In this document: positions 1 through 64,000 of the stretch, in pieces
Numbering within the stretch: the first letter of the stretch is position 1
Layout: the number at the start of each line of letters is the position of its first letter
Assembly (NCBI RefSeq): GCF_900078395.1
Contig: NZ_FKLA01000009.1
Span: 1,502,614 to 1,566,613, forward strand
DNA length: 64,000 nt
Reading direction: 5' to 3'
Source: Anaerotruncus rubiinfantis
GTDB taxonomy: Bacteria; Bacillota; Clostridia; Oscillospirales; Ruminococcaceae
Program-made: the position numbers and the translations under genes
Notes under the pieces: generated by a model
Told to the model about the DNA's origin: nothing
Databases searched by the model: none
Seen by the model: only the letters and a program-made list of their open reading frames with translations

Positions 1-2
1 AT

Positions 3-506
3 ATGACCCATCTGCGAGGAAACCTGTTGGTGCCGAAAAGCCATCCGCGCATTGCCCTGCGCGGAAAGCTCGATACGCTGGAAGCGGAGATCGTCTGTTT
101 GCAGGTGCGGGCGCAGGGACAGGGCTATTCCGTACTCACCGAGCAGCTTGAGGACGCGCTGCGCTACACCCGCGCGGTTCTTTCCGCTGAAGTGCGGGAG
201 CTTGCGCTTGGAGAACCGGAGTTCTGCGGGCTTTCTCCGGTGCAGCTGCGGGAGATCTCCCACAATGTGAAAAAAGAGATTGGGATCGCACACCCGGTTC
301 CCAACCGAAGCTATGGAGAGATCGGAGCCGGACTCAACCTGCTGCGTGTACGCGCGCGGGAATGTGAGCTTGCCGCGGTGACGGCTTTTGCGGAGGACGG
401 CGCACAGCGAATGGATATTATCCAGGCGCTCAACCGCCTCTCCAGTGGTTTTTATATTCTGCTTTGCCGTTTTTTGGCAGAACAGGTAAAGGAGGGGTGC
501 AGATGA
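3..506 (+). CDS. eutT: EutT-type cobalamin adenosyltransferase, 5' part outside window
   Basis: Makes adenosylcobalamin from cobalamin and ATP for the B12-dependent enzyme of the microcompartment. The visible part aligns by eye with the C-terminal half of enterobacterial EutT: THL then KSHPRIALRGKLD at the front, a charged RxRE stretch in the middle and DIIQALNRLSS near the end. The methionine at base 3 is probably internal, because in EutT the THL motif follows a longer N-terminal region, and the frame is open to the window edge. Its stop overlaps the pduL start by four bases (ATGA), which implies translational coupling. An adenosyltransferase here implies that the missing signature enzyme is B12-dependent (ethanolamine lyase or diol dehydratase). 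Family call is firm; the true start is not visible. Confidence 0.85.
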   Translation: MTHLRGNLLVPKSHPRIALRGKLDTLEAEIVCLQVRAQGQGYSVLTEQLEDALRYTRAVLSAEVRELALGEPEFCGLSPVQLREISHNVKKEIGIAHPVPNRSYGEIGAGLNLLRVRARECELAAVTAFAEDGAQRMDIIQALNRLSSGFYILLCRFLAEQVKEGCR

Positions 507-1150
507 ACCTGGAAGAGATTCAGTCGATTGTGGAAGAGGTTGTTTCCCGCTGCCGGGGCAAGGATGGGAGAAATGAAGCGCATACCGGAATCCTTGTGGA
601 AGCTTCGGCCCGTCACGTGCATCTGACACAACAGGCGGTCGAAACGCTTTTTGGACCGGGAATAAATCTTTCCCCGAAACGGATGCTTTCCCAGCCGGGA
701 GAGTTCCTTGCGGAGCAGCGCGTTCGGCTTGTTACGTCAAAAGGGACGATCGACAGCGTTGCGGTGCTGGGGCCGGCGCGCGGCGCGGTGCAATGCGAGC
801 TTTCAATGACCGACTGCCGCGCGCTGGGGCTTTCCGCACCGGTGAACCTTTCCGGGGATCTTACCGGCGCGGGCAACGTTGTGATTGTCGGGCCGTCCGG
901 CGTGTTGGAGGCAAAAAGCAGCGTAATTGTCGCGCGCGCGCATATCCATCTCACCCCGGCGGCTGCGGCAGAACAGGGCGTCTCGGATGGGCAGCATGTG
1001 CGTGTCCGGGTGGAGAGCGCACGTCCGGTGTGCTTCGCGGATGTGGTCATCCGTGTGAAGGATTCCTTCGAGCCCGCGATGCATCTCGATTTTGACGAGG
1101 CAAACGCCTGCCTGTGCGGCAAGGACACAAAAGCGTATATTCTGCGATAA
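503..1150 (+). CDS. pduL: Phosphate propanoyltransferase PduL
   Basis: Converts acyl-CoA to acyl-phosphate inside the microcompartment and so recycles CoA. The ATG at 503 is chosen over an upstream in-frame start at 464 because GGAGG lies at 491 and the ATG overlaps the eutT stop. The protein is 215 residues, normal for PduL. The two metal-binding HxH motifs of the duplicated barrel are present: RHVHLT (His38, His40) and AHIHLTP (His147, His149). The first 18 residues form a short amphipathic helix (MNLEEIQSIVEEVVSRC) followed by a loose linker, as in encapsulation peptides that target cargo to the shell lumen; that role is inferred. Co-directional with the shell genes. Confidence 0.95.
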   Translation: MNLEEIQSIVEEVVSRCRGKDGRNEAHTGILVEASARHVHLTQQAVETLFGPGINLSPKRMLSQPGEFLAEQRVRLVTSKGTIDSVAVLGPARGAVQCELSMTDCRALGLSAPVNLSGDLTGAGNVVIVGPSGVLEAKSSVIVARAHIHLTPAAAAEQGVSDGQHVRVRVESARPVCFADVVIRVKDSFEPAMHLDFDEANACLCGKDTKAYILR

Positions 1151-1162
1151 GGAGGCGGTCGG

Positions 1163-1828
1163 ATGTCAACGGAAGAAAATAGGCGGCAGCTCGTGGAGCT
1201 GGTCACGCAGGAAGTGCTGCGCGCACTCAGCGCGCAGATTTCGCCGGAGGGACCAGCAATTCTGGTCATAGGGGAACCGGAGCTTTTGCCGAAGGAATTT
1301 TTGGAGCGGCATACGGTTTGTTCCCTTGCGCAGTATGCTGGCTGCGAAGAGATGGCGCGGTGGGAGGGGGTATATATCACCGCGTTGACCTGTACGCAGC
1401 TCGCGGATATCGCGCTCGGACGGGACGAGAGTCCCGCTGCCCGCGCCGTGATAAACGTTCTGCTTCAGAAAAAGCCGGTTCGTATGCTGGAAACGGCGCC
1501 CGCTCACCGCAGGATGGATGCCGATCGGGAAAGCGGGCTTTACTGGCGGATGGAAAGCTATGTCGAAACGCTGCGGGAATTTGGCGTGCAGATTTTCGCC
1601 GCGCAGGGAGCTTCGCCAGGCGCGGAGAAAGCAAAGCCCGGGAAACCGCCGCAGACCTTGCCTCCTAAACAACAATCGGGACGGCTGGTCACCGAAGCTA
1701 TGGCGAGAAGCCTGGCTGCGAAGGGAGAAAAGACGGTCGTCCTGGGACCGGAAACAATCGTCACTCCCTCCGCAAAGGATGTGTTCCTGCATGCGGGGAT
1801 AACCGTGCGGCGGGATTTATGTAAATAA
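1163..1828 (+). CDS. BMC-associated protein, EutQ/TIGR02536-like
   Basis: 221 residues, preceded by GGAGG. The N-terminus (STEENRRQLVELVTQEVLRAL) is another amphipathic helix like that of PduL, compatible with a lumen-targeting peptide. The last ~45 residues (RLVTEAMARSL ... GPETIVTPSAKDVFLHAGI) match the 'ITE ... TPxAxDxAxxxGI' module seen in several ethanolamine and propanediol utilization proteins. The middle is a variable domain with a proline/lysine-rich linker (GEKAKPGKPPQTLPPK). The closest family I recognise is the 'ethanolamine utilization' hypothetical TIGR02536. No catalytic motif is evident, so the enzymatic role is unknown; assignment to the microcompartment rests on the operon and the tail module. 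Confidence 0.6.
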   Translation: MSTEENRRQLVELVTQEVLRALSAQISPEGPAILVIGEPELLPKEFLERHTVCSLAQYAGCEEMARWEGVYITALTCTQLADIALGRDESPAARAVINVLLQKKPVRMLETAPAHRRMDADRESGLYWRMESYVETLREFGVQIFAAQGASPGAEKAKPGKPPQTLPPKQQSGRLVTEAMARSLAAKGEKTVVLGPETIVTPSAKDVFLHAGITVRRDLCK

Positions 1829-1854
1829 ACCGGACGGGTATTTGGGAGGTTGCA

Positions 1855-2160
1855 ATGCTTATTTGTGAAGTGATTGGCCATGTGTGGGCGACCAAAAAAT
1901 CGCCGGAATTGGAAGGACAGAAACTGATGGTGGTTCGCGAGACGGAAAGCGGCCGCGGGGGAAACGTCCTTGTGGCGGCTGACCAGGTCGGCGCAGGAGT
2001 GGGCGAACGGGTGCTCGTGGTGAGCGGAAGCACCGCGCGCGTTGCGGCGGGCGGCAACGACCTGCCTGTGGATTGCGCGATTGTGGGAATTATCGACACG
2101 CTGGAGGTCGAGCGGGAAAAGCGGCAGACCAAGGCGGCGAAAGGTGATGACGGCGTATGA
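1855..2160 (+). CDS. eutN: Pentameric BMC vertex protein EutN/CcmL
   Basis: Caps the vertices of the polyhedral shell. 101 residues with the standard EutN/CcmL opening (MLICEVIGHVWATKKSPELEGQKLMVV) and the conserved core segments DQVGAGVGERVLVVSGSTAR and DCAIVGIID. GGGAGG lies ahead of the ATG. The C-terminus has a short charged tail (EREKRQTKAAKGDD) beyond the family core. It overlaps pduS by four bases, so the two are probably translationally coupled. It is the only pentamer gene visible, and one type is enough to close a shell. Confidence 0.95.
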   Translation: MLICEVIGHVWATKKSPELEGQKLMVVRETESGRGGNVLVAADQVGAGVGERVLVVSGSTARVAAGGNDLPVDCAIVGIIDTLEVEREKRQTKAAKGDDGV

Positions 2161-3518
2161 GCCTGACGGATCAGATTTTTGCAGCGGGCATCGTCGGCTG
2201 CGGCGGCGCGGGTTTCCCAACGCATGCGAAACTGAATGGAGACGCAGAATGGATCATCCTCAATGCCGCGGAATGCGAGCCGCTCCTGCGCACCGACCGT
2301 TATATCCTCCGGCATCTTGCCGGACGGGTGATCGCGGCGGCGAGCGCTGTACGCAGGGAACTGGGGGACATCCGCTGCACGGTTGCCACCAAAAGCGCGT
2401 ACCGGCAGGAGCTCACAGCGCTGCGGGAAGCCATCGCACAGATCGATCCGGAAATTTCCATCCATGAGATGGATAGCTTTTATCCGGCCGGCGACGAACA
2501 GACCCTTGTTGCCGAGGTGACCGGCCAGGCGGTGCCGCCCGCTGGTATCCCGCTCGATGTTGGGTGCGTGGTGAGCAATGTGGCGACCATGTTGAGTATC
2601 GCGGATGCCATGGAGGGAAAACCCTTCATTTGGAAATATCTGACGGTATCGGGGCTTGTCCGGGAACCGTCGGTGATTCACGTTCCGGTTGGCACCTCCT
2701 ACGCGGACTGTATCGCGCTGGCGGGAGGTGTGTCGGATGAAAACCATATCGTGGTATGCGGAGGCCCGATGATGGGGAAACGGATGACCCGCACGCAGGC
2801 GGCGGACGCCTGCATAACAAAAACAACCTCAGGAATTCTGTTGCTGCCAGACATTGGTCCGATTGCCGCAGCGGAAAAGATTTCGGTGGAGCATATGAAA
2901 AACCGCGCCCGGAGCGCCTGCATTCAGTGCAGTCAATGTACAGATCTCTGCCCGCGGCATCTTTTAGGGCATCCGATTGAACCGCACCGAATCATGCGTA
3001 AACTTGCCTTTGCCGGGGCGTTTTCAGAGATCCTGGATGATCCGGCGGTACAAAATGCCGCGCTCTGCTGTGAGTGCGGCGTCTGCGAACTGTTCGCGTG
3101 TCCGATGTCACTGCAGCCGCGCCGGGTGAACGCGTTGATCAAGGCAGAGCTTGCAAAGGCGGAAATCCGATATCCAAAGGGCAGCGGAGCGCGGGACATT
3201 TCCCCCTGGCGGTCGGGCCGTAAGCTGCCGTCAAAACGGGCGGCCGCCCGGGCGGGTGTGCTTGGGTTTTATGATGTGTGCGGCACGGATACCCTGCGCG
3301 AATGCATCCCCGCACAGGTAAAAATTGCGCTGCGGCAGAATATTGGCGCGCCTGCCGAACCGGTGATCCGGGACGGGGAATCGGTGACAGCCGGGCAGCT
3401 GATTGCGAAATGCCCGGAGGGGAAGCTCGGTGCAAACCTGCATGCTTCCATTTCCGGAACAGCGCGTATTGATCCTGGGTACGTCACGATTCAGGAAGGG
3501 GAAGGTGCGGCGGTATGA
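2157..3518 (+). CDS. pduS: PduS-like flavin/Fe-S cobalamin reductase (RnfC family)
   Basis: Electron-transfer protein of B12-dependent microcompartments; the family reduces cob(III)alamin using NADH. 453 residues. The N-terminal flavin/NADH-binding motif GCGGAGFPTHAKL is at ~14-26, as in the complex I 51-kDa/RnfC fold. Two ferredoxin-type clusters follow: Cys255-x2-Cys258-x2-Cys261-x3-Cys265-Pro, and Cys304-x2-Cys307-x2-Cys310-x4-Cys315-Pro. The C-terminal region after ~380 resembles the RnfC barrel-sandwich segment. It overlaps eutN upstream and pduT downstream by four bases each. In the known system PduS contacts the Fe-S shell protein PduT, which is the next gene here. Confidence 0.92.
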   Translation: MSLTDQIFAAGIVGCGGAGFPTHAKLNGDAEWIILNAAECEPLLRTDRYILRHLAGRVIAAASAVRRELGDIRCTVATKSAYRQELTALREAIAQIDPEISIHEMDSFYPAGDEQTLVAEVTGQAVPPAGIPLDVGCVVSNVATMLSIADAMEGKPFIWKYLTVSGLVREPSVIHVPVGTSYADCIALAGGVSDENHIVVCGGPMMGKRMTRTQAADACITKTTSGILLLPDIGPIAAAEKISVEHMKNRARSACIQCSQCTDLCPRHLLGHPIEPHRIMRKLAFAGAFSEILDDPAVQNAALCCECGVCELFACPMSLQPRRVNALIKAELAKAEIRYPKGSGARDISPWRSGRKLPSKRAAARAGVLGFYDVCGTDTLRECIPAQVKIALRQNIGAPAEPVIRDGESVTAGQLIAKCPEGKLGANLHASISGTARIDPGYVTIQEGEGAAV

Positions 3519-4063
3519 TGGAAACGATTGGTTTTCTGGAGCTGAACAGTATCGCAAAGGGCGTGGAAGCGGCGGACGCCGTTTTGAAGGCCGCGGAAAC
3601 GAATCTGCTCTTTGCAAAGGCGATCTGTCCGGGAAAGTATGTCATTATGTTCACCGGGGCGGTCTCCGCAGTCAGCGCGTCGCTGGACGCGGGCGCCGCC
3701 GTGGGCGGCTCGCATATTGTGGATTCGGTTGTGATCCCGATGGTACATCCGCAGGTGGTGGCGGCGATCAACGCGGCATCGGTACCGGATGGACCCGGCG
3801 CGGTAGGGGTACTGGAATTTTTCAGTATCACGGCGGCGGTTTATGCGGCGGACGCAGCGGTCAAGGCGGCGGATATAACACTGCTCGATGTGAGGCTGGG
3901 ACTTGGTATTGGCGGGAAATCGTTTGTCACGATGACCGGGGAAGTAGCGGCGGTAAACGAAGCTGTGCAGGCGGGAGCAAAACAGGGATGCGAGCGCGGA
4001 CTGATGCTTGCCAAAGTGGTTATCCCAAATCCGCGTCCGGAAATTTTTGAATCGCTGATGTAA
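3515..4063 (+). CDS. pduT: Tandem-domain BMC shell protein PduT
   Basis: Trimeric shell tile made of two BMC domains (about 4-90 and 97-180). The first domain opens ETIGFLELNSIAKGVEAADA and the second GAVGVLEFFSITAAVYAADA. Cysteine 38, in the sequence AKAICPGKY, falls at the position of Cys38 of PduT, which supplies the ligand for a 4Fe-4S cluster at the trimer pore. The cysteine is visible; the cluster is inferred from the family. The start overlaps the pduS stop, fitting an electron relay from PduS through the shell. 182 residues is normal for the family. Confidence 0.93.
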   Translation: MMETIGFLELNSIAKGVEAADAVLKAAETNLLFAKAICPGKYVIMFTGAVSAVSASLDAGAAVGGSHIVDSVVIPMVHPQVVAAINAASVPDGPGAVGVLEFFSITAAVYAADAAVKAADITLLDVRLGLGIGGKSFVTMTGEVAAVNEAVQAGAKQGCERGLMLAKVVIPNPRPEIFESLM

Positions 4064-4113
4064 AAAAGCCCGGCGCTTTCGGACGGAAATCGTGATGGGA
4101 GGAGGGGAGCGAA

Positions 4114-4461
4114 TTGCCGGAAGAAAAACAGCGTATTATACAGGAGTTTGTACCCGGAAAGCAGGTGACAATGGCGCATCTGATTGCCAATCCAATAGAA
4201 GAACTTTATAAAAAGCTCGGTGTGGTATCGGAAAAGCGGGGGGCTTTGGGCATTCTGACGATTACCCCGAGTGAAGCGGCCATCATCGGCGCAGACGTTG
4301 CCTCCAAAGCTGCGGAAGTTGAAATCGTTTTTGTTGACCGTTTCAGCGGTTCACTGGTGATCTGCGGTGATGTTTCCAGTGTGGAGGCGGCTCTCAGGGA
4401 CGTCCTTGCGGTATTGGGGCATGTACTGCATTTTACCCCGACGGAAATTACCAAATCCTGA
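4114..4461 (+). CDS. pduU: Circularly permuted BMC shell protein PduU/EutS
   Basis: 115 residues starting at a TTG after a strong GGAGGGG. The N-terminal [22 protein letters not shown] is the signature beta-barrel segment of PduU/EutS hexamers, followed by [34 protein letters not shown]. PduU and EutS cannot be told apart reliably by eye; the neighbours are a mixture of both systems. It lies between pduT and the EutP-like GTPase, the usual pduU-pduV or eutS-eutP order. The TTG start is supported by SD spacing and by the family N-terminus. Confidence 0.9.
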
Positions 4462-4472
4462 GGGGGGCGCCA

Positions 4473-4904
4473 ATGAAAAAGATTATGCTGATTGGGAAGA
4501 TCGGCTGTGGAAAAACAAGGCTTGGACAATGCCTTTTGCAGGAAAAGCAGCACTATAAAAAGACGCAGGCAATCGAAGTGCTCGGCGGATCGCTTATTGA
4601 CACGCCAGGAGAATACATCGAACAGAAACAATTCTATAAGGCACTGGTGGTCACAGCGGTAGAAGCCGACTGCATTTTGATGCTGCAGAGCTGCAACGAT
4701 GAACAGTGCGCGTTTTCTCCGCGGATGTACGGCATGTTCAACCGGCCGCTGATCGGCGTAGTTACGAAGATGGATCTTTGCGAGACCCCCATGCAGGCCG
4801 AACGGGCAGGGGAGCTGCTGCGGTTTGCGGGGGCGCAGGAGGTCTTTTTTGTGAGCTCCGCTACAGGGAAGGGGATCAAAAAGCTGCTTGCCTTTCTAAA
4901 ATGA
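4473..4904 (+). CDS. eutP: EutP/PduV-like small GTPase-fold protein
   Basis: Last gene of the microcompartment operon; 143 residues. Ras-like fold: P-loop GKIGCGKT at 8-15, a DTPGEY Walker B-like/switch II motif, and TKMDL as the guanine-specificity motif. The family is known from eut and pdu operons; PduV is associated with the outside of the microcompartment, and some EutP proteins have been reported as acetate kinases, so the biochemical role is not settled. SD GGGGGG lies at 4462-4467. No strong rho-independent terminator follows on this strand; the hairpin at 4940-4959 has its T-run on the other strand. Confidence 0.88.
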   Translation: MKKIMLIGKIGCGKTRLGQCLLQEKQHYKKTQAIEVLGGSLIDTPGEYIEQKQFYKALVVTAVEADCILMLQSCNDEQCAFSPRMYGMFNRPLIGVVTKMDLCETPMQAERAGELLRFAGAQEVFFVSSATGKGIKKLLAFLK

Positions 4905-4923
4905 AAGGAAATTCCGCGGGAGC

Positions 4924-4959
4924 AAAAAAACGAAAAAAAGCGCACCCCGAAGGGTGCGC
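4924..4959 (-). terminator. Rho-independent terminator of the zinc-ribbon gene
   Basis: An 8-bp perfect stem (GCGCACCC/GGGTGCGC, loop CGAA, 4940-4959) is followed on the minus strand by a long T-rich tract (A-rich at 4924-4939 on plus). It lies just downstream of the minus-strand gene ending at 4974. Confidence 0.85.
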
Positions 4960-4973
4960 GATCAGACGTTATG

Positions 4974-5252
4974 TTATCTCTTATTTGCAAAGCAATCACT
5001 GCAGTATACAGGACGGTCGTTGCGGGGCTCGAAAGGAACTTTGCAGGTTCTTCCGCATTCTGCGCACACGGCATCATACATTTGTCTGTCGCCGGAACCG
5101 CCGCGGGAATTGCCTTTGCGGGCGTCACGGCAAGGTTTGCAGCGCTGGGGTTCATTGGTGAAACCTTTTTCGGCGAAAAATTCCTGTTCGCTGGCAGTAA
5201 AAGTAAATTCGCAGCCGCAGTCTTTGCAAGTAAGAGTTTTGTCGTTGTACAT
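4974..5252 (-). CDS. Zinc-ribbon domain protein
   Basis: 92 residues with two zinc-finger-like CxxC pairs at each end: CKDCGCEF and CKPC in the N-terminal half, CAECGRTC and CSDC in the C-terminal half. The central linker is glycine/serine/arginine-rich. Short proteins of this kind, with the consensus 'YxDKTLxCxDCGxEFxFTxxEQxFFxxKGF', are widespread in Firmicutes and are usually annotated as zinc-ribbon domain proteins. The function is unknown; nucleic-acid binding is possible. It is monocistronic, transcribed towards the BMC operon and ends at the hairpin at 4940-4959. Confidence 0.85.
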   Translation of the reverse strand: MYNDKTLTCKDCGCEFTFTASEQEFFAEKGFTNEPQRCKPCRDARKGNSRGGSGDRQMYDAVCAECGRTCKVPFEPRNDRPVYCSDCFANKR

Positions 5253-5408
5253 GAAATACCTCTTTTTTAAAAATTATGCTAGATGACAAGCATTTGTTTA
5301 AGTGTATCCGCAATTGGAATAAAAGTCAATGGATTTACGAAATTAAATGCTACAAAATTTTGCCCGCGGAACAGAGTCCCGCGAGAAAGGCAAATTTCGA
5401 TCCGGCAG

Positions 5409-5444
5409 GCGCCCGGAATCCGCAGCTGGATTCCGGGTGCCTTT
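5409..5444. other. Hairpin in the 5253-5667 intergenic gap
   Basis: The 415-bp gap between the zinc-ribbon gene and the decarboxylase contains a near-perfect stem (CCCGGAATCC / GGATTCCGGG with flanking pairs) followed by CTTTT on plus. It could be a weak terminator or the remnant of an untranslated leader. No coding sequence is convincing in 5260-5530. Confidence 0.4.
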
Positions 5445-5533
5445 TAACCGGGCCGCCGCATCCTGTGGGGGTCCCCAATCGGTTCCAATGCGCTTTTCTG
5501 TAAAGGGGTTTGCGCAGCGGTGCCAGACGGCTA

Positions 5534-5599
5534 TTGACATTGGAACGATTTGCAACTATACTGAAAGCACAAACTGAAATTTTAGATTTCAGTTTGTGC
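5534..5599 (+). promoter_or_regulatory. Promoter and 14-bp-arm palindrome before the decarboxylase gene
   Basis: TTGACA (5534-5539), a 17-bp spacer and TATACT (5557-5562) form a near-consensus sigma-A promoter. A perfect inverted repeat, GCACAAACTGAAAT with its complement around a TTTAG loop (5567-5599), starts almost exactly at the expected transcription start. It can act as an operator or as a 5' mRNA hairpin; the sequence does not say which. Confidence 0.7.
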
Positions 5600-5667
5600 C
5601 ATGGCGGGCGCGCAAAATTTTGTTCCAAACCGGGAAACCGGAAATTTTAGGAATAGAGGTGCAGAAG

Positions 5668-7032
5668 ATGGGAAAATATGGGGAATTTATTGAGTGTGTG
5701 GACAATGAACTGATTTTTGACGGTGTAAAATGTACGGATCTTGCAAAAGAGTACGGTACCCCCTTGTTTGTGATCTCAGAAAACACCTTGCGGGCCAGCA
5801 TCCGGACATTCCATGACGCCTTTCAGTCCAGATATCCGGGGGAAGTTCTGACCTGTGTGGGCCTGAAATCCAACTATGGGCTGGCAATGCGCAGAATTGT
5901 AGCCACTGAAAAAGGGGCCGGCGGCGAGGCGTTCGGGCTTGGCGAGCTTTATTCCGCGCTGGTTACCGGTACTGACCCGGAAAAAATTGTTATGAATGGC
6001 TGCAACAAGCTCCCGGAAATTCTGCGCGCGGCAATCGACGCCGGTATCACCGTTAACCTGGATACCTATGGGGAGGTTTGCCGGGTGGAATCGCTGGCAA
6101 AAGAGATGGGGAAAAAGCTGAATGTTGCGGTCCGCTGCCGCCTGCCGCTGAAAAAGGTGGATCTGGAACACTATGTCGATCCGCGTTATGCTTCTGGCGT
6201 CGATGGTGCCGAATGGGAACGGACCTTCAAATTTGGAAATGAGCCCAATCAGGCGCTCAAAAGTATTGAGCACTGCCTGAAATCGCCGTATTTGAATCTG
6301 GTGGGCGCGATGTATCACGGCGGGATTCCGCGCCGGGTTGGATTCCATGTGGAAGAATTGGAGGAACTTTTGGAGGTTCTCAAAATGGCGAAGGACAAGA
6401 CCGGCTGGGAACCGGAGATGGTGGATATCGGAGGCGGCTTTACACCAGTGCGTTATGGAAACGAATTTATTTATCCAAGCCTGGAGCGGTATGCGGCAGA
6501 CATCACGGATGTCTTTATCAGGAAATGCGCGGAATACCAGATGAAGCTTCCCAAACTGATTTTGGAGCCGGGCCGGTTCTGCGTGGAAAAAGCAGGCATG
6601 TTCCTGACGCGTGTGGGGCTGCGCAAGGAAGATCACGAGGTGACCAACAGAAAGTGGGTCTATGTAGACGGCAACACCAATGAGATGGGCGATCCATTCG
6701 ATGCGCAGAATCGTTTTCATTATATCGTGGTTGCGAACAATACCTCCGCGCCGGATGAGGAGGTTGTGGATGTGTGCGGCCAGCTTTGCAGCGCGGACGA
6801 TGTTTTGGCCAAACAGCGCAAAATCCCCGCTGTTAAAGAAGGCGACCTGCTGGCATTTCTGGACATGGGCGCCTATATGGAGTCTTTTGGCAACAATGCC
6901 AATGCGATGCCGCGCTCCGCGACCGTTATCGTTTCGAATGGGCGCGCCGCGCTGGCTAGACGCCGTGAAACGGTGCAGGATATTTTTGCACGGGACGTGA
7001 TTCCTTACTGGCTGCTCGGTGTCGGAAAATAA
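5668..7032 (+). CDS. LysA-like PLP-dependent decarboxylase (fold type III)
   Basis: Relative of diaminopimelate decarboxylase. 454 residues from ATG 5668, chosen over a GTG at 5596 because GAGGTG sits six bases ahead and the GTG lies inside the upstream palindrome. Visible motifs: a PLP lysine region (CVGLKSNYG), AVRCRLPL, YHGGIP, the phosphate-binding GGGF, EPGRFCVEKAG, and the C-terminal CxxLCSADD and DMGAYMESFGNNAN blocks. The HGGIP and MGAYMES segments deviate from typical LysA (usually HIGSQ and DAGAY), so a different amino-acid substrate such as another diamino acid is possible. It is monocistronic with its own promoter and terminator, and no lysine-biosynthesis neighbours are present. 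Confidence 0.8.
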   Translation: MGKYGEFIECVDNELIFDGVKCTDLAKEYGTPLFVISENTLRASIRTFHDAFQSRYPGEVLTCVGLKSNYGLAMRRIVATEKGAGGEAFGLGELYSALVTGTDPEKIVMNGCNKLPEILRAAIDAGITVNLDTYGEVCRVESLAKEMGKKLNVAVRCRLPLKKVDLEHYVDPRYASGVDGAEWERTFKFGNEPNQALKSIEHCLKSPYLNLVGAMYHGGIPRRVGFHVEELEELLEVLKMAKDKTGWEPEMVDIGGGFTPVRYGNEFIYPSLERYAADITDVFIRKCAEYQMKLPKLILEPGRFCVEKAGMFLTRVGLRKEDHEVTNRKWVYVDGNTNEMGDPFDAQNRFHYIVVANNTSAPDEEVVDVCGQLCSADDVLAKQRKIPAVKEGDLLAFLDMGAYMESFGNNANAMPRSATVIVSNGRAALARRRETVQDIFARDVIPYWLLGVGK

Positions 7033-7055
7033 GATGGGAATCCGTTGCTTCAAAA

Positions 7056-7084
7056 CATACGCCCGCTCTGCGGGCGTATGTTTT
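7056..7084 (+). terminator. Terminator after the decarboxylase gene
   Basis: Perfect 10-bp stem CATACGCCCG / CGGGCGTATG with a 5-base loop, then TTTT, 24 bases after the stop codon. Confidence 0.88.
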
Positions 7085-7117
7085 CCATGGAAATCGTTGG
7101 GACGGCGTGCGGGATTT

Positions 7118-7146
7118 TTGCCTTCCCGCGCGATTCATGCTATAAT
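7118..7146 (+). promoter_or_regulatory. Promoter of the GntR gene
   Basis: TTGCCT (7118-7123), a 17-bp spacer and TATAAT (7141-7146), about 110 bases ahead of the GntR start. Confidence 0.7.
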
Positions 7147-7258
7147 TGCGGGGAGAAAATGCTGCGGACGTTTGCGGCTGCCGGAAAATTTGGCAGCCCT
7201 GCGCGCGGCAGCTTTCAAAATCCGGGAATCCAACAGGTAAAGGGCGGGGTTTCATTAC

Positions 7259-7996
7259 ATGGCAATCGCATTATTAAACGATTGGGTCTACGATGAGATT
7301 AAAAAGAAAATTATCGATAATGAGTTTACACCGGGGGAAAGGATCGACATCGAGGCCCTGTCGAATGAGTTCGGCGTCAGCCGGACGCCGGTAATCACCG
7401 CGCTTAAGGCGCTGGACAAAGACGGCTATATCACAGTGAAACAGCGCAGCGGTTCCTATATTCGGAATTACACGCCGGAAGAATTGGAAGCTTTATATGA
7501 TTTCCGGGCGGCCGTGGAATGTATGGCGATCAAAAAAGCGATCCCACATGCGGATCCCGCCAGAGTTTCGGAATTTCTGCGGCATTTTGAAGAAACCGCG
7601 CGGCAGATTGACGCCGCGGTGAATCTCGAAACGATGCTCCGGTTTTTTGACGAACAGCTCCGGTTCCATTTTTATCTGCTGGAGCTTTGTCCCCAGATTA
7701 TTGCCAACGAATTGAAGAATCTGATCGACCTGACCAGAAGAATTGGAAAGTTGCATTTAATTTATATTACGCGGAACATCCCGGACAACGTTTCCGCGCT
7801 GAAAGCGGAGGTGGATATGCACGTCCGCCTGGCCAAAGCGGTAATCGATAAGGATGTCGCATTGGCGCAGCGCCTGATCGAAAAGGATCATATGAGCACC
7901 AGAAACTGCATCATCAGCCACTTTGATGAAATTGAAGCGTTGCAGATGGAGTGCTGCAGGGATTTTGCAGAATTTGGACATCCGGTCAACATGTAA
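7259..7996 (+). CDS. GntR-family regulator, FCD subfamily
   Basis: 245-residue transcription factor. The N-terminal winged helix (about 7-70) carries the GntR pattern: IIDNEFTPGERIDIEALSNEFGVSRTPV followed by the wing YITVKQRSGSYI. The C-terminal all-helical FCD-type ligand domain runs from ~78 to 220, with a histidine/acidic set (FHFYLLELCP, VDMHVRLAKAV) that in the family binds a metal and a carboxylate ligand. FCD regulators usually sense small organic or amino acids. Neighbours are the PLP decarboxylase upstream (same direction, separate transcript) and the NhaC antiporter (convergent), either of which could be a target. Confidence 0.9.
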   Translation: MAIALLNDWVYDEIKKKIIDNEFTPGERIDIEALSNEFGVSRTPVITALKALDKDGYITVKQRSGSYIRNYTPEELEALYDFRAAVECMAIKKAIPHADPARVSEFLRHFEETARQIDAAVNLETMLRFFDEQLRFHFYLLELCPQIIANELKNLIDLTRRIGKLHLIYITRNIPDNVSALKAEVDMHVRLAKAVIDKDVALAQRLIEKDHMSTRNCIISHFDEIEALQMECCRDFAEFGHPVNM

Positions 7997-7997
7997 A

Positions 7998-8038
7998 CAA
8001 CGGCGTTTATTCAAACTGAATAAACGCCGTTGTTTTTT
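7998..8038. terminator. Terminator between GntR and nhaC
   Basis: Perfect 16-bp stem (CAACGGCGTTTATTCA and complement, loop AAC) followed by TTTTTT on plus. It lies between two convergent genes and can serve the antiporter gene on the minus strand less well, as the A-run there is short. Confidence 0.9.
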
Positions 8039-8050
8039 ATCGGCTTTTGA

Positions 8051-9508
8051 TCAGGCTTCCTGCGCAAAAGCGGAGTCAGACACGGGCTCATGCCACTTCC
8101 AATCGGTTTCCGCGGGGTTGTCCGCCCGGCGGCGGAAGATGAACAGCCCGGAAAGCACGCACAAAAGACAAATTGCAATGTTCACATAGGAAAAGACGAG
8201 ATATGGTGCGAAAGAAAGGTTGTGAAACCCGAACAGCCCCATATAATAGACGGCGCTGGTGTTCCAGGGGACCAGCGGCAGCATGATGGTGTTCGATTCC
8301 TCGAGCGTTCTTGAGAGCACGCTCCGGTGGATTCTACGCGCGTCGTAGATTTCACCAAACATCGTGCCCATCAGCGCCACTGAGACATAAAACTGTGCGA
8401 CAAGACACAGGGTAATCATTCCACAGAACAGGGTCAGAATCACGGTTCCCCTGTCGGTCTTCACCCTCCGCGAAATCGCTTCCACCAGCACATGCAGGTA
8501 ACCTGCCCGGCTCAGGATTCCGCCCAGCCCCAGGGCGAGCACGGCTGTACAGAGGGTGGAAAGCATGGCTGTGATGCCTCCCTTGTTCAACATCGAATCG
8601 ACAATTTCCACACCTGTATTGCTGGCGGCCCCCTGCAGGATAGCAGAAATGGCGGTCGAGACATCCACTTCCTGGATTGCGACCGCCAGAAAGAGCCCCA
8701 GCAGTCCGGAAAGCAGGATCGCTGGGATTGCCGGCATCCGCATGAGGCTGAACACGAGAATGGCGGCCATGGGCAGCAGCAGCAGGGGACTGAATTGATA
8801 GATTTCCGCCAAGGTTCCGCGTACGGTTTCCACAACCGCCGGATGCATCGGCGTATCGGCGTACGCCGCTCCCATGAAGTAAAAAATGAGCAAGGTGATC
8901 AGAAAGGACGGCGCCGTGGTGTAGGCCATCGAGCGCACATGCTGGTATAATCCCGTGCCGCTGGCGCTGGCCGCCATGATGGTGGCGTCCGACAATGGGG
9001 AGAGCTTATCCCCCAAAATGGAGCCGGAAATGGCCGCTCCGGCGACCACCGCGATCGGTATCCCGATGCTGGCGCCGATGCTGACGCAGGCAATTCCCAC
9101 CGTCCCGGCGGTACCCCAGGAGGATCCTGTGCAGAGGGACAGCAGAGAGCAGAGCAGGAAGGCCAACGGGAGCAGAAGCTTTGGGCTGACGACCGAAAGC
9201 CCGTAATAAATCAGCATAGGGACTGTGCCGCAGAGAATCCAGCCGGCAATCAGTACGCCCACGAATATCAGGATCATGACACAGTCGATCGATCTGCGCA
9301 CGCCTTCCATCATCCCCTGCTCCAACTCCCGGTAAGGATAACCTGACAGAAGAGATACGACGGCCACCAGGACAATATTGAGGGTGAGCAGCGGGATTGT
9401 GGCGATTCCGGCTGTGATTCCGGTGGTCAGGACAGTGCCGATCATCACAATGATTCCGGCAGACAGCCATAGGCTTGGCATCTTCATTGGCTCCACAGAT
9501 TTCGTCAT
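8051..9508 (-). CDS. nhaC: NhaC-family Na+/H+ antiporter
   Basis: Integral membrane protein of 485 residues with about 12 hydrophobic segments. It carries the NhaC-family SGYPYRELEQGMMEGV near residue 60, SSWGTAGTVGIA in the middle, and GDKLSPLSDATIMAAS, the conserved ion-path motif. The family exchanges sodium for protons and includes malate/lactate exchangers. I place the start at ATG 9508 because GAGGTG is six bases ahead; a GTG at 9517 lies within that SD. It is monocistronic, with a promoter on the minus strand at 9642-9670 and a leader of about 125 bases. The substrate is inferred from the family only. Confidence 0.9.
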   Translation of the reverse strand: MTKSVEPMKMPSLWLSAGIIVMIGTVLTTGITAGIATIPLLTLNIVLVAVVSLLSGYPYRELEQGMMEGVRRSIDCVMILIFVGVLIAGWILCGTVPMLIYYGLSVVSPKLLLPLAFLLCSLLSLCTGSSWGTAGTVGIACVSIGASIGIPIAVVAGAAISGSILGDKLSPLSDATIMAASASGTGLYQHVRSMAYTTAPSFLITLLIFYFMGAAYADTPMHPAVVETVRGTLAEIYQFSPLLLLPMAAILVFSLMRMPAIPAILLSGLLGLFLAVAIQEVDVSTAISAILQGAASNTGVEIVDSMLNKGGITAMLSTLCTAVLALGLGGILSRAGYLHVLVEAISRRVKTDRGTVILTLFCGMITLCLVAQFYVSVALMGTMFGEIYDARRIHRSVLSRTLEESNTIMLPLVPWNTSAVYYMGLFGFHNLSFAPYLVFSYVNIAICLLCVLSGLFIFRRRADNPAETDWKWHEPVSDSAFAQEA

Positions 9509-9641
9509 AACGCCCACCTCTTTCAGTCAATATTGTTTTTTGCGGTCCATTTTGATACCTTAGCCGTTTTCGCCTCCAAGCTTTGCCGTTGGTTTGAGCG
9601 GCAGATACTTTCGAAATTTGCCGCGATCTTTTGGTGAGTAA

Positions 9642-9670
9642 ATTATAACAGATTTTTTTAAAAATAACAA
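9642..9670 (-). promoter_or_regulatory. Promoter of nhaC
   Basis: Read on the minus strand: TTGTTA, a 17-bp spacer, TATAAT (9647-9642). The rest of the 9509-9815 gap is AT-rich and holds the divergent promoter at 9705. Confidence 0.75.
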
Positions 9671-9704
9671 TCTTATTTCAGGAATTATGCACATGTTTTT
9701 GGCC

Positions 9705-9741
9705 TTGGCAATCCGGAGAGATGAATCTATAAACTATAGTT
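9705..9741 (+). promoter_or_regulatory. Promoter and small palindrome of the XRE gene
   Basis: TTGGCA (9705-9710), a 17-bp spacer, TATAAA (9728-9733), overlapping the 10-bp palindrome AACTATAGTT (9732-9741). The position suits autorepression by the encoded regulator; this is inferred. Confidence 0.55.
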
Positions 9742-9815
9742 CATATAGCTTATAGCACTAATAGGTATGTCAAATTTTCTATTGCCATTGTATTCTTTTT
9801 ATGGGAGGAATTCGA

Positions 9816-10190
9816 ATGACAATAGGAGAAATTGTTGGACGGAAAATAAAGGAGTACCGAAAGGAGCACAAGATCACACAACTGGATTTTGCCATGGATA
9901 CCTATATGAGTGTCGCCTATGTAAGCAAATTTGAACGCGGTCTGGTAACCAATCCCACCCAGGCGACCTTGGTGCATATTGCGAATTGTCTCGGCATGAC
10001 CGTCGAGCAGTTGATTCATGATGATTTTGCGGATGATACGGCTGTGCGGGAGGCAAAAACAGACGCTGATTCTGAGCTTTTTATGGAATGGCTGCGGGTT
10101 TACCGGGAAGTTCCGGAATGGAAAAAACGGCAGACCCGTGTCATTATGCACGCGCTGCTGTACAAAGAAAAAGAGGACACCGCCCCGTGA
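9816..10190 (+). CDS. XRE-family small transcriptional regulator
   Basis: 124 residues from ATG 9816; the in-frame ATG at 9801 overlaps the GGAGG SD and is rejected. A helix-turn-helix of the lambda-repressor type occupies about 5-60: IGEIVGRKIKEYRKEHKITQLDFA, YVSKFERGLVTNPTQATLVHIANCLG. The C-terminal half is a charged, helical extension (FMEWLRVYREVPEWKKRQTRVIMHAL) with no recognised domain. The stop codon lies inside a strong hairpin (10176-10210). Targets are unknown; the palindrome at its own promoter suggests autoregulation. Confidence 0.85.
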   Translation: MTIGEIVGRKIKEYRKEHKITQLDFAMDTYMSVAYVSKFERGLVTNPTQATLVHIANCLGMTVEQLIHDDFADDTAVREAKTDADSELFMEWLRVYREVPEWKKRQTRVIMHALLYKEKEDTAP

Positions 10191-10210
10191 GTTGTACACG
10201 GGGCGGTGTC
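10176..10210 (+). terminator. Hairpin spanning the XRE stop codon
   Basis: Perfect 14-bp stem (GACACCGCCCCGTG and complement) with a 7-base loop; the TGA stop is at 10188-10190. There is no T-run, so it may terminate weakly or stabilise the mRNA 3' end. Confidence 0.5.
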
Positions 10211-10345
10211 CAGGAGACGATATTAAATTGTATCCTAATAATACCACATTTTCCAGAAATAGCAACTCACTGCAGTACCAGTTCAAAAGGGCATTATAGT
10301 TTCATTAGAATATACATAACGGCATCATAGCTGCCGACGGGCGCG

Positions 10346-10380
10346 CAAAAAGGCGCTGGTTTCCTCTGGAAACCAGCGCC
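10346..10380 (-). terminator. Terminator of the leftward TRAP operon
   Basis: Perfect 13-bp stem GGCGCTGGTTTCC with a 3-base loop (10352-10380); on the minus strand it is followed by TTTTTG. It lies 30 bases after the HD-hydrolase stop. Confidence 0.9.
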
Positions 10381-10409
10381 TAATCTAAATGGAGGATGAA
10401 TGATAAAAA

Positions 10410-11006
10410 TTAGAGTTTCGGGATATTCAGGTCAAACATGCTTGCCAGCGAGAACCAGGAGCCGTCGTCCGCATAGTGAACCAGGGTTGCATATGCGCTG
10501 CGGGTGACAAAACGTCCCTCCGGGGAATGGCAGGCGCAGACATGCACGACTTCTTCCGGAAGCTCAGCAGTGATGGCGATGTAGGTGCCGTATGCCGGAT
10601 GGCGGGCATTCGGCGCGCCGGTGGTCTTGTGGTTTTCGGCCCAGCGTTTCCGGTTCTCTTTGTTGTACTCGTACGGCTTGCCCACGTCGTGCAGCAGCGC
10701 ACAGGCGCGCAGCATGTCTTTATCCAGCCCCAGATCCATCTGATAAGCCTTTTCCAAGTTCTCATAGAGGCTCACGGCGTTATAGCCTACCGCGCGGATG
10801 TGCATCGACTGGTCGCCCAGCTCGCTCGCTTCCGGCATGCCGGAACCGGGCATCTCTTCAATTTTGGTGAAACCGTTGATCTGGAGTGAGAATGCCCAGG
10901 CGTCGATGACCTTCTGGCGCAGTTCTTCATTTTGGATTTCGTTAACCATTGGCAGCGTCTTGACGACGCCGTCACGGATTTCCTGTTTGAGTTCAACTGG
11001 AATCAT
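10410..11006 (-). CDS. HD-domain phosphohydrolase-like protein
   Basis: 198 residues, last gene of the six-gene leftward operon. The HD metal-site signature is visible as His69 (SMHI), His106-Asp107 (ALLHDVGKP), His136 (ARHPAYG), His160 (CACHSPEG) and a C-terminal Asp180 (HYADDGSW). Such proteins hydrolyse phosphomonoesters or nucleotides, but some HD enzymes open cyclic substrates or act as oxygenases, so the substrate is not predictable. SD AAAGGAG is upstream. Co-expression with a TRAP transporter, cyclase and reductase suggests it acts on the imported compound or its phosphorylated product (inference). Confidence 0.8.
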   Translation of the reverse strand: MIPVELKQEIRDGVVKTLPMVNEIQNEELRQKVIDAWAFSLQINGFTKIEEMPGSGMPEASELGDQSMHIRAVGYNAVSLYENLEKAYQMDLGLDKDMLRACALLHDVGKPYEYNKENRKRWAENHKTTGAPNARHPAYGTYIAITAELPEEVVHVCACHSPEGRFVTRSAYATLVHYADDGSWFSLASMFDLNIPKL

Positions 11007-11048
11007 ACAGATTTCTCCTTTAATGAATTTTTGTGGAATGGCTCCTGC

Positions 11049-12314
11049 TTACATCAGCAGGTTCGGCAGCCAGGTGACCAGCGGAGGACAATAGGTGACA
11101 ATCAGCAGGGCGACAATGTTGATGAATAATAGCGGCATCATCGCCTTTGTTATCTTCTCAAAGGAGAGGCTGCTGACACCAGTCAGGGTGAAGAGCACCA
11201 TGCCGACCGGCGGGGTGAGCATGCCGATGGTGATGTTGAGGATGCAGATAATTCCGAAATGAAGCGGATCGATCCCAAAGGAGGTGACGACCGGCATGAG
11301 GATCGGAACCAGGATGACAAGGGCAGCGAGACTTTCCATGACCATGCCGACCAGCAGCAGGAAGATATTGATCAGGATCAGCGCGACATACTTGTTGCTG
11401 ATGACGCCGATGAAAAGGGCGGCCAGCTTGGTCGGGACCTGCAGCGCGGTGATGATATAACCGAACGAGTTCGCGCTGCTGACGATAAACAGCACGCTCA
11501 TCGTGAGCAGGATCGTTTCATCAAGCAGGTCGGGAAGATCTTTGAGCCGCAGGTCTTTGGTGATGAAGCCGAGCGCCAGCGCGTACAGAACCGCGACGAC
11601 CGAAGCTTCGGTGGGCGTGCAGATGCCGGTCATAATGCTGCCGAGGATGATCAGCGGGGTCAGCAGCGCAGGCAGGGAGCCGATAAACGAATTGCCCAGC
11701 TTACGGAACCCTTCAAACGGCGTGCAGGGATAACCGCGTTTTTTGGAGATAATAAAAACGTAGATCATCTGGACGATGGCCAGTGTGACGCCCGGCAGGA
11801 CGCCGCCGAGGAACAGCTTGCCGACCGATACGCCGCTCGCAACCGCAAAGACGACCGCTGAGATGCTCGGCGGGATGATCGGGCCGATGCAGGACGAGGC
11901 ACCGGTGACGGCCACGGCGAATTCCTCATCGAAACCGTGGTCTTTCATCGCTTTGATTTCGATTGCTCCCAAGCCGCCCGCATCCGCGACCGCGGAACCG
12001 GACATGCCCGCGAAGATGACCGATGCAGCGACATTGGCGTGGCCCAGACCGCCCGGAATCCAGCCGACCAGCTTCTGGCAGAACCCGAAGATCCGGTCGG
12101 TGATGCCGCCGCGGTTCATGATATTGCCGGCGAGGATGAAGAAGGCGAGGGCAAGCAGGGTGAACGAGCTGGAGCCCGAAACCGCGCGGGAAAGCAGCAT
12201 GTCCGGGCTTTCCCCGTTAACCCAGGAATAGATGAGGGAACTGCACAGCATGCAGAAACCAACCGGCATCCGGATGATCAGGAAGCCGAAGAACAGGATA
12301 AACAATAATGCCAT
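11049..12314 (-). CDS. dctM: TRAP transporter large permease DctM
   Basis: 421 residues with about 12 membrane segments; forms the sodium-driven channel of a tripartite carboxylate transporter. ATG 12314 gives the usual DctM N-terminus (MALLFILFFGFLIIRMPVGF) with AAAGGAG ahead; the longer frame start is unlikely. Family features: LAGNIMNRGGITDRI, GHANVAASVIFAGMSGSAVADAGGLG, FIGPIIPPS-like (CIGPIIPPSISAVVFA), and a C-terminal GMLTPPVGMVLF. It starts only a few bases after dctQ. Substrate is presumably an organic or sugar acid handled by the adjacent enzymes. Confidence 0.95.
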   Translation of the reverse strand: MALLFILFFGFLIIRMPVGFCMLCSSLIYSWVNGESPDMLLSRAVSGSSSFTLLALAFFILAGNIMNRGGITDRIFGFCQKLVGWIPGGLGHANVAASVIFAGMSGSAVADAGGLGAIEIKAMKDHGFDEEFAVAVTGASSCIGPIIPPSISAVVFAVASGVSVGKLFLGGVLPGVTLAIVQMIYVFIISKKRGYPCTPFEGFRKLGNSFIGSLPALLTPLIILGSIMTGICTPTEASVVAVLYALALGFITKDLRLKDLPDLLDETILLTMSVLFIVSSANSFGYIITALQVPTKLAALFIGVISNKYVALILINIFLLLVGMVMESLAALVILVPILMPVVTSFGIDPLHFGIICILNITIGMLTPPVGMVLFTLTGVSSLSFEKITKAMMPLLFINIVALLIVTYCPPLVTWLPNLLM

Positions 12315-12321
12315 CCTTCGC

Positions 12322-12828
12322 TCACTCCTTTCCAGCGCCGCGCGCTTTGCATGTCTCAATAATGTTGGAGAAGGTCTTGATCAGGCGCACCAGGATATAA
12401 CCGGCCGCGACGATAAAACCGACCAGGATTCCCGCATAGAAATAGCTCTGCTTGAGCCAGGGGATTGTACCGAGCGGGATATGTTTGAAGATGACATATT
12501 CGTAGCTCACCTTGACCATAAAAATGGTGCAGACCAGCATTACGGAATTGGAAAGGATGTCGAACAGCCATTTTACAACGGTCGGCACCCGGTCATAAAC
12601 CAGAGTGAGTTCGATATGTTTGCCGCGGTGGAAGCAGTACCCGATACCCAGAAAGGCGATCACGCCCTGCATCATGGTGACCACTTCATCTGTCCAGATC
12701 AGCGGCTTGTTGAAAAGATAACGCATAACGACATGGCAGGAGAGGATCACCACCATCACCGCCAGAATTGTGACAAAGAGCGTTTTTTCAATCTTTAAAA
12801 GAGTGTTTTCTAATTTCTTTAACATCAT
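12322..12828 (-). CDS. dctQ: TRAP transporter small permease DctQ
   Basis: 168 residues with four hydrophobic segments and the DctQ hallmark pattern WTDEVVTMMQGVIAFLGIGYCFHRGKHIELTLVYD. It pairs with DctM in the membrane. Two consecutive ATG codons are possible starts (12828 or 12825). It is separated from dctP by 99 bases that hold a strong hairpin, and it is followed almost immediately by dctM. Confidence 0.93.
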   Translation of the reverse strand: MMLKKLENTLLKIEKTLFVTILAVMVVILSCHVVMRYLFNKPLIWTDEVVTMMQGVIAFLGIGYCFHRGKHIELTLVYDRVPTVVKWLFDILSNSVMLVCTIFMVKVSYEYVIFKHIPLGTIPWLKQSYFYAGILVGFIVAAGYILVRLIKTFSNIIETCKARGAGKE

Positions 12829-12859
12829 AAGACGCCTTTCTTGTTATCGATTTGGAAAG

Positions 12860-12891
12860 GGAACGCCTTCCGGAATCCCGGAAGGCGTTCC
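12860..12891 (-). promoter_or_regulatory. Intercistronic hairpin between dctP and dctQ
   Basis: 14-bp stem GGAACGCCTTCCGG and its complement around a 4-base loop, without a strong T-run. It probably protects the dctP mRNA 3' end or partly terminates, so that binding protein exceeds permease. Similar hairpins occur in the other two transporter operons of this window. Confidence 0.65.
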
Positions 12892-12927
12892 GTCAGTGAT
12901 CGATCCTATGCGGATATGATGGTGCGA

Positions 12928-13989
12928 TTACATTGCCTGGATTTCTTCGTACATGCCTTCGATCCACTGATCCTTGAACTGGTCGTACATCGGGGCGATT
13001 TTTTCGCGGAAGGAAGCGATATCGGACTCGATGATTTCGCAGCTTTCACCGATCTGGTCGATGTAGGTCTGCTCTTCTTCAACAGCCTTGGTGTTGTGCT
13101 CGTCGGAAGCAGCTTTGGCGCAGTCATAGATGATCTGAACCTGCTCCTCGGTGAGCTTCTGCTTGGCGGCGTCGCTCATGAAGATGCTGAGCATCTGGAA
13201 CTGATGATAGGTCAGGTTGAGATAATCCTGGACTTCATAGAACTTCATGGTGCTGATGGAAGCGGGCGGGTTCTCCTGTCCATCGACAGTGCCCTGCTGG
13301 AGCGCCAGGTAGGTTTCGTTATAGGCGATCGGAGTCGGGGTTGCGCCGAGGGTGGTGAACGCAGCGATCGGAAGCGGCTCGTTGGCGGCGCGCATCTTCA
13401 GGCCAGCGATGTCGGCGGCGGTGTTCAGCGGCTTTTTGGAGGTGGTCATCTGGCGGGCGCCGTAGTAAAGCGGGGCCAGGACATGGACGCTGCAGGTTTC
13501 GGCAAGGCCGTCGACCAGCTCCTGATAGGGCTCGCTCTCATAGAATTTGAACAGATGATCGCGGTCACGGAACATATAGAACGCTTCCACGATGGTGAAC
13601 GGAGTGTAACGCTGGGTATACTGGCCGGTCGCGGAGATATAGAAGTCCACGTCGCCCTTCGAGCAGGCTTCCGCGAGCTCGGTGTTGGTGCCGAGGGTTT
13701 CGGACGGATAGACGTCAATCTTGACGGCGCCGCCGGTTTTTTCGTTGACCATCGCGGCAAAATTCTCAGCGGTGGTATTCACGAGGTGTTCGGTGGACTG
13801 GGTGTGGCCCAGACGCAGGGTGATGGTTTCAGCGGACGCTTCGGAGGAAGCCGCGGGGGTGGATGCAGCCGGAGTGGAAGCCGCCGGCGCGGAGGAGGAT
13901 GCGCTGTTGGAGCTGGAGCAGCCGCCAAATGCGGAAACCATTGCAGTTGCGAGCAGGAGACTCAGAATACGTTTTGAATTCTTTTTCAT
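12928..13989 (-). CDS. dctP: TRAP solute-binding lipoprotein DctP
   Basis: 353 residues. A lipoprotein signal peptide (KKNSKRILSLLLATAMVSAFGGC) places the lipobox cysteine at 24, followed by a Ser/Ala-rich linker. The mature DctP domain begins around ITLRLGHTQSTEHLVN and contains the family pattern VDFYISATGQYTQRYTPF, LKMRAANEPLPIAAFTTLGATPTPIAYNETYLALQQGTVDGQENPP. The arginine in LKMRA is the conserved carboxylate-binding residue, so the ligand should bear a carboxylate. Strong SD (AAAGGAAAGGAAA). Distinct from the second DctP at 60739. Confidence 0.95.
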   Translation of the reverse strand: MKKNSKRILSLLLATAMVSAFGGCSSSNSASSSAPAASTPAASTPAASSEASAETITLRLGHTQSTEHLVNTTAENFAAMVNEKTGGAVKIDVYPSETLGTNTELAEACSKGDVDFYISATGQYTQRYTPFTIVEAFYMFRDRDHLFKFYESEPYQELVDGLAETCSVHVLAPLYYGARQMTTSKKPLNTAADIAGLKMRAANEPLPIAAFTTLGATPTPIAYNETYLALQQGTVDGQENPPASISTMKFYEVQDYLNLTYHQFQMLSIFMSDAAKQKLTEEQVQIIYDCAKAASDEHNTKAVEEEQTYIDQIGESCEIIESDIASFREKIAPMYDQFKDQWIEGMYEEIQAM

Positions 13990-14020
13990 TTGAAGTTTCC
14001 TTTCCTTTTATGACGTTATA

Positions 14021-14710
14021 TTATTCACTGAATTCCTTGAGGCCCTCGATTGCGTAGGCGCGCACGGGGCAGGAATCCAGCCCTTTGATAGGCAGCGGGG
14101 AATAGGACATGAAGAATACCCGGGAGGAAAGCTGGTCAAGGTTCTTGAGAACCTCCAGGAACACGATATCCTTTTCCATCAGGATGTCGTGGAAGGCGCA
14201 GACGTCCTCGTAGTTGTTCTCGATCGAAACGCCGTCGCCAAACCCGACGCATTTCACCTTTTTGTCGCGGAACCACTCGGCGGTTTCACGGCAGATGAAC
14301 AGGCGTTTGTCGTCCGGGGTGTTGGTCAACTCGGTGAACGGCGGGATGCGATAGGGGCTGTCCAGGATGACGATGTCGCCCTCCTTTAGAAAGTCGCCGC
14401 AGGCTTTTTCCATGTCCGCCGGCATGATGTGGCTGTTCGGCGCGAGATGTTCGATGTTGACGTAGATCGCCCGTCCCATGAAGGTTGTGAGCGGCAGCGC
14501 CTGCACATCGGTCCAGTTGTCGTTATGGTGGTACGGGCATTCCACGTGGGTCCCCAGATGGCTGGTCAGATCCATAATGGTGTGGAAATCGGGGATCGGA
14601 CCGCCCGTGTTGAAACGGGTCAGCCCGCAGCGACGGGTTTCGGTTTTGGGATCCAGAGTTTTGGTCAGGTCGATGACCCGGAGCCCATCGCCAAGTGAAT
14701 ATCCATTCAT
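14021..14710 (-). CDS. Cyclase-family metal-dependent hydrolase
   Basis: 229 residues of the kynurenine-formamidase/cyclase family (PF04199). The diagnostic metal-site motif reads HLGTHVECPYHHN (consensus HxGTHxDxPxH), with an E at the usual D position. Family members hydrolyse N-formyl groups, isatin or cyclic amides. SD AGGAG is upstream. The gene lies between the ketopantoate-reductase-like gene and dctP in one operon, so it presumably acts on the imported compound. A second, distinct cyclase sits in the other LacI island at 28216. Confidence 0.9.
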   Translation of the reverse strand: MNGYSLGDGLRVIDLTKTLDPKTETRRCGLTRFNTGGPIPDFHTIMDLTSHLGTHVECPYHHNDNWTDVQALPLTTFMGRAIYVNIEHLAPNSHIMPADMEKACGDFLKEGDIVILDSPYRIPPFTELTNTPDDKRLFICRETAEWFRDKKVKCVGFGDGVSIENNYEDVCAFHDILMEKDIVFLEVLKNLDQLSSRVFFMSYSPLPIKGLDSCPVRAYAIEGLKEFSE

Positions 14711-14815
14711 TTTGTCTCCTCCTTAAGATTTTCTCCTGGCCGCGCCGGAATGATACCTTCTGTTGCCGGCCGCGGCTGAAATAAAAGATCACGCATTGCT
14801 GATCTGTTTACGCCG

Positions 14816-15760
14816 TTATTGTGCGCCTGCGGATTTTTCAGCCGCGGCCGCGTTGAGCGCTTCTTTGGTGTGGACAAGCGCGACAATAAACTCGTGGCAG
14901 GGAGCGGGGACTCCATTGCGGCGGCTTGCCCGCACGACGCTGCCGTTGATCGTGTCCACTTCGGTTTTGCGGCCGTCCCGCAGGTCGGCGTAGATCGAGG
15001 TGTAGCCGTCGTGCGCCGCTATGATCTGGTTTTTGACGCGGTCCACCACCTCCTCCTCGTCAAAGCCGAGCTGGTCGCCGTTTGCAACCCGGACAGCTTC
15101 CCGCAGGAGCTGTTCGGTGAGCGACCAGGCATATTCGTTGTCGGTCAGGAAGCCGAGCTTTGTCTGCAGAACGCCGGTCAGTACGCTTGCCGAAACATTC
15201 AAAAACATCTTGTTCCAGATCATCTTGCGGATCTGGTCGGAAAGTTCCGTATCAATGCCGCATGCGGTAAAGCTTTCCGAAATCGGCCGGAGCGCTTCGA
15301 GTTCGCCTTCCAGGCGTCCGATCACAGTTTTTCCGCCGCCGCCGTGGTTGATGGTGGAGCGGTCCGAGATCGAGCTGTTGTGCTGGGTGGTGCCGATGAT
15401 GATCCGTTCAGGCGGAGCGAATTCCCGGAGGACTTCCTCGTGCCCGGAGCCGTTCTGGAGGGTCATCACGTAGGTGGCGGGGCCGATCAGGGCTTTATTT
15501 GCCTGCAGAGCGCTGCGGGAAAACATTGCCTTGACAAAAACGATAATCAGGTCGGCCGGCGGCATGCCGGAACTGTCGGTGGTCGCGTGCGGATGTTCGT
15601 TTGTCCGCGTCCCGTCCGGGTTGCAGATTGTGATTCCGTTTTGGTTTACCGCATCGACCTTCTGCTGGTCGATGTCAATCAGCGTCACCTCATTTTTCCG
15701 GGACAGGTGCCCGCCAAAGAGCATTCCCATTGCACCTGCGCCAAGAATTGCAATCCTCAT
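14816..15760 (-). CDS. Ketopantoate-reductase-family dehydrogenase (ApbA/PanE)
   Basis: 315 residues from ATG 15760, which gives the Rossmann start MRIAILGAGAMGMLFGGHLS right at the N-terminus (GxGxxG) with AAAGGA ahead; the longer frame start is rejected. The C-terminal helical domain includes KMIWNKMFLNVSASVLTGVLQ, with the catalytic lysine of the family in KMIWNK. It reduces 2-keto acids with NAD(P)H; in a catabolic operon the reverse oxidation or a different keto acid is more likely than pantothenate synthesis. First gene of the leftward operon, behind the operator-bearing promoter. Confidence 0.85.
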   Translation of the reverse strand: MRIAILGAGAMGMLFGGHLSRKNEVTLIDIDQQKVDAVNQNGITICNPDGTRTNEHPHATTDSSGMPPADLIIVFVKAMFSRSALQANKALIGPATYVMTLQNGSGHEEVLREFAPPERIIIGTTQHNSSISDRSTINHGGGGKTVIGRLEGELEALRPISESFTACGIDTELSDQIRKMIWNKMFLNVSASVLTGVLQTKLGFLTDNEYAWSLTEQLLREAVRVANGDQLGFDEEEVVDRVKNQIIAAHDGYTSIYADLRDGRKTEVDTINGSVVRASRRNGVPAPCHEFIVALVHTKEALNAAAAEKSAGAQ

Positions 15761-15839
15761 GAAACATAGTCCTTTCAGTGTGTCTAAGTTTTTCGGCAGT
15801 GATCCGATGCGGATCAGCTGTGAAATTTCGATGTGCATC

Positions 15840-15899
15840 ATGAAATCGATAGCACCTTTTGTGCAAAATCATCTTAACAACTTCAAAATCATTTTGCAA
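15840..15899 (-). promoter_or_regulatory. Promoter and candidate LacI operator of the leftward operon
   Basis: Read on minus: TTGCAA (15899-15894), a 17-bp spacer, TAAGAT (15876-15871), then a site at 15855-15840 matching 13 of 16 positions of GTGAYATCGATRTCAC, the perfect palindrome found before the rightward operon. A weaker match (12 of 16) is at 15985-16000. Operator position relative to the -10 box is the same as in the rightward promoter. Confidence 0.55.
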
Positions 15900-16049
15900 T
15901 AGATTTGCTAATGATTTTTGCAATATGCACTAAAAATTATTGTAAATTTAAGCTAAATTGCCCGAAAATGTATTTTCGGTCTTAATGCCATCGATTTCTC
16001 TCTATTTTGAAATGAAACAAAGCTGCAATAGATTTCGCTGAAACTGCAA

Positions 16050-16080
16050 CAAAAAACGCATCCGCGGCACGCGGATGCGT
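16050..16080 (-). terminator. Terminator of the LacI gene
   Basis: 11-bp stem ACGCATCCGCG and complement, loop of 3, followed on minus by TTTTTTG. Confidence 0.9.
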
Positions 16081-16093
16081 TTGGGACAGGCGG

Positions 16094-17083
16094 TCAGGTG
16101 CTTTTGCGCTCGACCAGTTCGGGCAGCAGGACCATTCTGCGGGAAGGCTTCTGGCCGGACAGGGTGTCGATGATGATCCGCGCGGCCATGATGCTCGCTT
16201 CGAGGCGCTTATTGTCCAGAGAGGTGAGCGGCGGGGTGCAGATTTCCGCATACATCGAATTGTTTACCCCAACGATCGCGATCTGTTCGGGGACATCAAT
16301 CTGCTTGTCGTGCAGCGCCTGCAGGCCGCCCGCCGCGAGCAGATCGATTCCGTAGACAATCCCGTCCACATCGGGATGTTCCCGCAGAACCTGGAGGGTC
16401 GCTTCGTATCCGCCTTCCAAGGCGTTTTCGGTTCGGTAACTCCATTCGGCGGCGTTGATGTCGAGCGATTCCGCCCCCATGAGATAGCCTTTTTCCTTCA
16501 AACGGTTGCTGGGGTTATAGGGCTTGTCGCAGATGAACGCGATCCTGCGCCGCCCTTTTTCGATCAGCAGCTGGACGCAGGACTGCAGCCCGCCCAACTC
16601 ATCCGAAAGGATCCCATAGACGTTCGGCAGATCGATCCAGCCGTTGATGATTGCGACCGGGATGTCGCTTAGGCACTGCGTGATTGCATCTTTCACCGCG
16701 CTGCACTGGAAAATCGAACCCATCATCACGACGCCTTCGACCCGGCGGCGTTTGAGGATGTCGATCGCATTGACCTTTTCGCTGTCCTCGTGCCCGGTGT
16801 TGAGGATGATGCAGCAGTAGCCGCGCCCGACCAGCTCCCGCTCGATGTAGTAAGCGCCGTCGGTGTGGTGGATATTGCGGATATCGGCAACGAGGATGCC
16901 GATGGTCTTTGAGGACTGGTTCACCAGCCCGCGGGCGATTGCGTTGGGCGAGTAGTTATTTTCCTCCACCAGACGCAGGATTTTCTGACGCGTTTCGGGA
17001 TTCACGCCGGGCTTGTTGTTGATCACGCGCGATACCGAGCTTGGTGAGACGCCCACCTGCCTGGCGATATCGTAAATCGTCAT
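16094..17083 (-). CDS. LacI-family regulator of the TRAP/transketolase island
   Basis: 330 residues from ATG 17083, which starts exactly at the canonical LacI HTH (MTIYDIARQVGVSPSSVSRV, hinge NNYSPNAIARGL); AGGAG lies ahead and the longer start is rejected. The periplasmic-binding-like ligand domain follows (about 60-330), with ASRRMVLLPELVERKST at the end. It sits between the two operons it most likely represses; GTGAYATCGATRTCAC palindromes occur at both candidate promoters. LacI proteins typically bind a sugar or sugar acid as inducer. Confidence 0.93.
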   Translation of the reverse strand: MTIYDIARQVGVSPSSVSRVINNKPGVNPETRQKILRLVEENNYSPNAIARGLVNQSSKTIGILVADIRNIHHTDGAYYIERELVGRGYCCIILNTGHEDSEKVNAIDILKRRRVEGVVMMGSIFQCSAVKDAITQCLSDIPVAIINGWIDLPNVYGILSDELGGLQSCVQLLIEKGRRRIAFICDKPYNPSNRLKEKGYLMGAESLDINAAEWSYRTENALEGGYEATLQVLREHPDVDGIVYGIDLLAAGGLQALHDKQIDVPEQIAIVGVNNSMYAEICTPPLTSLDNKRLEASIMAARIIIDTLSGQKPSRRMVLLPELVERKST

Positions 17084-17294
17084 GAAATTTAAACGCTCCT
17101 TTTTTATGCAGATCCCGGCAGGGGAAAACCCGGTGCTGACTCGATGCCGCTTCTCATCACGGCCCCTTTGCATGGATCTGAAGTTATGCAGTTGATTTTA
17201 TAATATTATATAAAAATCGCATTGGCAATGAATATTTCAAAATTTTTTTAAAATTCGTCCATTTTACTTAAAACAGACAGTTTTACATGTAAAA

Positions 17295-17310
17295 GTGATA
17301 TCGATATCAC
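17295..17310. promoter_or_regulatory. 16-bp palindromic operator
   Basis: GTGATATCGATATCAC, a perfect palindrome with a central CG typical of LacI-family operators. It lies in the 386-bp gap between lacI and the cupin gene and may autoregulate lacI or form a loop with the site at 17424. Confidence 0.75.
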
Positions 17311-17381
17311 AATTTGGATTTTGAGAAAACAAAAAGTGTATCCGAAAAAGCAAGAAATATTCTAAAATTTTCAAAAAACCA

Positions 17382-17443
17382 TTGATTTCAGCCAAAGGAT
17401 GTGTTATTTTAGTTTTGTCGACAGGGTGACATCGATGTCACCC
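17382..17443 (+). promoter_or_regulatory. Promoter and 20-bp LacI operator of the rightward operon
   Basis: TTGATT (17382-17387), a 17-bp spacer and TATTTT (17405-17410), followed at 17424-17443 by a perfect 20-bp palindrome, GGGTGACATC plus its complement. The operator lies just downstream of the expected start, a blocking position. Core: GTGACATCGATGTCAC. Confidence 0.8.
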
Positions 17444-17468
17444 AAATACTTTGGAAGGAAGCAAAATT

Positions 17469-17819
17469 ATGGTTAGAAGAAGCAATGAGAAGCATTCCGA
17501 ACGTAAGCCGGCGCCGTTTGGCGGCAAAAATGAGATCACTGTCCGCAGCTTGCTCAACGGCCCTGAAGAACTTTATCAGAAAGGCCGTGTTTTCGCGCAC
17601 ACAACCGTTTATCCGGGCAGTGCCATCGGTTATCACGTGCATGATGGCGAGTCCGAGACCTATTATATCCTCAGCGGCAGAGGAATTTTTAACGACAATG
17701 GGACCGTTGTTGAGGTCGGGCCGGGAGACGTCACTTTCACCGGCGACGGGGAAGGACACAGCATCGAGGCCACGGGGGACGAGCCGATTGAGATGATCGC
17801 GCTCATCCTCTACCGGTAA
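17469..17819 (+). CDS. Small cupin protein
   Basis: 116 residues from ATG 17469 (GGAAGGA ahead). Single-domain cupin with the metal-binding motif GYHVHDGESETYYILSG (His, His, Glu) and the second motif GDVTFTGDGEGHSIEATGD with its histidine. Such proteins act as sugar isomerases, epimerases or lyases, or simply bind small ligands. It is the first gene of the rightward operon under the LacI operator, so it is likely to be an isomerase or mutarotase for the pathway intermediate; this is inferred from context. Confidence 0.85.
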   Translation: MVRRSNEKHSERKPAPFGGKNEITVRSLLNGPEELYQKGRVFAHTTVYPGSAIGYHVHDGESETYYILSGRGIFNDNGTVVEVGPGDVTFTGDGEGHSIEATGDEPIEMIALILYR

Positions 17820-17855
17820 ACCGTCCATACCATAAAACCAAAAGGAGCTGGTCAT

Positions 17856-18683
17856 ATGAAGTATACCTTGGAAAATCTGTTCGGTATCAAGGACGAAGTG
17901 ATCGTCGTTTCCGGCGGCACCGGCACCATCGGGCTGGAGCTGTGCAGAGGATTTGTGAGCCTTGGGGCGAAGGTGGGCATCATCGGGCTCTTCCCGAAGG
18001 ACTGCGAGGCCGCGGTGGAAAGCCTGCATGCGGACTATCCCGGCGCCGATGTGCTGGCGCTGCCCGCCGATGTGACAAACGAACAGGCGGTCAACGACGC
18101 GGTGGATCAGATCCATGCCCATTTCGGAAAGATTGACGGGCTTGTGAACTGCGCGGGCATCAATATCATCAATAGCCTTTCGGCGATCACCATGGCGGAG
18201 TTCAACAAGGTCATGGATGTCAACTTCACCGGCATCGTGATCTGCTGCAAATCGGTCGGCCGCTATATGCTCAAAGCGAAAAAAGGCCGGGTGGTGAATA
18301 TTTCCTCCCTGAGTTCGATCCAGGGAAAATCCTATTACACCGCCTACGCCGCCAGCAAAGCCGCGATCAACGGCTTTACCCGTTCGCTTTCGATCGAGTG
18401 GGCCAAGAAAGACATCAATGTAAACTGTATCTGCCCGAGCCTGATCGTGACTGACATCAACCGCAAGCAGCTTGAACAGAACCCGGAAAGCTTCCAGAAA
18501 CGTGTCGCGAGCATCCCGCGCGGCGTGCCGGGACGCACCGAATGGCTGGTGGGGCCGGTGGTGAGCCTGCTGTCCCCCGGCAGCGTCCATGTCACCGGAC
18601 AGGCAATCTTTGTGGACGGCGGCTCCTCCGCCGGGGATACCTTTGTGCTCGAGGAGAAACGTTTCGCCGAGCAGGATTCCTAA
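17856..18683 (+). CDS. Short-chain dehydrogenase/reductase
   Basis: 275 residues, classical SDR. NAD(P)-binding VSGGTGTIGLELCRGF at ~19-34, NCAGIN, catalytic Ser in NISSLSS, and YTAYAASKAAINGF giving the Tyr-x3-Lys pair, followed by INVNCICPSLIVTD. The acidic residue expected after the second strand is replaced by a hydrophobic/Lys segment (GIIGLFPKD), so the cofactor preference is unclear. Similar to gluconate 5-dehydrogenase and related polyol dehydrogenases. Strong SD (AAAGGAGC). Second gene of the operon. Confidence 0.92.
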   Translation: MKYTLENLFGIKDEVIVVSGGTGTIGLELCRGFVSLGAKVGIIGLFPKDCEAAVESLHADYPGADVLALPADVTNEQAVNDAVDQIHAHFGKIDGLVNCAGINIINSLSAITMAEFNKVMDVNFTGIVICCKSVGRYMLKAKKGRVVNISSLSSIQGKSYYTAYAASKAAINGFTRSLSIEWAKKDINVNCICPSLIVTDINRKQLEQNPESFQKRVASIPRGVPGRTEWLVGPVVSLLSPGSVHVTGQAIFVDGGSSAGDTFVLEEKRFAEQDS

Positions 18684-18709
18684 GAACCAAAGATCAGGAG
18701 GTTTTTGTC

Positions 18710-19372
18710 ATGAAGAAGATAGCCGTCATTTTTACTTCGTTTGGCCCGCTGGTCAACAACTTTAAAAAGATTCTGAACGACACGCTCGAGGACTGCGAGC
18801 TGATCTGCATCGCGGACGACAGCCTCATCCGCGACGTCATGCGTACCGGCGCGCCGGACGAAAACGTGGAGAAGCGCACCTTCCTGCATATCGAAAGCGC
18901 AATCGCGGCGGGCGCGCAGATGGTGGTCATTGCCTGCTCTTCGGTTGGGCAGGTCGCCCAGGCGGCGGATGCGAAATACTCCGTCCCGGTGATCCGTATC
19001 GACGACGCCATGGCCATGCGCGCTGTTGCCGCCGGCGGGAAGGTCGGCGTAATCGCAAGTCTGGAAACCACCATCGAGCCGACTGTGAAGCTGCTGCGCC
19101 AGAAGGCGGAAGCGGCCGGCAAGGATGTGGAGATCATCAGCCGGGTGGCGCAGGGCGCATATCAGGCGCTCGGCTCCGGAGACCCCGAGACCCACGACAG
19201 GCTGGTCACTGAAGCCGCGGAGCAGCTCGCGAAGGAAACAGACGTCATCCTGCTCGCGCAGGGTTCGATGGCGCGGCTGGACGAGCCGCTCAACAAAGTG
19301 ATCCCGGTGCCGGTGCTCACCAGCCCTAAGAGCTGCGCGCTGGCGGTCCGTGAGATGCTCAAAAGCTTATAA
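18710..19372 (+). CDS. Asp/Glu racemase-superfamily protein
   Basis: 220 residues from ATG 18710 with AGGAGG ahead. Two-domain racemase fold: FTSFGPLVNNF near the start, a first cysteine in VVIACSSVGQ (~82-91), and GKVGVIASLETTIEPTVKLL. The second catalytic cysteine, usually in the C-terminal half near 'xxCTxxP', is not obvious; the region reads VILLAQGSMARLDE. A one-cysteine or altered active site suggests a non-racemase activity such as an isomerase or decarboxylase (the superfamily includes arylmalonate decarboxylase). Third gene of the operon; it shares no motif with sugar enzymes, which makes the pathway unusual. Confidence 0.8.
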   Translation: MKKIAVIFTSFGPLVNNFKKILNDTLEDCELICIADDSLIRDVMRTGAPDENVEKRTFLHIESAIAAGAQMVVIACSSVGQVAQAADAKYSVPVIRIDDAMAMRAVAAGGKVGVIASLETTIEPTVKLLRQKAEAAGKDVEIISRVAQGAYQALGSGDPETHDRLVTEAAEQLAKETDVILLAQGSMARLDEPLNKVIPVPVLTSPKSCALAVREMLKSL

Positions 19373-19388
19373 GCAGGGGGAATCGCAA

Positions 19389-20417
19389 ATGAAAGCGTTC
19401 GTGATTGAAGGCAAGGATTGTTCCTATTTTGCCGACGTCGAGGAGCCGCAGCTCAAAGACGCACATTCGGTCAAAGTGCAGGTTGAATCCTGCGGAATCT
19501 GCGGCACCGACATCAAGATTTTTGAAGGGAAGCATTCCCAGTCTGTGGGCGCGAAACGCATCCCCGGACATGAATTTGCCGGCGTTGTCACAGAAGTGGG
19601 CAGCGGCGTGAAAAGCCTCAAAGTGGGGGACCGGGTCGTGCATGAGCCGATTGACTACTGCGGCACCTGCTACGCCTGCCGCAAAGGACAGGGAAATGTT
19701 TGCAGCAGCCTGCATGTGACCGGCTGCAACATGAGCGGCGGCATGGAGGAATACTTCGTCGCGGGCGAACACCAGTGGCACAAGCTTCCGGATTGGATCA
19801 GCTGGGACGAAGCTGCGCTCATCGAGCCGTACACCATCGCGGGGCAGGTCTGTTCGCGTGCCGAGCTCGAGCCGGAGGACACGATGCTCATCCACGGCGC
19901 GGGGCCCATCGGGCTCATGCTGGCGGACACCGCCATCCATATGGGCGCCACCGTCATGATCAGCGAGGTCAGCGACGGGCGGCTCGCGCTCGCAAGGGAA
20001 ATCGGCGCGCAGCATGTTATTGACGCGAAGAAAGAAGACGTCAATGAAAAGGTGATGGAGATCACCGAAGGGGTCGGTCCGAACATCGTGTGCGACTGCG
20101 CGGGCATCCCCAGATTTGCCGAGGACGCGTTCAAAATTCTTTCCCCGGCCGGGCGGTTTGTCCCGGTGGCAGGCGTGCCGTTTACCTGTGACGGATACAT
20201 CGCGATGCGCAAACAGCTTAAAATCGTCGCCTCGCGGCTGCAGATGCACCAGTTCGTGCCGGTCATCTCCCGATTCAAGCTCTACCAGGAGCACGCGCGG
20301 CGGATGATCACCGATGTGTTTGATTTTGCCGACACCCAAAAGGCGTTCGAACACGCCGCCGCGCGTCTGCCGCAGACCGGGAAGATCGTGCTGCGCTTTC
20401 ACAAGAATCCCGGCTGA
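19389..20417 (+). CDS. Zinc-dependent medium-chain alcohol dehydrogenase
   Basis: 342 residues from ATG 19389. Catalytic zinc ligands: Cys in ESCGICGTDIKIFEG, the GHEFAG histidine-glutamate, and the structural zinc cluster CGTCYACRKGQGNVC. The Rossmann motif is IHGAGPIGLMLADTAIHMGA. This is the sorbitol/threonine/galactitol-1-P dehydrogenase branch. It likely oxidises a polyol or hydroxy intermediate of the pathway. It directly precedes the transketolase genes. Confidence 0.93.
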   Translation: MKAFVIEGKDCSYFADVEEPQLKDAHSVKVQVESCGICGTDIKIFEGKHSQSVGAKRIPGHEFAGVVTEVGSGVKSLKVGDRVVHEPIDYCGTCYACRKGQGNVCSSLHVTGCNMSGGMEEYFVAGEHQWHKLPDWISWDEAALIEPYTIAGQVCSRAELEPEDTMLIHGAGPIGLMLADTAIHMGATVMISEVSDGRLALAREIGAQHVIDAKKEDVNEKVMEITEGVGPNIVCDCAGIPRFAEDAFKILSPAGRFVPVAGVPFTCDGYIAMRKQLKIVASRLQMHQFVPVISRFKLYQEHARRMITDVFDFADTQKAFEHAAARLPQTGKIVLRFHKNPG

Positions 20418-20454
20418 GCGTCCTATAGGCAAACTGTTTTGAGAGGAGAATACT

Positions 20455-21291
20455 ATGCCGTTGACTGAAACGCGCGTCCAGGAGCTGGACGCCTTATGTA
20501 AACAATTCCGGATCGATACGGTCGAACTGCTGCACGCGGTCCAGACCGGCCACGCGGGCGGTTCGCTGTCCGTCTGCGAAATCCTGGTCACGCTCTATAT
20601 GGAGTGCGCCAACATCACGCCCGAAAACCAGCATGACGCGGGGCGCGACCGTATCGTGCTCTGCAAAGGGCACGCGGCGCCGATGCTCTACCGGTGCCTT
20701 TGTGAAAAGGGCTTCTTCCCGAAAGAAGAGATGAAGACCCTGCGCCAGCCGGGCAGCCGTCTGCAGGGGCATCCCTGCTCGAAAAAGACCCCCGGCGTGG
20801 AGCTTTCCACCGGGCCGCTCGGCCTGGGGCTTTCCGCCAGTGTGGGTATGGCCTGCGCGAAAAAGCTCTCGAAGGCGGGCGGGTACATATTCCCGGTGCT
20901 CGGCGACGGTGAACTCAATGAGGGAACCGTTTGGGAGGCGGCGATGTCCGCCGCGAAATTTGCGTGCGACAACCTGGTCGCGATCGTGGACTGGAACAAG
21001 GTCCAGCTCGATGGTTTGGCCAAAGACGTCATGCCGATCGGCGATCTGGCCGCGAAGTGGGCGAGCTTCGGGTGGAAGGTCTACGAATGCGACGGGCACA
21101 ACATCGCCCAGCTTTATAATGCGATCGAAGCCGCTAAAAATGCAGCCGATCCCATGCCGCGGGTCGTGCTTGCAAATACCATTAAAGGCAAAGGCGTCTC
21201 CTTCATGGAGGGGACCAACAAATTCCACGGCAAAGCCATCACCGATGAGGAATATGAACTGGCGATGCGCGAACTAAGGGGGGCGAAATAA
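20455..21291 (+). CDS. Transketolase, N-terminal (TPP-binding) subunit, copy 1
   Basis: 278 residues, the TPP-pyrophosphate half of a split transketolase. Motifs: TGHAGGSLS, CKGHAAPMLY, QGHPCSKKTPGVELSTGPLGLGLS and the TPP signature GDGELNEGTVWEAAMSAAKFACDNLVAIVDWNK. Conserved histidines of transketolase are in place. Its stop overlaps the start of the C-terminal subunit by one base (TAATG), as in functional split pairs. Substrate cannot be read from the sequence. Only moderately similar to copy 2. Confidence 0.93.
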   Translation: MPLTETRVQELDALCKQFRIDTVELLHAVQTGHAGGSLSVCEILVTLYMECANITPENQHDAGRDRIVLCKGHAAPMLYRCLCEKGFFPKEEMKTLRQPGSRLQGHPCSKKTPGVELSTGPLGLGLSASVGMACAKKLSKAGGYIFPVLGDGELNEGTVWEAAMSAAKFACDNLVAIVDWNKVQLDGLAKDVMPIGDLAAKWASFGWKVYECDGHNIAQLYNAIEAAKNAADPMPRVVLANTIKGKGVSFMEGTNKFHGKAITDEEYELAMRELRGAK

Positions 21292-22235
21292 TGCCGCAGG
21301 CTTTACGTGATGTATATGGAGAGTCGCTGCGCAAATACGGCAAGGCGAATGAAAAGGTGGTCGTGCTCGACGCGGATCTCGCCACCAGTACAAAATCGGT
21401 CCTTTTTGCACAGGAATGCCCCGACCGGTTCTTTGACGTCGGGATTGCCGAAGCCAACATGGTTTCGATGGCCGCGGGCTTCGCGAGCAGCGGCTACATC
21501 CCGTTTATCAACACCTTCGCCACCTTTGTGGCGAGCATCTGCGCCCTGAGCGCCAAGAGCCTGATCGCCTATTCCGGACTGAACGTCCGGCTTATCGGTG
21601 GAAATAACGGGTTGACCGGCGGCTATGACGGAGCGACCCATCACAGCTTCGACGATATCAATGTCATGCGCGGCATCCCCGGTATGCTGGTGATGTCCCC
21701 GAGCGACCCGGTTATGGTGGACTGGATGGTCAGGACGCTCATCGAAGATTACAACGGGCCGGCTTATGTGAGCCTTTCCCGCAGCGGATATGACCCGCTT
21801 TATCAGCCGGGAGAAAGCTTCACCATCGGCAAGGCGAAACAGCTGCGCGACGGCGCGGACCTTTCGATCTTCGCGTACGGGCTTTCGGTTTACCGTGCGA
21901 AGAAGGCGGCCGAAGAATTGGCCGCGGAGGGTATTTCAGCACGGGTTTACGATATGTTCACGATCAAACCCCTCGACTGTGAAGCGGTGCTCGCGGCCGC
22001 GCGCGAAACCGGCGCGATCGTGACCGCGGAGGAGCATTCGATCCTCGGCGGGCTTGGCACCGCGGTTGCGGAGACGCTCGCGAAGAACCGCGTCTGCGTC
22101 CCGCTTGAAACGGTCGGCATCCGCGACTGCTTCACCGAAAGCGGCGCCTATGAAGATCTGGTCAGGGAGTTCAAAATCGACGTGGATTCGATCAAGCAGG
22201 CTGCCCGGGACGCGGTTTCGGAAAAGGGAAGGTGA
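21291..22235 (+). CDS. Transketolase, C-terminal subunit, copy 1
   Basis: 314 residues: pyrimidine-binding domain (DVGIAEANMVSMAAGFASSGYIPF, with the catalytic glutamate) and C-terminal domain (AKKAAEELAAEGISARVYDMFTIKPLD, TAEEHSILGGLG). Partner of the gene immediately upstream. The pair transfers a two-carbon ketol unit or may act as a DXPS-like synthase; which one is not decidable here. Confidence 0.93.
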   Translation: MPQALRDVYGESLRKYGKANEKVVVLDADLATSTKSVLFAQECPDRFFDVGIAEANMVSMAAGFASSGYIPFINTFATFVASICALSAKSLIAYSGLNVRLIGGNNGLTGGYDGATHHSFDDINVMRGIPGMLVMSPSDPVMVDWMVRTLIEDYNGPAYVSLSRSGYDPLYQPGESFTIGKAKQLRDGADLSIFAYGLSVYRAKKAAEELAAEGISARVYDMFTIKPLDCEAVLAAARETGAIVTAEEHSILGGLGTAVAETLAKNRVCVPLETVGIRDCFTESGAYEDLVREFKIDVDSIKQAARDAVSEKGR

Positions 22236-22244
22236 GGGATCACG

Positions 22245-23081
22245 ATGGATCAAAAGGTCAGAGAACTTTATAAAATCAGCTATGAGCTGCGCCGAAAAGC
22301 GGTGGAGATGGTCAACCACGCCAAGACAGGGCATATTGCGCCGAGCCTTTCGATGGCGGAGATGGTCGCCACCCTGTATTTCGACATCCTGAATGTCGAT
22401 CCGGCCAACCCGCATTGGCAGGACCGCGACCGGTTTGTCCTCTCGAAAGGGCACGCCTGCCCACTCTACTACGCGGCGCTCGCGAAACGAGGATTTTTTC
22501 CGGAGGAGGACCTGATGCAGTACCGGATGCTTGCGAGCAAGCTACAGGGCCATCCGGACATGCGCAAATGTCCGGGCGTCGACATGACGACCGGTTCGCT
22601 CGGCAACGGCGTTTCGGCCGCGCTGGGCATGGCGCTGATTGGTAAGAAGGATCACAGGAATCACTGGGTCTATGCCATTGCGGGCGACGGCGAAATCCAG
22701 GAGGGGATCGTCTGGGAGGCGGCGCTCTACGCGGGCAACGCGAAACTCGACAACCTCATCCTCTTTATCGACAATAACGGATTGCAAAGCGGCGGTTCGG
22801 TTGCTTCGATCCAGGATCTTGGTGATTTGGAGGCGCGTTTTTGCGATTTCAAATGGGATACCCAGGTCATCGACGGCCACGATATCGAGGCGATCCGCCG
22901 CGCGGTCGAGACCGCGAAGCAGCGCAAGGGCACCCCTTCGGTCATCATCGCCAAGACCACGAAAGGCAAGGGTGTTTCGTTTATGGAGAACCAATACCTT
23001 TGGCACATGAAGGCGCCGAACGCGGAAGAATACCGAATCGCAATGGAAGAACTTGGAAAGGCGGTGGAACAGTATGCCTGA
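22245..23081 (+). CDS. Transketolase, N-terminal (TPP-binding) subunit, copy 2
   Basis: 278 residues; TPP motif GDGEIQEGIVWEAALYAGNAKLDNLILFIDNN and SKGHACPLYY are intact. The first substrate-loop motif reads TGHIAPSLS instead of the usual GHxGGSLS in copy 1, a change next to the catalytic histidine that may alter specificity. Estimated by eye at about 40% identity to copy 1, so the two pairs are old paralogues rather than a recent duplication. Confidence 0.92.
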   Translation: MDQKVRELYKISYELRRKAVEMVNHAKTGHIAPSLSMAEMVATLYFDILNVDPANPHWQDRDRFVLSKGHACPLYYAALAKRGFFPEEDLMQYRMLASKLQGHPDMRKCPGVDMTTGSLGNGVSAALGMALIGKKDHRNHWVYAIAGDGEIQEGIVWEAALYAGNAKLDNLILFIDNNGLQSGGSVASIQDLGDLEARFCDFKWDTQVIDGHDIEAIRRAVETAKQRKGTPSVIIAKTTKGKGVSFMENQYLWHMKAPNAEEYRIAMEELGKAVEQYA

Positions 23082-24012
23082 TATGGTTTCTACGCGCACC
23101 GGTTTTGGGCAGGGCGTGATGGCGCTCTCCGAAACCTGCGATAAAATCCTGGTTGCTTCGGCGGACACTTACCGTTCGTTCGCGCTGGGCGAATATGCGG
23201 GCAAATATCCCGACCGTTACTTTGAATTCGGCATTGCCGAACAGAATATGATCACCGCTTCCGCCGCAATGGCGAGCGAAGGCTACACCGTCTTTGCGGT
23301 CGGCTACAGCCCATTCCTTTCGATGCGCGCCGCCGAACAGATCCGCACCTTCGTAGCCTACCCAAACCTGAATGTTAAGGTTGTGGCGGGCTTGGGCGGT
23401 CTTTCGGGCGACACCGACGGCGTCACCCACCAGGGCACCGAGGACCTTGGGCTCATGCGTACCATCCCGAACCTCACGGTCGTCTGTCCGGCGGACGCTG
23501 TGGCGGCAAAGGCATTTGTGAAGCTGGTTGCGGAAATTGACGGGCCGGTCTACCTGCGGCTTGGCCGCGGCGCCACGCCGGTCATCTATCCCAAGGATCA
23601 GCAGTTTACCCTTGGCAAAGCAGTCTCGGTGCGCGACAACGGCAATGACCTGGCGATCATCGCCGCGGGCCCGTGCGTCGGGGAAGCGGCAATCGCCGCC
23701 GACCGGCTGCGGGAAAAGGGCGTGTGCGCGAAGGTGTTGGATATGCACACGATTAAACCCCTTGACACCGAAGCGCTGGAAGCCGCTTTCGCCTCCTGCA
23801 GGAGGGTCATGACCGTCGAGGACGGCACCATATACGGCGGGCTTGGCAGCGCGGTGCTCGAGTACATCGCGGAAAGCGGCATCGCCATGGAAAGCTGCAA
23901 ACGGCTCGGAATGACCACTTTCGGCACGGCGGGTACCCTGCCGGAGCTGCTCGGATATTTCGGCATCGACGCCGCGGGAATCGAAAAACAGGCGCTCGCA
24001 ATGCTCAAATGA
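23074..24012 (+). CDS. Transketolase, C-terminal subunit, copy 2
   Basis: 312 residues from ATG 23074, overlapping the end of the N-terminal subunit by eight bases. FEFGIAEQNMITASAAMASEGYTVFAVGYSPF carries the catalytic glutamate; C-terminal motifs VLDMHTIKPLDTEALEAAF and TVEDGTIYGGLG. It is the last gene of the operon, before a strong terminator. The presence of two complete split transketolases behind one regulator is unusual. Confidence 0.92.
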   Translation: MPDMVSTRTGFGQGVMALSETCDKILVASADTYRSFALGEYAGKYPDRYFEFGIAEQNMITASAAMASEGYTVFAVGYSPFLSMRAAEQIRTFVAYPNLNVKVVAGLGGLSGDTDGVTHQGTEDLGLMRTIPNLTVVCPADAVAAKAFVKLVAEIDGPVYLRLGRGATPVIYPKDQQFTLGKAVSVRDNGNDLAIIAAGPCVGEAAIAADRLREKGVCAKVLDMHTIKPLDTEALEAAFASCRRVMTVEDGTIYGGLGSAVLEYIAESGIAMESCKRLGMTTFGTAGTLPELLGYFGIDAAGIEKQALAMLK

Positions 24013-24040
24013 GCTTTCTCCTACATTCTTGATATACGAA

Positions 24041-24084
24041 AAAGCTGTCCGCGTCCCGTTTTTCGGGACGCGGACAGCTTTTTT
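24041..24084. terminator. Bidirectional terminator after the transketolase operon
   Basis: Stem of about 18 bp (AAAGCTGTCCGCGTCCCG and complement) with a short loop and T-runs on both strands; it also ends the leftward operon that stops at 24096. Confidence 0.93.
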
Positions 24085-24095
24085 CCATGGTTTGT

Positions 24096-25335
24096 TCAGG
24101 GATTTGCGGGAAGATAGGCGCAGCGAAAGCCAATCCGTTCGGCCCGGTATTCCGGCCGGTGCGCGAGGTTCAGCCAGAAGATCCCCGCGCTCTGTCCATG
24201 GTACCAGTGGCCGCCGCGCAGGGCGGCCATCTCCCCGTTATTGCGAAAATACAGGTCGCCGGGCGCGCATTTTTCATCAGAAGGGAAGATGCAGGCGATC
24301 CGCAGGATTTCCGGGACATCCACCCCGGAAAGCGCGGTGAAGTCGCAAAAACGCATATGCCCGTAGGTTTCGTCCACGCCGGGCGTTTTGTGCATGTAGT
24401 CCTCCTGCCGGTAGCGCCGCGCGTCCGAAAGCGCGAACGCGGGCGTGCCGCCGGCGGGCGGCGGGGCCGCGGTGTAGTCGAATGCCGCCGGCGGGCGGCG
24501 GGGCCGCGGTGTAGTCGAAATGCAGGGCATATTTCGCATCCGGCGGGACGGGTTCCCCCGTTGGCAGGAGGGCATGCCAGTACGGGCTGCCGCGCCGCTG
24601 GGCATCCGAGCTGGCGTCAAGCGCTTCCGGCAGCAGCAGCAGTTTTCCGTCGCGCATCCGCAGTCCGCCCACCCATTCCGCGACGTTTCCGTTCAGGTCG
24701 AAAATGCCGTCCAATGTGCCGTCATGCGACCAGGCGGCGGGTTCGCTGCCGGTGAGGACCCGGGAAGGCCTTCCGTCCGGCATGAAAGCCGCCGGTTCGC
24801 CGCATTCTTCGGGACGGGCGCAGTCGGCCCCATAGCGGTTGTTTCCGCGCGGGTTCAGCGAATGGGCGCGGCACCAGAGCGCGAGTCCCGCCCACTCAAA
24901 GTTGCTCATCAGATGCCAGCCCTTGCCTTTTTCGGCGCAGCAGGCGAGGGCTTCGTCATAATTGATGAAGTTTTTGATGTCGCGGCCGGGCAGGCTGTAG
25001 GCGAGGCCGTCCTCCATCGTGTTCTGATATTTGGAAAGGTATATATAGTCCGTGCCGTCCGCAAACATCGGGTGCGGGCGGTGCTCAGCACCCGGCAGCA
25101 CTTCGTCAAGATAAAATTTCGGCACGCGTACCATGAGCGAAGGCCTGCCCGAGCGGTCATAAAGCAGGGTGTTGCGCGAACCGGTCAGCCGCTCCACAAT
25201 CTCCTTCACGGGCAGGCCGCCGCGCAGGCACTTTTCGAGAAGCGGCAGGCTGCCGGTATTTTCCGCATATGGAACCGCAAAATTCCGGAGGATTTCCTGT
25301 TCCATACCGGCGGGATCTTTCGGTGGAATCCGCAT
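24096..25335 (-). pseudogene. FGE/SUMF1-like protein gene, frameshifted by a 37-bp tandem duplication
   Basis: The N-terminal frame (start 25335) and the C-terminal frame (ending 24096) encode one FGE-sulfatase-domain protein. Evidence: LMSNFEWAGLALWCRA, FDLNGNVAEWVGGLRM and, in the second frame, GGHWYHGQSAGIFWLNLA and GFRCAYLPANP, the closing block of the fold. The frames join at FDYTAAPPPAGG, which is encoded twice: a 37-bp unit occurs as two identical adjacent copies (24446-24482 and 24483-24519). Deleting one copy restores an open frame of about 400 codons. As written, translation shifts to an arginine-rich tail. It is third in the lacI-hydantoinase operon. It may be a recent mutation, a slippage switch or an assembly error. 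Confidence 0.85.
24446..24519. repeat. 37-bp perfect tandem duplication
   Basis: Two adjacent identical 37-bp copies, each starting TGCCGCCGGCGGGCGG and ending GTAGTCGAA. Because 37 is not a multiple of three, it frameshifts the host gene. The unit itself contains inverted GC-rich runs that could promote slippage. Confidence 0.95.
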
Positions 25336-25451
25336 TGTTTTCAGTCCTTTTGGTTCGGTAATGGAATCAGTATACCGCGTTTTCTGTGCGAAAGCAAATG
25401 GACGGGCGCGGCGGCAGTGCCGCCGCGCCCGTCCGTTTGGGGGATTTGCTA

Positions 25452-26783
25452 TTATACGCCGGCGCGTGCGGGGACAAAATCTCCGGCGTTTTTGTCGGTG
25501 AGCGTCCCGTCGCGGAAAACTTCCCTGCCGCGCACAAAGGTGCGTATTACCTTTCCGATGAGCCTTTTTCCTTCGTAGGGATATTTTGCGGATTTGTTGT
25601 TATAAAAGGTGTCCGCCGCGGAAAATTCCCACTCGGCATTTGGATCGAGCACCGCGAAGTCCGCGTCCAGCCCCACTTTGATAGAACCCTTGCGCGAATC
25701 GAGCTGAAAGGCTTTTGCCGCGTTGGCGGAGGTGATTTCAGCAAGGCGGCAAAGACTCATTCCGCGCTTGCGGACCCCCTCGCTGTAAAGCCCGGGCAGA
25801 ATGAGGTCAAGCCCGGGGAATCCGCCAGGCGCCTGCCAGAAGCCCTTTTCCTTCTGCGTTTCGGGATAGGCGGCATGGTCGCTGCCGATGATGTCTATTT
25901 CTCCGGAGAGCACCTTCTCCCACAGCCCCTCCACCAGCGCGTGGGAGCGGATCGGCGGGGCGCATTTGGCGTAAGCGCCGCAGCGGATGACGTCTTCGTC
26001 GGTCAGCAGCAGGTAATGCGGGCAGGTTTCCGCGAAGATCCGCCCGCCGCGGCGGCGGAACATTTCGACTGTTTCCACAACCTCGGGCGCGGAGATGTGG
26101 CAGACATGGACCCGGACGCCTTCGTGCAGCGCCGCGGCGCATAGCCGGGAAACAGCCAGAACTTCCGAAACCACCGGGCGGCTGTCGCTATGTGCCTGCG
26201 GGCCGCAGCCCGCCGCGCGCAGGGCGGCGGCGCAGATACATTCGGTTTCGGCATGCACGCCGACCAGTGTGCCGGATTCCTTCACCTGCGCGAACAGCTT
26301 GAGCAGATCCTCGTCGGTAAAAAAACGGTAGTCCCCCGCGTCGCTCAGAAAGACCTTGAATGCGGCTGCGCCGCAGGCGATAAGCTCCTGTGCCTTTTCG
26401 GGCGCCTGAGGGGAAATCCCACCCCACAAGGCAAAATCGACAGCAGAAGTGCTGTTGATCTCTGCGACGCGTTTGGAAAATACCCCCGCGTCCATCACGT
26501 AAGGCATCCAACCGGAGGTCGGCATTTCGATCAGGGTGGTCACGCCGCCGCTTGCGGCCGTATACGAGCCGGATGCGATGTCCCCGCAGTAGGTGACATG
26601 GGCGTGGCTGTCGATTACACCGGGGAAGAGAATTTTTCCGCGCAGTTCATAGGATTTTTGGGCGGCCGCACCGCTGCCCGCGGGAAGGATGGCAGCAATT
26701 TTCCCATCCTGCACGGCCACGTCGGCAGGATCGGCCGCATCTGGCAGCACGACACATGCGTTCTGAAAAACGGCGTCAAACAT
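25452..26783 (-). CDS. Cyclic amidohydrolase (hydantoinase/allantoinase-like)
   Basis: 443 residues of the amidohydrolase superfamily. Metal ligands: DSHAHV (HxH), the lysine in AAFKVFLSD that would be carbamylated, HAE in GVHAETEC, HIS in VCHISAPE and Asp in IIGSDHAAYPE. Layout and length resemble allantoinase, hydantoinase and dihydroorotase, but the HxH motif reads DSHAHVTYCGD rather than DVHVHFREPG, so the specific ring is uncertain. Start ATG 26783 with GAGGAG ahead. It is downstream of and co-directional with the LacI gene. Confidence 0.88.
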   Translation of the reverse strand: MFDAVFQNACVVLPDAADPADVAVQDGKIAAILPAGSGAAAQKSYELRGKILFPGVIDSHAHVTYCGDIASGSYTAASGGVTTLIEMPTSGWMPYVMDAGVFSKRVAEINSTSAVDFALWGGISPQAPEKAQELIACGAAAFKVFLSDAGDYRFFTDEDLLKLFAQVKESGTLVGVHAETECICAAALRAAGCGPQAHSDSRPVVSEVLAVSRLCAAALHEGVRVHVCHISAPEVVETVEMFRRRGGRIFAETCPHYLLLTDEDVIRCGAYAKCAPPIRSHALVEGLWEKVLSGEIDIIGSDHAAYPETQKEKGFWQAPGGFPGLDLILPGLYSEGVRKRGMSLCRLAEITSANAAKAFQLDSRKGSIKVGLDADFAVLDPNAEWEFSAADTFYNNKSAKYPYEGKRLIGKVIRTFVRGREVFRDGTLTDKNAGDFVPARAGV

Positions 26784-26814
26784 GAAAACAGGCTCCTCTC
26801 TTTTTACAGTTCTA

Positions 26815-27801
26815 TCAGGTCGTGCCGCCCAGGAACAGGGAAGGCGCGATGTAAACAGGTTCGGTGGAAACGGGCGCTCCGCTGATGCAGGCGATAAGCC
26901 GCTCGACGGCTACATTCGCCATAACTTCCGCGTTGCCGTCGATGGAGGTCAGAAACGGCGCGGAGATTTTACCGTAAGTGAGATTGTCAAATCCGGTGAC
27001 CGAAATATCCCCGGGGATGTTGAAGCCGTACTGCTGCAAAGTATAGAGGACCCCCATTGCGAGCAGGTCCAGGCTGCAGACCACGGCATCAAATTTTAAA
27101 CCGCTTTCAATCGCGCGTTTCGCGGCCGCGCAGCCGCCGTCGAAATCATCCGAGGGCGCGAGGAACACATGCGAATCGTCAAACTCCACCCGCAGGTCAT
27201 CAAGTTTTTCACGGAATCCCTGAAATTTGCGCTGGCTGGCCAGCGTGTTGCTGAAATCCACATAGATCGGTTTGCGGCGTCCGGTGCGGTAAAGGTGATC
27301 TGCCAGCAGCTGCATCCCGGCAGACTCGTCGCAGATGACCGTGAGGACGTTGGGCAGGTCGATCTCGCCGTTATACATGAGGACCGGCTGCTGGGAGAAA
27401 TGTGTTTGGATAAATTCCCTAACCTGTGGGGTGCTCATCGACGAACCGACAAAGATCAGCGCGTCCAGCCGCTGCTGCAAAATCAGGGGATAGAGCGAAT
27501 CCCCCTTGGTGCCGGCATTAAAGATGACCGCATTGTAATTGTTTTTGCTGAGCAGGTCTTCCAGGTAATAAACAACGTTGGCACGGTAAAGGTTGCGGAT
27601 ATCGTCGACGACGATTCCGACCATGTTCATCGAATTCAGGGCCAGCCCGCGTGCAATCGCGTTGGGGGAGTAGTTTGTCTCCGCAAGGACGGACATCACC
27701 TTTTCGTAGGTTTTGGCGCTGATGTTCGGCTTGTTGTTGATGACACGGGAAACGGTCGCGGCAGAGACTTTTGCCTTCTTGGCGACTTCGTAAATGTTCA
27801 T
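26815..27801 (-). CDS. LacI-family regulator of the amidohydrolase/ABC island
   Basis: 328 residues starting with a canonical LacI HTH (MNIYEVAKKAKVSAATVSRV, NYSPNAIARGLALNS). The sugar-binding-type effector domain follows, with SVTGFDNLTYGKISAPFLTSIDGNAEVMANVAVERLI near the end. First gene of the leftward operon with the amidohydrolase and the FGE-like gene. Likely operators, TTGCAAGCGGTTACAA and a variant, lie across the divergent promoter. Confidence 0.93.
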   Translation of the reverse strand: MNIYEVAKKAKVSAATVSRVINNKPNISAKTYEKVMSVLAETNYSPNAIARGLALNSMNMVGIVVDDIRNLYRANVVYYLEDLLSKNNYNAVIFNAGTKGDSLYPLILQQRLDALIFVGSSMSTPQVREFIQTHFSQQPVLMYNGEIDLPNVLTVICDESAGMQLLADHLYRTGRRKPIYVDFSNTLASQRKFQGFREKLDDLRVEFDDSHVFLAPSDDFDGGCAAAKRAIESGLKFDAVVCSLDLLAMGVLYTLQQYGFNIPGDISVTGFDNLTYGKISAPFLTSIDGNAEVMANVAVERLIACISGAPVSTEPVYIAPSLFLGGTT

Positions 27802-28036
27802 GTCGGTAAAATCCCCTTCTTTTCCTTCTGGACGGCATTTTTCTTAATTATAGCAAAACCGGGTAAGGATTTCAATAATTTTAACCGTTTTCAATTTCGT
27901 TAATAAAAATATATATGCAAATTCGAAAAAAAGCAAACAAAATATTAGTGAAATCTAAAAAATTGTTGATATTGGATAGCAAATGAATTAATTTATTTGC
28001 ATATTTAACAAAAATTCAGTTTTATTAAAATAATTA

Positions 28037-28087
28037 TTGTCTTTTTAAAAATTAGCTTTATAATGAAATTGTTGCAAGCGGTTACAA
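28037..28087 (+). promoter_or_regulatory. Promoter and LacI-type operator of the rightward catabolic operon
   Basis: TTGTCT (28037-28042), a 16-bp spacer, TATAAT (28059-28064), then TTGCAAGCGGTTACAA (28072-28087), an imperfect palindrome with a central CG, right at the expected start. The whole 27802-28215 gap is very AT-rich and otherwise contains no gene. Confidence 0.75.
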
Positions 28088-28174
28088 AATATTTGCCAAA
28101 GGTTGTGAAGAAAAAGGAAAATACAAAAAATGAACCAAGAATTTTTGAATGTGCTCCAAATGTTTTCTCTGTAT

Positions 28175-28190
28175 TTGAAAGCGGTTAAAA
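28175..28190. promoter_or_regulatory. Second LacI-type operator
   Basis: TTGAAAGCGGTTAAAA matches the site at 28072 at 14 of 16 positions and lies 103 bp downstream of it, just before the SD of the cyclase gene. The spacing suits roadblock or looping. Confidence 0.6.
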
Positions 28191-28215
28191 GACAAAGCTT
28201 GGAGGTATCGCCCAG

Positions 28216-28917
28216 ATGCGGATTGTCGATTTATCAATGCCAATCATAAGCAATATGCTCGCCAACCGGGACTTTGCCGGAAACGTCTACCTGAATATGG
28301 TCACCCATGAGGACTCCAAAGCCTTTGGAAGCGGCGCGCCGGACGATCCATTCACTTCGGCATGGAATTACATCGGCATGACCGAACACACTGGCACCCA
28401 TGTCGATGCTTTTTTCCACATGGATCCGCAGGGCCTTTCCGTGGACGAAATGCCGCTCGATCTCTTCTTTGGGAAAGCGGTTTGTCTGGATTTACGGCAG
28501 ATCCCGCCGCGCGGCACCGTTACAGTTGCGGATGTTCTGGCGGCGCAGGAGAAGGCCGGCGTCAAGATCGATGGGCACATCGTCCTCTTCTGCACCGGTA
28601 TCCATAAAAAATATTACCCCTCTGACGACCTGCTGCGCATGAACCCGGAGATCTCCGCGGAGGTGGTGCGCTGGCTCGCAAAGCACGGCTCCCGGATGCA
28701 CGGGGTGGAAGGCCCGTCGACCGATATACTTGACAAAAAGCTGTTTCCCAGCCACCGGGCCTGCCGTGAGCTGAAGCTGGCGCATTATGAGTGGCTCGTG
28801 AATCTGGAAGAGCTTTTGGGAAAGGGCGAGTTCATGTTCTATGGGGTTCCGCTGCGCTTAAAAGGCGGATCCGGTTCCCCGGTGCGTGCCTTCGCCGTAA
28901 TTGAGGAGGGAAACTGA
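28216..28917 (+). CDS. Cyclase-family metal-dependent hydrolase
   Basis: 233 residues of the kynurenine-formamidase/cyclase family. Metal motif HTGTHVDAFFHMD fits HxGTHxDxxxH, and a second histidine/glutamate pair lies in KHGSRMHGVEGPSTD. SD GGAGG is at 28201. First gene of the rightward operon behind two operators. With the formamidase two genes downstream and the cyclic amidohydrolase across the divergent promoter, it fits a pathway that opens amide or formyl bonds. Confidence 0.9.
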   Translation: MRIVDLSMPIISNMLANRDFAGNVYLNMVTHEDSKAFGSGAPDDPFTSAWNYIGMTEHTGTHVDAFFHMDPQGLSVDEMPLDLFFGKAVCLDLRQIPPRGTVTVADVLAAQEKAGVKIDGHIVLFCTGIHKKYYPSDDLLRMNPEISAEVVRWLAKHGSRMHGVEGPSTDILDKKLFPSHRACRELKLAHYEWLVNLEELLGKGEFMFYGVPLRLKGGSGSPVRAFAVIEEGN

Positions 28918-28918
28918 G

Positions 28919-29914
28919 ATGCAGGTTCTTTTGACAGGCGGGACCGGCTTTGTGGGGATTAACATTGCCGAAGTTCTTGCCGGGGACGGCCATCAGGTCG
29001 TCGTCTATTCAAAACGCCCGATGATTCCGCAGGCGGCGCAAATGCTGTCGGAAAAGCCCGGCAGGGTCGTGTGGGAAGAGGGGGACGTGCTTTCGGAGGA
29101 ACGCATTGCCGAGGTGATGGAAAAGTATGGGATCGACTTCGTGGTGCATGCAGCGGCAATCACCCCAAACCGGGATCGTGAAAAGGAGCAGATGCGCACC
29201 GTTTTGCAGGTCAACTGCCTGGGAACACTCAATGTTCTGAACGCGGCCGCCAAACACAAAGTGAATCGCTTTGTTTACATAAGCTCGGTTGCGGTCTACG
29301 GAGATTCGGCGCAGCAATACGACCCTGTTTTTGAAGATGTAGTAAAGAATCCCCGAAGCACCTATGAAACCAGCAAATTTGCGGCCGAGCGCCTGGTGCG
29401 GCGCTATGCCGAGCTGCACGGGACCGACGCGGTTTCACTGCGGCTGGGGGATGTGTTCGGCGCGTGGGAATACCGCACCGGCGTGCGCGACACGATGAGC
29501 GCGCCATGCCAGGCGGTTTACCGGGCGCTGCGGCATGAGAAGGCGGTGCTCTCAAAACCCGGCGCAACCGGCTGGATTTACGGGCTTGACACCGCGCTTG
29601 CAGTGAAGGCCGTGCTGGAAGCGAAAGAACTTCGCCACTTCGCTTATAACTGCGGTGGCGTTTCGCGATGGCCGGTTTCGGACTTCTGTGAACTGCTGAG
29701 GACCTATATCCCGGACTTTACATATGAGATCGACCCGGAGAAAGAGCCGAATGTCAGCTTTTTCAGCGTGCCGGACAATGGGATGTTCGATATGTCCCGA
29801 TTGGAGGAGGACGCCGGGTTCAGGCCGGTTTACGATTTTGAACGCGCAACGGCGCATTACATGGAATGGGCGCTTCGATATCCGGAGCTGACCCTCACCG
29901 AACCGAAGAGGTGA
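28919..29914 (+). CDS. NAD-dependent epimerase/dehydratase-like extended SDR
   Basis: 331 residues from ATG 28919 (GAGGAGGG ahead). Rossmann motif TGGTGFVGINIAEVL at the N-terminus, HAAAITPNRDREKEQ, and the catalytic triad region VYISSVAVYGD ... STYETSKFAAERL (Tyr-x3-Lys). Similar to UDP-sugar 4-epimerases and to D-erythronate/uronate dehydrogenases. The substrate is unknown; a sugar acid or lactone-type compound is possible. It starts two bases after the cyclase stop. Confidence 0.88.
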   Translation: MQVLLTGGTGFVGINIAEVLAGDGHQVVVYSKRPMIPQAAQMLSEKPGRVVWEEGDVLSEERIAEVMEKYGIDFVVHAAAITPNRDREKEQMRTVLQVNCLGTLNVLNAAAKHKVNRFVYISSVAVYGDSAQQYDPVFEDVVKNPRSTYETSKFAAERLVRRYAELHGTDAVSLRLGDVFGAWEYRTGVRDTMSAPCQAVYRALRHEKAVLSKPGATGWIYGLDTALAVKAVLEAKELRHFAYNCGGVSRWPVSDFCELLRTYIPDFTYEIDPEKEPNVSFFSVPDNGMFDMSRLEEDAGFRPVYDFERATAHYMEWALRYPELTLTEPKR

Positions 29915-29918
29915 ACGG

Positions 29919-30854
29919 ATGAGCACCTACAAGCTTTTTCCATCTCGAGCGGCGCTGCGCAGTTCACTTTCGAAGGATTATCCGCCGGTTTTGACCGTCA
30001 ACCCGGGCGATACAGTGGCCTTTCAGACGCTCGAAGCCGACTGGCGCATCCGGGAAACCGATTTTAAAGCCTCTGAAGAAGGGGACTTTTTTACTCAGCG
30101 TACCGAACGCGACGCTGGGCACGCGCTTTGCGGGCCGGTCGCAATACGCGGGGCGAGGCCCGGCATGGCGCTGGCGGTCACCGTTGAATCGATCGTGCCG
30201 GACACTTGGGGCTGGAGCCGGGTCGGCGGCGGAGATCCTGACCATCTCAGGCGCATCGGCTTTTCCGGGGCAGAATATTTTCTGCGCTGGCAGATCGATG
30301 TGGAAAACAGAGTCTGTGTGAGCCAAAGAGGCCATCGGGTACGGATGAATCCATTCATGGGCGTGTTTGCGGTGGCGCCGGCAGAGGTTGCGTCCGCGCG
30401 TACCCATCTGCCCGATCGGTTCGGCGCGAATCTCGACTGTAAAGAGATCGTACCGGGCAGTACCCTCTACCTGCCGGTTTTCGCGGAGGGCGCGCTTTTT
30501 TCCACCGGCGACGGTCACGCGGCACAGGGGGACGGCGAATGCGGATGCACCGCGATCGAGTGCCCGATGCGCGAAGTGCGCTTACAATTTGGGCTCTCCG
30601 ACTGGGAGATCGAGCGGCCAGTCTGCAAAACCCCGGCCGGATGGATCACCTTCGGTTTCGCGGAGGATCTCACCGACGCGGCATATATCGCGCTCAGAGA
30701 CATGGCAAAACTGATGCAAAAGCTTTTCGGTTATTCCCCAAAGGAGGCGCTCGCGCTTTGCAGCGTGGCGGTGGACCTGCGGATCACACAGATTGTGAAC
30801 GGGCGGCGCGGCGTACACGCCATGCTGCGGGAAGATGCGATTCTGAAGCCGTGA
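29919..30854 (+). CDS. Acetamidase/formamidase family protein
   Basis: 311 residues. Recognised by the FmdA/AmdA pattern: GCPVAIRGARPGMALAVTVE-like segment, MNPFMGVFAVAPAE, GGNLDCKEI-type motif (GANLDCKEIVPGSTLYLPVFAEGALFSTGDGHAAQGDGE) and the C-terminal LCSVAVDLRITQIVNG. The HAAQGDGE block holds the family metal/catalytic residues. It releases ammonia or formate from small amides. Start is four bases after the epimerase stop. In context it would handle the small amide produced by ring opening. Confidence 0.9.
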   Translation: MSTYKLFPSRAALRSSLSKDYPPVLTVNPGDTVAFQTLEADWRIRETDFKASEEGDFFTQRTERDAGHALCGPVAIRGARPGMALAVTVESIVPDTWGWSRVGGGDPDHLRRIGFSGAEYFLRWQIDVENRVCVSQRGHRVRMNPFMGVFAVAPAEVASARTHLPDRFGANLDCKEIVPGSTLYLPVFAEGALFSTGDGHAAQGDGECGCTAIECPMREVRLQFGLSDWEIERPVCKTPAGWITFGFAEDLTDAAYIALRDMAKLMQKLFGYSPKEALALCSVAVDLRITQIVNGRRGVHAMLREDAILKP

Positions 30855-30929
30855 GAGCGGTTTTTTGGAATAGAGAATGGCAACCCCAAAAATAAACCGG
30901 TCCTGCCGGTAAAATTTAGGAGGATTCAA

Positions 30930-32618
30930 ATGAAAAAGGCAGTCTCTCTTTTGCTTACCCTCATGTTGGCGCTGACACTGTTGTTCTCAGGCTGTGGGAG
31001 CACCACCGAACCGGCGGCATCCGGAGACGCGAGCGGCGGCGCCGCACAGAGCAAAACCGCCACGGCGGCGGACGGCGCGCAGCTCAAGGAAGTGAGCCGC
31101 GAAAAGACCCTGATCTGGGCGGTTCCTGAACTGCCAAACGGCTGCGACAATGAGTTCCAGTACACCGCTGAGGCGCAGGAACTCGAACGCAACCTCTACG
31201 ATTCCCCGCTTGCGTTCGAGACCTATTACGACGAGTCAACCGGCTTTATCCTGCCAAATTATGAAAAGATCGTCGGCTCGCTGGCGGAGTCCTGGGAGGT
31301 CAGCGAAGGCGGACAGGTTATTACCCTGAAATTCCGTGAGGGCGTCATGAGCCACGCGGGCAACGAGCTGACCGCGGATGATTTCATTTACAAATGGCAG
31401 CGCGGCTTCAACGTCATGGGCAACACCGGTACCTTCGGCGCCCAGAGCCAGCAGCTTCACAGCATGGACCAGATCGAGAAGATCGACAAGTACACCGTCA
31501 AGATCACCATGGACGCGGCCAACCCGATCGGTGAGGCCTTCCTGACCCATGTCTGCGGTCTCATCCTTGACAGCAAGGAATTCCAGGCGCATCAGACTGC
31601 GGAGGACCCCGACGCAACCGACTGGGCCTCCACCCATGCTTCCGGCTTCGGCCCTTGGAAACTGGTTGAATACACACCGGGTACCCGCGTTGTTCTCGAC
31701 CGCTTCGATGACTACTGGGACAAGGAGAACCTGCCCTGGTTTGAGCGGGTCATCATCCTCGAGGTCCCCGAGTCCTCCAACCGCGCCTCGATGCTGATGA
31801 GCGGAAGTGTTGACGCGGCCACCAAGCTGCTCACCACCGAGCTGCAGCAGATCTCCGGCAACGACAAGGTTAAGGCCATGCACTACGACGGCAACAAGAC
31901 CTTTATTGTCGGCGTCAACCACGAGGTCGAAGAGTTCCAGAACCCGAAGGTCATCCAGGCGATGTCTTTTGCAATTCCATATCAGGATATCATCGACACC
32001 GTTTACCTCGGCCAGGCCAAGCAGCTTAAATCGCTCGTCTGTTCCACCTATCCGCTGTATACCGACCAATATTTCCAGTATACCTACGACCTTGAAAAAG
32101 CCAAATCCCTTCTTTCCGAAGCAGGTTATCCGAACGGCTTTTCCTGCAAGATCTCGGTCGACAACACCAACACCCAGGCCGAACAGGTTGCGCTGCTGAT
32201 GCAGTCGAGCTTCAAACAGATCGGCATCAATATGGAGATCGAGAAGATGCAGGCCGGTGACTACTATAACCACCTCTCGAACAAGAGCTTTGAAAGCCTC
32301 TACGCGTTTATCGACTCGGCGGGTGTCCCGGACGCGGGCTTTGCGCTCCAGCTTGGCGCGCTGACCGGTTCGATCAACAACTGCGGCAAATACTCGAACG
32401 CCGAGGTCGACGAGCTGATCACCAGGATGATGTCCACCACCGATGCGGCTGTACGTGCCGAATGCGCTGACCGGCTGCAGGAGATCCTCGTCTGGGAGGA
32501 TCCGTACTGCCTGTACATCGCGGAACCCGGCTTCGACCTGGCTGTCACCAGCGACATCGTGAACCCCCAGTGGGATACCATCCAGCAGATCCACTGGAAT
32601 CGGATGTCCCGGCAATAA
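30930..32618 (+). CDS. Oligopeptide-type ABC solute-binding lipoprotein (SBP family 5)
   Basis: 562 residues. Lipoprotein signal (KKAVSLLLTLMLALTLLFSGC, cysteine 22) followed by a Ala/Gly/Ser-rich linker. SBP_bac_5 landmarks: LAESWEVSEGGQVITLKFREGVMSHAGNELTADDFIYKWQR, VKITMDAANPIGEAFLTHV, FGPWKLVEYTPGTRVVLDRFDDYW, and the C-terminal QIGINMEIEKMQAGDYYNHL. The family binds peptides, nickel or, in gut organisms, many small organic ligands. SD AGGAGG. The gap after it holds a hairpin at 32660-32692. Confidence 0.93.
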   Translation: MKKAVSLLLTLMLALTLLFSGCGSTTEPAASGDASGGAAQSKTATAADGAQLKEVSREKTLIWAVPELPNGCDNEFQYTAEAQELERNLYDSPLAFETYYDESTGFILPNYEKIVGSLAESWEVSEGGQVITLKFREGVMSHAGNELTADDFIYKWQRGFNVMGNTGTFGAQSQQLHSMDQIEKIDKYTVKITMDAANPIGEAFLTHVCGLILDSKEFQAHQTAEDPDATDWASTHASGFGPWKLVEYTPGTRVVLDRFDDYWDKENLPWFERVIILEVPESSNRASMLMSGSVDAATKLLTTELQQISGNDKVKAMHYDGNKTFIVGVNHEVEEFQNPKVIQAMSFAIPYQDIIDTVYLGQAKQLKSLVCSTYPLYTDQYFQYTYDLEKAKSLLSEAGYPNGFSCKISVDNTNTQAEQVALLMQSSFKQIGINMEIEKMQAGDYYNHLSNKSFESLYAFIDSAGVPDAGFALQLGALTGSINNCGKYSNAEVDELITRMMSTTDAAVRAECADRLQEILVWEDPYCLYIAEPGFDLAVTSDIVNPQWDTIQQIHWNRMSRQ

Positions 32619-32659
32619 CCCCGAAAATTTTGAAGCGCCCAATCACTGTTTGACCGTAT

Positions 32660-32692
32660 CCGGGGAGGGGAGGAAGCGCCTCCCTTCCCCGG
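32660..32692 (+). promoter_or_regulatory. Intercistronic hairpin between binding protein and permease genes
   Basis: Stem CCGGGGAGGGGAGG with GCCTCCCTTCCCCGG, one mismatch, short loop; no T-run follows and the next SD starts a few bases later. Likely mRNA stabilisation or partial termination. Confidence 0.6.
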
Positions 32693-32710
32693 AATAAGGA
32701 GGGAATTACC

Positions 32711-33721
32711 TTGAAAATGCTGCGATACCTGGGGAAACGGCTCCTGGTCTTTATTCCGCTTTTTTTCGGCGTCATCTTTGTCGCCTTCGTGCTGATCCGC
32801 ATGCTTCCGGGCGATCCGGCGCATGTTCTGGCCGGTGCGTTTGCCTATGAGGACACCATCGCCGCGCTGACCGAAAAAATGGGTCTGGACAAACCGGTTC
32901 TCCAGCAGTTCTTCATCTACATCGGCGACGTGTTCCGCGGTGATCTCGGCCGGTCGATGTTCACGAGCAGCAATGTGCTCGACGACCTGATCAAACGTTT
33001 CCCGGCAACCTTTGAGCTCATCACCCTGAGCATCATGGTTTCCCTGGTGCTCGGAATGTTCCTGGCGGTGTTCTCGGTCACAAAACCGAAGGGTGTCGTC
33101 GCAAAGATTTCGAATGTTTACGGCATGCTGGCCGGTTCGTTCGCGGACTTCTGGCTCGCGCTGATCCTCATCTATATTTTCTTTACAGTGCTCGGCATTG
33201 CCCCGGCCCCGATCGGCCGGCTTGACGTCATTATGATCCCGCCGCAGAGGATCACAGGCATGTACCTGCTCGACAGTATCCTCACCGGCAACTGTGCCGC
33301 CTTCAAGAACGCGGCGCAGCACCTGGCCCTGCCGGTGATCACACTGGGACTGATCAACGGCGCCGCGATCATGAAGATGACCCATTCCACCATGGGCGAG
33401 GTGCTTGATTCCGACTTTATCCACCATGCGCGCCTGATGGGGCTTGCGCCGAAGGTGGTGCGCGGATACGCGCTCAAAAATTCACTGCCTGCCGTTCTGA
33501 TGGTGATCGGCAATATCTACAGCTACCTTCTGGGCGGCGCGGTGCTCATCGAGCAGGTATTCGCCTGGGGCGGCCTGGGGCAGTATGTCACACAGGCGCT
33601 TTCCAACAAGGACTACGTGGCCATTCAGGGGTTCATCCTGGTTGCAACTCTGTTCTCGATGGTGCTGTACCTGATTTTGGACCTGATCCAGATGATAATC
33701 GACCCGCGGATCAAGTATTAA
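32711..33721 (+). CDS. ABC permease, OppB/DppB type
   Basis: 336 residues starting with TTG 32711 (AAGGAGG nine bases ahead; an ATG two codons later is too far). Six membrane segments; opening FIPLFFGVIFVAFVLIRMLPGDPAH and the conserved cytoplasmic EAA loop around HHARLMGLAPKVVRGYALKNSLPAVLM identify OppB/DppB. Followed by the OppC-type gene. Confidence 0.92.
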   Translation: MKMLRYLGKRLLVFIPLFFGVIFVAFVLIRMLPGDPAHVLAGAFAYEDTIAALTEKMGLDKPVLQQFFIYIGDVFRGDLGRSMFTSSNVLDDLIKRFPATFELITLSIMVSLVLGMFLAVFSVTKPKGVVAKISNVYGMLAGSFADFWLALILIYIFFTVLGIAPAPIGRLDVIMIPPQRITGMYLLDSILTGNCAAFKNAAQHLALPVITLGLINGAAIMKMTHSTMGEVLDSDFIHHARLMGLAPKVVRGYALKNSLPAVLMVIGNIYSYLLGGAVLIEQVFAWGGLGQYVTQALSNKDYVAIQGFILVATLFSMVLYLILDLIQMIIDPRIKY

Positions 33722-33734
33722 GGGGTGGATGGCT

Positions 33735-34577
33735 ATGAAAAAAGCAATCAATGACTTTTTTGTCATGCTCAAAAAGAATAAACAGGGGACAATCGGGCTG
33801 ATCCTGATGCTGGTGATCATCCTGCTGGGCGTTTTGGCCCCGATTGTGGCCCCGTATGACCCGGAGATGACCAACGCGGCGCATGCCCGGCTGGGTCCGA
33901 GCCTTGCGCATCTCTTTGGGACCGATGAAACCGGAATGGATGTCTTTTCCCGCTGTATCTACGCAATCCGCATCGACGTGGTCATCGGCGTCTGCGGGAC
34001 CTTCGTTTCGCTTTTGATCGGCATTCCCATCGGGCTATTGGCCGGTTACTATGAGGGGCTGGTCGGGGAAGTGATCCTGCGCCTTGCGGATCTTATCCAG
34101 GCGTTTCCGGCGTTCATCCTCGCAATGGCGCTGGTGGCGGTGCTTGGCAACAGCACCCAGAATATCCTGATGGTGGTAGCCTTTGTGAACGTCCCAATCT
34201 ATACCCGCTTTGTGCGCGGCGAAGTATTGGCCATGAAAAGCCGCCCGTTTATCGAAGCGGCGCAGGCCGCCGGAATGTCGCCGCTTCGCATCATGTTCAA
34301 GGAACTTCTGCCGAACTCGCTGCGTCCGGCGCTGGTGCAGGCTTCGATCAACATCGGCGGCGCAATCCTCCTGACAGCGGGGCTCAGCTATATCGGCGCG
34401 GGCGTCAATGTGCCGACCCCTGAATGGGGCTCGATGATTTCGATCGGCGCGCCGCTGATCCTGACCGGACAGTGGTGGGCGGCTTTCTTCCCGGGCGTCT
34501 GCATCGGCGTAACGGTGTTCGGCTTCGCGCTGTTTGGGGATTTCCTGCGCATTTATCTGAACCCGGAGAGGAGATAG
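33735..34577 (+). CDS. ABC permease, OppC/DppC type
   Basis: 280 residues from ATG 33735, which has AGGGGTGG at a good distance; ATG 33729 overlaps that SD. OppC features: VIILLGVLAPIVAPYDPE, HLFGTDETGMDVFSRCIYAIRIDVVIGV, the EAA motif RPFIEAAQAAGMSPLRIMFKELLPNSLRP and a final GFALFGDFLRIYLNPERR. Partner of the upstream permease. Confidence 0.93.
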   Translation: MKKAINDFFVMLKKNKQGTIGLILMLVIILLGVLAPIVAPYDPEMTNAAHARLGPSLAHLFGTDETGMDVFSRCIYAIRIDVVIGVCGTFVSLLIGIPIGLLAGYYEGLVGEVILRLADLIQAFPAFILAMALVAVLGNSTQNILMVVAFVNVPIYTRFVRGEVLAMKSRPFIEAAQAAGMSPLRIMFKELLPNSLRPALVQASINIGGAILLTAGLSYIGAGVNVPTPEWGSMISIGAPLILTGQWWAAFFPGVCIGVTVFGFALFGDFLRIYLNPERR

Positions 34578-34581
34578 GAAC

Positions 34582-35601
34582 ATGCATAAAATTCTGGAAA
34601 TCGAAGATCTGCGCGTGGGCTTTCATCTGACGCACGGCACTTCACATATTGTAAACGGGCTGAATATCTCTCTGGAGGAGGGGCATCTGATCGGGCTTGT
34701 GGGCGAATCCGGATCGGGAAAATCCGTTTCTGCGTCCGCCGCGCTCGGGTTTGTGCGCAAACCGGGATTCATCGAATCCGGCAGGGTGATCTTCGATGAG
34801 AAGGTCGATCTGCTCGCGCTTTCGGAACAGGAACTCCAGCAGTACCGCGGCAGCGCGGTGGGGCTCATTGCGGCGAACGCCCGCGGGCATCTGAATCCGC
34901 TGATGACGGTGGGCGAGCAGATTTCCAACGTCTACCGCGCGCACAACAAATGCACCAAAAAGGAGGCGTGGGACGCGACGCTCAAGATGCTCGAGGCGGT
35001 GGGGCTCACCGACATCGGGCAGCGCGCGAAATCCTATCCGCACGAACTGAGCGGCGGTATGGCGCAGCGCTGCATGATTGCGATGGCGCTTATCAACTCC
35101 CCGCGCGTGCTGATCGCGGACGACGCGACCAACGGGCTCGACGTGACCGTGCAGGCGCAGATCATGGACCTCATCATTACAATGCTGCGCGAACGCGACA
35201 TGTCCGGTATCTTCATCACCCACGACCTGGGTGTTGTGGCCCAGTGCTGCAACGAGATTGCCATCATGTACTGCGGGCAGATTGTGGAATTCGCGCCGGT
35301 TGAACAGTTTTATAAAAACCCGGTGCATCCCTACAGCCGGCACCTGCTCTATTCGCTGCCGGAATACCGGAACGCGGCCCACAAGGAGAAGATGTGGGAG
35401 AACAACATGGACCCGATGAATCTGCCGGACGGCTGCCTTTTCCATCCGCGCTGCAAATTTGCCTGTGAAGGATGCAGGGTCGGGGATATCGGCATGGTTG
35501 AAGTGGAGCCGGGGCATTTTGTGAAATGCTGCAATATCGATGCGGCCTGCAAGACTGCGGCGGCGATTAAGGGAGGTACACACGATGGACAATCTTCTTG
35601 A
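34582..35601 (+). CDS. ABC ATP-binding protein, OppD/DppD type
   Basis: 339 residues. Walker A GESGSGKSVSA, signature LSGGMAQR, Walker B LIADDATNGLDV and the OppD C-terminal Cys-rich segment CLFHPRCKFACEGCRVGD, which in the family binds an Fe-S cluster or metal. It overlaps the next ATPase gene by 17 bases. Confidence 0.94.
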   Translation: MHKILEIEDLRVGFHLTHGTSHIVNGLNISLEEGHLIGLVGESGSGKSVSASAALGFVRKPGFIESGRVIFDEKVDLLALSEQELQQYRGSAVGLIAANARGHLNPLMTVGEQISNVYRAHNKCTKKEAWDATLKMLEAVGLTDIGQRAKSYPHELSGGMAQRCMIAMALINSPRVLIADDATNGLDVTVQAQIMDLIITMLRERDMSGIFITHDLGVVAQCCNEIAIMYCGQIVEFAPVEQFYKNPVHPYSRHLLYSLPEYRNAAHKEKMWENNMDPMNLPDGCLFHPRCKFACEGCRVGDIGMVEVEPGHFVKCCNIDAACKTAAAIKGGTHDGQSS

Positions 35602-36583
35602 AGTGAAAAATCTGACGAAATTGTTCCCGGTGGGCTATAAAAAGAACATCACGGCCGTCAATGATATCTCATTTGATATCCGTCCGGGCGAAACCTTTGG
35701 ACTGATCGGTGAAAGCGGTTCCGGAAAATCCACGGTGGGGCGCTGCCTTCTGAACCTCATCAAGCCGACGAAGGGAAAACTGGTCTATAAAGGCGTGGAC
35801 TATTCCAGGTTTACAAAAAACCAGAAGGCGCTCATCCGCAAGGAGATGCAGATGGTGTTTCAAGACCCGAACTATTCGCTGAACCCGCGCGTCACCGTAT
35901 GGGATACGGTACAGAACACACTGAAGGTCAGCCGCGAATTTTCCCTGGAACAGCAGGAGCAGCTCACCAAGGAAGCGCTCGATATGGTGCACCTGCGGGA
36001 GGACAACTACGGCAAGTACGCCCATCAGCTCAGCGCCGGCCAGCAACAGCGCGTCGGTATTGCCCGCGCGATCGCGGCGCATCCGAACTTTGTGGTGCTC
36101 GACGAACCGACCTCCTCGCTGGACGTTTCAATCCGCGCGGAAATTAACGATCTTCTGCGCAGCCTGCAGGACGCAATGGGGGTTTCATACCTCTTCATCT
36201 CCCATGACCTGAGCACGATCCAGTATCTCTGCCACCGCGTGGCGGTCATGTATCTGGGCTCGATCATGGAATACGGCACGGTGGAGCAGCTCTTTAAAAA
36301 TTTTGCGCATCCTTACAGCAAGGCGCTGCTCGCATCGGTCATGGTGCCGGACCCGGACGTGAAACGCAGCCGTTACCGGCTTACCGGCGAGATCCCCAGC
36401 GCGATCAACCTGCCGAAGGGCTGTGCGCTGGCTTCCCGCTGCGGAGAAGCGGAGAAACGGTGCTTTACCGAAAATCCAGCGATGGTGGAGATCGAGCCGG
36501 GCCATTTCGTCAAATGCCACCATGCGAAATCCTGCCATGACTGCGCCGGATGCGGTGCGGACGCAGCGAAATCAAATGAATAA
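35585..36583 (+). CDS. ABC ATP-binding protein, OppF/DppF type
   Basis: 332 residues from ATG 35585 inside the 3' end of the upstream gene, with GGGAGG ahead; the longer frame is rejected. Walker A GESGSGKSTVGRC, signature LSAGQQQRVGIARAIAAHP, Walker B VLDEPTSSLDVS, C-terminal CALASRCGEAEKRC. Completes a five-subunit importer. Confidence 0.94.
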   Translation: MDNLLEVKNLTKLFPVGYKKNITAVNDISFDIRPGETFGLIGESGSGKSTVGRCLLNLIKPTKGKLVYKGVDYSRFTKNQKALIRKEMQMVFQDPNYSLNPRVTVWDTVQNTLKVSREFSLEQQEQLTKEALDMVHLREDNYGKYAHQLSAGQQQRVGIARAIAAHPNFVVLDEPTSSLDVSIRAEINDLLRSLQDAMGVSYLFISHDLSTIQYLCHRVAVMYLGSIMEYGTVEQLFKNFAHPYSKALLASVMVPDPDVKRSRYRLTGEIPSAINLPKGCALASRCGEAEKRCFTENPAMVEIEPGHFVKCHHAKSCHDCAGCGADAAKSNE

Positions 36584-36595
36584 GGAAGGATCCCA

Positions 36596-37354
36596 ATGAG
36601 ATTAAAAGGTAAAATTGCGGTGATCACAGGGGCGAGCGCCGGGAAAGGCATGAGCCGCGGCTTCCCAGAGGGTTTTGCCCGGGAAGGCGCCGACCTGGTG
36701 CTCAACTATTATGGGCATCCGGCCGCCGAAATGGAAGCTTTTCGGCAGGAGCTGGAACAAAACGGCGTCCGGGTGATCCTGGCGGAAGGGGATATTTCAC
36801 AGGAGGAGACCGCAAAGGAGCTCATCGATACGGCGATCAGGGAATTTGGAAGGATTGACATTCTCCTAAACAACGCGGGCATCTCAAAGCCGAAACGCCT
36901 CACCGACATGAGCTTCACAGACTGGCAGCGGACAATTTCCGTGAATCTGAACAGCGTTTTTCTCACCTGCCGCTATGCTGTGCCGCATATGATTGAACGG
37001 AAATTCGGCCGTATCATCAACATTGCGTCACAGGTCGGACAGAAAGGCAGCGTCGAGCATTGTCATTATTCCGCCGCAAAGGCCGGGATGATCGGCTTCA
37101 CCAAATCGCTCGCGCGGGAAGTGGGTGCGTACGGCATCACTGTGAACTGTGTGGCTCCCGGCCCGATTGTGACCCAGCTGATGGGCGAAGTGAGCGAGGA
37201 ATGGATCAGGGGCAAGGCGGCGGAACTGGTTCTGCCGCGTTTCGGAGAGGTGGAAGAGGTAGTCCCGTCCGCGATTTTTCTGGCGTCGGAACCGGACGGA
37301 AACCTCTATACGGGCCAGACGCTTGGACCGAACCTTGGCGATGTGATGCTTTGA
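36596..37354 (+). CDS. Short-chain dehydrogenase/reductase
   Basis: 252 residues, FabG-like SDR: ITGASAGKGMSRGF, NNAGIS, INIASQVGQKG, HYSAAKAGMIGFTKSLAREV (Tyr-x3-Lys), ITVNCVAPGPIVT. The first motif reads GASAGKGMSRG, with a Lys where a Gly or Ile is usual. SD AAGGAAGG. Lies 12 bases after the ABC operon and in front of the M20 hydrolase, so probably oxidises or reduces an imported product. Confidence 0.9.
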   Translation: MRLKGKIAVITGASAGKGMSRGFPEGFAREGADLVLNYYGHPAAEMEAFRQELEQNGVRVILAEGDISQEETAKELIDTAIREFGRIDILLNNAGISKPKRLTDMSFTDWQRTISVNLNSVFLTCRYAVPHMIERKFGRIINIASQVGQKGSVEHCHYSAAKAGMIGFTKSLAREVGAYGITVNCVAPGPIVTQLMGEVSEEWIRGKAAELVLPRFGEVEEVVPSAIFLASEPDGNLYTGQTLGPNLGDVML

Positions 37355-37399
37355 GCATCCGGATGGCGCAAATGAAAGATTGGAAGAGGTGTCTGGAAT

Positions 37400-38653
37400 A
37401 TGGAAATTAACAAAGCCCGCCTGTGGGACCGGCAGCAGCAGGTCGGTTCCATCGGAGCCGACCCGCAGGGGGGGATCAGCAGATTTGCCTGGACTCCGGA
37501 ATATAAAGAGGCCTGCGAACTACTGATAAAATGGATGGAAGAGGCTGGGCTCGGCGTACGCGTCGACACCGTGGGGAATATCTATGGGCGTATGGAGGGA
37601 ACGGAAGACCTTCCGGCGATCCTTTCCGGTTCGCATTTCGACACGGTCCCGAACGGTGGGAAATTTGACGGCCTCACGGGTATTATGACCGCGCTAGAAG
37701 CGCTGCAGACCATGCGGGACAACGGCTACAAACCACGCCGCCCGATTGAGATGGTCGCCTTTGTGAATGAGGAAGCAAGCCAGTTTTTGGGAGGTACCTT
37801 CGGCAGCAAGGCGATGTGCGGCGTATTGCCGCACGACTACCCCGATGTCACCAAGCACCGGTTCACCGGCGAGCCACTGCGGGACGCGATGCGTGAATTT
37901 GGCATGGGACTTGACCCGGACAATATCGAGGACAGCATCATTGACCCGAAAAATTATTGCTGCTTCATCGAAGTACATATCGAACAGGGCCGCTATCTGC
38001 TTGAACATGATCTGCCGCTCGCGGTCGTGACCGATATCGCCGGGATCAAGCAGTTCTATATCACGCTGAACGGCATCTCATGCCATGCTGGCGGCATGGC
38101 GATGGAGGACCGGCATGATACGCTTGCGGCGGCGGCCGCAGTCGCGTGCGAGGTGGAACGGCTGGCAAAGACCCTGAGTCCGAACACCCGCGGCACGGTC
38201 GGCTACATCCAGTCCGATCCGGCCGAACATAACATCATTGCGCGCCAGTCGGTCATCCCGGTCGATTACCGGGAGGCCGACGACGAAAAATGGCAGAAGT
38301 TCTATGACGATCTGATTGCTTTTGTGGAAAAGCAATGCAGCGAACGCGGGTTGACTTATTCGGTCACAACGACCATCGACGAACGGCCGTCTCACTGCCA
38401 TCCGCGTCTGATGTCCGCTATCCATAAAGCAGCGGAGGGACACCGTATCCCGCACACTGAAATGATCAGCTTCCCATGCCATGACGCGGTCAACATCGAG
38501 CGGATTATGCCGATGGGGATGATCTTCCTACGCAGCTCGAACGAGGGACTCAGCCATTGCCCCGAGGAATATACGACGCCGGAGGACCTGGAAGCTGGCG
38601 CGAACACCCTTTTGGGAACGTTTATTGACCTTTGCGAAAACGATTGGGAATAA
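37400..38653 (+). CDS. M20-family hydrolase, N-carbamoyl amino acid/allantoate hydrolase-like
   Basis: 417 residues. The N-carbamoyl-L-amino acid hydrolase/allantoate amidohydrolase subfamily is indicated by GSHFDTVPNGGKFDGLTG (metal His/Asp), MVAFVNEEASQFLGGTFGSKAM (Glu-Glu), HIEQGRYLLEHDLPLAVVTDIAG and HAGGMAMEDRHDTLAAAA (dimerisation domain). It would hydrolyse the carbamoyl or ureido product of the cyclic amidohydrolase, releasing CO2 and ammonia, which supports a hydantoin-like route (inference). It is preceded by a good SD (AAGAGGTG). Confidence 0.9.
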   Translation: MEINKARLWDRQQQVGSIGADPQGGISRFAWTPEYKEACELLIKWMEEAGLGVRVDTVGNIYGRMEGTEDLPAILSGSHFDTVPNGGKFDGLTGIMTALEALQTMRDNGYKPRRPIEMVAFVNEEASQFLGGTFGSKAMCGVLPHDYPDVTKHRFTGEPLRDAMREFGMGLDPDNIEDSIIDPKNYCCFIEVHIEQGRYLLEHDLPLAVVTDIAGIKQFYITLNGISCHAGGMAMEDRHDTLAAAAAVACEVERLAKTLSPNTRGTVGYIQSDPAEHNIIARQSVIPVDYREADDEKWQKFYDDLIAFVEKQCSERGLTYSVTTTIDERPSHCHPRLMSAIHKAAEGHRIPHTEMISFPCHDAVNIERIMPMGMIFLRSSNEGLSHCPEEYTTPEDLEAGANTLLGTFIDLCENDWE

Positions 38654-38666
38654 GGAGCGAAATAAA

Positions 38667-39056
38667 ATGGAACTGAAAAGAATTACAACTGATAAGGCCC
38701 CGAATCCGGGCGGCTGGTACTCGCAGGCATTTGTCGTGGGAGATTTTGTCTTTACAGCGGGTGTTACCGCGAACGACCCAGTGACGCAGGAGATGGTCGG
38801 CCCAGGCGATATCGTCCTACAGACCCGGCAGGCGATCAAAAATCTGGAGCAGATCCTGATTGCCGCGGGCACCGATCTCAAGCATGTGGTGAAAACGCTG
38901 GTCTTTGTCAGTAATATTGATGATTTCGCGGTGTTCAACGAGGAATATAAAAAATTCTTCCCCGTGGACCCGCCCGCGCGCAGCACGATGCAGATTGGGA
39001 AATTCAATAACGGCATGGTCATCGAGATCGAAGCGGTGGCCGTCCTGCCAAACTGA
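38667..39056 (+). CDS. ridA: RidA-family enamine/imine deaminase
   Basis: 129 residues from ATG 38667 (AAGGAG ahead). RidA/YjgF fold: AVVxxxNPG-like PNPGGWYSQAFVVGDFVFTAGVT, QTRQAIKNLEQILIAAGTDLKHVVKTLVFV and PARSTMQIG with the catalytic arginine. It hydrolyses enamines or imines and is found in pyrimidine and amino-acid degradation clusters. Last gene of the operon, before a terminator. Confidence 0.92.
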   Translation: MELKRITTDKAPNPGGWYSQAFVVGDFVFTAGVTANDPVTQEMVGPGDIVLQTRQAIKNLEQILIAAGTDLKHVVKTLVFVSNIDDFAVFNEEYKKFFPVDPPARSTMQIGKFNNGMVIEIEAVAVLPN

Positions 39057-39074
39057 ATGGATCGAAAGGATAAA

Positions 39075-39112
39075 AGAATGAGGAACGGCGGTGCCGTTCC
39101 TCATTCTTGTTT
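39075..39112 (+). terminator. Terminator of the ABC/carbamoylase operon
   Basis: 15-bp perfect stem AGAATGAGGAACGGC with loop GGT and complement ending at 39107, followed by TGTTT. Confidence 0.9.
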
Positions 39113-39142
39113 GTCGGATATCTATCCAGATATGACAATGGG

Positions 39143-42069
<2,927 letters not shown>

Positions 42070-42103
42070 TGTCCTACCTCCTGGAACAGATTTGTTTGGT
42101 ATT

Positions 42104-42132
42104 ATTGTACTCTATTGGACAGCCACTTGCAA
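42104..42132 (-). promoter_or_regulatory. Promoter of the phosphofructokinase gene
   Basis: On minus: TTGCAA (42132-42127), a 17-bp spacer, TACAAT (42109-42104). Within the 336-bp gap shared with the MATE gene. Confidence 0.7.
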
Positions 42133-42336
42133 GCAAAATTTGTATAGGATTGTCGGTTCCGGTTTTCGCTTCTTTTCGTTTCTTGTGGAATATCACGAAT
42201 GAATTTCCTGTTTATCCCAGATCGGCGTGTCGGGATACAAATCTTTGCCATGTGCGGGCCTCTCGTTATCCCATGATTGAAATGGGTCGGGAACACGGGT
42301 AAAAAAACACAGGACTTTTTCTTCCCGGAAAACCCC

Positions 42337-42364
42337 TTGACATTTCAGTTTTCTCCTTTATACT
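42337..42364 (+). promoter_or_regulatory. Promoter of the MATE gene
   Basis: TTGACA (42337-42342), a 16-bp spacer, TATACT (42359-42364), about 40 bases ahead of the start codon. Confidence 0.75.
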
Positions 42365-42405
42365 GATGGGGATATGAATTATTAGAAGGAAGAAACGGAG
42401 CTATC

Positions 42406-43803
42406 ATGGCGCAGACAACACATTGTGAAAACGGGATTACAGAGGGAGCCATCTGGAAACAGCTGCTCGCTTTTTTCTTTCCCATTCTGCTGGGAACATT
42501 CTTCCAGCAGCTCTACAATACAGCGGACGCCATCATTGTGGGGCACTTTGTTGGCAAGGAGGCACTCGCGGCGGTTGGCGGCGCGACCAGCGTGCTCATC
42601 AACTTTTTGGTGAACCTCTTTATGGGCGTTTCGACCGGCGCCACCGTTGTCATCGCGCAGTATTACGGCGCGCGCAACTTTGAGGAGGTGGAGCGCGCCG
42701 TCCATACGGCGGTCGCACTGGCGCTGGCGGCTGGCGTGGGGATCATGGCAATTGGCATTGCCGGGGCAAAACCCGCCCTTGTGGCGATGGCGACGCCGGA
42801 CGATATCCTGCCGCATGCGCTGACCTATCTGCGGATTTTTTTCCTTGGCACGGTCGCGTCCTTTCTCTATAATATCGGTTCCGGTATTCTGCGCGCGGTT
42901 GGAGATACCCGTCGTCCTCTTTATTTCCTGATTGTGGCCTGCCTCACGAATATTCTGCTTGATCTGCTCTTTGTGGTGAAACTGGGGCTGGGGGTGACGG
43001 GTGTCGCGGTGGCAACCGTCCTTTCACAAGTCATCAGCGCAGTGCTCACGCTGCTGGCGCTCTGCAAGGAGGGCAGCATCTATCAGCTTATCTTCCGCAA
43101 GATCCGGTTCTATCCGGGCATCTTGAAAAATGTTCTGCAGATTGGGCTGCCTGCGGGCATCCAATCGGACATGTATGCCATATCCAATATCCTGTTGCAG
43201 GCCTGTATCAATGGGTTCGGCACCAACGTGGTTGCCGCGTGGACCGCATTCGGCAAGGTAGATGGCTTTTACTGGCTGATATCCGCTGCGTACGGCCTTG
43301 CAATCACCACTTTTGTGGGACAGAACTTCGGCGCGCAGAAATATGACCGGGTCCGCAAAAGCGTGCGGGTCTGCATGGGAATGATCGTTGCGACCACCGT
43401 GATGGTCAGCATCCTGTTCTGCCTTTTTGCCGAACCGCTGCTGCAGCTCTTCACAAACGATGTGGAGGTGCTGAAATATGGAGTGGAAATGATGCTGATG
43501 ATGGCGCCCTTTTATCTTGTCTACACCGTTATTGAGATCCTTTCCGCCGCGGTGCGCGGAGCGGGCGAGGCGCTGGTGCCGATGCTGATCGTCTGCGGAG
43601 GCGTTTGTGTGCTGCGTGTGCTGTGGATTTTCTTCGTACTGCCGTTTTATCCATTTGTCGAAATGGTGGTGATCAGCTATCCCGTTACCTGGGCGATTAC
43701 AGCGGTGCTTTTTATCATCTACTATCTGCATGGCGGCTGGCTGCGGCGCTGTATTGCCAAGGCGGGCTTTTCGAAGGAAGGGGAACCGCTGCAGCAGGAA
43801 TGA
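42406..43803 (+). CDS. MATE-family multidrug/cation exporter
   Basis: 465 residues, about 12 membrane segments in two halves. MatE features: FFPILLGTFFQQLYNTADAIIVGHFVGKEALAAVGGATSVLINFL at the N-terminus, LYNIGSGILRAVGDTRRPL, and the mirrored second half (GLPAGIQSDMYAISNILLQACINGFGTNVVAAWTAFGKVDGFYWLISAAYGLAITTFVGQNFGAQK). SD GGAAG. Export of drugs or organic cations; substrate not inferable. Confidence 0.93.
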   Translation: MAQTTHCENGITEGAIWKQLLAFFFPILLGTFFQQLYNTADAIIVGHFVGKEALAAVGGATSVLINFLVNLFMGVSTGATVVIAQYYGARNFEEVERAVHTAVALALAAGVGIMAIGIAGAKPALVAMATPDDILPHALTYLRIFFLGTVASFLYNIGSGILRAVGDTRRPLYFLIVACLTNILLDLLFVVKLGLGVTGVAVATVLSQVISAVLTLLALCKEGSIYQLIFRKIRFYPGILKNVLQIGLPAGIQSDMYAISNILLQACINGFGTNVVAAWTAFGKVDGFYWLISAAYGLAITTFVGQNFGAQKYDRVRKSVRVCMGMIVATTVMVSILFCLFAEPLLQLFTNDVEVLKYGVEMMLMMAPFYLVYTVIEILSAAVRGAGEALVPMLIVCGGVCVLRVLWIFFVLPFYPFVEMVVISYPVTWAITAVLFIIYYLHGGWLRRCIAKAGFSKEGEPLQQE

Positions 43804-43857
43804 TCCGGCGGTTCCTTTTACAGAGTGGATGTGATATACTTTTGTGGGGTGATGGAA

Positions 43858-44100
43858 ATGGATTTGCCAATGCTTGATTTTTTACAGGCAAAGAATATTT
43901 ACACCGGGAGCGTGGGCGATTTCCGTTACCGGTTTCAGCCGGAAGCGGAGACGGTCAAGGTCTGGGCGTATGATACCTACTGCTTTGAATACTGCCGGGA
44001 GCATGACGGCAGGATGTTGGGCGAGGCAGAATTTTCGCTTGATGCTGACGGCCTGGCGAAGGCTGGGGAATGGCTCGGGGAGAAATATAACGCCTATTGA
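43858..44100 (+). CDS. Small protein of unknown function
   Basis: About 80 residues; ATG 43858 preferred over 43852 because GGGGTG lies seven bases ahead. Sequence rich in acidic and aromatic residues (QPEAETVKVWAYDTYCFEYCREHD), no recognised domain. It ends 7 bases before a strong terminator and is 54 bases after the MATE stop, so the two may form one transcript. Confidence 0.6.
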   Translation: MDLPMLDFLQAKNIYTGSVGDFRYRFQPEAETVKVWAYDTYCFEYCREHDGRMLGEAEFSLDADGLAKAGEWLGEKYNAY

Positions 44101-44106
44101 GAGGAC

Positions 44107-44142
44107 AAAGGGCGGCTTTCCATCTGGAAAGCCGCCCTTTTT
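44107..44142 (+). terminator. Terminator downstream of the MATE unit
   Basis: Perfect 15-bp stem AAAGGGCGGCTTTCC with loop ATCT and a TTTTT tail. It lies immediately outside the left end of the IS200 element. Confidence 0.93.
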
Positions 44143-44154
44143 GCTTGTCAAGAA

Positions 44155-44173
44155 ACCACCGACTATGTCGGTG
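44155..44173. repeat. IS200 left-end hairpin
   Basis: 8-bp stem CCACCGAC/GTCGGTGG with loop TAT, recognised by the transposase in this family. Confidence 0.8.
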
Positions 44174-44211
44174 GTATGAAAAAAGCTTTAGCGAGGAGGA
44201 GGAGATAAAAA

Positions 44212-44269
44212 CTCCTTTTGGTGTAAAATGGGCTTGCGGTCTGGCAACTGCAAGGAACACCAAAAGGAG
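44212..44269 (+). promoter_or_regulatory. SD-sequestering leader stem of tnpA
   Basis: Perfect 13-bp stem CTCCTTTTGGTGT (44212-44224) with ACACCAAAAGGAG (44257-44269); an inner CTTGC/GCAAG pair extends it. The right arm contains the transposase SD AAAGGAGG, so the mRNA structure would block translation, as described for IS200. Confidence 0.8.
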
Positions 44270-44279
44270 GACATTCGAA

Positions 44280-44738
44280 ATGAATGACAGTAAAAGTTTA
44301 GCACATACAAGATGGAATTGCAAATATCATATCGTGTTTGCGCCAAAGTACAGGAGGAAAGAATTCTATGGGGAAAAGAGGGCAGAAATTGGGAAGATAT
44401 TAAGAGAGTTATGTGAGTGGAAAGGCGTAAATATCGTAGAAGCAGAAGTATGTGAGGATCATATCCATATGCTTGTAGAAATACCGCCAAAGATGAGCGT
44501 ATCAAGTTTTATGGGATTTCTGAAAGGAAAAAGCAGCTTGATCATTCATGAACGACACGCAAATTTGAAATACAAGCATGGGAATAGATCTTTTTGGTGC
44601 CGCGGGTACTATGTAGACACAGCGGGGAAAAACGCCAAAAAGATCGCAGAATACATAAAAAACCAATTGGAAGAAGATAAACTACAGGATCAATTAACGT
44701 TTAGAGAATACGAGGACCCTTTTAAGGGGAATAAGTAA
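44280..44738 (+). CDS. tnpA: IS200-type Y1 transposase TnpA
   Basis: 152 residues from ATG 44280. HUH signature EDHIHMLVEIPPK, and the nucleophilic tyrosine in AEYIKNQLEED (Tyr-x3-Gln). N-terminal WNCKYHIVFAPKYRRKEFYG is typical of IS200. Catalyses single-strand excision and integration via the hairpin ends. Intact, hence possibly active. Confidence 0.95.
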   Translation: MNDSKSLAHTRWNCKYHIVFAPKYRRKEFYGEKRAEIGKILRELCEWKGVNIVEAEVCEDHIHMLVEIPPKMSVSSFMGFLKGKSSLIIHERHANLKYKHGNRSFWCRGYYVDTAGKNAKKIAEYIKNQLEEDKLQDQLTFREYEDPFKGNK

Positions 44739-44818
44739 CAAGCTTTTGCAAATGTCAGACCGCATATGCCATTGCAATGGCTGCCAGTAACAGCGGGTTA
44801 TACCCGCATAAGAAAAAC

Positions 44819-44837
44819 CGCCGGCTATGCCGGCGGA
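44819..44837. repeat. IS200 right-end hairpin
   Basis: 8-bp stem CCGCCGGC/GCCGGCGG, loop TAT, same design as the left end. Two other hairpins (GCCATTGCAATGGC, CGGGTTATACCCG) lie just before it. Confidence 0.75.
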
Positions 44838-44965
44838 TTCTTATTCAGTCGGTGTGCTGGGCAGCCTCGATCCCAGCGTACTGAAAGTTCCCGCCCTCCG
44901 GTTCGAACCGGTCTGCATTTCATATTATATCAGAATGAAACTTGTACTTTAGAAAGCAGGTCCTT

Positions 44966-45024
44966 CCGCCAAAAAAGCGCCGGAAAAGTTGCCTTTCCAT
45001 GCAACTTTTCCGGCATTTTGGCGG
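44966..45024. other. Long near-perfect hairpin before the phage-tail-like genes
   Basis: Outer arms CCGCCAAAA/TTTTGGCGG and inner 14-bp stem GCCGGAAAAGTTGC with complement, loop of 8. The rest of 44856-45047 is AT-rich with several small stems. It may be a terminator, a leader structure or a remnant of the IS target region; there is no clear promoter. Confidence 0.5.
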
Positions 45025-45047
45025 TAAAGGTGAAAGGAGCGTTGCCG

Positions 45048-45392
45048 ATGCATGTAAACGGATACAATCTGCGCATGACACGCGGGGACAGTGAAACCAT
45101 CCACATCAGCTGTGAGAACGCGGATGGGACGCCGCATCCATTCCAATCCGGGGATACGGTCTATTTTACGGTGAAGAAGGATGTCAACACGGCAGAAATT
45201 CTGCTGCAGAAGATCATAACCATTTTTACCGAAACCGGAGCGGCACAGGTGGAGCTTGCGCCGCAGGACACGCGCGGGCTTTCTTATGGCGGGTACAAAT
45301 ACGATGTGCAGCTCAGCTGCGCGGACGGCCAGGTCATGACGATTGTCCCGCCGAACGACTTTCGGATCGGAGGTGAGGTGACTTATGATTAG
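45048..45392 (+). CDS. Phage-baseplate-like protein (BppU N-domain-like)
   Basis: 114 residues from ATG 45048 (AAAGGAGC ahead). The start MHVNGYNLRMTRGDSETIHISC and the immunoglobulin-like end (TVYFTVKKDVNTAEILLQK ... PPNDFRIGGEVTYD) resemble the N-terminal domain of phage upper baseplate proteins. Assignment by eye to that type, moderately confident. No phage structural genes are nearby; the gene overlaps the next by eight bases. Confidence 0.6.
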   Translation: MHVNGYNLRMTRGDSETIHISCENADGTPHPFQSGDTVYFTVKKDVNTAEILLQKIITIFTETGAAQVELAPQDTRGLSYGGYKYDVQLSCADGQVMTIVPPNDFRIGGEVTYD

Positions 45393-45789
45393 CGGCAAAA
45401 TCCCAACAGCGGCAAAACTGAAGGCAACCGTCGTCGCTGCGGGGCCGGCGGGGAAATCCGCTTACCGCTATGCGGTGGAAGGCGGCTATTCCGGGACAGA
45501 GGAACAGTTCTACCGGGATCTTTCCGGCACCGGGAGCGGGGTGGCCGGTATCCTCTATGTCAAAAGTTTTTCCGCTTCGGCTTTCCAAAAAAGCGGCCTG
45601 CAGTATAGCTGCCTGATTCCCGCGTCGGAGCACGGGCTCGGTCCGCGTGCGATGGTTACGGAGGTGCTTCGGGAAGCGGACGCGGGATACGGGAACGTGT
45701 GGTATCAGTATAAAATCCTGCCGAACGGGGACGTTGCGCTTTATTCAGCGGAGCCGTTCGATGGAAAAATTGTGATCGAAAAAATATAG
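45385..45789 (+). CDS. Tail-fibre-associated small protein
   Basis: 134 residues. Contains the phage-tail segment GPAGKSAYRYAVEGGYSGTEEQFYRDLSG, a linker motif known from phage tail fibres and collagen-like cell surface proteins of Clostridia. Overlaps the upstream gene by eight bases. The C-terminal domain (MVTEVLREADAGYGNVWYQYKILPNGDVALYSAEPF) is unrecognised but repeats the beta-rich style of receptor-binding tips. Confidence 0.6.
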   Translation: MISGKIPTAAKLKATVVAAGPAGKSAYRYAVEGGYSGTEEQFYRDLSGTGSGVAGILYVKSFSASAFQKSGLQYSCLIPASEHGLGPRAMVTEVLREADAGYGNVWYQYKILPNGDVALYSAEPFDGKIVIEKI

Positions 45790-45800
45790 GAGGAATTCAT

Positions 45801-46502
45801 TTGGCATTAACAACCGTAAAGCTTGGCGATTTCATTGAAAACGTCATTAAAACGGTCAACGACAATTTCAGCGATCTGGAAGTCCGAAAGGTGGACGGCG
45901 CGAATGTTCCGACCAAAGTGAGCGAACTTTCAAACGACAGCGGCTTTCAAACAGCACAGCAGGTGGCGGAAGCGGTCGCCGCGTTGGCCGCCTCTGCGCC
46001 GGAGACGCTCGACACCCTGAAGGAGCTGGCTGACGCGCTTGGCAACGACCCCAATTTTGCAGCTACCATTGCCGGGCAGATTGCCGCGAAGGTGGATAAA
46101 GTGGAAGGCAAAGGGCTTTCGGCCAACGATTTTACCGATACATTGCTCGCGAAACTGAACAGCCTTTCGAACTATACGCTGCCGGTTGGAGGGGAACTGC
46201 TCGGCGGCGTCAAAAACGGCGGGAACGTCACCATCAACGCGGACGGCACCATGACCGCGCCCGCCGCCCAACAGGGGGCGAGCGTAACCCGTCTGGATTT
46301 CGGTGCGGACGACGCGCGCTGGGGGCCTCTGACGGAAAACAGCTACACCTTGACAGTGGCTTCGTCTGGAAAATCTCCGATCGGGGTCTACCGCAAGGAC
46401 AAAACGGCATACGGCCTTTCAATGAGTGATCTTGCGATTGACGGCGCAAACATTGCGGTAACAAGCTACGATAAATTTGAGGGGTATCTGCTGCTCATCT
46501 GA
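45801..46502 (+). CDS. Tail-fibre-like protein
   Basis: 233 residues starting with TTG 45801 after AGGAGG. Low-complexity stretch SDSGFQTAQQVAEAVAALAASAPETLDTLKELADALGNDPNFAATIAGQIAAK is the common 'tail fibre' alpha-helical repeat; the C-terminal half is beta-rich (ITNADGT-like VTINADGTMTAPAAQQG). Third gene of a cassette; the role could be adhesion rather than phage. Confidence 0.6.
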   Translation: MALTTVKLGDFIENVIKTVNDNFSDLEVRKVDGANVPTKVSELSNDSGFQTAQQVAEAVAALAASAPETLDTLKELADALGNDPNFAATIAGQIAAKVDKVEGKGLSANDFTDTLLAKLNSLSNYTLPVGGELLGGVKNGGNVTINADGTMTAPAAQQGASVTRLDFGADDARWGPLTENSYTLTVASSGKSPIGVYRKDKTAYGLSMSDLAIDGANIAVTSYDKFEGYLLLI

Positions 46503-46510
46503 GCGCGGAA

Positions 46511-46543
46511 AAAATGGAACGGCCATTGGCCGTTCCATTTTTT
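46511..46543. terminator. Bidirectional terminator
   Basis: Stem AAAATGGAACGGCC with loop ATT and complement, T-run on both sides, between the tail-fibre-like gene and the minus-strand gene. Confidence 0.85.
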
Positions 46544-46790
46544 AGTCCGGGATTCCTGGTGTTTCGGTCGTCTTTTTGATGTTTTGCAGGCCGCGGTTCA
46601 CTTTTTCGTGGCTAAGCGGGATATCATAAATTTCACTGTAGGAATCCACTTCGGGCTCGTCGGCTGGGGCCGCGGGGATGAGGCCGGTGCATTCGGTGGC
46701 GGAAGCTACCGAAAACAGATCGTCAAACAGATCGCGGCCGTCGTCCGCATCGAACGGATGGGCGGACTTGGGTGTTTTCGGATCGGACAT
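46542..46790 (-). CDS. Small acidic hypothetical protein
   Basis: 82 residues from ATG 46790 (AAGGAG ahead). Acidic, Ser/Pro-rich start (SDPKTPKSAHPFDADDGRDLFDDLF), then DEPEVDSYSEIYDIPLSHEKVNRGLQNI. Short proteins of this style occur in Clostridia; no known domain. Its stop lies within the shared terminator. Confidence 0.6.
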   Translation of the reverse strand: MSDPKTPKSAHPFDADDGRDLFDDLFSVASATECTGLIPAAPADEPEVDSYSEIYDIPLSHEKVNRGLQNIKKTTETPGIPD

Positions 46791-46925
46791 GATAATCAGC
46801 TCCTTTTTAAAGTTTCTTTTAGTGTTTCCGCATCCGCGACAACGATACATTGTCAAATTTTTTCACGAAAGATCGCCAAAACGAATATTCTGAGAAAAAA
46901 CAGTCTCTGAAAGGCGGTCATTCTC

Positions 46926-47834
46926 ATGGTACCAGTTTATCCGTATCTGCGTAAAGAAACGCAGTGCAAAAGTGTTCCCATCGCGTTTCCCCCGCAGGAA
47001 CAGCTGACACAGCCCGGACTCGAGACGCTGATGAATCCGCGTCCTATTTTTGAAAATCCCTCCTATTGCGGCAGCGGGAAACTTTCGGGCAAAACAGCTG
47101 TCGTGACCGGCGGCGACAGCGGCATCGGCCGGGCGGTAGCCTGCGCTTTTGCCAAGGAGGGCGCGGATCTAGTGATCCCGTATCTCTGTGAGGAACGGGA
47201 CGCGCGCGAAACAAAATGCTGGATCGAAAATCTGGGCCGCAGATGTCTGCTGATCCCAGGGGATCTGGGACAGCGGAGCAACGCGGATGCCGCTGTGGAG
47301 AAGGCAGTTGGATGCTTTGGAAAAGTCGATGTGCTGGTCAATAATCAGGCGGTACAGTTTGTACAGGAGAGCATCCTGGACATCTCCGCCGAACAGCTCG
47401 AAACAACCTTTCGTACCAATGTTTTTGCAACCTTTTACATGATCCAGGCGGCTTTGCCGCATATGAAGCGCGGAAGCGCGATCATCAACACCACCTCGGT
47501 TACGGCCTATTACGGGGAACCCAAACTGATTGACTACAGCGCCACCAAGGGCGCGCTCGCGGCGCTGACCCGTTCGCTGGCACTTTCGCTCGCGCCCTGC
47601 GGAATCCGTGTGAATGGGGTGGCGCCCGGGCCCATCTGGACGCCCCTCATCCCCTCCTCCTTTTCCGCGCGGGAGGTCGCTGCGTTTGGCACCCAGACTT
47701 CGCCGGTGCCGATGCGCCGCGCGGGGCAGCCGTTTGAACTTGCGCCAGCTTATGTCTATCTCGCAAGCTACGACAGTTCGTACATGACTGGGCAGGTACT
47801 GCATCCGAACGGCGGTACCATCGTGAACGGCTGA
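46926..47834 (+). CDS. SDR-family oxidoreductase, YhdF-like
   Basis: 302 residues. N-terminal extension ahead of the Rossmann motif (KTAVVTGGDSGIGRAVACAF), then NNQAVQF, NTTSVTAYYGEPKLIDYSATKGALAALTRSLALSLAPCGI (Tyr-x3-Lys), APGPIWTPLIPSSF. The long N-terminus (SIAFPPQEQLTQPGLETLMNPRP-like) is typical of the YhdF/YghA general-stress SDRs. Between two terminators, so probably monocistronic. Confidence 0.9.
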   Translation: MVPVYPYLRKETQCKSVPIAFPPQEQLTQPGLETLMNPRPIFENPSYCGSGKLSGKTAVVTGGDSGIGRAVACAFAKEGADLVIPYLCEERDARETKCWIENLGRRCLLIPGDLGQRSNADAAVEKAVGCFGKVDVLVNNQAVQFVQESILDISAEQLETTFRTNVFATFYMIQAALPHMKRGSAIINTTSVTAYYGEPKLIDYSATKGALAALTRSLALSLAPCGIRVNGVAPGPIWTPLIPSSFSAREVAAFGTQTSPVPMRRAGQPFELAPAYVYLASYDSSYMTGQVLHPNGGTIVNG

Positions 47835-47845
47835 TTCGCGCAGAA

Positions 47846-47892
47846 AAAACCGGTCCGTAAGCGCCTGTAACAGGCATTTACGGACCGGTTTG
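47846..47892. terminator. Bidirectional terminator after the SDR and the collagen-like gene
   Basis: Stem AAACCGGTCCGTAA and complement with a 16-base loop that itself folds (GCCTGTAACAGGC); strong T-run on minus. Confidence 0.85.
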
Positions 47893-47894
47893 GG

Positions 47895-48914
47895 CTATTC
47901 AGCGATTTTGAACAGGGTGAGCTGGATCGAAATAACAGACATTCCGTCTACCACGCCGGTTGTTTCGATTGGGGCTGTGTCCTCCTGCGCGATTCGAACA
48001 AGCGAAACCATGTCGCCCGCTGAAAGCCGCAGAAGGCTTGTAGCCGCGCAGGGGACGCTGGACGAACCGTCCGCACCGGCCCCGCAGCTTGCATTGCCGC
48101 TCGAGTCCGCGCCATTTTTTGAACGGACAACAAAGACGGCGGAATAACCGGGTGCGAGCGCCACCCGGTGGCTCACAAGGTAGACGCCGCTTTCCGCAAT
48201 GGCAACGGCGTTGCCGGAAAGGATAAATCCGCTGGAGTTCGCGGGATTTGCATATTCCAGCGGCAGTGTTTCACCGGGCAGAATCCGCTGATTTCCGGCT
48301 GTGTAGAAACTCGCGTAAGCGGGGGACAGGCCCGGCCCTTTGGGCCCTGTGGGCCCGACGGGTCCCCTGGGCCCCGGAAGTCCGGCAGGCCCCTGCGGGC
48401 CCGCCGCGCCGGTTACGCCGCGTGGGATGACAAAATCGAGCAGGTGGTTGGGGCTGCCGGTCGCGTCGGTGACCAATGCGGGGAATCCCGGGTCGGCCGT
48501 GGTGGTACTGCGTACTGCGAGCGTTTCAATCCCGCCGAATCCCCCCGCTCCAGCGGGTCCGGCCGGGCCAGTCGCGCCGGTAGGGCCAGTCGCGCCGGTA
48601 GGGCCAGTCGCGCCGGTAGGGCCGGTTGGGCCAGTCGCACCGGTTACACCGGCGGGGCCAATGGGCCCCATCGGTCCCGGCATCCCGCACGGCAGAGGCG
48701 GCTCCTGCGGGGCGGGCGGCGCCGATGGACATGTGGACTCGGGTTCGTCCACCAGGCAGGATGACGGTTTTGGGGAAGGCGCCTCTGGATTCCGGCTGGG
48801 GAATTCCTGATCCAGGGAAGGCGGTTCCGGGCGGGACGCGGGTTCGGATGACGGTTGTGGCGATTTTGTCTGGGGACGGCTGCTGTGTGGGACAGGGATG
48901 ACATATCGGTTCAT
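47895..48914 (-). CDS. Second collagen-like protein with BclA-type C-domain
   Basis: 339 residues from ATG 48914. Pro-rich N-terminus ([22 protein letters not shown]) and roughly 30 GXY triplets in two blocks, [10 protein letters not shown] and later [16 protein letters not shown]. The C-domain ([41 protein letters not shown]) resembles C1q/TNF-type trimerising heads. A SD-like GGAGCG precedes the start, as in the first collagen gene. A sigma-K-like promoter is at 49021-49047. The upstream region is very close to the transposon end. Confidence 0.9.
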
Positions 48915-49020
48915 AATACGCTCCAATCCGCCGCTGCGCGCGCCGGCATATCCTATGTAAAAATCCCGGAAAACGCATGCGCGCAGAAAAAAGGCCGCGT
49001 CTGTCCGGTATTTCTATTTA

Positions 49021-49047
49021 TATTCTATGCAGCGGCGGAAAAATTGT
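49021..49047 (-). promoter_or_regulatory. Candidate sigma-K-type promoter of the second collagen-like gene
   Basis: On minus: AC (49047-49046), 16 bp, CATAGAATA (49029-49021), matching the mother-cell sigma-K pattern AC-N16-CATANNNTA. It is about 110 bases before the start codon. The match is short, so chance is possible. Confidence 0.5.
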
Positions 49048-49127
49048 CCGAAATTGAAAAAAACTGCTATACGGATTGCTGCCTGTGAAACAAAAGAAGG
49101 AATGCTGTCATATAGGACGAAAAACAG

Positions 49128-49143
49128 AAACAGGGATGCCGCC
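49128..49143. repeat. Left terminal inverted repeat of the element
   Basis: AAACAGGGATGCCGCC; its exact complement is at 55478-55493. A GA dinucleotide straddles 49127-49128, the target type of TnpX recombinases. Confidence 0.85.
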
Positions 49144-49281
49144 AAATGGCAACAGCTGATAAGGAAGTATTAAAACAAACTAACTTAACGGCTGACAAAC
49201 AGGTTGCAAACAGCTCCGAATGTGTAATGCATTCGGAGTTGTTTTATGATAAAATGTATCCGTAAGGGTGGTGAACAAAAA

Positions 49282-50529
49282 ATGGATGATAATCTCATCT
49301 CAATGGGCAAATTACAAAGCGACATAAAAACTATGAAACTCGTTTCTCTATTTCTAAAACCAGAACAGAGAAAACAATTAAACACATTAGAAAAGCAACT
49401 TGATAATATGATTGCGCAAACAACAGCTTTCAATGAGAGATTTTCCTCTTACGGTTGGTGTGCGTATGATAGTATGAGTATGACTATTATAGAAAGTGCA
49501 AATACTGCTTTCGAGGAAGGTGGAATAGAGAGTGCTGAACAGGTTTTGATAAATTACTACAAAACAGACGTCAACAAAATTACTCATTGGATAAAAAATA
49601 GTTCAGAGGCATTTGCCGTGAGATATAATCTAATACAGCGTTTCTTTGAAGACCATTTTGCAGAAAGGTATCATGCGAGCGTTCCCCTTGGTTTGATTAT
49701 AGTAGATGGTGCTGTTAACGATTTCACAAAAAGCAAAGGTTTTTTTGCTGAGGGAACAGCAGTTGATGCATGGGATTGTTTAGTTGGATGTAGTGACGGT
49801 TTGACCAAACTAAAAGGCATATTTAATCAGAACCGCACAAAAACAAATACCGAAACGATTACACTCCCTTATCGGAACGGCATTTTGCATGGTCGTGATC
49901 TGACTTATGCTAATGAATATGTATCATGCAAGTGCGTATCTCTTATGTTCGCTGTTGCCGATTGGATGAAAATGAAGAACAGCGAAGATACAAGAAAAGC
50001 TACATATGAGAAATCAGTTAATCCTCCCCCTATAAGAGAGTCTTTAGCGCGCATAAAAGAAAACAAACAGATACGAGAGGAAATTTCATCATGGGAAAAA
50101 CATACAGTTATTGTTGGTGAGGATATTCCCGCAAATGGATTACCAAAGGATTATATAGAATACCCGTATATTCTTGAGGTCGTTGAGATGTTGTGTGCAT
50201 GGAAAAACAAAAACTATGGGAAGTTGTCAACACATCTGCAAAAAATGTTTTCAGCAAGTCTTTCTTCTGGAAAACGTGCTGGCGAATGCAGAAAAATATT
50301 TGAACACAAAATACTTGATACATTTGAAATTATTGAGATTGAAGAACGAGCGTGTGCCTTGTCAAAGGTCATGGTTAAAGTGTTTTGGACAGATGATAAT
50401 CATAAAAAAGAAGCGCTTTTAACTTTCGGTTGTGTCTATGAGAGCACTACTGAACGTGTGGGTGTACCATGGAGAGACAACGGTAAATGGATTTTAATGC
50501 CGTGGGATGTACGAGGGCTATATCAATAA
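49282..50529 (+). CDS. Hypothetical protein with HEPN-like RNxxxH motif
   Basis: 415 residues from ATG 49282 (the in-frame upstream start is weaker). No confident family. The motif LPYRNGILHGRD in the middle (around 200) reads Arg-Asn-x3-His, the RNase motif of HEPN domains, in a mostly helical region (SSEAFAVRYNLIQRFFEDHF before it). The C-terminal 160 residues (SWEKHTVIVGEDI ... LLTFGCVYESTTERVGVPW) look like a separate alpha/beta domain. Lower GC and more AT-rich codons than the host. Such orphans on mobile elements are often abortive-infection or toxin genes; that is inferred from the motif and location. Confidence 0.6.
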   Translation: MDDNLISMGKLQSDIKTMKLVSLFLKPEQRKQLNTLEKQLDNMIAQTTAFNERFSSYGWCAYDSMSMTIIESANTAFEEGGIESAEQVLINYYKTDVNKITHWIKNSSEAFAVRYNLIQRFFEDHFAERYHASVPLGLIIVDGAVNDFTKSKGFFAEGTAVDAWDCLVGCSDGLTKLKGIFNQNRTKTNTETITLPYRNGILHGRDLTYANEYVSCKCVSLMFAVADWMKMKNSEDTRKATYEKSVNPPPIRESLARIKENKQIREEISSWEKHTVIVGEDIPANGLPKDYIEYPYILEVVEMLCAWKNKNYGKLSTHLQKMFSASLSSGKRAGECRKIFEHKILDTFEIIEIEERACALSKVMVKVFWTDDNHKKEALLTFGCVYESTTERVGVPWRDNGKWILMPWDVRGLYQ

Positions 50530-50797
50530 GCGGTTATTTATATGGAACAATGGAATGGCATTTTGTGCCTTCAAGGGACATTAGATTGCCATCTCGTTTC
50601 CCCACTCTGGAAGCCACATAAATGCTGTCTTTTTTGCACTCAAAATGTCCACGCTGGCAGGGCAGATGTTACGCAGTAGAACGCCATTTTGAGGGGCGCG
50701 AGTATAAAACCTTTACCTACTCTCATTTTGCCTTTGCAAAGCCGCATGAATACTGACTTTTGCAGCCTCTATTGCGTGACAGAGAACCCCATAATTC

Positions 50798-50909
50798 AGA
50801 GGGGGCGCAAGCGGTCTATCCGTTTGCGCCCTCTTGATTACCTTATAGCAAGGACATGGAAAACCGTCAAGGGCGGCGCAGCCGTTTATCTTGACCCTTG
50901 ACGGTTTTT
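50798..50909. other. Hairpins in the 50530-50919 intergenic gap
   Basis: A 12-bp stem (GGGCGCAAGCGG with CCGTTTGCGCCC, 50803-50831) is followed by a 14-bp stem AAAACCGTCAAGGG with complement (50860-50907). The latter has T-runs on both strands and ends the minus-strand HTH gene. No gene is convincing in this gap of about 390 bases. Confidence 0.6.
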
Positions 50910-50919
50910 CATGGCTTTG

Positions 50920-51135
50920 CTACTTGCCCGGCGGCTGATACTCCAATCGGAACTTCAAAACAGCCATAAGCAGCTTTGCATTTAATCGCTCTTTCAAATC
51001 GGTGTTCCCTCCGCTTAGCCTACCTATGTAGGCTTTGTGCCGTTCCTGCACCGCAAGGAGTGCGGCGTTATCTCCCGTAATTGCCCGTTCAATCACTTCA
51101 TAGGAAACAAGATTATATTTGCTATTATTCATCAT
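50920..51135 (-). CDS. Small helix-turn-helix protein
   Basis: 71 residues (MMNNSKYNLVSYEVIERAITGDNAALLAVQERHKAYIGRL) of the HTH type found just after sigma-like genes in Tn916-type conjugative elements. It begins directly before the sigma-factor stop on the minus strand. Role: probable transcription accessory for element genes; inferred from analogy. Confidence 0.6.
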   Translation of the reverse strand: MMNNSKYNLVSYEVIERAITGDNAALLAVQERHKAYIGRLSGGNTDLKERLNAKLLMAVLKFRLEYQPPGK

Positions 51136-51561
51136 TTATCTTCTCATTTCTGTCCGTAACTGTTTCAACGCTGCGTTTTTCTGATAATTGACCGTTGTGC
51201 GTGGCTTTCCCAATAACGCCCCAATCTGCTTATCTCTTAATTGCAGATAATAGCGCATAAGGATAATTTCCCGCCGCAGTTCTGATAAGCACAACAAAGC
51301 TTTTGCTAACTTTTCGCTGTCAACAACTACCATCTGCCCGTTGACCGCAAAGGCAGTCGGCTTGTCCTGCAAGATAAAGTATTCGTCCATGCTGTGCAGC
51401 GCAAAAGAAGTGTGCTCTTGCAAGTATTCAAAGGATATTTCGCGCTGCGTTCTGCGTTTTCGTTCCCTGTAATAATTACAGGCTTCATTGTGCAATACGG
51501 CTTTACAAAATGCGTGAAACCGGCGTTCAATACTTTCCTTGTATTCTGTGGATAACATCAT
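51136..51561 (-). CDS. Sigma-70-like transcription factor of mobile element type
   Basis: 141 residues. Region 2-like helix NEACNYYRERKRRTQREISFEYL and region 4 (LSELRREIILMRYYLQLRDKQIGALLGKPRTTVNYQKNAALKQL) resemble the small sigma factors of Tn916-family elements. It pairs with the HTH protein just downstream. Likely controls element gene expression. Confidence 0.75.
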   Translation of the reverse strand: MMLSTEYKESIERRFHAFCKAVLHNEACNYYRERKRRTQREISFEYLQEHTSFALHSMDEYFILQDKPTAFAVNGQMVVVDSEKLAKALLCLSELRREIILMRYYLQLRDKQIGALLGKPRTTVNYQKNAALKQLRTEMRR

Positions 51562-51595
51562 TCACCCATAGAACACCCCCTTATGGGATAATAAA

Positions 51596-52069
51596 TTAAA
51601 ACTCCATAACGTAAATTTCATTAACTGTATCAAAGGAAAAACCACATGATAACAGGGTATTGCAAGAAGCCTTATTTTCCTGTTCCGGCTGCACGATGAT
51701 ACGCTTTGCGTTTTTATGCAGCTTGACTTCCTTAATCAGTAGTTGAATGATATTTTTCCCAAATCCCTTTCCGAGATATTCAGTATCACCTATCAGATAG
51801 TCAATACTGTAAGTACCGTTTATATCCGTATTGCCTTGCCAATCTTCTCCGCTGTGACGGTATTCGTAATATTGGCAGAAACCGATAGGTTTGCCCTCCA
51901 ATTCCACCATGAAGTGATGTAAGAATGAAAATTCGTCATTCCTCTTTTTGACTTCATCAATCCAATCCAACGGGTCATGATACCATTTAGCCACATGGGG
52001 CGTATATAGCCATTTTTCAAACAGTGCAACGTCCTCATTACGAAGCTGACGAAGTAACAATTTATCCAA
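51596..52069 (-). CDS. GNAT-family acetyltransferase
   Basis: 157 residues if TTG 52069 is used (AAAGGAG eight bases ahead); an upstream in-frame TTG at 52087 overlaps the SD. GNAT fold: HVAKWYHDPLDW, FSFLHHFMVELEGKPIGFCQYYEYR, acetyl-CoA loop YLIGDTEYLGKGFGKNIIQLL, and KRIIVQPEQENKASCNTLLSCGFSFD. The layout resembles aminoglycoside 6'-N-acetyltransferases, so a resistance role is possible but the substrate is unproven. Divergent from a TetR gene, with shared operators and a near-consensus promoter. Confidence 0.8.
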   Translation of the reverse strand: MDKLLLRQLRNEDVALFEKWLYTPHVAKWYHDPLDWIDEVKKRNDEFSFLHHFMVELEGKPIGFCQYYEYRHSGEDWQGNTDINGTYSIDYLIGDTEYLGKGFGKNIIQLLIKEVKLHKNAKRIIVQPEQENKASCNTLLSCGFSFDTVNEIYVMEF

Positions 52070-52089
52070 GTCTTTTTCTCCTTTCAAAT

Positions 52090-52191
52090 ATGAATGTTAT
52101 TTCATGTTCTTATTATAGCAGGTAGGACTTGCAAAGTCAACATGAACAATACTTCATATTCATTGACCAAATGAACATTATGGGATATACT
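52090..52191. promoter_or_regulatory. Divergent promoters and TetR operators between GNAT and TetR genes
   Basis: Minus promoter: TTGACT (52140-52135), 17 bp, TATAAT (52117-52112). Plus promoter: TTGACC (52163-52168), 17 bp, TATACT (52186-52191). Three related inverted repeats overlap them: ATGAA-N6-TTCAT at 52090-52105 and 52142-52157, and TTCATTGACCAAATGAA at 52159-52175. Fits autorepression and repression of the acetyltransferase. Confidence 0.75.
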
Positions 52192-52217
52192 TGTTCTTGT
52201 GAAAGGTGGTGCTTAGT

Positions 52218-52829
52218 TTGAACGATTTACCTATTCGAGAGCCGATACAAAAACGCTCTATTGAAAAGAAAACAAAAATAGTAAAAGCTGGTTTGGATTT
52301 ATTCTGTGAAAAAGGTTTTTATAAAACAAACACGGTTGAAATAGCAAAGGCGGCAGGGGTTTCAACGGGAACAGTTTACAGCTATTTCAAAAACAAGACA
52401 GATATTTACATTGCTTCTTTTGAATATTTCCTTGATAGTTACCTTAGACCATTATTAGAGGAATTAGAAACTCTCCCCAAACCTGTTGATACGCAAGTTC
52501 TTATTGATAAATGTCTTAATCTATTTATCAATCTTTATGTCAATTCAAAGCAAACCGTAAATGAGCTGGGGCTTATGCAAGAGTCAGAACCGGAAATTAT
52601 GCAGCACTTTGCCGCGTATGAGGATATGATTTTGTCTGCACTTGTAAAAGCCTTTGATAACCCGAATGTCACCAAAAAACATTTGACCGAGAAGATGTAT
52701 CTTCTATATGCTTTGTCAGATATATTAGGGCAAGAACACGCTTTTAATTATCATGGGAACATAGATTTAGATGTGTTACGCTGTCAAATAACAGCTATGA
52801 TTACTCACCTATTTGTAGAAGAATTATAA
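52218..52829 (+). CDS. TetR-family repressor
   Basis: 203 residues with TTG 52218 as start (AAAGGTGG eight bases ahead). HTH: KTKIVKAGLDLFCEKGFYKTNTVEIAKAAGVSTGTVYSYFKNKTDIY, followed by a helical ligand domain (VNELGLMQESEPEIMQHF). Sits divergent to the GNAT gene with inverted repeats over both promoters, so it probably represses both. Inducer unknown. Confidence 0.9.
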   Translation: MNDLPIREPIQKRSIEKKTKIVKAGLDLFCEKGFYKTNTVEIAKAAGVSTGTVYSYFKNKTDIYIASFEYFLDSYLRPLLEELETLPKPVDTQVLIDKCLNLFINLYVNSKQTVNELGLMQESEPEIMQHFAAYEDMILSALVKAFDNPNVTKKHLTEKMYLLYALSDILGQEHAFNYHGNIDLDVLRCQITAMITHLFVEEL

Positions 52830-52875
52830 GGGTAGAAAATGCTTTAGCAATATAAAGCAAATAAAAATTAAAATC

Positions 52876-52909
52876 TTATTGCAGCCGCTATGTGCTGCAA
52901 TATTTTTTT
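52876..52909 (+). terminator. Terminator of the TetR gene
   Basis: Stem ATTGCAGC / GCTGCAAT with an 8-base loop and a run of seven T. Confidence 0.85.
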
Positions 52910-52984
52910 GCTCAAAAGTCGCTTTACATTTGGCATTTTCGGATTTTTCCCGTATTAAGAAGTGAGAGAACTTTTTGAAAAATT

Positions 52985-53046
52985 TTCTCTGAAATTTTAG
53001 CAAAATCGCCCCCTACGGTGTTGTAGGTAGTGAAAGGAGAGTGCGA
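52985..53046. other. Candidate oriT region ahead of mobC
   Basis: AT-rich stretch with CCCCCTACGGTGTTGTAGG (CTAC/GTAG arms) just upstream of mobC. oriT sites of mobilizable elements lie here, but no known nick sequence is recognised. Confidence 0.35.
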
Positions 53047-53388
53047 ATGGAAAACAGAAAACGAAGCGTACAAATCATTGTGCGGGTAACAGAGGACGAA
53101 CGGGCGTTGATTGAGGAAAAAATGAAGCAGATACCGACGATAAACCTATCTGCTTACGCCCGTAAAATGCTGATTGACGGGTACATTATTGTTTTAGACT
53201 TGCAAGCGGTCAAAGCACATACGGCGCAGCTTCAGAAAATTGGCGTGAACGTCAATCAGATTGCAAGGCGTATCAACGAAACAGGTCGCATTTATGCCGA
53301 CGACATGAACGAGGTAAAGCGGCTTATGGAAGAAGTGTGGCGATTGGAGCGTCGGCTACTCCTGCAATTCAAGGGGCTCACAAAATGA
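53047..53388 (+). CDS. mobC: Mobilization relaxosome protein MobC
   Basis: 113 residues from ATG 53047 (AAAGGAGA six bases ahead). Typical MobC: RVTEDERALIEEKMKQIPTINLSAYARKMLIDG, then KIGVNVNQIARRINETGRIYADD, a ribbon-helix-helix-like and coiled segment that binds oriT. In related elements a relaxase gene follows; here a short palindrome-rich region and tnpW follow instead. Confidence 0.85.
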   Translation: MENRKRSVQIIVRVTEDERALIEEKMKQIPTINLSAYARKMLIDGYIIVLDLQAVKAHTAQLQKIGVNVNQIARRINETGRIYADDMNEVKRLMEEVWRLERRLLLQFKGLTK

Positions 53389-53506
53389 GGGCTTGGGAAA
53401 CTTCCCAACAAGCAAAATGCGGAGCATTTTACGGGAACGGCTATCCGTTCCCTATGCTTGCTACGAAACTGTAAACCTCGATTTCAAAGGAAAGGACGGG
53501 AAAGGA
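53389..53506 (+). other. Palindrome cluster at the position where a relaxase gene is expected
   Basis: Several small stems, GGGAA/TTCCC, AAAATGCGGAGCATTTT, GGGAACGG-CTAT-CCGTTCCC, within about 70 bases right after mobC. No relaxase start motif is present. This looks like a deletion scar or an intercistronic structure. Confidence 0.5.
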
Positions 53507-55418
<1,912 letters not shown>

Positions 55419-55477
55419 CCTTTCGACTATGCCGCCCTGCAAATATGATTTTACTTCCTTGTGGGTGTGCGCCTAAC

Positions 55478-55493
55478 GGCGGCATCCCTGTTT
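55478..55493. repeat. Right terminal inverted repeat of the element
   Basis: GGCGGCATCCCTGTTT, the exact complement of 49128-49143. Confidence 0.85.
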
Positions 55494-55553
55494 TATAACG
55501 CTGTTAGCACTTCATAAGCCGCGCCTTTGGCGGATCGTCGAATGCCAAAGAGG

Positions 55554-56666
55554 TCAGGGGAAACACTTTTTGCAGGGCGCGAGCCCGCGCTCCAGAGCCT
55601 GTGCAAGCGGGATTTCGGAAGCGTTTTTGATGTTGCTGCAGCCGGGGTCCGCATGGTATTTCCGGCCGGACGCGGTGATCCAGACTGTTTCTGAAGCCGG
55701 GTCAGCCGCGGCTTGAGCGGGTGAGGCTTCGGTGGAAGGCACGCTTTCGGAAACCGGCGCGGTGCCCGGTACAATTGTTTTCCCGTCCGAAGAAAGGACC
55801 ACCGTTCCGTCGCGGTCGGTTCGATAAACTGCTGCACCGGCTTCGGAAAGCGCCCGCAGGGTACTGCCGGCCGGATGTCCGTAGGAATTGCCCTCACCGA
55901 CCGAAATGACCGCATATTTCGGGGATACCCGCTTTAGGAATCCAGCGGAGGTGGAGGTGTCGCTGCCATGGTGACCGACTTTGAGCACGTCGGACTTCAC
56001 ATCGGTTGTGATCTGCTCCTCTGAAAGTGTTTCCGCGTCGCCGGTGAAGAGGAACGAGGTATCCCCATAGGTGACTTTGAGCACGGCGGAATAGTTGTTG
56101 AGATTGTCGTAGCTCTCCTGTACCGGCGCGGCGAATTCGAGCGTATAGCCTTCCGCCGGGATCATCTTTCCAGCCTTTGCGACGTTGATTTTCAGGCCCT
56201 TCGCGGCAACCGCGCCGACCATCGCTTCAAAGGTCTTGGAGGTGTGTGTGACCTTTGGCATATAGAACGCACCGACCTCTATGCCGGAGATGATGTCGGC
56301 CATTCCGCCGATGTGGTCGGAATGCGGATGGGTCGCAATCACATAGTCAAGCTTTTCGCAGTTCTGCTGTGCGAGATAATCCAGGATAGCCGGGCCGCCG
56401 CCAAGGTCGCCTGCGTCGATGAGCATCGTTTTGCCGTCCGGCAGTTCGAGATAGGTGCAGTCGGCCTGGCCGACGTCGAGATAATGTACCCGCAGCATTC
56501 CGCCGGACGGCTGTGTTTGCACGTCTTTGCCCTGCGCGGCGACGCTGTCGGGCGGATTCTGGCTGCCGGAAGAGGCGGATGCGGCTGGAGTGGGCGCGGC
56601 GCACCCGAAAAGCAGAAAAAAAGCAACCGGCAGGGCGAGCCAGCCGGATTTACGAAACCAATTCAT
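55554..56666 (-). CDS. ComEC-like MBL-fold hydrolase lipoprotein
   Basis: 370 residues from ATG 56666 (GGAG ahead). Lipoprotein signal: SGWLALPVAFFLLFGC, cysteine ~22. The MBL domain resembles the ComEC/Rec2 C-domain: HYLDVGQADCTYLELPDGKTMLIDAGD, ATHPHSDHIGGM (metal motif HxHxDH), FLFTGDAE, VLKVGHHGSDTSTSAGFLK. After a Ser/Pro/Ala-rich linker comes a C-terminal module KYHADPGCSNIKNASEIPLAQALERGLAPCKKCFP, a Cys pair seen in Ada-like or surface nuclease proteins. Likely an extracytoplasmic nuclease/phosphodiesterase or competence-related hydrolase. Confidence 0.88.
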   Translation of the reverse strand: MNWFRKSGWLALPVAFFLLFGCAAPTPAASASSGSQNPPDSVAAQGKDVQTQPSGGMLRVHYLDVGQADCTYLELPDGKTMLIDAGDLGGGPAILDYLAQQNCEKLDYVIATHPHSDHIGGMADIISGIEVGAFYMPKVTHTSKTFEAMVGAVAAKGLKINVAKAGKMIPAEGYTLEFAAPVQESYDNLNNYSAVLKVTYGDTSFLFTGDAETLSEEQITTDVKSDVLKVGHHGSDTSTSAGFLKRVSPKYAVISVGEGNSYGHPAGSTLRALSEAGAAVYRTDRDGTVVLSSDGKTIVPGTAPVSESVPSTEASPAQAAADPASETVWITASGRKYHADPGCSNIKNASEIPLAQALERGLAPCKKCFP

Positions 56667-56697
56667 CTGAGAGACTCCTTTAGACATCAAAAATATT

Positions 56698-56811
56698 TTA
56701 AAAACTGTCCCATGTCCCTGGCAGGAAATGAAGGATACAGACGATGAGGATAATGAAACCCAAAGCCATCACGACAGTGTTTTCGGTGGTGTTCTGAAAC
56801 TGGCTTGTCAT
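56698..56811 (-). CDS. 37-residue single-pass membrane microprotein
   Basis: ATG 56811 with a perfect AAAGGAGG ahead, frame closing at 56698: starts MTSQFQNTTENTVVMALG and ends FLPGTWDSF, with a hydrophobic middle (GFIILIVCILHF) that would span the membrane. It lies 31 bases upstream of the hydrolase gene on the same strand. Conservation is unknown; the SD and hydrophobic core support translation. Confidence 0.6.
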   Translation of the reverse strand: MTSQFQNTTENTVVMALGFIILIVCILHFLPGTWDSF

Positions 56812-57147
56812 TGTGAAACCTCCTTTTCCCCAGCTTATGAAGGAAACCGGCTCCGGGTGCCCGCCGTGCCGCCGTGAAAATGTGAAAAACGGCCTGGCCT
56901 ATTCCATTTCATGGGATTCTAAAGTCTACGAAAGGGGGAATCTGGATACGGGCCAAATTTCAGCGAAAGAAGGGGCTCATGGCATGGCCGGATCTGGAAG
57001 CGTGCCAGGACGCGCAGACCGTATCTCGGAAACAGACGGTGCGGGCCATGGGGGAAGCCGGGATGCCCATAGAACATCTGCGGATGCCGCTTCGGAAGTT
57101 TCGGAAAGCAGCGGAGCGGATGAAAAGCGGGAAAGAAGCGGGCCTTT

Positions 57148-57190
57148 AAAAAAATCCGCGAATCCGCGGCGGCGGATTTGCGGATTCCTT
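57148..57190 (-). terminator. Terminator of the small membrane protein gene
   Basis: Imperfect stem AATCCGCGAATCCGC with GGCGGATTTGCGGATT; T-run of seven on minus. The plus-strand segment 56850-57145 contains no persuasive gene. Confidence 0.75.
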
Positions 57191-57379
57191 TTATTTCACG
57201 AGTTCGTAGGTTATGATAACCGCCAGAAACAGGATCGCAAAGAAGAGCCACGGACGCTGCGCGTAGTGGTCGATCAGCCGTTTAAAAGGGCTTTTCTGTT
57301 TGGTGGTATTGCTGTAATCGATGTTGCTCCGGTAGCCCGTGTTGCCGCCGGCATGCGATTTTCTTTTCTTGTTCGCCAA
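57191..57379 (-). CDS. Small basic single-pass membrane protein
   Basis: 62 residues if the TTG at 57379 is the start (AGAGGTG six bases ahead, the in-frame GTG lies inside that SD). Basic N-terminus (ANKKRKSHAGGNTGYRSNID) and a C-terminal helix (PWLFFAILFLAVIITYELV). Unknown function; possibly a small sporulation- or envelope-associated protein. Confidence 0.55.
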   Translation of the reverse strand: MANKKRKSHAGGNTGYRSNIDYSNTTKQKSPFKRLIDHYAQRPWLFFAILFLAVIITYELVK

Positions 57380-57458
57380 TCTAATCACCTCTTGTATTTA
57401 GTATAACAAAAGGCGGACAAGAACACAAGTGCCGCAGGCCTGTGTGAAGAGGAAAAAA

Positions 57459-57968
57459 TCAGCAGAGTTTGCGCAGGGCTTCCTCGAATAATTGCATGTG
57501 CAGCGCTTCGTCGAGCGAAATTCGCTCAAGCATCTGTGAAACATACGGGTCGCGAATTCGCTGTGCTGCCCGCAGATAGCCTTCATAAGCGGATTTTTCC
57601 CCACGGATGTCGCAATGCAGCCCGGCGCGCAAATCGCTGGTGTAGTCGAGCATCCGCGCGTTCCACATCGGGCAGGCTGGCGGGCAGAGCGCTTGGTATT
57701 TTGGGTCGCCGCCAAGCAGTACGATAAGCTGTCCCAGAATATCCAGATGCTTCATCTCCACCATCGAAATCCGCAGAAGCAGCCGCGCCAGCTGCGGGTC
57801 CTGCGGACGGAAAACCCAGCTCTGATAAACATATTGGGCAATGGCGCCGAATTCCCCGGCCGAAGAGGCGAGTGAAAGCGAGAGAATCTGCGCGTAATTC
57901 TGGTTTGGCGCAGAAACTGCGACCGGCGGGTAAGGCGCCGGATTGGAAACCGAAATCTCGTTGCTCAT
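57459..57968 (-). CDS. Ferritin-like-fold protein (rubrerythrin/coat-like)
   Basis: 169 residues from ATG 57968 (GGAGGTG seven bases ahead). Four-helix pattern with ExxH-type metal pairs: SSAGEFGAIAQYVYQSW, MVEMKHLDILGQLIVLLGG, GEKSAYEGYLRAAQ and ISLDEALHMQLFEEALRKL. The spacing resembles ferritin-like and manganese-catalase/CotJC-type proteins. Short N-terminal Pro-rich leader (SNPAPYPPVAVSAP). Iron or manganese binding is plausible, enzymatic role unproven. Confidence 0.75.
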   Translation of the reverse strand: MSNEISVSNPAPYPPVAVSAPNQNYAQILSLSLASSAGEFGAIAQYVYQSWVFRPQDPQLARLLLRISMVEMKHLDILGQLIVLLGGDPKYQALCPPACPMWNARMLDYTSDLRAGLHCDIRGEKSAYEGYLRAAQRIRDPYVSQMLERISLDEALHMQLFEEALRKLC

Positions 57969-58152
57969 CAAAAGACACCTCCCAATAGATGACATAGTCA
58001 TATCTATTCGGGGGACTCTGAAAAGATGTAAACGAAAAATGCGCCCGCATCCGATACGCCCGCAGCCGTGAGCGGATGGAGTCTTTTCTTGTGAAAAGAT
58101 GATAAAATACCGGTGTGGATTTGTGGCAAAGAGCAAAGATTATGTGTGACGC

Positions 58153-58206
58153 TTGACAGGAGAACCTTGTCCATGGTATTTTTTAAGTAGAATATAAACG
58201 TTTATA
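58153..58206 (+). promoter_or_regulatory. Promoter and operator of the third LacI gene
   Basis: TTGACA (58153-58158), an 18-bp spacer, TATTTT (58177-58182), then TATAAACGTTTATA (58193-58206), a perfect 14-bp palindrome repeated twice more before the CoA-transferase gene. Confidence 0.75.
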
Positions 58207-58228
58207 AGCGGTTGGGAGATGGTGAGTG

Positions 58229-59227
58229 ATGGCGACAATCAAGGATGTGGCAAAATTGGCGGGCGTTTCGATCTGCACCGTTTCCCGCGCGCTCGCGGAT
58301 AAAAACAATATCAAGCCCCAGACTCGGGAACGGGTTCTCTCGGCGGCGCGTGAGCTGGACTATAAACCGAATTTTTCGGCGCGCAGCCTAAAAATCGGCA
58401 GCACCAACACCCTGGGGTTAATCGTGCCGGATATCACCAACCCCTATTATCCGAAGGTGGCCAAAAGCATTGAGGAATATGCCGGCAGGCAGGGGTACAT
58501 GATCCTTCTGTGCAATGCAAATGAAGAGCTGGAAAAGGAAAAACGCCTGGTCGAGACGCTTAAAAAGCGCAATGTCGATGGGGTGATTGTGCTGCCCTGT
58601 TCACAGCATATCGATCACATTCAGAGCCTTGAAAAGTCCGGCATCCCATATGTGTTTTTTAATCGAAGCTTTTCAGGCGAGCGTCATTGTATTCCGAGTG
58701 ACAACTATTACGGCGCCTATACAATGACCAAATATGTGATTGAAAACGGCCATAAGAAGATCTGCGCGGCTTTTCTCAGTTTCGACAACCCGATCTATCA
58801 GGAACGTTACGAGGGGACGCTGGCGGCTCTGCGGGAGCACGGGCTTCAGGCCTGCGCGGAGCAGTTCCTCTTCAATGTCAGGAGTATCCAGGATTTTTAT
58901 AAACGGATGCTGGTGCTTTTGGGCCAACCCGACCGGCCGACTGCCTTGGTGGCTGCCAACGATATGCTTTGTATTGGCGCCTACAGCGCGGCGAACGCCT
59001 GCGGGCTGCATGTTCCGGAGGATCTTTCGGTCACGGGATACGACAATATCCAGTTTGCCGAGATGATGATGCCGCCGCTGACCAGTTTTTTGCAGTCGGA
59101 GGATGAGATGGCGCGGACGGGTGTGGACTATCTGCTGGAACTCATTGCAGGTGAACAGCCCGAACCGCCCAAACAGCTGCGCGGCAGGATCATTGTGCGG
59201 CGTTCGGTCTGCGGGCCGAAGGGATGA
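58229..59227 (+). CDS. LacI-family regulator of the CoA-transferase/TRAP operon
   Basis: 332 residues from ATG 58229. HTH: TIKDVAKLAGVSICTVSRALADKNN, hinge KPNFSARSLKIGSTNTLGLI. Effector domain with NRSFSGERHCIPSDNYYGAYTMTKYVIENGHKKI. Own promoter holds TATAAACGTTTATA, so it is probably autoregulated and represses the following operon, whose promoter holds two more copies. Confidence 0.93.
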   Translation: MATIKDVAKLAGVSICTVSRALADKNNIKPQTRERVLSAARELDYKPNFSARSLKIGSTNTLGLIVPDITNPYYPKVAKSIEEYAGRQGYMILLCNANEELEKEKRLVETLKKRNVDGVIVLPCSQHIDHIQSLEKSGIPYVFFNRSFSGERHCIPSDNYYGAYTMTKYVIENGHKKICAAFLSFDNPIYQERYEGTLAALREHGLQACAEQFLFNVRSIQDFYKRMLVLLGQPDRPTALVAANDMLCIGAYSAANACGLHVPEDLSVTGYDNIQFAEMMMPPLTSFLQSEDEMARTGVDYLLELIAGEQPEPPKQLRGRIIVRRSVCGPKG

Positions 59228-59306
59228 CGAACTGCAAAAGTCTGGTTCCTTTTACTACAAATCGGAGCGAAAGTTTGTAAAAAACAGAAAAGATCCGTAA
59301 AATCTG

Positions 59307-59362
59307 TTGACAGTGAAAATCGGCTGTGGTATCTTTTAGAAAACAAATTATAAACGTTTATA
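59307..59362 (+). promoter_or_regulatory. Promoter of the CoA-transferase/TRAP operon with operator
   Basis: TTGACA (59307-59312), 17 bp, TATCTT (59330-59335), followed by TATAAACGTTTATA (59349-59362) just after the start region. Confidence 0.78.
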
Positions 59363-59426
59363 TTTTGGAAAAACGACAAAAAGTTTTATAAGTTGCAATT
59401 TAACTTGCAGCTTTATTTTTCAAAAT

Positions 59427-59448
59427 GAATTATAAACGTTTATAATTC
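59427..59448. promoter_or_regulatory. 22-bp palindromic operator
   Basis: Perfect 22-bp palindrome formed by GAATTATAAAC and its complement, with TATAAACGTTTATA at 59431-59444 as core. It lies 78 bp past the first operator, near the SD. Confidence 0.8.
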
Positions 59449-59483
59449 AAAGGATGCAAGTGAAGAAAGGCGGATGATCAACA

Positions 59484-60680
59484 ATGCTGGAAGGCGTAAA
59501 GATCCTCAGTTTCACACATTACCTGCAGGGCCCTTCGGCCGCACAGGCTTTGGCGGACCTCGGCGCGGACGTCGTCAAGGTGGAAGCCTGCAAAGGCGCC
59601 TATGAACGCGGCTGGTCCGGCTGCAACACCTACAAAAACGGCGTCAGTGTTTTTTATCTGATGGCCAACCGCAATCAGCGCGGCATCGCGCTCGACCTCA
59701 AATCTGAGGAAGGCCGCGAAGCGATCTACACTCTCGTACGGGAAAAAGGTTACGACGTGATCCTTGAAAACTTCCGCCCGGGCGTCATGGATAAGCTCGG
59801 ACTCGGTTATGAGAAGATGAAGGAGATCAATCCCGGCGTGATCTACTGCTCCTGCACCGGGTACGGTTCAAGCGGGCCAAAAGTCAAAAAACCCGGCCAG
59901 GATCTGCTGATCCAAGGTATGAGCGGCCTTGCGGCGCTTGCCGGCCCGAGCGATCATCCGCCCATGCCGACGGGTACCGCGCTGGTCGACCAGCATGGTG
60001 CGATCCTCGCGGCGCTTGGCGTTGCGGCGGCGGTTTACGACCGAGACAAGACCGGAAAAGGCCACCGGATTGAAGCGAGCCTGCTCGGCTCAGCACTCGA
60101 TCTGCAGATCGAACCCATCGGCTATTACCTCAACGGCGGAACCCTCACCCCGCGCACCGATACCGGACTTTCCACCCGTATTCACCAGTCGCCCTACGGT
60201 ATCTACCGAACGGCGGACAAGTATATCACCCTTTCGCTCACCTCGTTTGAAAACCTTGAAAAGGCATTTACCCCCGGCGCGCTCGCGGGCTTCAGCGCGA
60301 AAGACCAGATGGACAACCGGATCGAGTTCGATAAGGTCGTCTGCCAGGAGCTGCTCAAGCGCACAACCGCCGAGTGGATGGAAATTTTTGAGGAGATTGG
60401 CATCTGGTACGCGCCTGTAAACGAATACGACGACGTGCTCAAGGATGAACAGGTGATCTACAATCAGGCGTTCATCACGATGGATCATCCGGTTGCTGGG
60501 AAGGTAAAAGTGCTTGGCCACGCCAACCACTACGACGGACAGCCGGTCCCGCTGCGCCGCCTGCCTCCCGAACTTGGGGAACACACCGCTGAACTGCTGC
60601 GCGAATGCGGATATTCGGACGAAAAAATCCAGGAACTGGTTGCCCAGGGAAAAGCCGTCGCGGCAGAAGGGACCCTTTAA
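59484..60680 (+). CDS. Family III CoA-transferase (CaiB/BaiF)
   Basis: 398 residues. N-terminal MLEGVKILSFTHYLQGPSAAQALADLGADVVKVE and the characteristic VIVENFRPGVM-like motif (VILENFRPGVMDKLGLGYEKMKEINPGVIYCSCTGYGSSGP), with the catalytic aspartate region around DLLIQGMSGLAALAGP. Transfers CoA between carboxylic acids; activates the TRAP substrate for catabolism (inferred). SD AAAGGCGG. Starts the operon that ends with a second CoA-transferase at 63677. Confidence 0.93.
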   Translation: MLEGVKILSFTHYLQGPSAAQALADLGADVVKVEACKGAYERGWSGCNTYKNGVSVFYLMANRNQRGIALDLKSEEGREAIYTLVREKGYDVILENFRPGVMDKLGLGYEKMKEINPGVIYCSCTGYGSSGPKVKKPGQDLLIQGMSGLAALAGPSDHPPMPTGTALVDQHGAILAALGVAAAVYDRDKTGKGHRIEASLLGSALDLQIEPIGYYLNGGTLTPRTDTGLSTRIHQSPYGIYRTADKYITLSLTSFENLEKAFTPGALAGFSAKDQMDNRIEFDKVVCQELLKRTTAEWMEIFEEIGIWYAPVNEYDDVLKDEQVIYNQAFITMDHPVAGKVKVLGHANHYDGQPVPLRRLPPELGEHTAELLRECGYSDEKIQELVAQGKAVAAEGTL

Positions 60681-60738
60681 AAATAGTCGTACCCGCTGTA
60701 TGGACTACTTACAGTGATAAGAAAAGGAGAGAAAGAAA

Positions 60739-61803
60739 ATGAAAAAACTACTTGCAACGCTTCTGACCGGTGCCATGATTCTTGGGACCCTTGCGGGCTG
60801 CGGCGGTTCCAGCGAAAGCTCCTCCGCCCCCGCCGGCAGCACTGCGGCTCCGGCTGCTTCAAGCGCCGGCTCGAAAGACACGCCGGCCGCGGATACCATC
60901 ACCATCAAAATGGGCATGGTCGACCCGGACGGCAGCAACTTCCACAAAGGCGGCCTTGCGATTGCCGAAGAGGTGAAAAAAGCCACCGACGGCCGGATTA
61001 CCATTGAAGTTTTCGCGGGCGGCCAGCTCGGCAATGAACGCGATATGTATGAGGGCGCCCAGATGGGGACCATCGACATGTTCACCGCGTCGAACGCGGT
61101 GCTCACCTCCTTCATCCCTGAGATGGCAGTGCTTGACCAGCCATTCCTCTTCAATGATGCGGATGAAGCGCACCGGGTGATCGACGGCAAGGTTGGCGGC
61201 CTGATCGCGGAAAAAACCGCAGCGCAGAAAGTCCACACCGTCGGCTGGATGGATGTTGGGTTCCGCAATGTTTTCTCCACCCGCCCGGTTGAGACGGTTG
61301 CGGACTTCAAAAACCTGAAGATCCGCACGATGGAAAACGATTTGCACATCGCCGCGTTCAACGCGCTGGGCGCAATCGCAACCCCGATGGCTTCGGGCGA
61401 TGTTTTCACCGGACTGCAGCAGGGCACGATCGACGCGGCTGAAAACGCGGTCGCGAACCTGATCGCCAACCGTTACTATGAGATCACCAAGAACGTCACC
61501 TACACCAACCACGTGTTCGGCTTCATGGGCGTGTTCATGTCCGACAAGGCATGGAACCAGATCCCCGAGGATCTGCGCGACGCTTTCCTCACGGGTGTGA
61601 AAGCCGGCGCGGATCAGCAGCGTCAGTTCCTGGTAGAAGCGAACGAAGCTGCCGCGAAAGAGCTGGTTGACCTGGGCGTCAACTTCTATGAGATCCCGAT
61701 GGATGAAATGCGTGTGCTGGTCGAACCCGCGATGGAGCAGTTCTCCGACCGTATGGACCCGGCTTGGGTAGAAGCAATCGAGGCCGATAAAAACGCCGCG
61801 TAA
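60739..61803 (+). CDS. dctP: TRAP solute-binding lipoprotein DctP
   Basis: 354 residues. Lipoprotein signal KKLLATLLTGAMILGTLAGC, cysteine 21, then a Ser/Ala linker. TRAP-DctP domain: TIKMGMVDPDGSNFHKGGLAIAEEVKKATDGRITIEVFAGGQLGNERDMYEGAQMGTIDM, and NLKIRTMENDLHIAAFNALGAIATPMASGDVFTGLQQGTIDAAENAV. The arginine in LKIRTME is the usual carboxylate contact. SD GGAG. Different ligand from the first DctP is likely. Confidence 0.95.
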   Translation: MKKLLATLLTGAMILGTLAGCGGSSESSSAPAGSTAAPAASSAGSKDTPAADTITIKMGMVDPDGSNFHKGGLAIAEEVKKATDGRITIEVFAGGQLGNERDMYEGAQMGTIDMFTASNAVLTSFIPEMAVLDQPFLFNDADEAHRVIDGKVGGLIAEKTAAQKVHTVGWMDVGFRNVFSTRPVETVADFKNLKIRTMENDLHIAAFNALGAIATPMASGDVFTGLQQGTIDAAENAVANLIANRYYEITKNVTYTNHVFGFMGVFMSDKAWNQIPEDLRDAFLTGVKAGADQQRQFLVEANEAAAKELVDLGVNFYEIPMDEMRVLVEPAMEQFSDRMDPAWVEAIEADKNAA

Positions 61804-61832
61804 AGCATAGCGTCCGTTTTCTGTCGGACGGT

Positions 61833-61860
61833 TCCGGCCGGGAGCATCCTCCCGGCCGGA
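61833..61860 (+). promoter_or_regulatory. Intercistronic hairpin between dctP and dctQ
   Basis: 12-bp stem TCCGGCCGGGAG with complement, loop CATC; a second small stem CGTCCG/CGGACG is at 61811-61830. Same position as in the first TRAP operon and the ABC operon. Confidence 0.65.
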
Positions 61861-61879
61861 GCTTTAAGGAGGGATTCAT

Positions 61880-62383
61880 ATGAAAAAGGTATTATCCGGG
61901 CTGCAGAAGATCGAAGATTTTATTCTGGTAGCCGCTTTTGTGGTCATGGTGCTTTCCGCGTTCGCACAGGTGGCCAACCGCAACCTGTTCCACGTGGGGA
62001 TCTCCTGGTTTGAGGAGCTCGCGCGGTACTGTATGGTCTATATGGCGCTGCTTGCCGCCGAAGCCGGTCTGCGGGACGGCACCCAGATTTCAATTACCGC
62101 CATCACCGATAAGTTTCACGGCCTCGCGGGAAAACTGCTGCGCGCCGCAGCGAAGCTGGTTGTCATCCTCTTTGCGGCGGTTTGCTTTTTCAATTCTTTT
62201 ACCATCCTGCAGACGCAGATCTCTTCGGGACAGGTTTCGCCCGGCCTGCATCTGCCGATGGTCGTTCCGTATTTCGCGCTGCCGCTCAGCTTCGGCATCA
62301 TCACAGTGGTGCAGTCGGCTTCGCTGGTGATGCTGCTGCTGGATAAAACGGCAAAGGCCCCGGAAAAGGAGGAAAACGCATGA
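61880..62383 (+). CDS. dctQ: TRAP transporter small permease DctQ
   Basis: 167 residues, four membrane segments, DctQ motif WFEELARYCMVYMALLAAEAGLRDGTQISITAI. AAGGAGGG SD. Its stop overlaps the dctM start by four bases. Confidence 0.93.
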   Translation: MKKVLSGLQKIEDFILVAAFVVMVLSAFAQVANRNLFHVGISWFEELARYCMVYMALLAAEAGLRDGTQISITAITDKFHGLAGKLLRAAAKLVVILFAAVCFFNSFTILQTQISSGQVSPGLHLPMVVPYFALPLSFGIITVVQSASLVMLLLDKTAKAPEKEENA

Positions 62384-63648
62384 CTGCCCTGGTCCTGTTT
62401 GGAACCTTGATTCTGATGCTGCTCATCGGCGTGCCGATCTCCGTCTCGCTCGGCGCTGCGACCATGGTGTCCCTGCTCACAGTCGACGTGCCGCTCGCGG
62501 TGATCCCGCAGCGGATGTTCACCGCGCTCGACTCTGTGTCAATCATGGCGATCCCGTTTTTTGTGCTTGCGGGGAATCTGATGACCGAAGGCGGCATCTC
62601 CCGAAGACTGGTTGATTTCTGCAACAGTATCATTGGAAATGTCCGCGGCGGCATGGCTTATGCGATGGTTCTGGCCTGCGCCTTTTTCGCCGCGCTTTCC
62701 GGTTCAGCGCCCGCCACTGTGCTTGCTATCGGCGGTATGCTTTATCCGGGTATGATCCGCATCGGCTATCCACCCGCTCGCTGTGCCGGCCTGCTGGCTG
62801 TCTCGGGCGGACTTGGCCCAATCATCCCGCCATCAATCATTATGGTCGTCTACTGCACGATTACAAACAGTTCGGTTGGTGACATGTTCAAGGGCGGCAT
62901 TGTCGCGGGCATTATGATCTCGATCGTGCTGGTCATCCTCTGCATTATCTATGCAAATAAGGAAAAATGGCCGAAAAATACCGTAAAACTTTCGGCTGGG
63001 CAGCTTTTTCGCAGCTTCTTCAGCGCGCTGCCCGCATTGCTTTTGCCGGTGATCATCCTGGGCGGAATCTATTCCGGTCTCATGACCCCAACCGAATCCG
63101 CCGCCGTGGCGGTCATCTACTCGTTTATTGTAGGTGTCTTTGTCTATAAAGAAATCCGCACGGAAAACCTATATCGCATCCTGCTGGAATCGGGCAAAAG
63201 CAGCGCGATGATGCTCTTCATCATTGCGACCTCGACCGCGTTTTCGTGGCTCTTCACCTTCTCGGGCATCTCCGGGCAGATGGTGGATGTGATCGTTTCG
63301 ATGCATCTGGCTCCGTGGCTGTTCTGCCTGATTGTAGCGCTGATCCTTCTGGTATTTGGCACCTTCCTCGAGGGTATCGCGATCTGCGTGCTTCTGGTGC
63401 CGGTGCTCTGGCCGATCGCGCAGAGCCTGGGCGTACATGCCATCCATTTTGGCATGATTATGTGTACTGCGATCGTCATTGGCAATATGACCCCGCCGGT
63501 CGCTGTCAACCTGTTTGCGGCCGCGTCGGTTTCGAAGCTCAAGATGGGTGAAATTGCAAAAGGAGAGCTGCCGTTCTTCCTCGGGTTTGTGGGCGTGTTT
63601 TTCCTGTTTGTGTTCATTCCCGGGCTGAGCACGCTGCTGATTGGATAG
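62380..63648 (+). CDS. dctM: TRAP transporter large permease DctM
   Basis: 422 residues with about 12 membrane segments. MTALVLFGTLILMLLIGVPI start, GNLMTEGGISRRLVDFCNSIIGNVRGGMAYAMVLACAFFAALSGSAPATVLAIGGMLYP, GLGPIIPPSIIMVVYC, and GNMTPPVAVNLFAAASVS near the C-terminus. Overlaps dctQ. Completes the second TRAP system. Confidence 0.95.
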   Translation: MTALVLFGTLILMLLIGVPISVSLGAATMVSLLTVDVPLAVIPQRMFTALDSVSIMAIPFFVLAGNLMTEGGISRRLVDFCNSIIGNVRGGMAYAMVLACAFFAALSGSAPATVLAIGGMLYPGMIRIGYPPARCAGLLAVSGGLGPIIPPSIIMVVYCTITNSSVGDMFKGGIVAGIMISIVLVILCIIYANKEKWPKNTVKLSAGQLFRSFFSALPALLLPVIILGGIYSGLMTPTESAAVAVIYSFIVGVFVYKEIRTENLYRILLESGKSSAMMLFIIATSTAFSWLFTFSGISGQMVDVIVSMHLAPWLFCLIVALILLVFGTFLEGIAICVLLVPVLWPIAQSLGVHAIHFGMIMCTAIVIGNMTPPVAVNLFAAASVSKLKMGEIAKGELPFFLGFVGVFFLFVFIPGLSTLLIG

Positions 63649-63676
63649 CCAGAAAACAAATTTGGAGGCAAACCCC

Positions 63677-64000
63677 ATGCTTGAGGGTATGAAGGTTCTT
63701 AGCTTTGTCCATGGACTTTATGGCTGCGGTGCAAGCCAGATTTTGGCTGATCTTGGAGCTGATGTGGTGCGGGTCGAATGGGATCCCGAAAACCGTGGAC
63801 GCCCTGGCAGCGATTACCGGAAAAACGGAGAAGGTATCTTCTTTCTCCTGACCGGACGCAACCAGAAAAGTTTTGCCGCCGACCTTTCGCTGCCGGGAGG
63901 CCGCGCGGCGGTGGTTCGATTGCTTGAAGAGTACGATACAGTGATTGAAAACTGTCCCCCGGGTTTCCTGGCAGGGCTTGGGCTCGGATATGAAACGCTC
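63677..64000 (+). CDS. Second family III CoA-transferase, 3' part outside window
   Basis: 108 codons visible from ATG 63677 (TTTGGAGG SD) to the window edge. Starts MLEGMKVLSFVHGLYGCGASQ, with ADLGADVVRVE and the ENCPPGF-type motif (VIENCPPGFLAGLGLGYE), clearly the same family as the gene at 59484, but the sequences differ, e.g. GLYGCGASQ versus HYLQGPSAAQ. Probably the other half of a CoA-transfer pair or a paralogue for a second acid. Truncated only by the window. Confidence 0.9.
   Translation, partial: MLEGMKVLSFVHGLYGCGASQILADLGADVVRVEWDPENRGRPGSDYRKNGEGIFFLLTGRNQKSFAADLSLPGGRAAVVRLLEEYDTVIENCPPGFLAGLGLGYETL

What the first reader, a model, noticed from the sequence alone, without database searches (positions are those of the whole stretch)
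20455..24012. Two complete split transketolases in one LacI-controlled operon
Four consecutive genes encode two N-terminal and two C-terminal transketolase subunits, each pair overlapping by a few bases. The pairs are clearly divergent (by eye about 40% identity), and copy 2 has TGHIAPSLS where copy 1 has GHAGGSLS at the substrate loop. The operon also has a cupin, an SDR, an Asp/Glu racemase-like protein and a zinc alcohol dehydrogenase, behind a strong operator, with a TRAP transporter across the divergent promoter. Established split-transketolase pathways handle unusual sugars, e.g. sulfoquinovose; no sulfo-sugar-specific gene is visible here. I infer a novel route for a sugar acid or related carboxylate, with two C2-transfer or TPP steps.
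Basis: partly seen in the sequence, partly recalled or inferred. Interest (0 to 1): 0.72.

Follow-up and report, generated by a model that had tools for sequence, protein, structure and literature searches.

The report
Two-transketolase sugar-acid catabolic operon
A rare gut-bacterial gene cluster carries two specialised split transketolases that have both lost the same phosphate-contacting residue, and it probably breaks an unusual sugar acid down two carbons at a time.

Summary
Two split transketolase (TK) pairs lie at 20455-24012, 43% identical in the N halves and 36% in the C halves, behind cupin, SDR, Asp/Glu-racemase-like (AGR) and Zn-dehydrogenase genes, with two perfect operator-like palindromes upstream. 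A KPR/cyclase/TRAP unit lies beyond the divergent lacI. The AGR-ADH-TK1-TK2 core is found in four other genomes but is rare, so not housekeeping. Both TKs lost the conserved phosphate-contacting His (yeast H469): Asn in TK1, Leu in TK2, in the window and all three relatives first aligned, against His in 26 of 26 ordinary split TKs sampled. The pairs come from different lineages; TK2 groups with TKs that mostly sit beside AGR and TRAP genes. Best reading: a carboxylate counterpart of the sulfo-TK pathway. A dehydrogenase makes a keto-hexonate, TK1 removes C2, AGR and/or cupin isomerises the C4 acid, TK2 removes a second C2, leaving glyoxylate. Specialisation is shown by sequence; substrate and step order are inferred. 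New variant of a known kind; interest 0.6.

The parts
20455..21291 (+). TK1-N: N-terminal split transketolase subunit, copy 1
   Evidence: PF00456 171 bits; loop TGHAGGSLS, NKFHGKAI
21291..22235 (+). TK1-C: C-terminal subunit, copy 1; phosphate-contacting His replaced by Asn (GGNNGLTGGY)
   Evidence: PF02779/PF02780; residue table; alignment to 6yaj and human TK
22245..23081 (+). TK2-N: N-terminal subunit, copy 2; TGHIAPSLS and YLWHMKAP
   Evidence: PF00456 210 bits
23074..24012 (+). TK2-C: C-terminal subunit, copy 2; phosphate-contacting His replaced by Leu (AGLGGLSGDT); ATG start at 23074 overlaps TK2-N by 8 bases
   Evidence: PF02779/PF02780
17469..17819 (+). Cupin_2 protein (candidate isomerase), first gene of the operon
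   Evidence: PF07883 2.9e-15; start chosen by ATG and upstream GGAAGGA
17856..18683 (+). SDR dehydrogenase (gluconate-5-dehydrogenase-like among others, below the cut-off of each of the 25 NCBIfam families shown)
18710..19372 (+). AGR: Asp/Glu/hydantoin-racemase-fold protein, invariant Cys78 and Gln186, no Cys in the C-terminal motif LAQGSMAR
19389..20417 (+). Zn-dependent dehydrogenase, RspB/PRK10083-like (candidate 5-dehydrogenase of a hexonate)
   Evidence: NF007489 213 bits against a cut-off of 376; best PDB hit RspB 4ilk
16094..17083 (-). LacI-family regulator
17295..17310 (.). operator palindrome GTGATATCGATATCAC
17426..17441 (.). operator palindrome GTGACATCGATGTCAC
15986..15999 (.). 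weak operator-like site before the KPR/TRAP unit; a second at 15841-15854
   Evidence: a 2-mismatch site before KPR in L002 at 7196; a 3-mismatch site in L001 at 6889 is near chance (18 of 200 shuffles)
14816..15760 (-). KPR: ketopantoate-reductase-family oxidoreductase (candidate 2-oxo-acid reductase)
   Evidence: TIGR00745 255 bits, cut-off 141
14021..14710 (-). PF04199 'cyclase' metal-dependent hydrolase family
12928..13989 (-). TRAP solute-binding protein (DctP)
12322..12828 (-). TRAP DctQ subunit
11049..12314 (-). TRAP DctM subunit

Best explanation
An accessory LacI-controlled operon for a sugar acid that is not phosphorylated. SHOWN by sequence: the two TK pairs are distinct, conserved, specialised lineages; both lost the His that helps hold the substrate phosphate and kept the checked catalytic residues; the AGR-ADH-TK1-TK2 core is conserved in four other genomes, and LacI, KPR, cyclase and TRAP go with it in two of them. 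INFERRED: TRAP imports a hexonate or related acid. ADH and SDR (and perhaps KPR or cyclase) turn it into a keto-hexonate ending in HOCH2-CO- (fructuronate, tagaturonate or 5-ketogluconate type). TK1 passes the C2 ketol unit to a sugar phosphate such as glyceraldehyde-3-P, giving xylulose-5-P and a C4 aldehyde acid. AGR and/or cupin convert that into a C4 3-oxo acid. TK2 removes a second C2 unit as xylulose-5-P and leaves glyoxylate, which KPR could reduce to glycolate to balance redox. This is the sulfo-TK logic with a carboxylate in place of the sulfonate and two dedicated enzymes in place of one.
For: Head-group residues: R-S-F-H-R is described for the phosphate in S. stipitis and C. hydrogenoformans TKs and R-A-F-D-R in the modelled Faecalicatena sulfofructose TK (PMC11659671 section 22). 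Here TK1 is R-S-F-N-R and TK2 R-S-F-L-R in 4 of 4 rows each (window, L001, L002, L003), against 26 of 26 ordinary split TKs with His; L120 agrees. An E. coli TktA variant changed at this His and two Arg (R358I/H461S/R520Q) cleaves 5-keto-gluconate to tartaric semialdehyde (PMC12016104, passages). The C6-C4-C2 two-step TK logic is in PMC11659671 (passages). The core recurs in L001, L002 and L120 (order AGR-ADH-TK1-TK2) and L003 (ADH-AGR-TK1-TK2); LacI, KPR, cyclase and TRAP recur in L001 (downstream, same strand) and L002. TK2 groups with mostly AGR-linked TKs (100/94 in N halves, 99/92 in C halves). AGR elsewhere sits with DUF1537 acid-sugar kinases plus RuBisCO-like or beta-keto-acid-cleavage enzymes, which fits 3-oxo sugar acids. 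Domain results for the eight operon genes, LacI, KPR, cyclase and TRAP show no kinase. The ADH is nearest RspB.
Against: No substrate or activity is shown. R359, S386 and R528 are kept in both TKs, so phosphate binding is not abolished (it is needed for the usual acceptor). The motif Ser is not strict even in ordinary TKs (Ala in 5 of 26). The His also varies in other specialised TKs (Ser in 8 of 8 of another group; Tyr in L141 and L143), so it marks specialisation, not this substrate. The engineered TktA triple mutant is described as only 55.3% more active on 5-ketogluconate than its parent, so the His is not a strict gate. In E. citroniae (L003) the core lies behind an AraC-type regulator and unrelated genes, with no cupin, SDR, LacI, KPR or TRAP in the DNA held, and the contig ends shortly after TK2; L120 (8.5 kb contig starting at AGR) shows none of them either. 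SDR and cyclase have no firm role. ADH, SDR and AGR lie far below the curated cut-offs shown. I know of no characterised sugar-acid isomerase with the AGR fold.
Confidence: 0.4

Rival explanations
1. The two TKs act in parallel, not in series, on two different short ketose acids (for example two epimers, or a C5 and a C4 acid); AGR and the dehydrogenases only interconvert stereoisomers.
For: The TKs are separate lineages; a TK1-like pair occurs alone in L141 with PdxA, a 2-hydroxyacid dehydrogenase and three xylose-isomerase-like barrels, and TK2-like pairs occur alone with AGR.
Against: In the five copies of this core seen, both pairs occur together: window, L001, L002, L003, L120.
Confidence: 0.22
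2. A sugar or polyol phosphorylated by a kinase encoded elsewhere; the TKs act on a sugar phosphate with an altered chain, as recalled for apulose-4-phosphate.
For: R359, S386 and R528 are kept in both TKs; a TK group with Ser at the His position has, in L040, a glycerol-kinase-like FGGY kinase close by.
Against: No kinase among the operon and TRAP-side genes; TRAP carriers usually take organic acids (recalled; L-gulonate is one case, PMC5788505 passages); the His is lost in both TKs.
Confidence: 0.14
3. Sulfo-sugar (sulfoquinovose or a degradation product) catabolism by a divergent sulfo-TK.
For: Two C2 steps fit; split TK in an anaerobic Firmicute.
Against: Motif R-S-F-N/L-R, not R-A-F-D-R; two TKs, not one; the operon and TRAP-side genes annotated show no named sulfo-pathway enzyme.
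Confidence: 0.06
4. Redundant pentose-phosphate transketolases carried along in a sugar operon, with no special substrate.
For: The catalytic residues checked are kept (H30, H69, H103, H263, E418, H481).
Against: Rare, beside other TKs in the same genome, with a conserved His replaced in both pairs in each copy examined.
Confidence: 0.08

Closest known systems
Sulfo-TK pathway (SqwGH) of anaerobic Firmicutes
   Same: Split TK in an accessory cluster; the described logic is C6 ketose -> C4 aldose + xylulose-5-P -> isomerase -> C4 ketose -> C2 aldehyde + xylulose-5-P (PMC11659671, passages); the same His is changed (to Asp, section 22).
   Different: One TK does both steps there, two TKs are present here; motif R-A-F-D-R there; AGR/cupin instead of SqwI; a TRAP carrier and redox enzymes that suggest a carboxylate.
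Engineered E. coli TktA R358I/H461S/R520Q
   Same: Changed at the same His; makes tartaric semialdehyde from 5-keto-D-gluconate (PMC12016104, passages).
   Different: Artificial triple mutant, described as 55.3% more active on this donor; here both Arg positions are kept.
L-gulonate TRAP pathway of Haemophilus influenzae (GulPQM, GulD, UxuB, UxuA, KdgK, KdgA)
   Same: TRAP import of a hexonate and oxidation at carbon 5 to fructuronate (PMC5788505, passages).
   Different: Continues by mannonate dehydratase, kinase and aldolase there; TK genes here, with no kinase among the annotated operon genes.
Split-chain transketolase of Carboxydothermus hydrogenoformans (6yak/6yaj)
   Same: Best PDB match of all four subunits, two-gene layout.
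   Different: Keeps the His (R-S-F-H-R).
Plant route 2-keto-L-gulonate -> L-idonate -> 5-ketogluconate -> (transketolase?) tartaric semialdehyde
   Same: A reductase / 5-dehydrogenase / TK order has been proposed (PMC11066805, passages).
   Different: The TK step is putative there; no second TK is mentioned in the passages seen.

Membership tests
Split transketolase (TK-N + TK-C) | PF00456 half and PF02779+PF02780 half on separate adjacent genes, catalytic His/Glu kept | tested here: met
Ordinary (phosphate-type) transketolase | R-S-F-H-R head-group motif | tested here: not met
   TK1 R-S-F-N-R, TK2 R-S-F-L-R; 26 of 26 ordinary split TKs sampled have the His, 21 of 26 the Ser (motif)
Housekeeping transketolase | present in nearly all relatives | tested here: not met
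   TK2-N type in 1 of 391, 2 of 397 and 1 of 308 genomes; TK1 was not searched in this way
Sulfo-TK (SqwGH) | R-A-F-D-R motif | tested here: not met
Sulfo-TK (SqwGH) | SqvD and SqwI isomerases in the cluster | tested here: inconclusive
   operon genes are cupin, SDR, AGR and ADH; no profile of SqvD or SqwI was run
Cofactor-independent Asp/Glu racemase superfamily (AGR) | fold | tested here: met
Cofactor-independent Asp/Glu racemase superfamily (AGR) | two catalytic cysteines | tested here: inconclusive
   Cys78 is the only invariant Cys among 39 rows; the C-terminal motif is LAQGSMA without Cys. That the second Cys normally sits there is recalled, not tested.
RspB-type Zn-dehydrogenase (NCBIfam PRK10083) | curated cut-off | tested here: not met
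   213 bits against 376; a relative, not a member. That this family holds hexonate 5-dehydrogenases is recalled.
5-keto-hexonate transketolase activity | cleavage of an unphosphorylated keto acid | not testable with these tools
   needs purified enzymes

The most novel reading that the evidence does not exclude
A 'carboxy-TK' pathway: a gut anaerobe breaks a keto-hexonate (or, with KPR, cyclase and a 5-dehydrogenase upstream, a 2-keto-gulonate/ascorbate breakdown product) into two xylulose-5-phosphate-borne C2 units and glyoxylate, without phosphorylating the acid. It uses two transketolases that apparently lost the same phosphate-contacting His separately, and an Asp/Glu-racemase-fold enzyme acting as isomerase or epimerase of C4 3-oxo acids. 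The same AGR would feed RuBisCO-like/DUF1537 and BKACE/DUF1537 routes in other bacteria.
Probability: 0.28. Interest if true: 0.78.

Novelty: new variant of a known kind. Interest (0 to 1): 0.6.

Why it matters
If true, transketolase-based removal of C2 units is not a peculiarity of sulfosugars but a more general way for anaerobes to open up oxidised sugars. One head-group residue (His to Asn, Leu, Asp, Ser or Tyr) could help to sort split TKs by substrate class and make many unassigned ones testable. It would also give natural enzymes for the 5-ketogluconate-to-tartaric-semialdehyde type of cleavage that has been approached with engineered TktA, and a candidate function for an Asp/Glu-racemase-like family with no assigned role that I know of.

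Tried and rejected
Tandem duplication of one TK pair: rejected, the pairs fall in different parts of both trees (unrooted, drawn at the midpoint). In the C-half tree the TK2/type-C join carries a long-branch warning; in the N-half tree the warning concerns TK1 and L088, so TK1's exact place is open (its C-half join to the ordinary TKs has support 89/57 only).

Housekeeping TK: rejected for TK2. Sulfo-TK membership: motif not met.

Regulon search for further genes, up to 2 mismatches: in G002 the pattern occurs only at the two operon borders (2 sites, backward control 0). G001 has 2 sites (control 1) and G003 6 (control 2), none beside the operon, not pursued; G615 has none. L001 at 6889 and L003 at 2709 have 3 mismatches and are near chance (18 and 28 of 200 shuffles).

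Literature: searches (57 papers, 20 listed; 0 papers; 11, 10 listed; 6; 11) listed no paper whose title or abstract start speaks of a two-TK sugar-acid operon; one search showed 5 of 348, all on TRAP transporters. Searches, on apionate and RuBisCO-like proteins, gave nothing on AGR in what was listed. Only openly licensed PMC papers were searched, so the pathway may be described elsewhere. Papers seen only as passages or one section: PMC11659671, PMC12016104, PMC11066805, PMC5788505.

Rows dropped or noted: L042 was left out of the C-half tree (very divergent); it also has Asn at the His position. In the type-C group (15 C-half rows) 13 have AGR next to the TK; L087 has no AGR in the 14 kb held (L132) and L050's TK is on the opposite strand from AGR. 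The 26 'ordinary' C halves come from the nearest relatives of TK2-N plus L015, so they are a biased sample. Ten AGR and TK2-N homologue clusters share a longest-contig length; I entered 20 of 96 AGR rows and 34 of 120 listed TK rows, so this only suggests shared contigs.

Odds: after re-reading (the mutant is 55.3% more active, not newly active; L003 lacks TRAP and LacI) I lowered the best explanation from 0.42 to 0.40 and the novel case from 0.30 to 0.28, and raised two rivals by 0.01.
Full report
WHAT IS THERE. The window is from a Clostridia genome close to Anaerotruncus rubiinfantis (TK2-N 99% identical to a cluster with a protein of that name); no whole genome is held for it. On the + strand, cupin (17469-17819), SDR (17856-18683), Asp/Glu-racemase-family protein AGR (18710-19372), Zn-dehydrogenase (19389-20417), TK1-N (20455-21291), TK1-C (21291-22235), TK2-N (22245-23081) and TK2-C (23074-24012) follow each other closely. 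On the - strand lie lacI (16094-17083), then a separate unit KPR, PF04199 cyclase, TRAP P, Q and M down to 11049. A terminator-like hairpin of 13 pairs follows lacI (19 terminator-like sites were found against 16.2 expected, so this is suggestive only). Two perfect palindromes precede the operon; weaker copies, each near what chance allows, precede KPR. In the relative L002 the same motif, with 2 mismatches, stands before both units (1 of 200 shuffles had two matches at 3 mismatches), and in that genome (G002) it occurs nowhere else at up to 2 mismatches.

CONSERVED, RARE, NOT HOUSEKEEPING. A scan of GTDB genomes with the AGR alignment kept 80 loci (best 80 of 249 confirmed). L002 (Clostridiales MAG) carries the whole set in the window's layout up to the contig end, and L001 (Enterocloster MAG) carries AGR, ADH, TK1 and TK2 followed on the same strand by LacI, KPR, cyclase and TRAP; identities are 58-83%. 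L001's contig begins just before AGR, so cupin and SDR cannot be judged there; the first-pass gene caller missed TK1-N and TK2-N of L002, which one search recovered at 72 and 73%. L003 (Enterocloster citroniae) has ADH-AGR-TK1-TK2 behind an AraC-type regulator, without cupin, SDR, LacI, KPR or TRAP in the DNA held. A fifth copy, L120 of G615, has AGR-ADH-TK1-TK2. The TK2-N type is found in 1 of 391 genomes of the class of G002 (next best 400.6 bits against 516; 227 of 391, G002 included, have a TK-N match at the threshold used), 2 of 397 genomes of the family of G003 and 1 of 308 of the family of G002 (the sets may overlap). Carriers have other TKs: G001 has 3 TK-N matches, one in a 686-aa frame, G003 has 12.

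BOTH TKs ARE SPECIALISED, IN DIFFERENT WAYS. The head-group motif described for phosphate is R-S-F-H-R, and R-A-F-D-R in the modelled sulfofructose TK (PMC11659671 section 22, read). On MAFFT alignments of the loci the His is Asn in 4 of 4 TK1-C, Leu in 4 of 4 TK2-C (window, L001, L002, L003 in each case), His in 26 of 26 ordinary split TKs, Asn in 15 of 15 of the type-C group and Ser in 8 of 8 of a further group. The motif Ser is kept in TK1 and TK2, is Ala in 5 of 26 ordinary rows, and is lost in the 14 type-C rows that cover it. The last Arg is kept in TK1 and TK2 and is Ser in 14 and Asn in 1 of 15 type-C rows. The catalytic residues checked (H30, H69, H103, H263, E418, H481 in yeast numbering, recalled) are kept in TK1 and TK2. 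Numbering is consistent: the His lies eight residues before the Asp of the DGxxH motif, as H461 and D469 (recalled) do in E. coli. An engineered TktA changed at this His and two Arg makes tartaric semialdehyde from 5-keto-gluconate; it is described as having 55.3% enhanced activity, so the change helps but is not a switch (PMC12016104, passages).

TWO LINEAGES. Maximum-likelihood trees put TK2 beside the type-C group for the N half (100/94) and the C half (99/92, with a long-branch warning), and TK1 elsewhere. The operon thus seems to combine an AGR+TK2-type module with a separate TK1. Type-C neighbourhoods are AGR - TK-N - TK-C - TRAP. In 10 spirochaete loci, a transaldolase-type family (PF00923 in the one member tested) occurs in 8 and a Cupin_2-type family (one member tested) in 9, with a regulator that looks like GntR by eye. 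A TK1-like pair (58% and 46%) sits in E. citroniae with a PdxA, a 2-hydroxyacid dehydrogenase and three xylose-isomerase-like barrels, with Tyr at the His position.

WHAT AGR SUGGESTS. AGR is next to TK genes in 18 of the 80 loci by my reading. Otherwise it shares loci with a 420-aa family in 36 loci (one member tested is a RuBisCO-like protein), DUF1537-kinase-type families in 31 and 16 loci (three members tested) and a 574-aa family in 32 loci (one member tested, no Pfam hit). In E. citroniae an AGR paralogue sits with TRAP, a cupin 36% identical to the window's, a BKACE and a DUF1537 kinase. RuBisCO-like decarboxylases, BKACE and DUF1537 kinases handle 3-oxo or tetronic acids (recalled), so AGR most likely supplies such an acid. 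Its model is a clear Asp/Glu racemase fold. Cys78 and Gln186 are invariant among 39 rows, and the C-terminal motif has no Cys.

MECHANISM. The sulfo-TK pathway takes a C6 ketose through a C4 aldose, an isomerase and a C4 ketose to a C2 aldehyde, with xylulose-5-P released twice (PMC11659671, passages). Replacing sulfonate by carboxylate gives: keto-hexonate -> C4 aldehyde acid -> 3-oxo C4 acid -> glyoxylate. The operon has candidates for each step: a 5-dehydrogenase-like ADH (L-gulonate oxidation at carbon 5 is known for a TRAP-linked dehydrogenase, PMC5788505, passages), TK1, AGR/cupin, TK2, and KPR as a possible 2-oxo-acid reductase in the place where the sulfo-pathway of Clostridium sp. MSTE9 has its aldehyde reductase. 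This order, the substrate and the roles of AGR, cupin, KPR, SDR and cyclase are inference. A plant route 2-keto-L-gulonate -> L-idonate -> 5-ketogluconate -> (TK?) has been proposed (PMC11066805, passages) and could be the substrate context.

VERDICT. Observation confirmed, interpretation partly supported. It is a new variant of TK-based sugar catabolism; the special-pathway idea survives its own refutation test, while the substrate remains open.

Noticed in passing
window 25452-38653: A second cluster beside the operon: amidohydrolase (-), another LacI (-), then on + a PF04199 cyclase, NAD epimerase, acetamidase/formamidase, a solute-binding protein (by eye), a permease component, further ORFs and an M20 peptidase. 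The shared cyclase family and LacI type suggest a related but separate amide or peptide-linked substrate.
   Followed up: partly
window 24096-25335 (- strand): Two overlapping ORFs in different frames both contain FDYTAAPPPAGG; by eye an FGE/C-type-lectin-like gene split by a short repeat. No Pfam hit at E 1e-8 for 24277-25335.
   Followed up: no
L016 8236-9960 and its family in 32 of 80 AGR loci, many in Paenibacillus: A 574-aa protein family (one member tested, no Pfam match) beside AGR, a RuBisCO-like protein and a DUF1537 kinase: possibly an undescribed acid-sugar route.
   Followed up: partly
L011, L040, L046, L060, L064, L073, L075, L078: Another split TK group with Ser at the phosphate-contacting His (8 of 8), in L040 close to a glycerol-kinase-like FGGY kinase.
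   Followed up: partly
L141 6538-8300: Enterocloster citroniae has a TK1-like pair with Tyr at the His position, in a cluster with PdxA, a 2-hydroxyacid dehydrogenase, three xylose-isomerase-like barrels and a transporter that looks like TctABC by eye.
   Followed up: partly
L142 582-11551: TRAP, a citrate-lyase-like protein, an aldehyde dehydrogenase and a regulator (these three by eye), AGR and a type-C-like TK (motif His to Asn, last Arg to Ser) in one cluster.
   Followed up: partly
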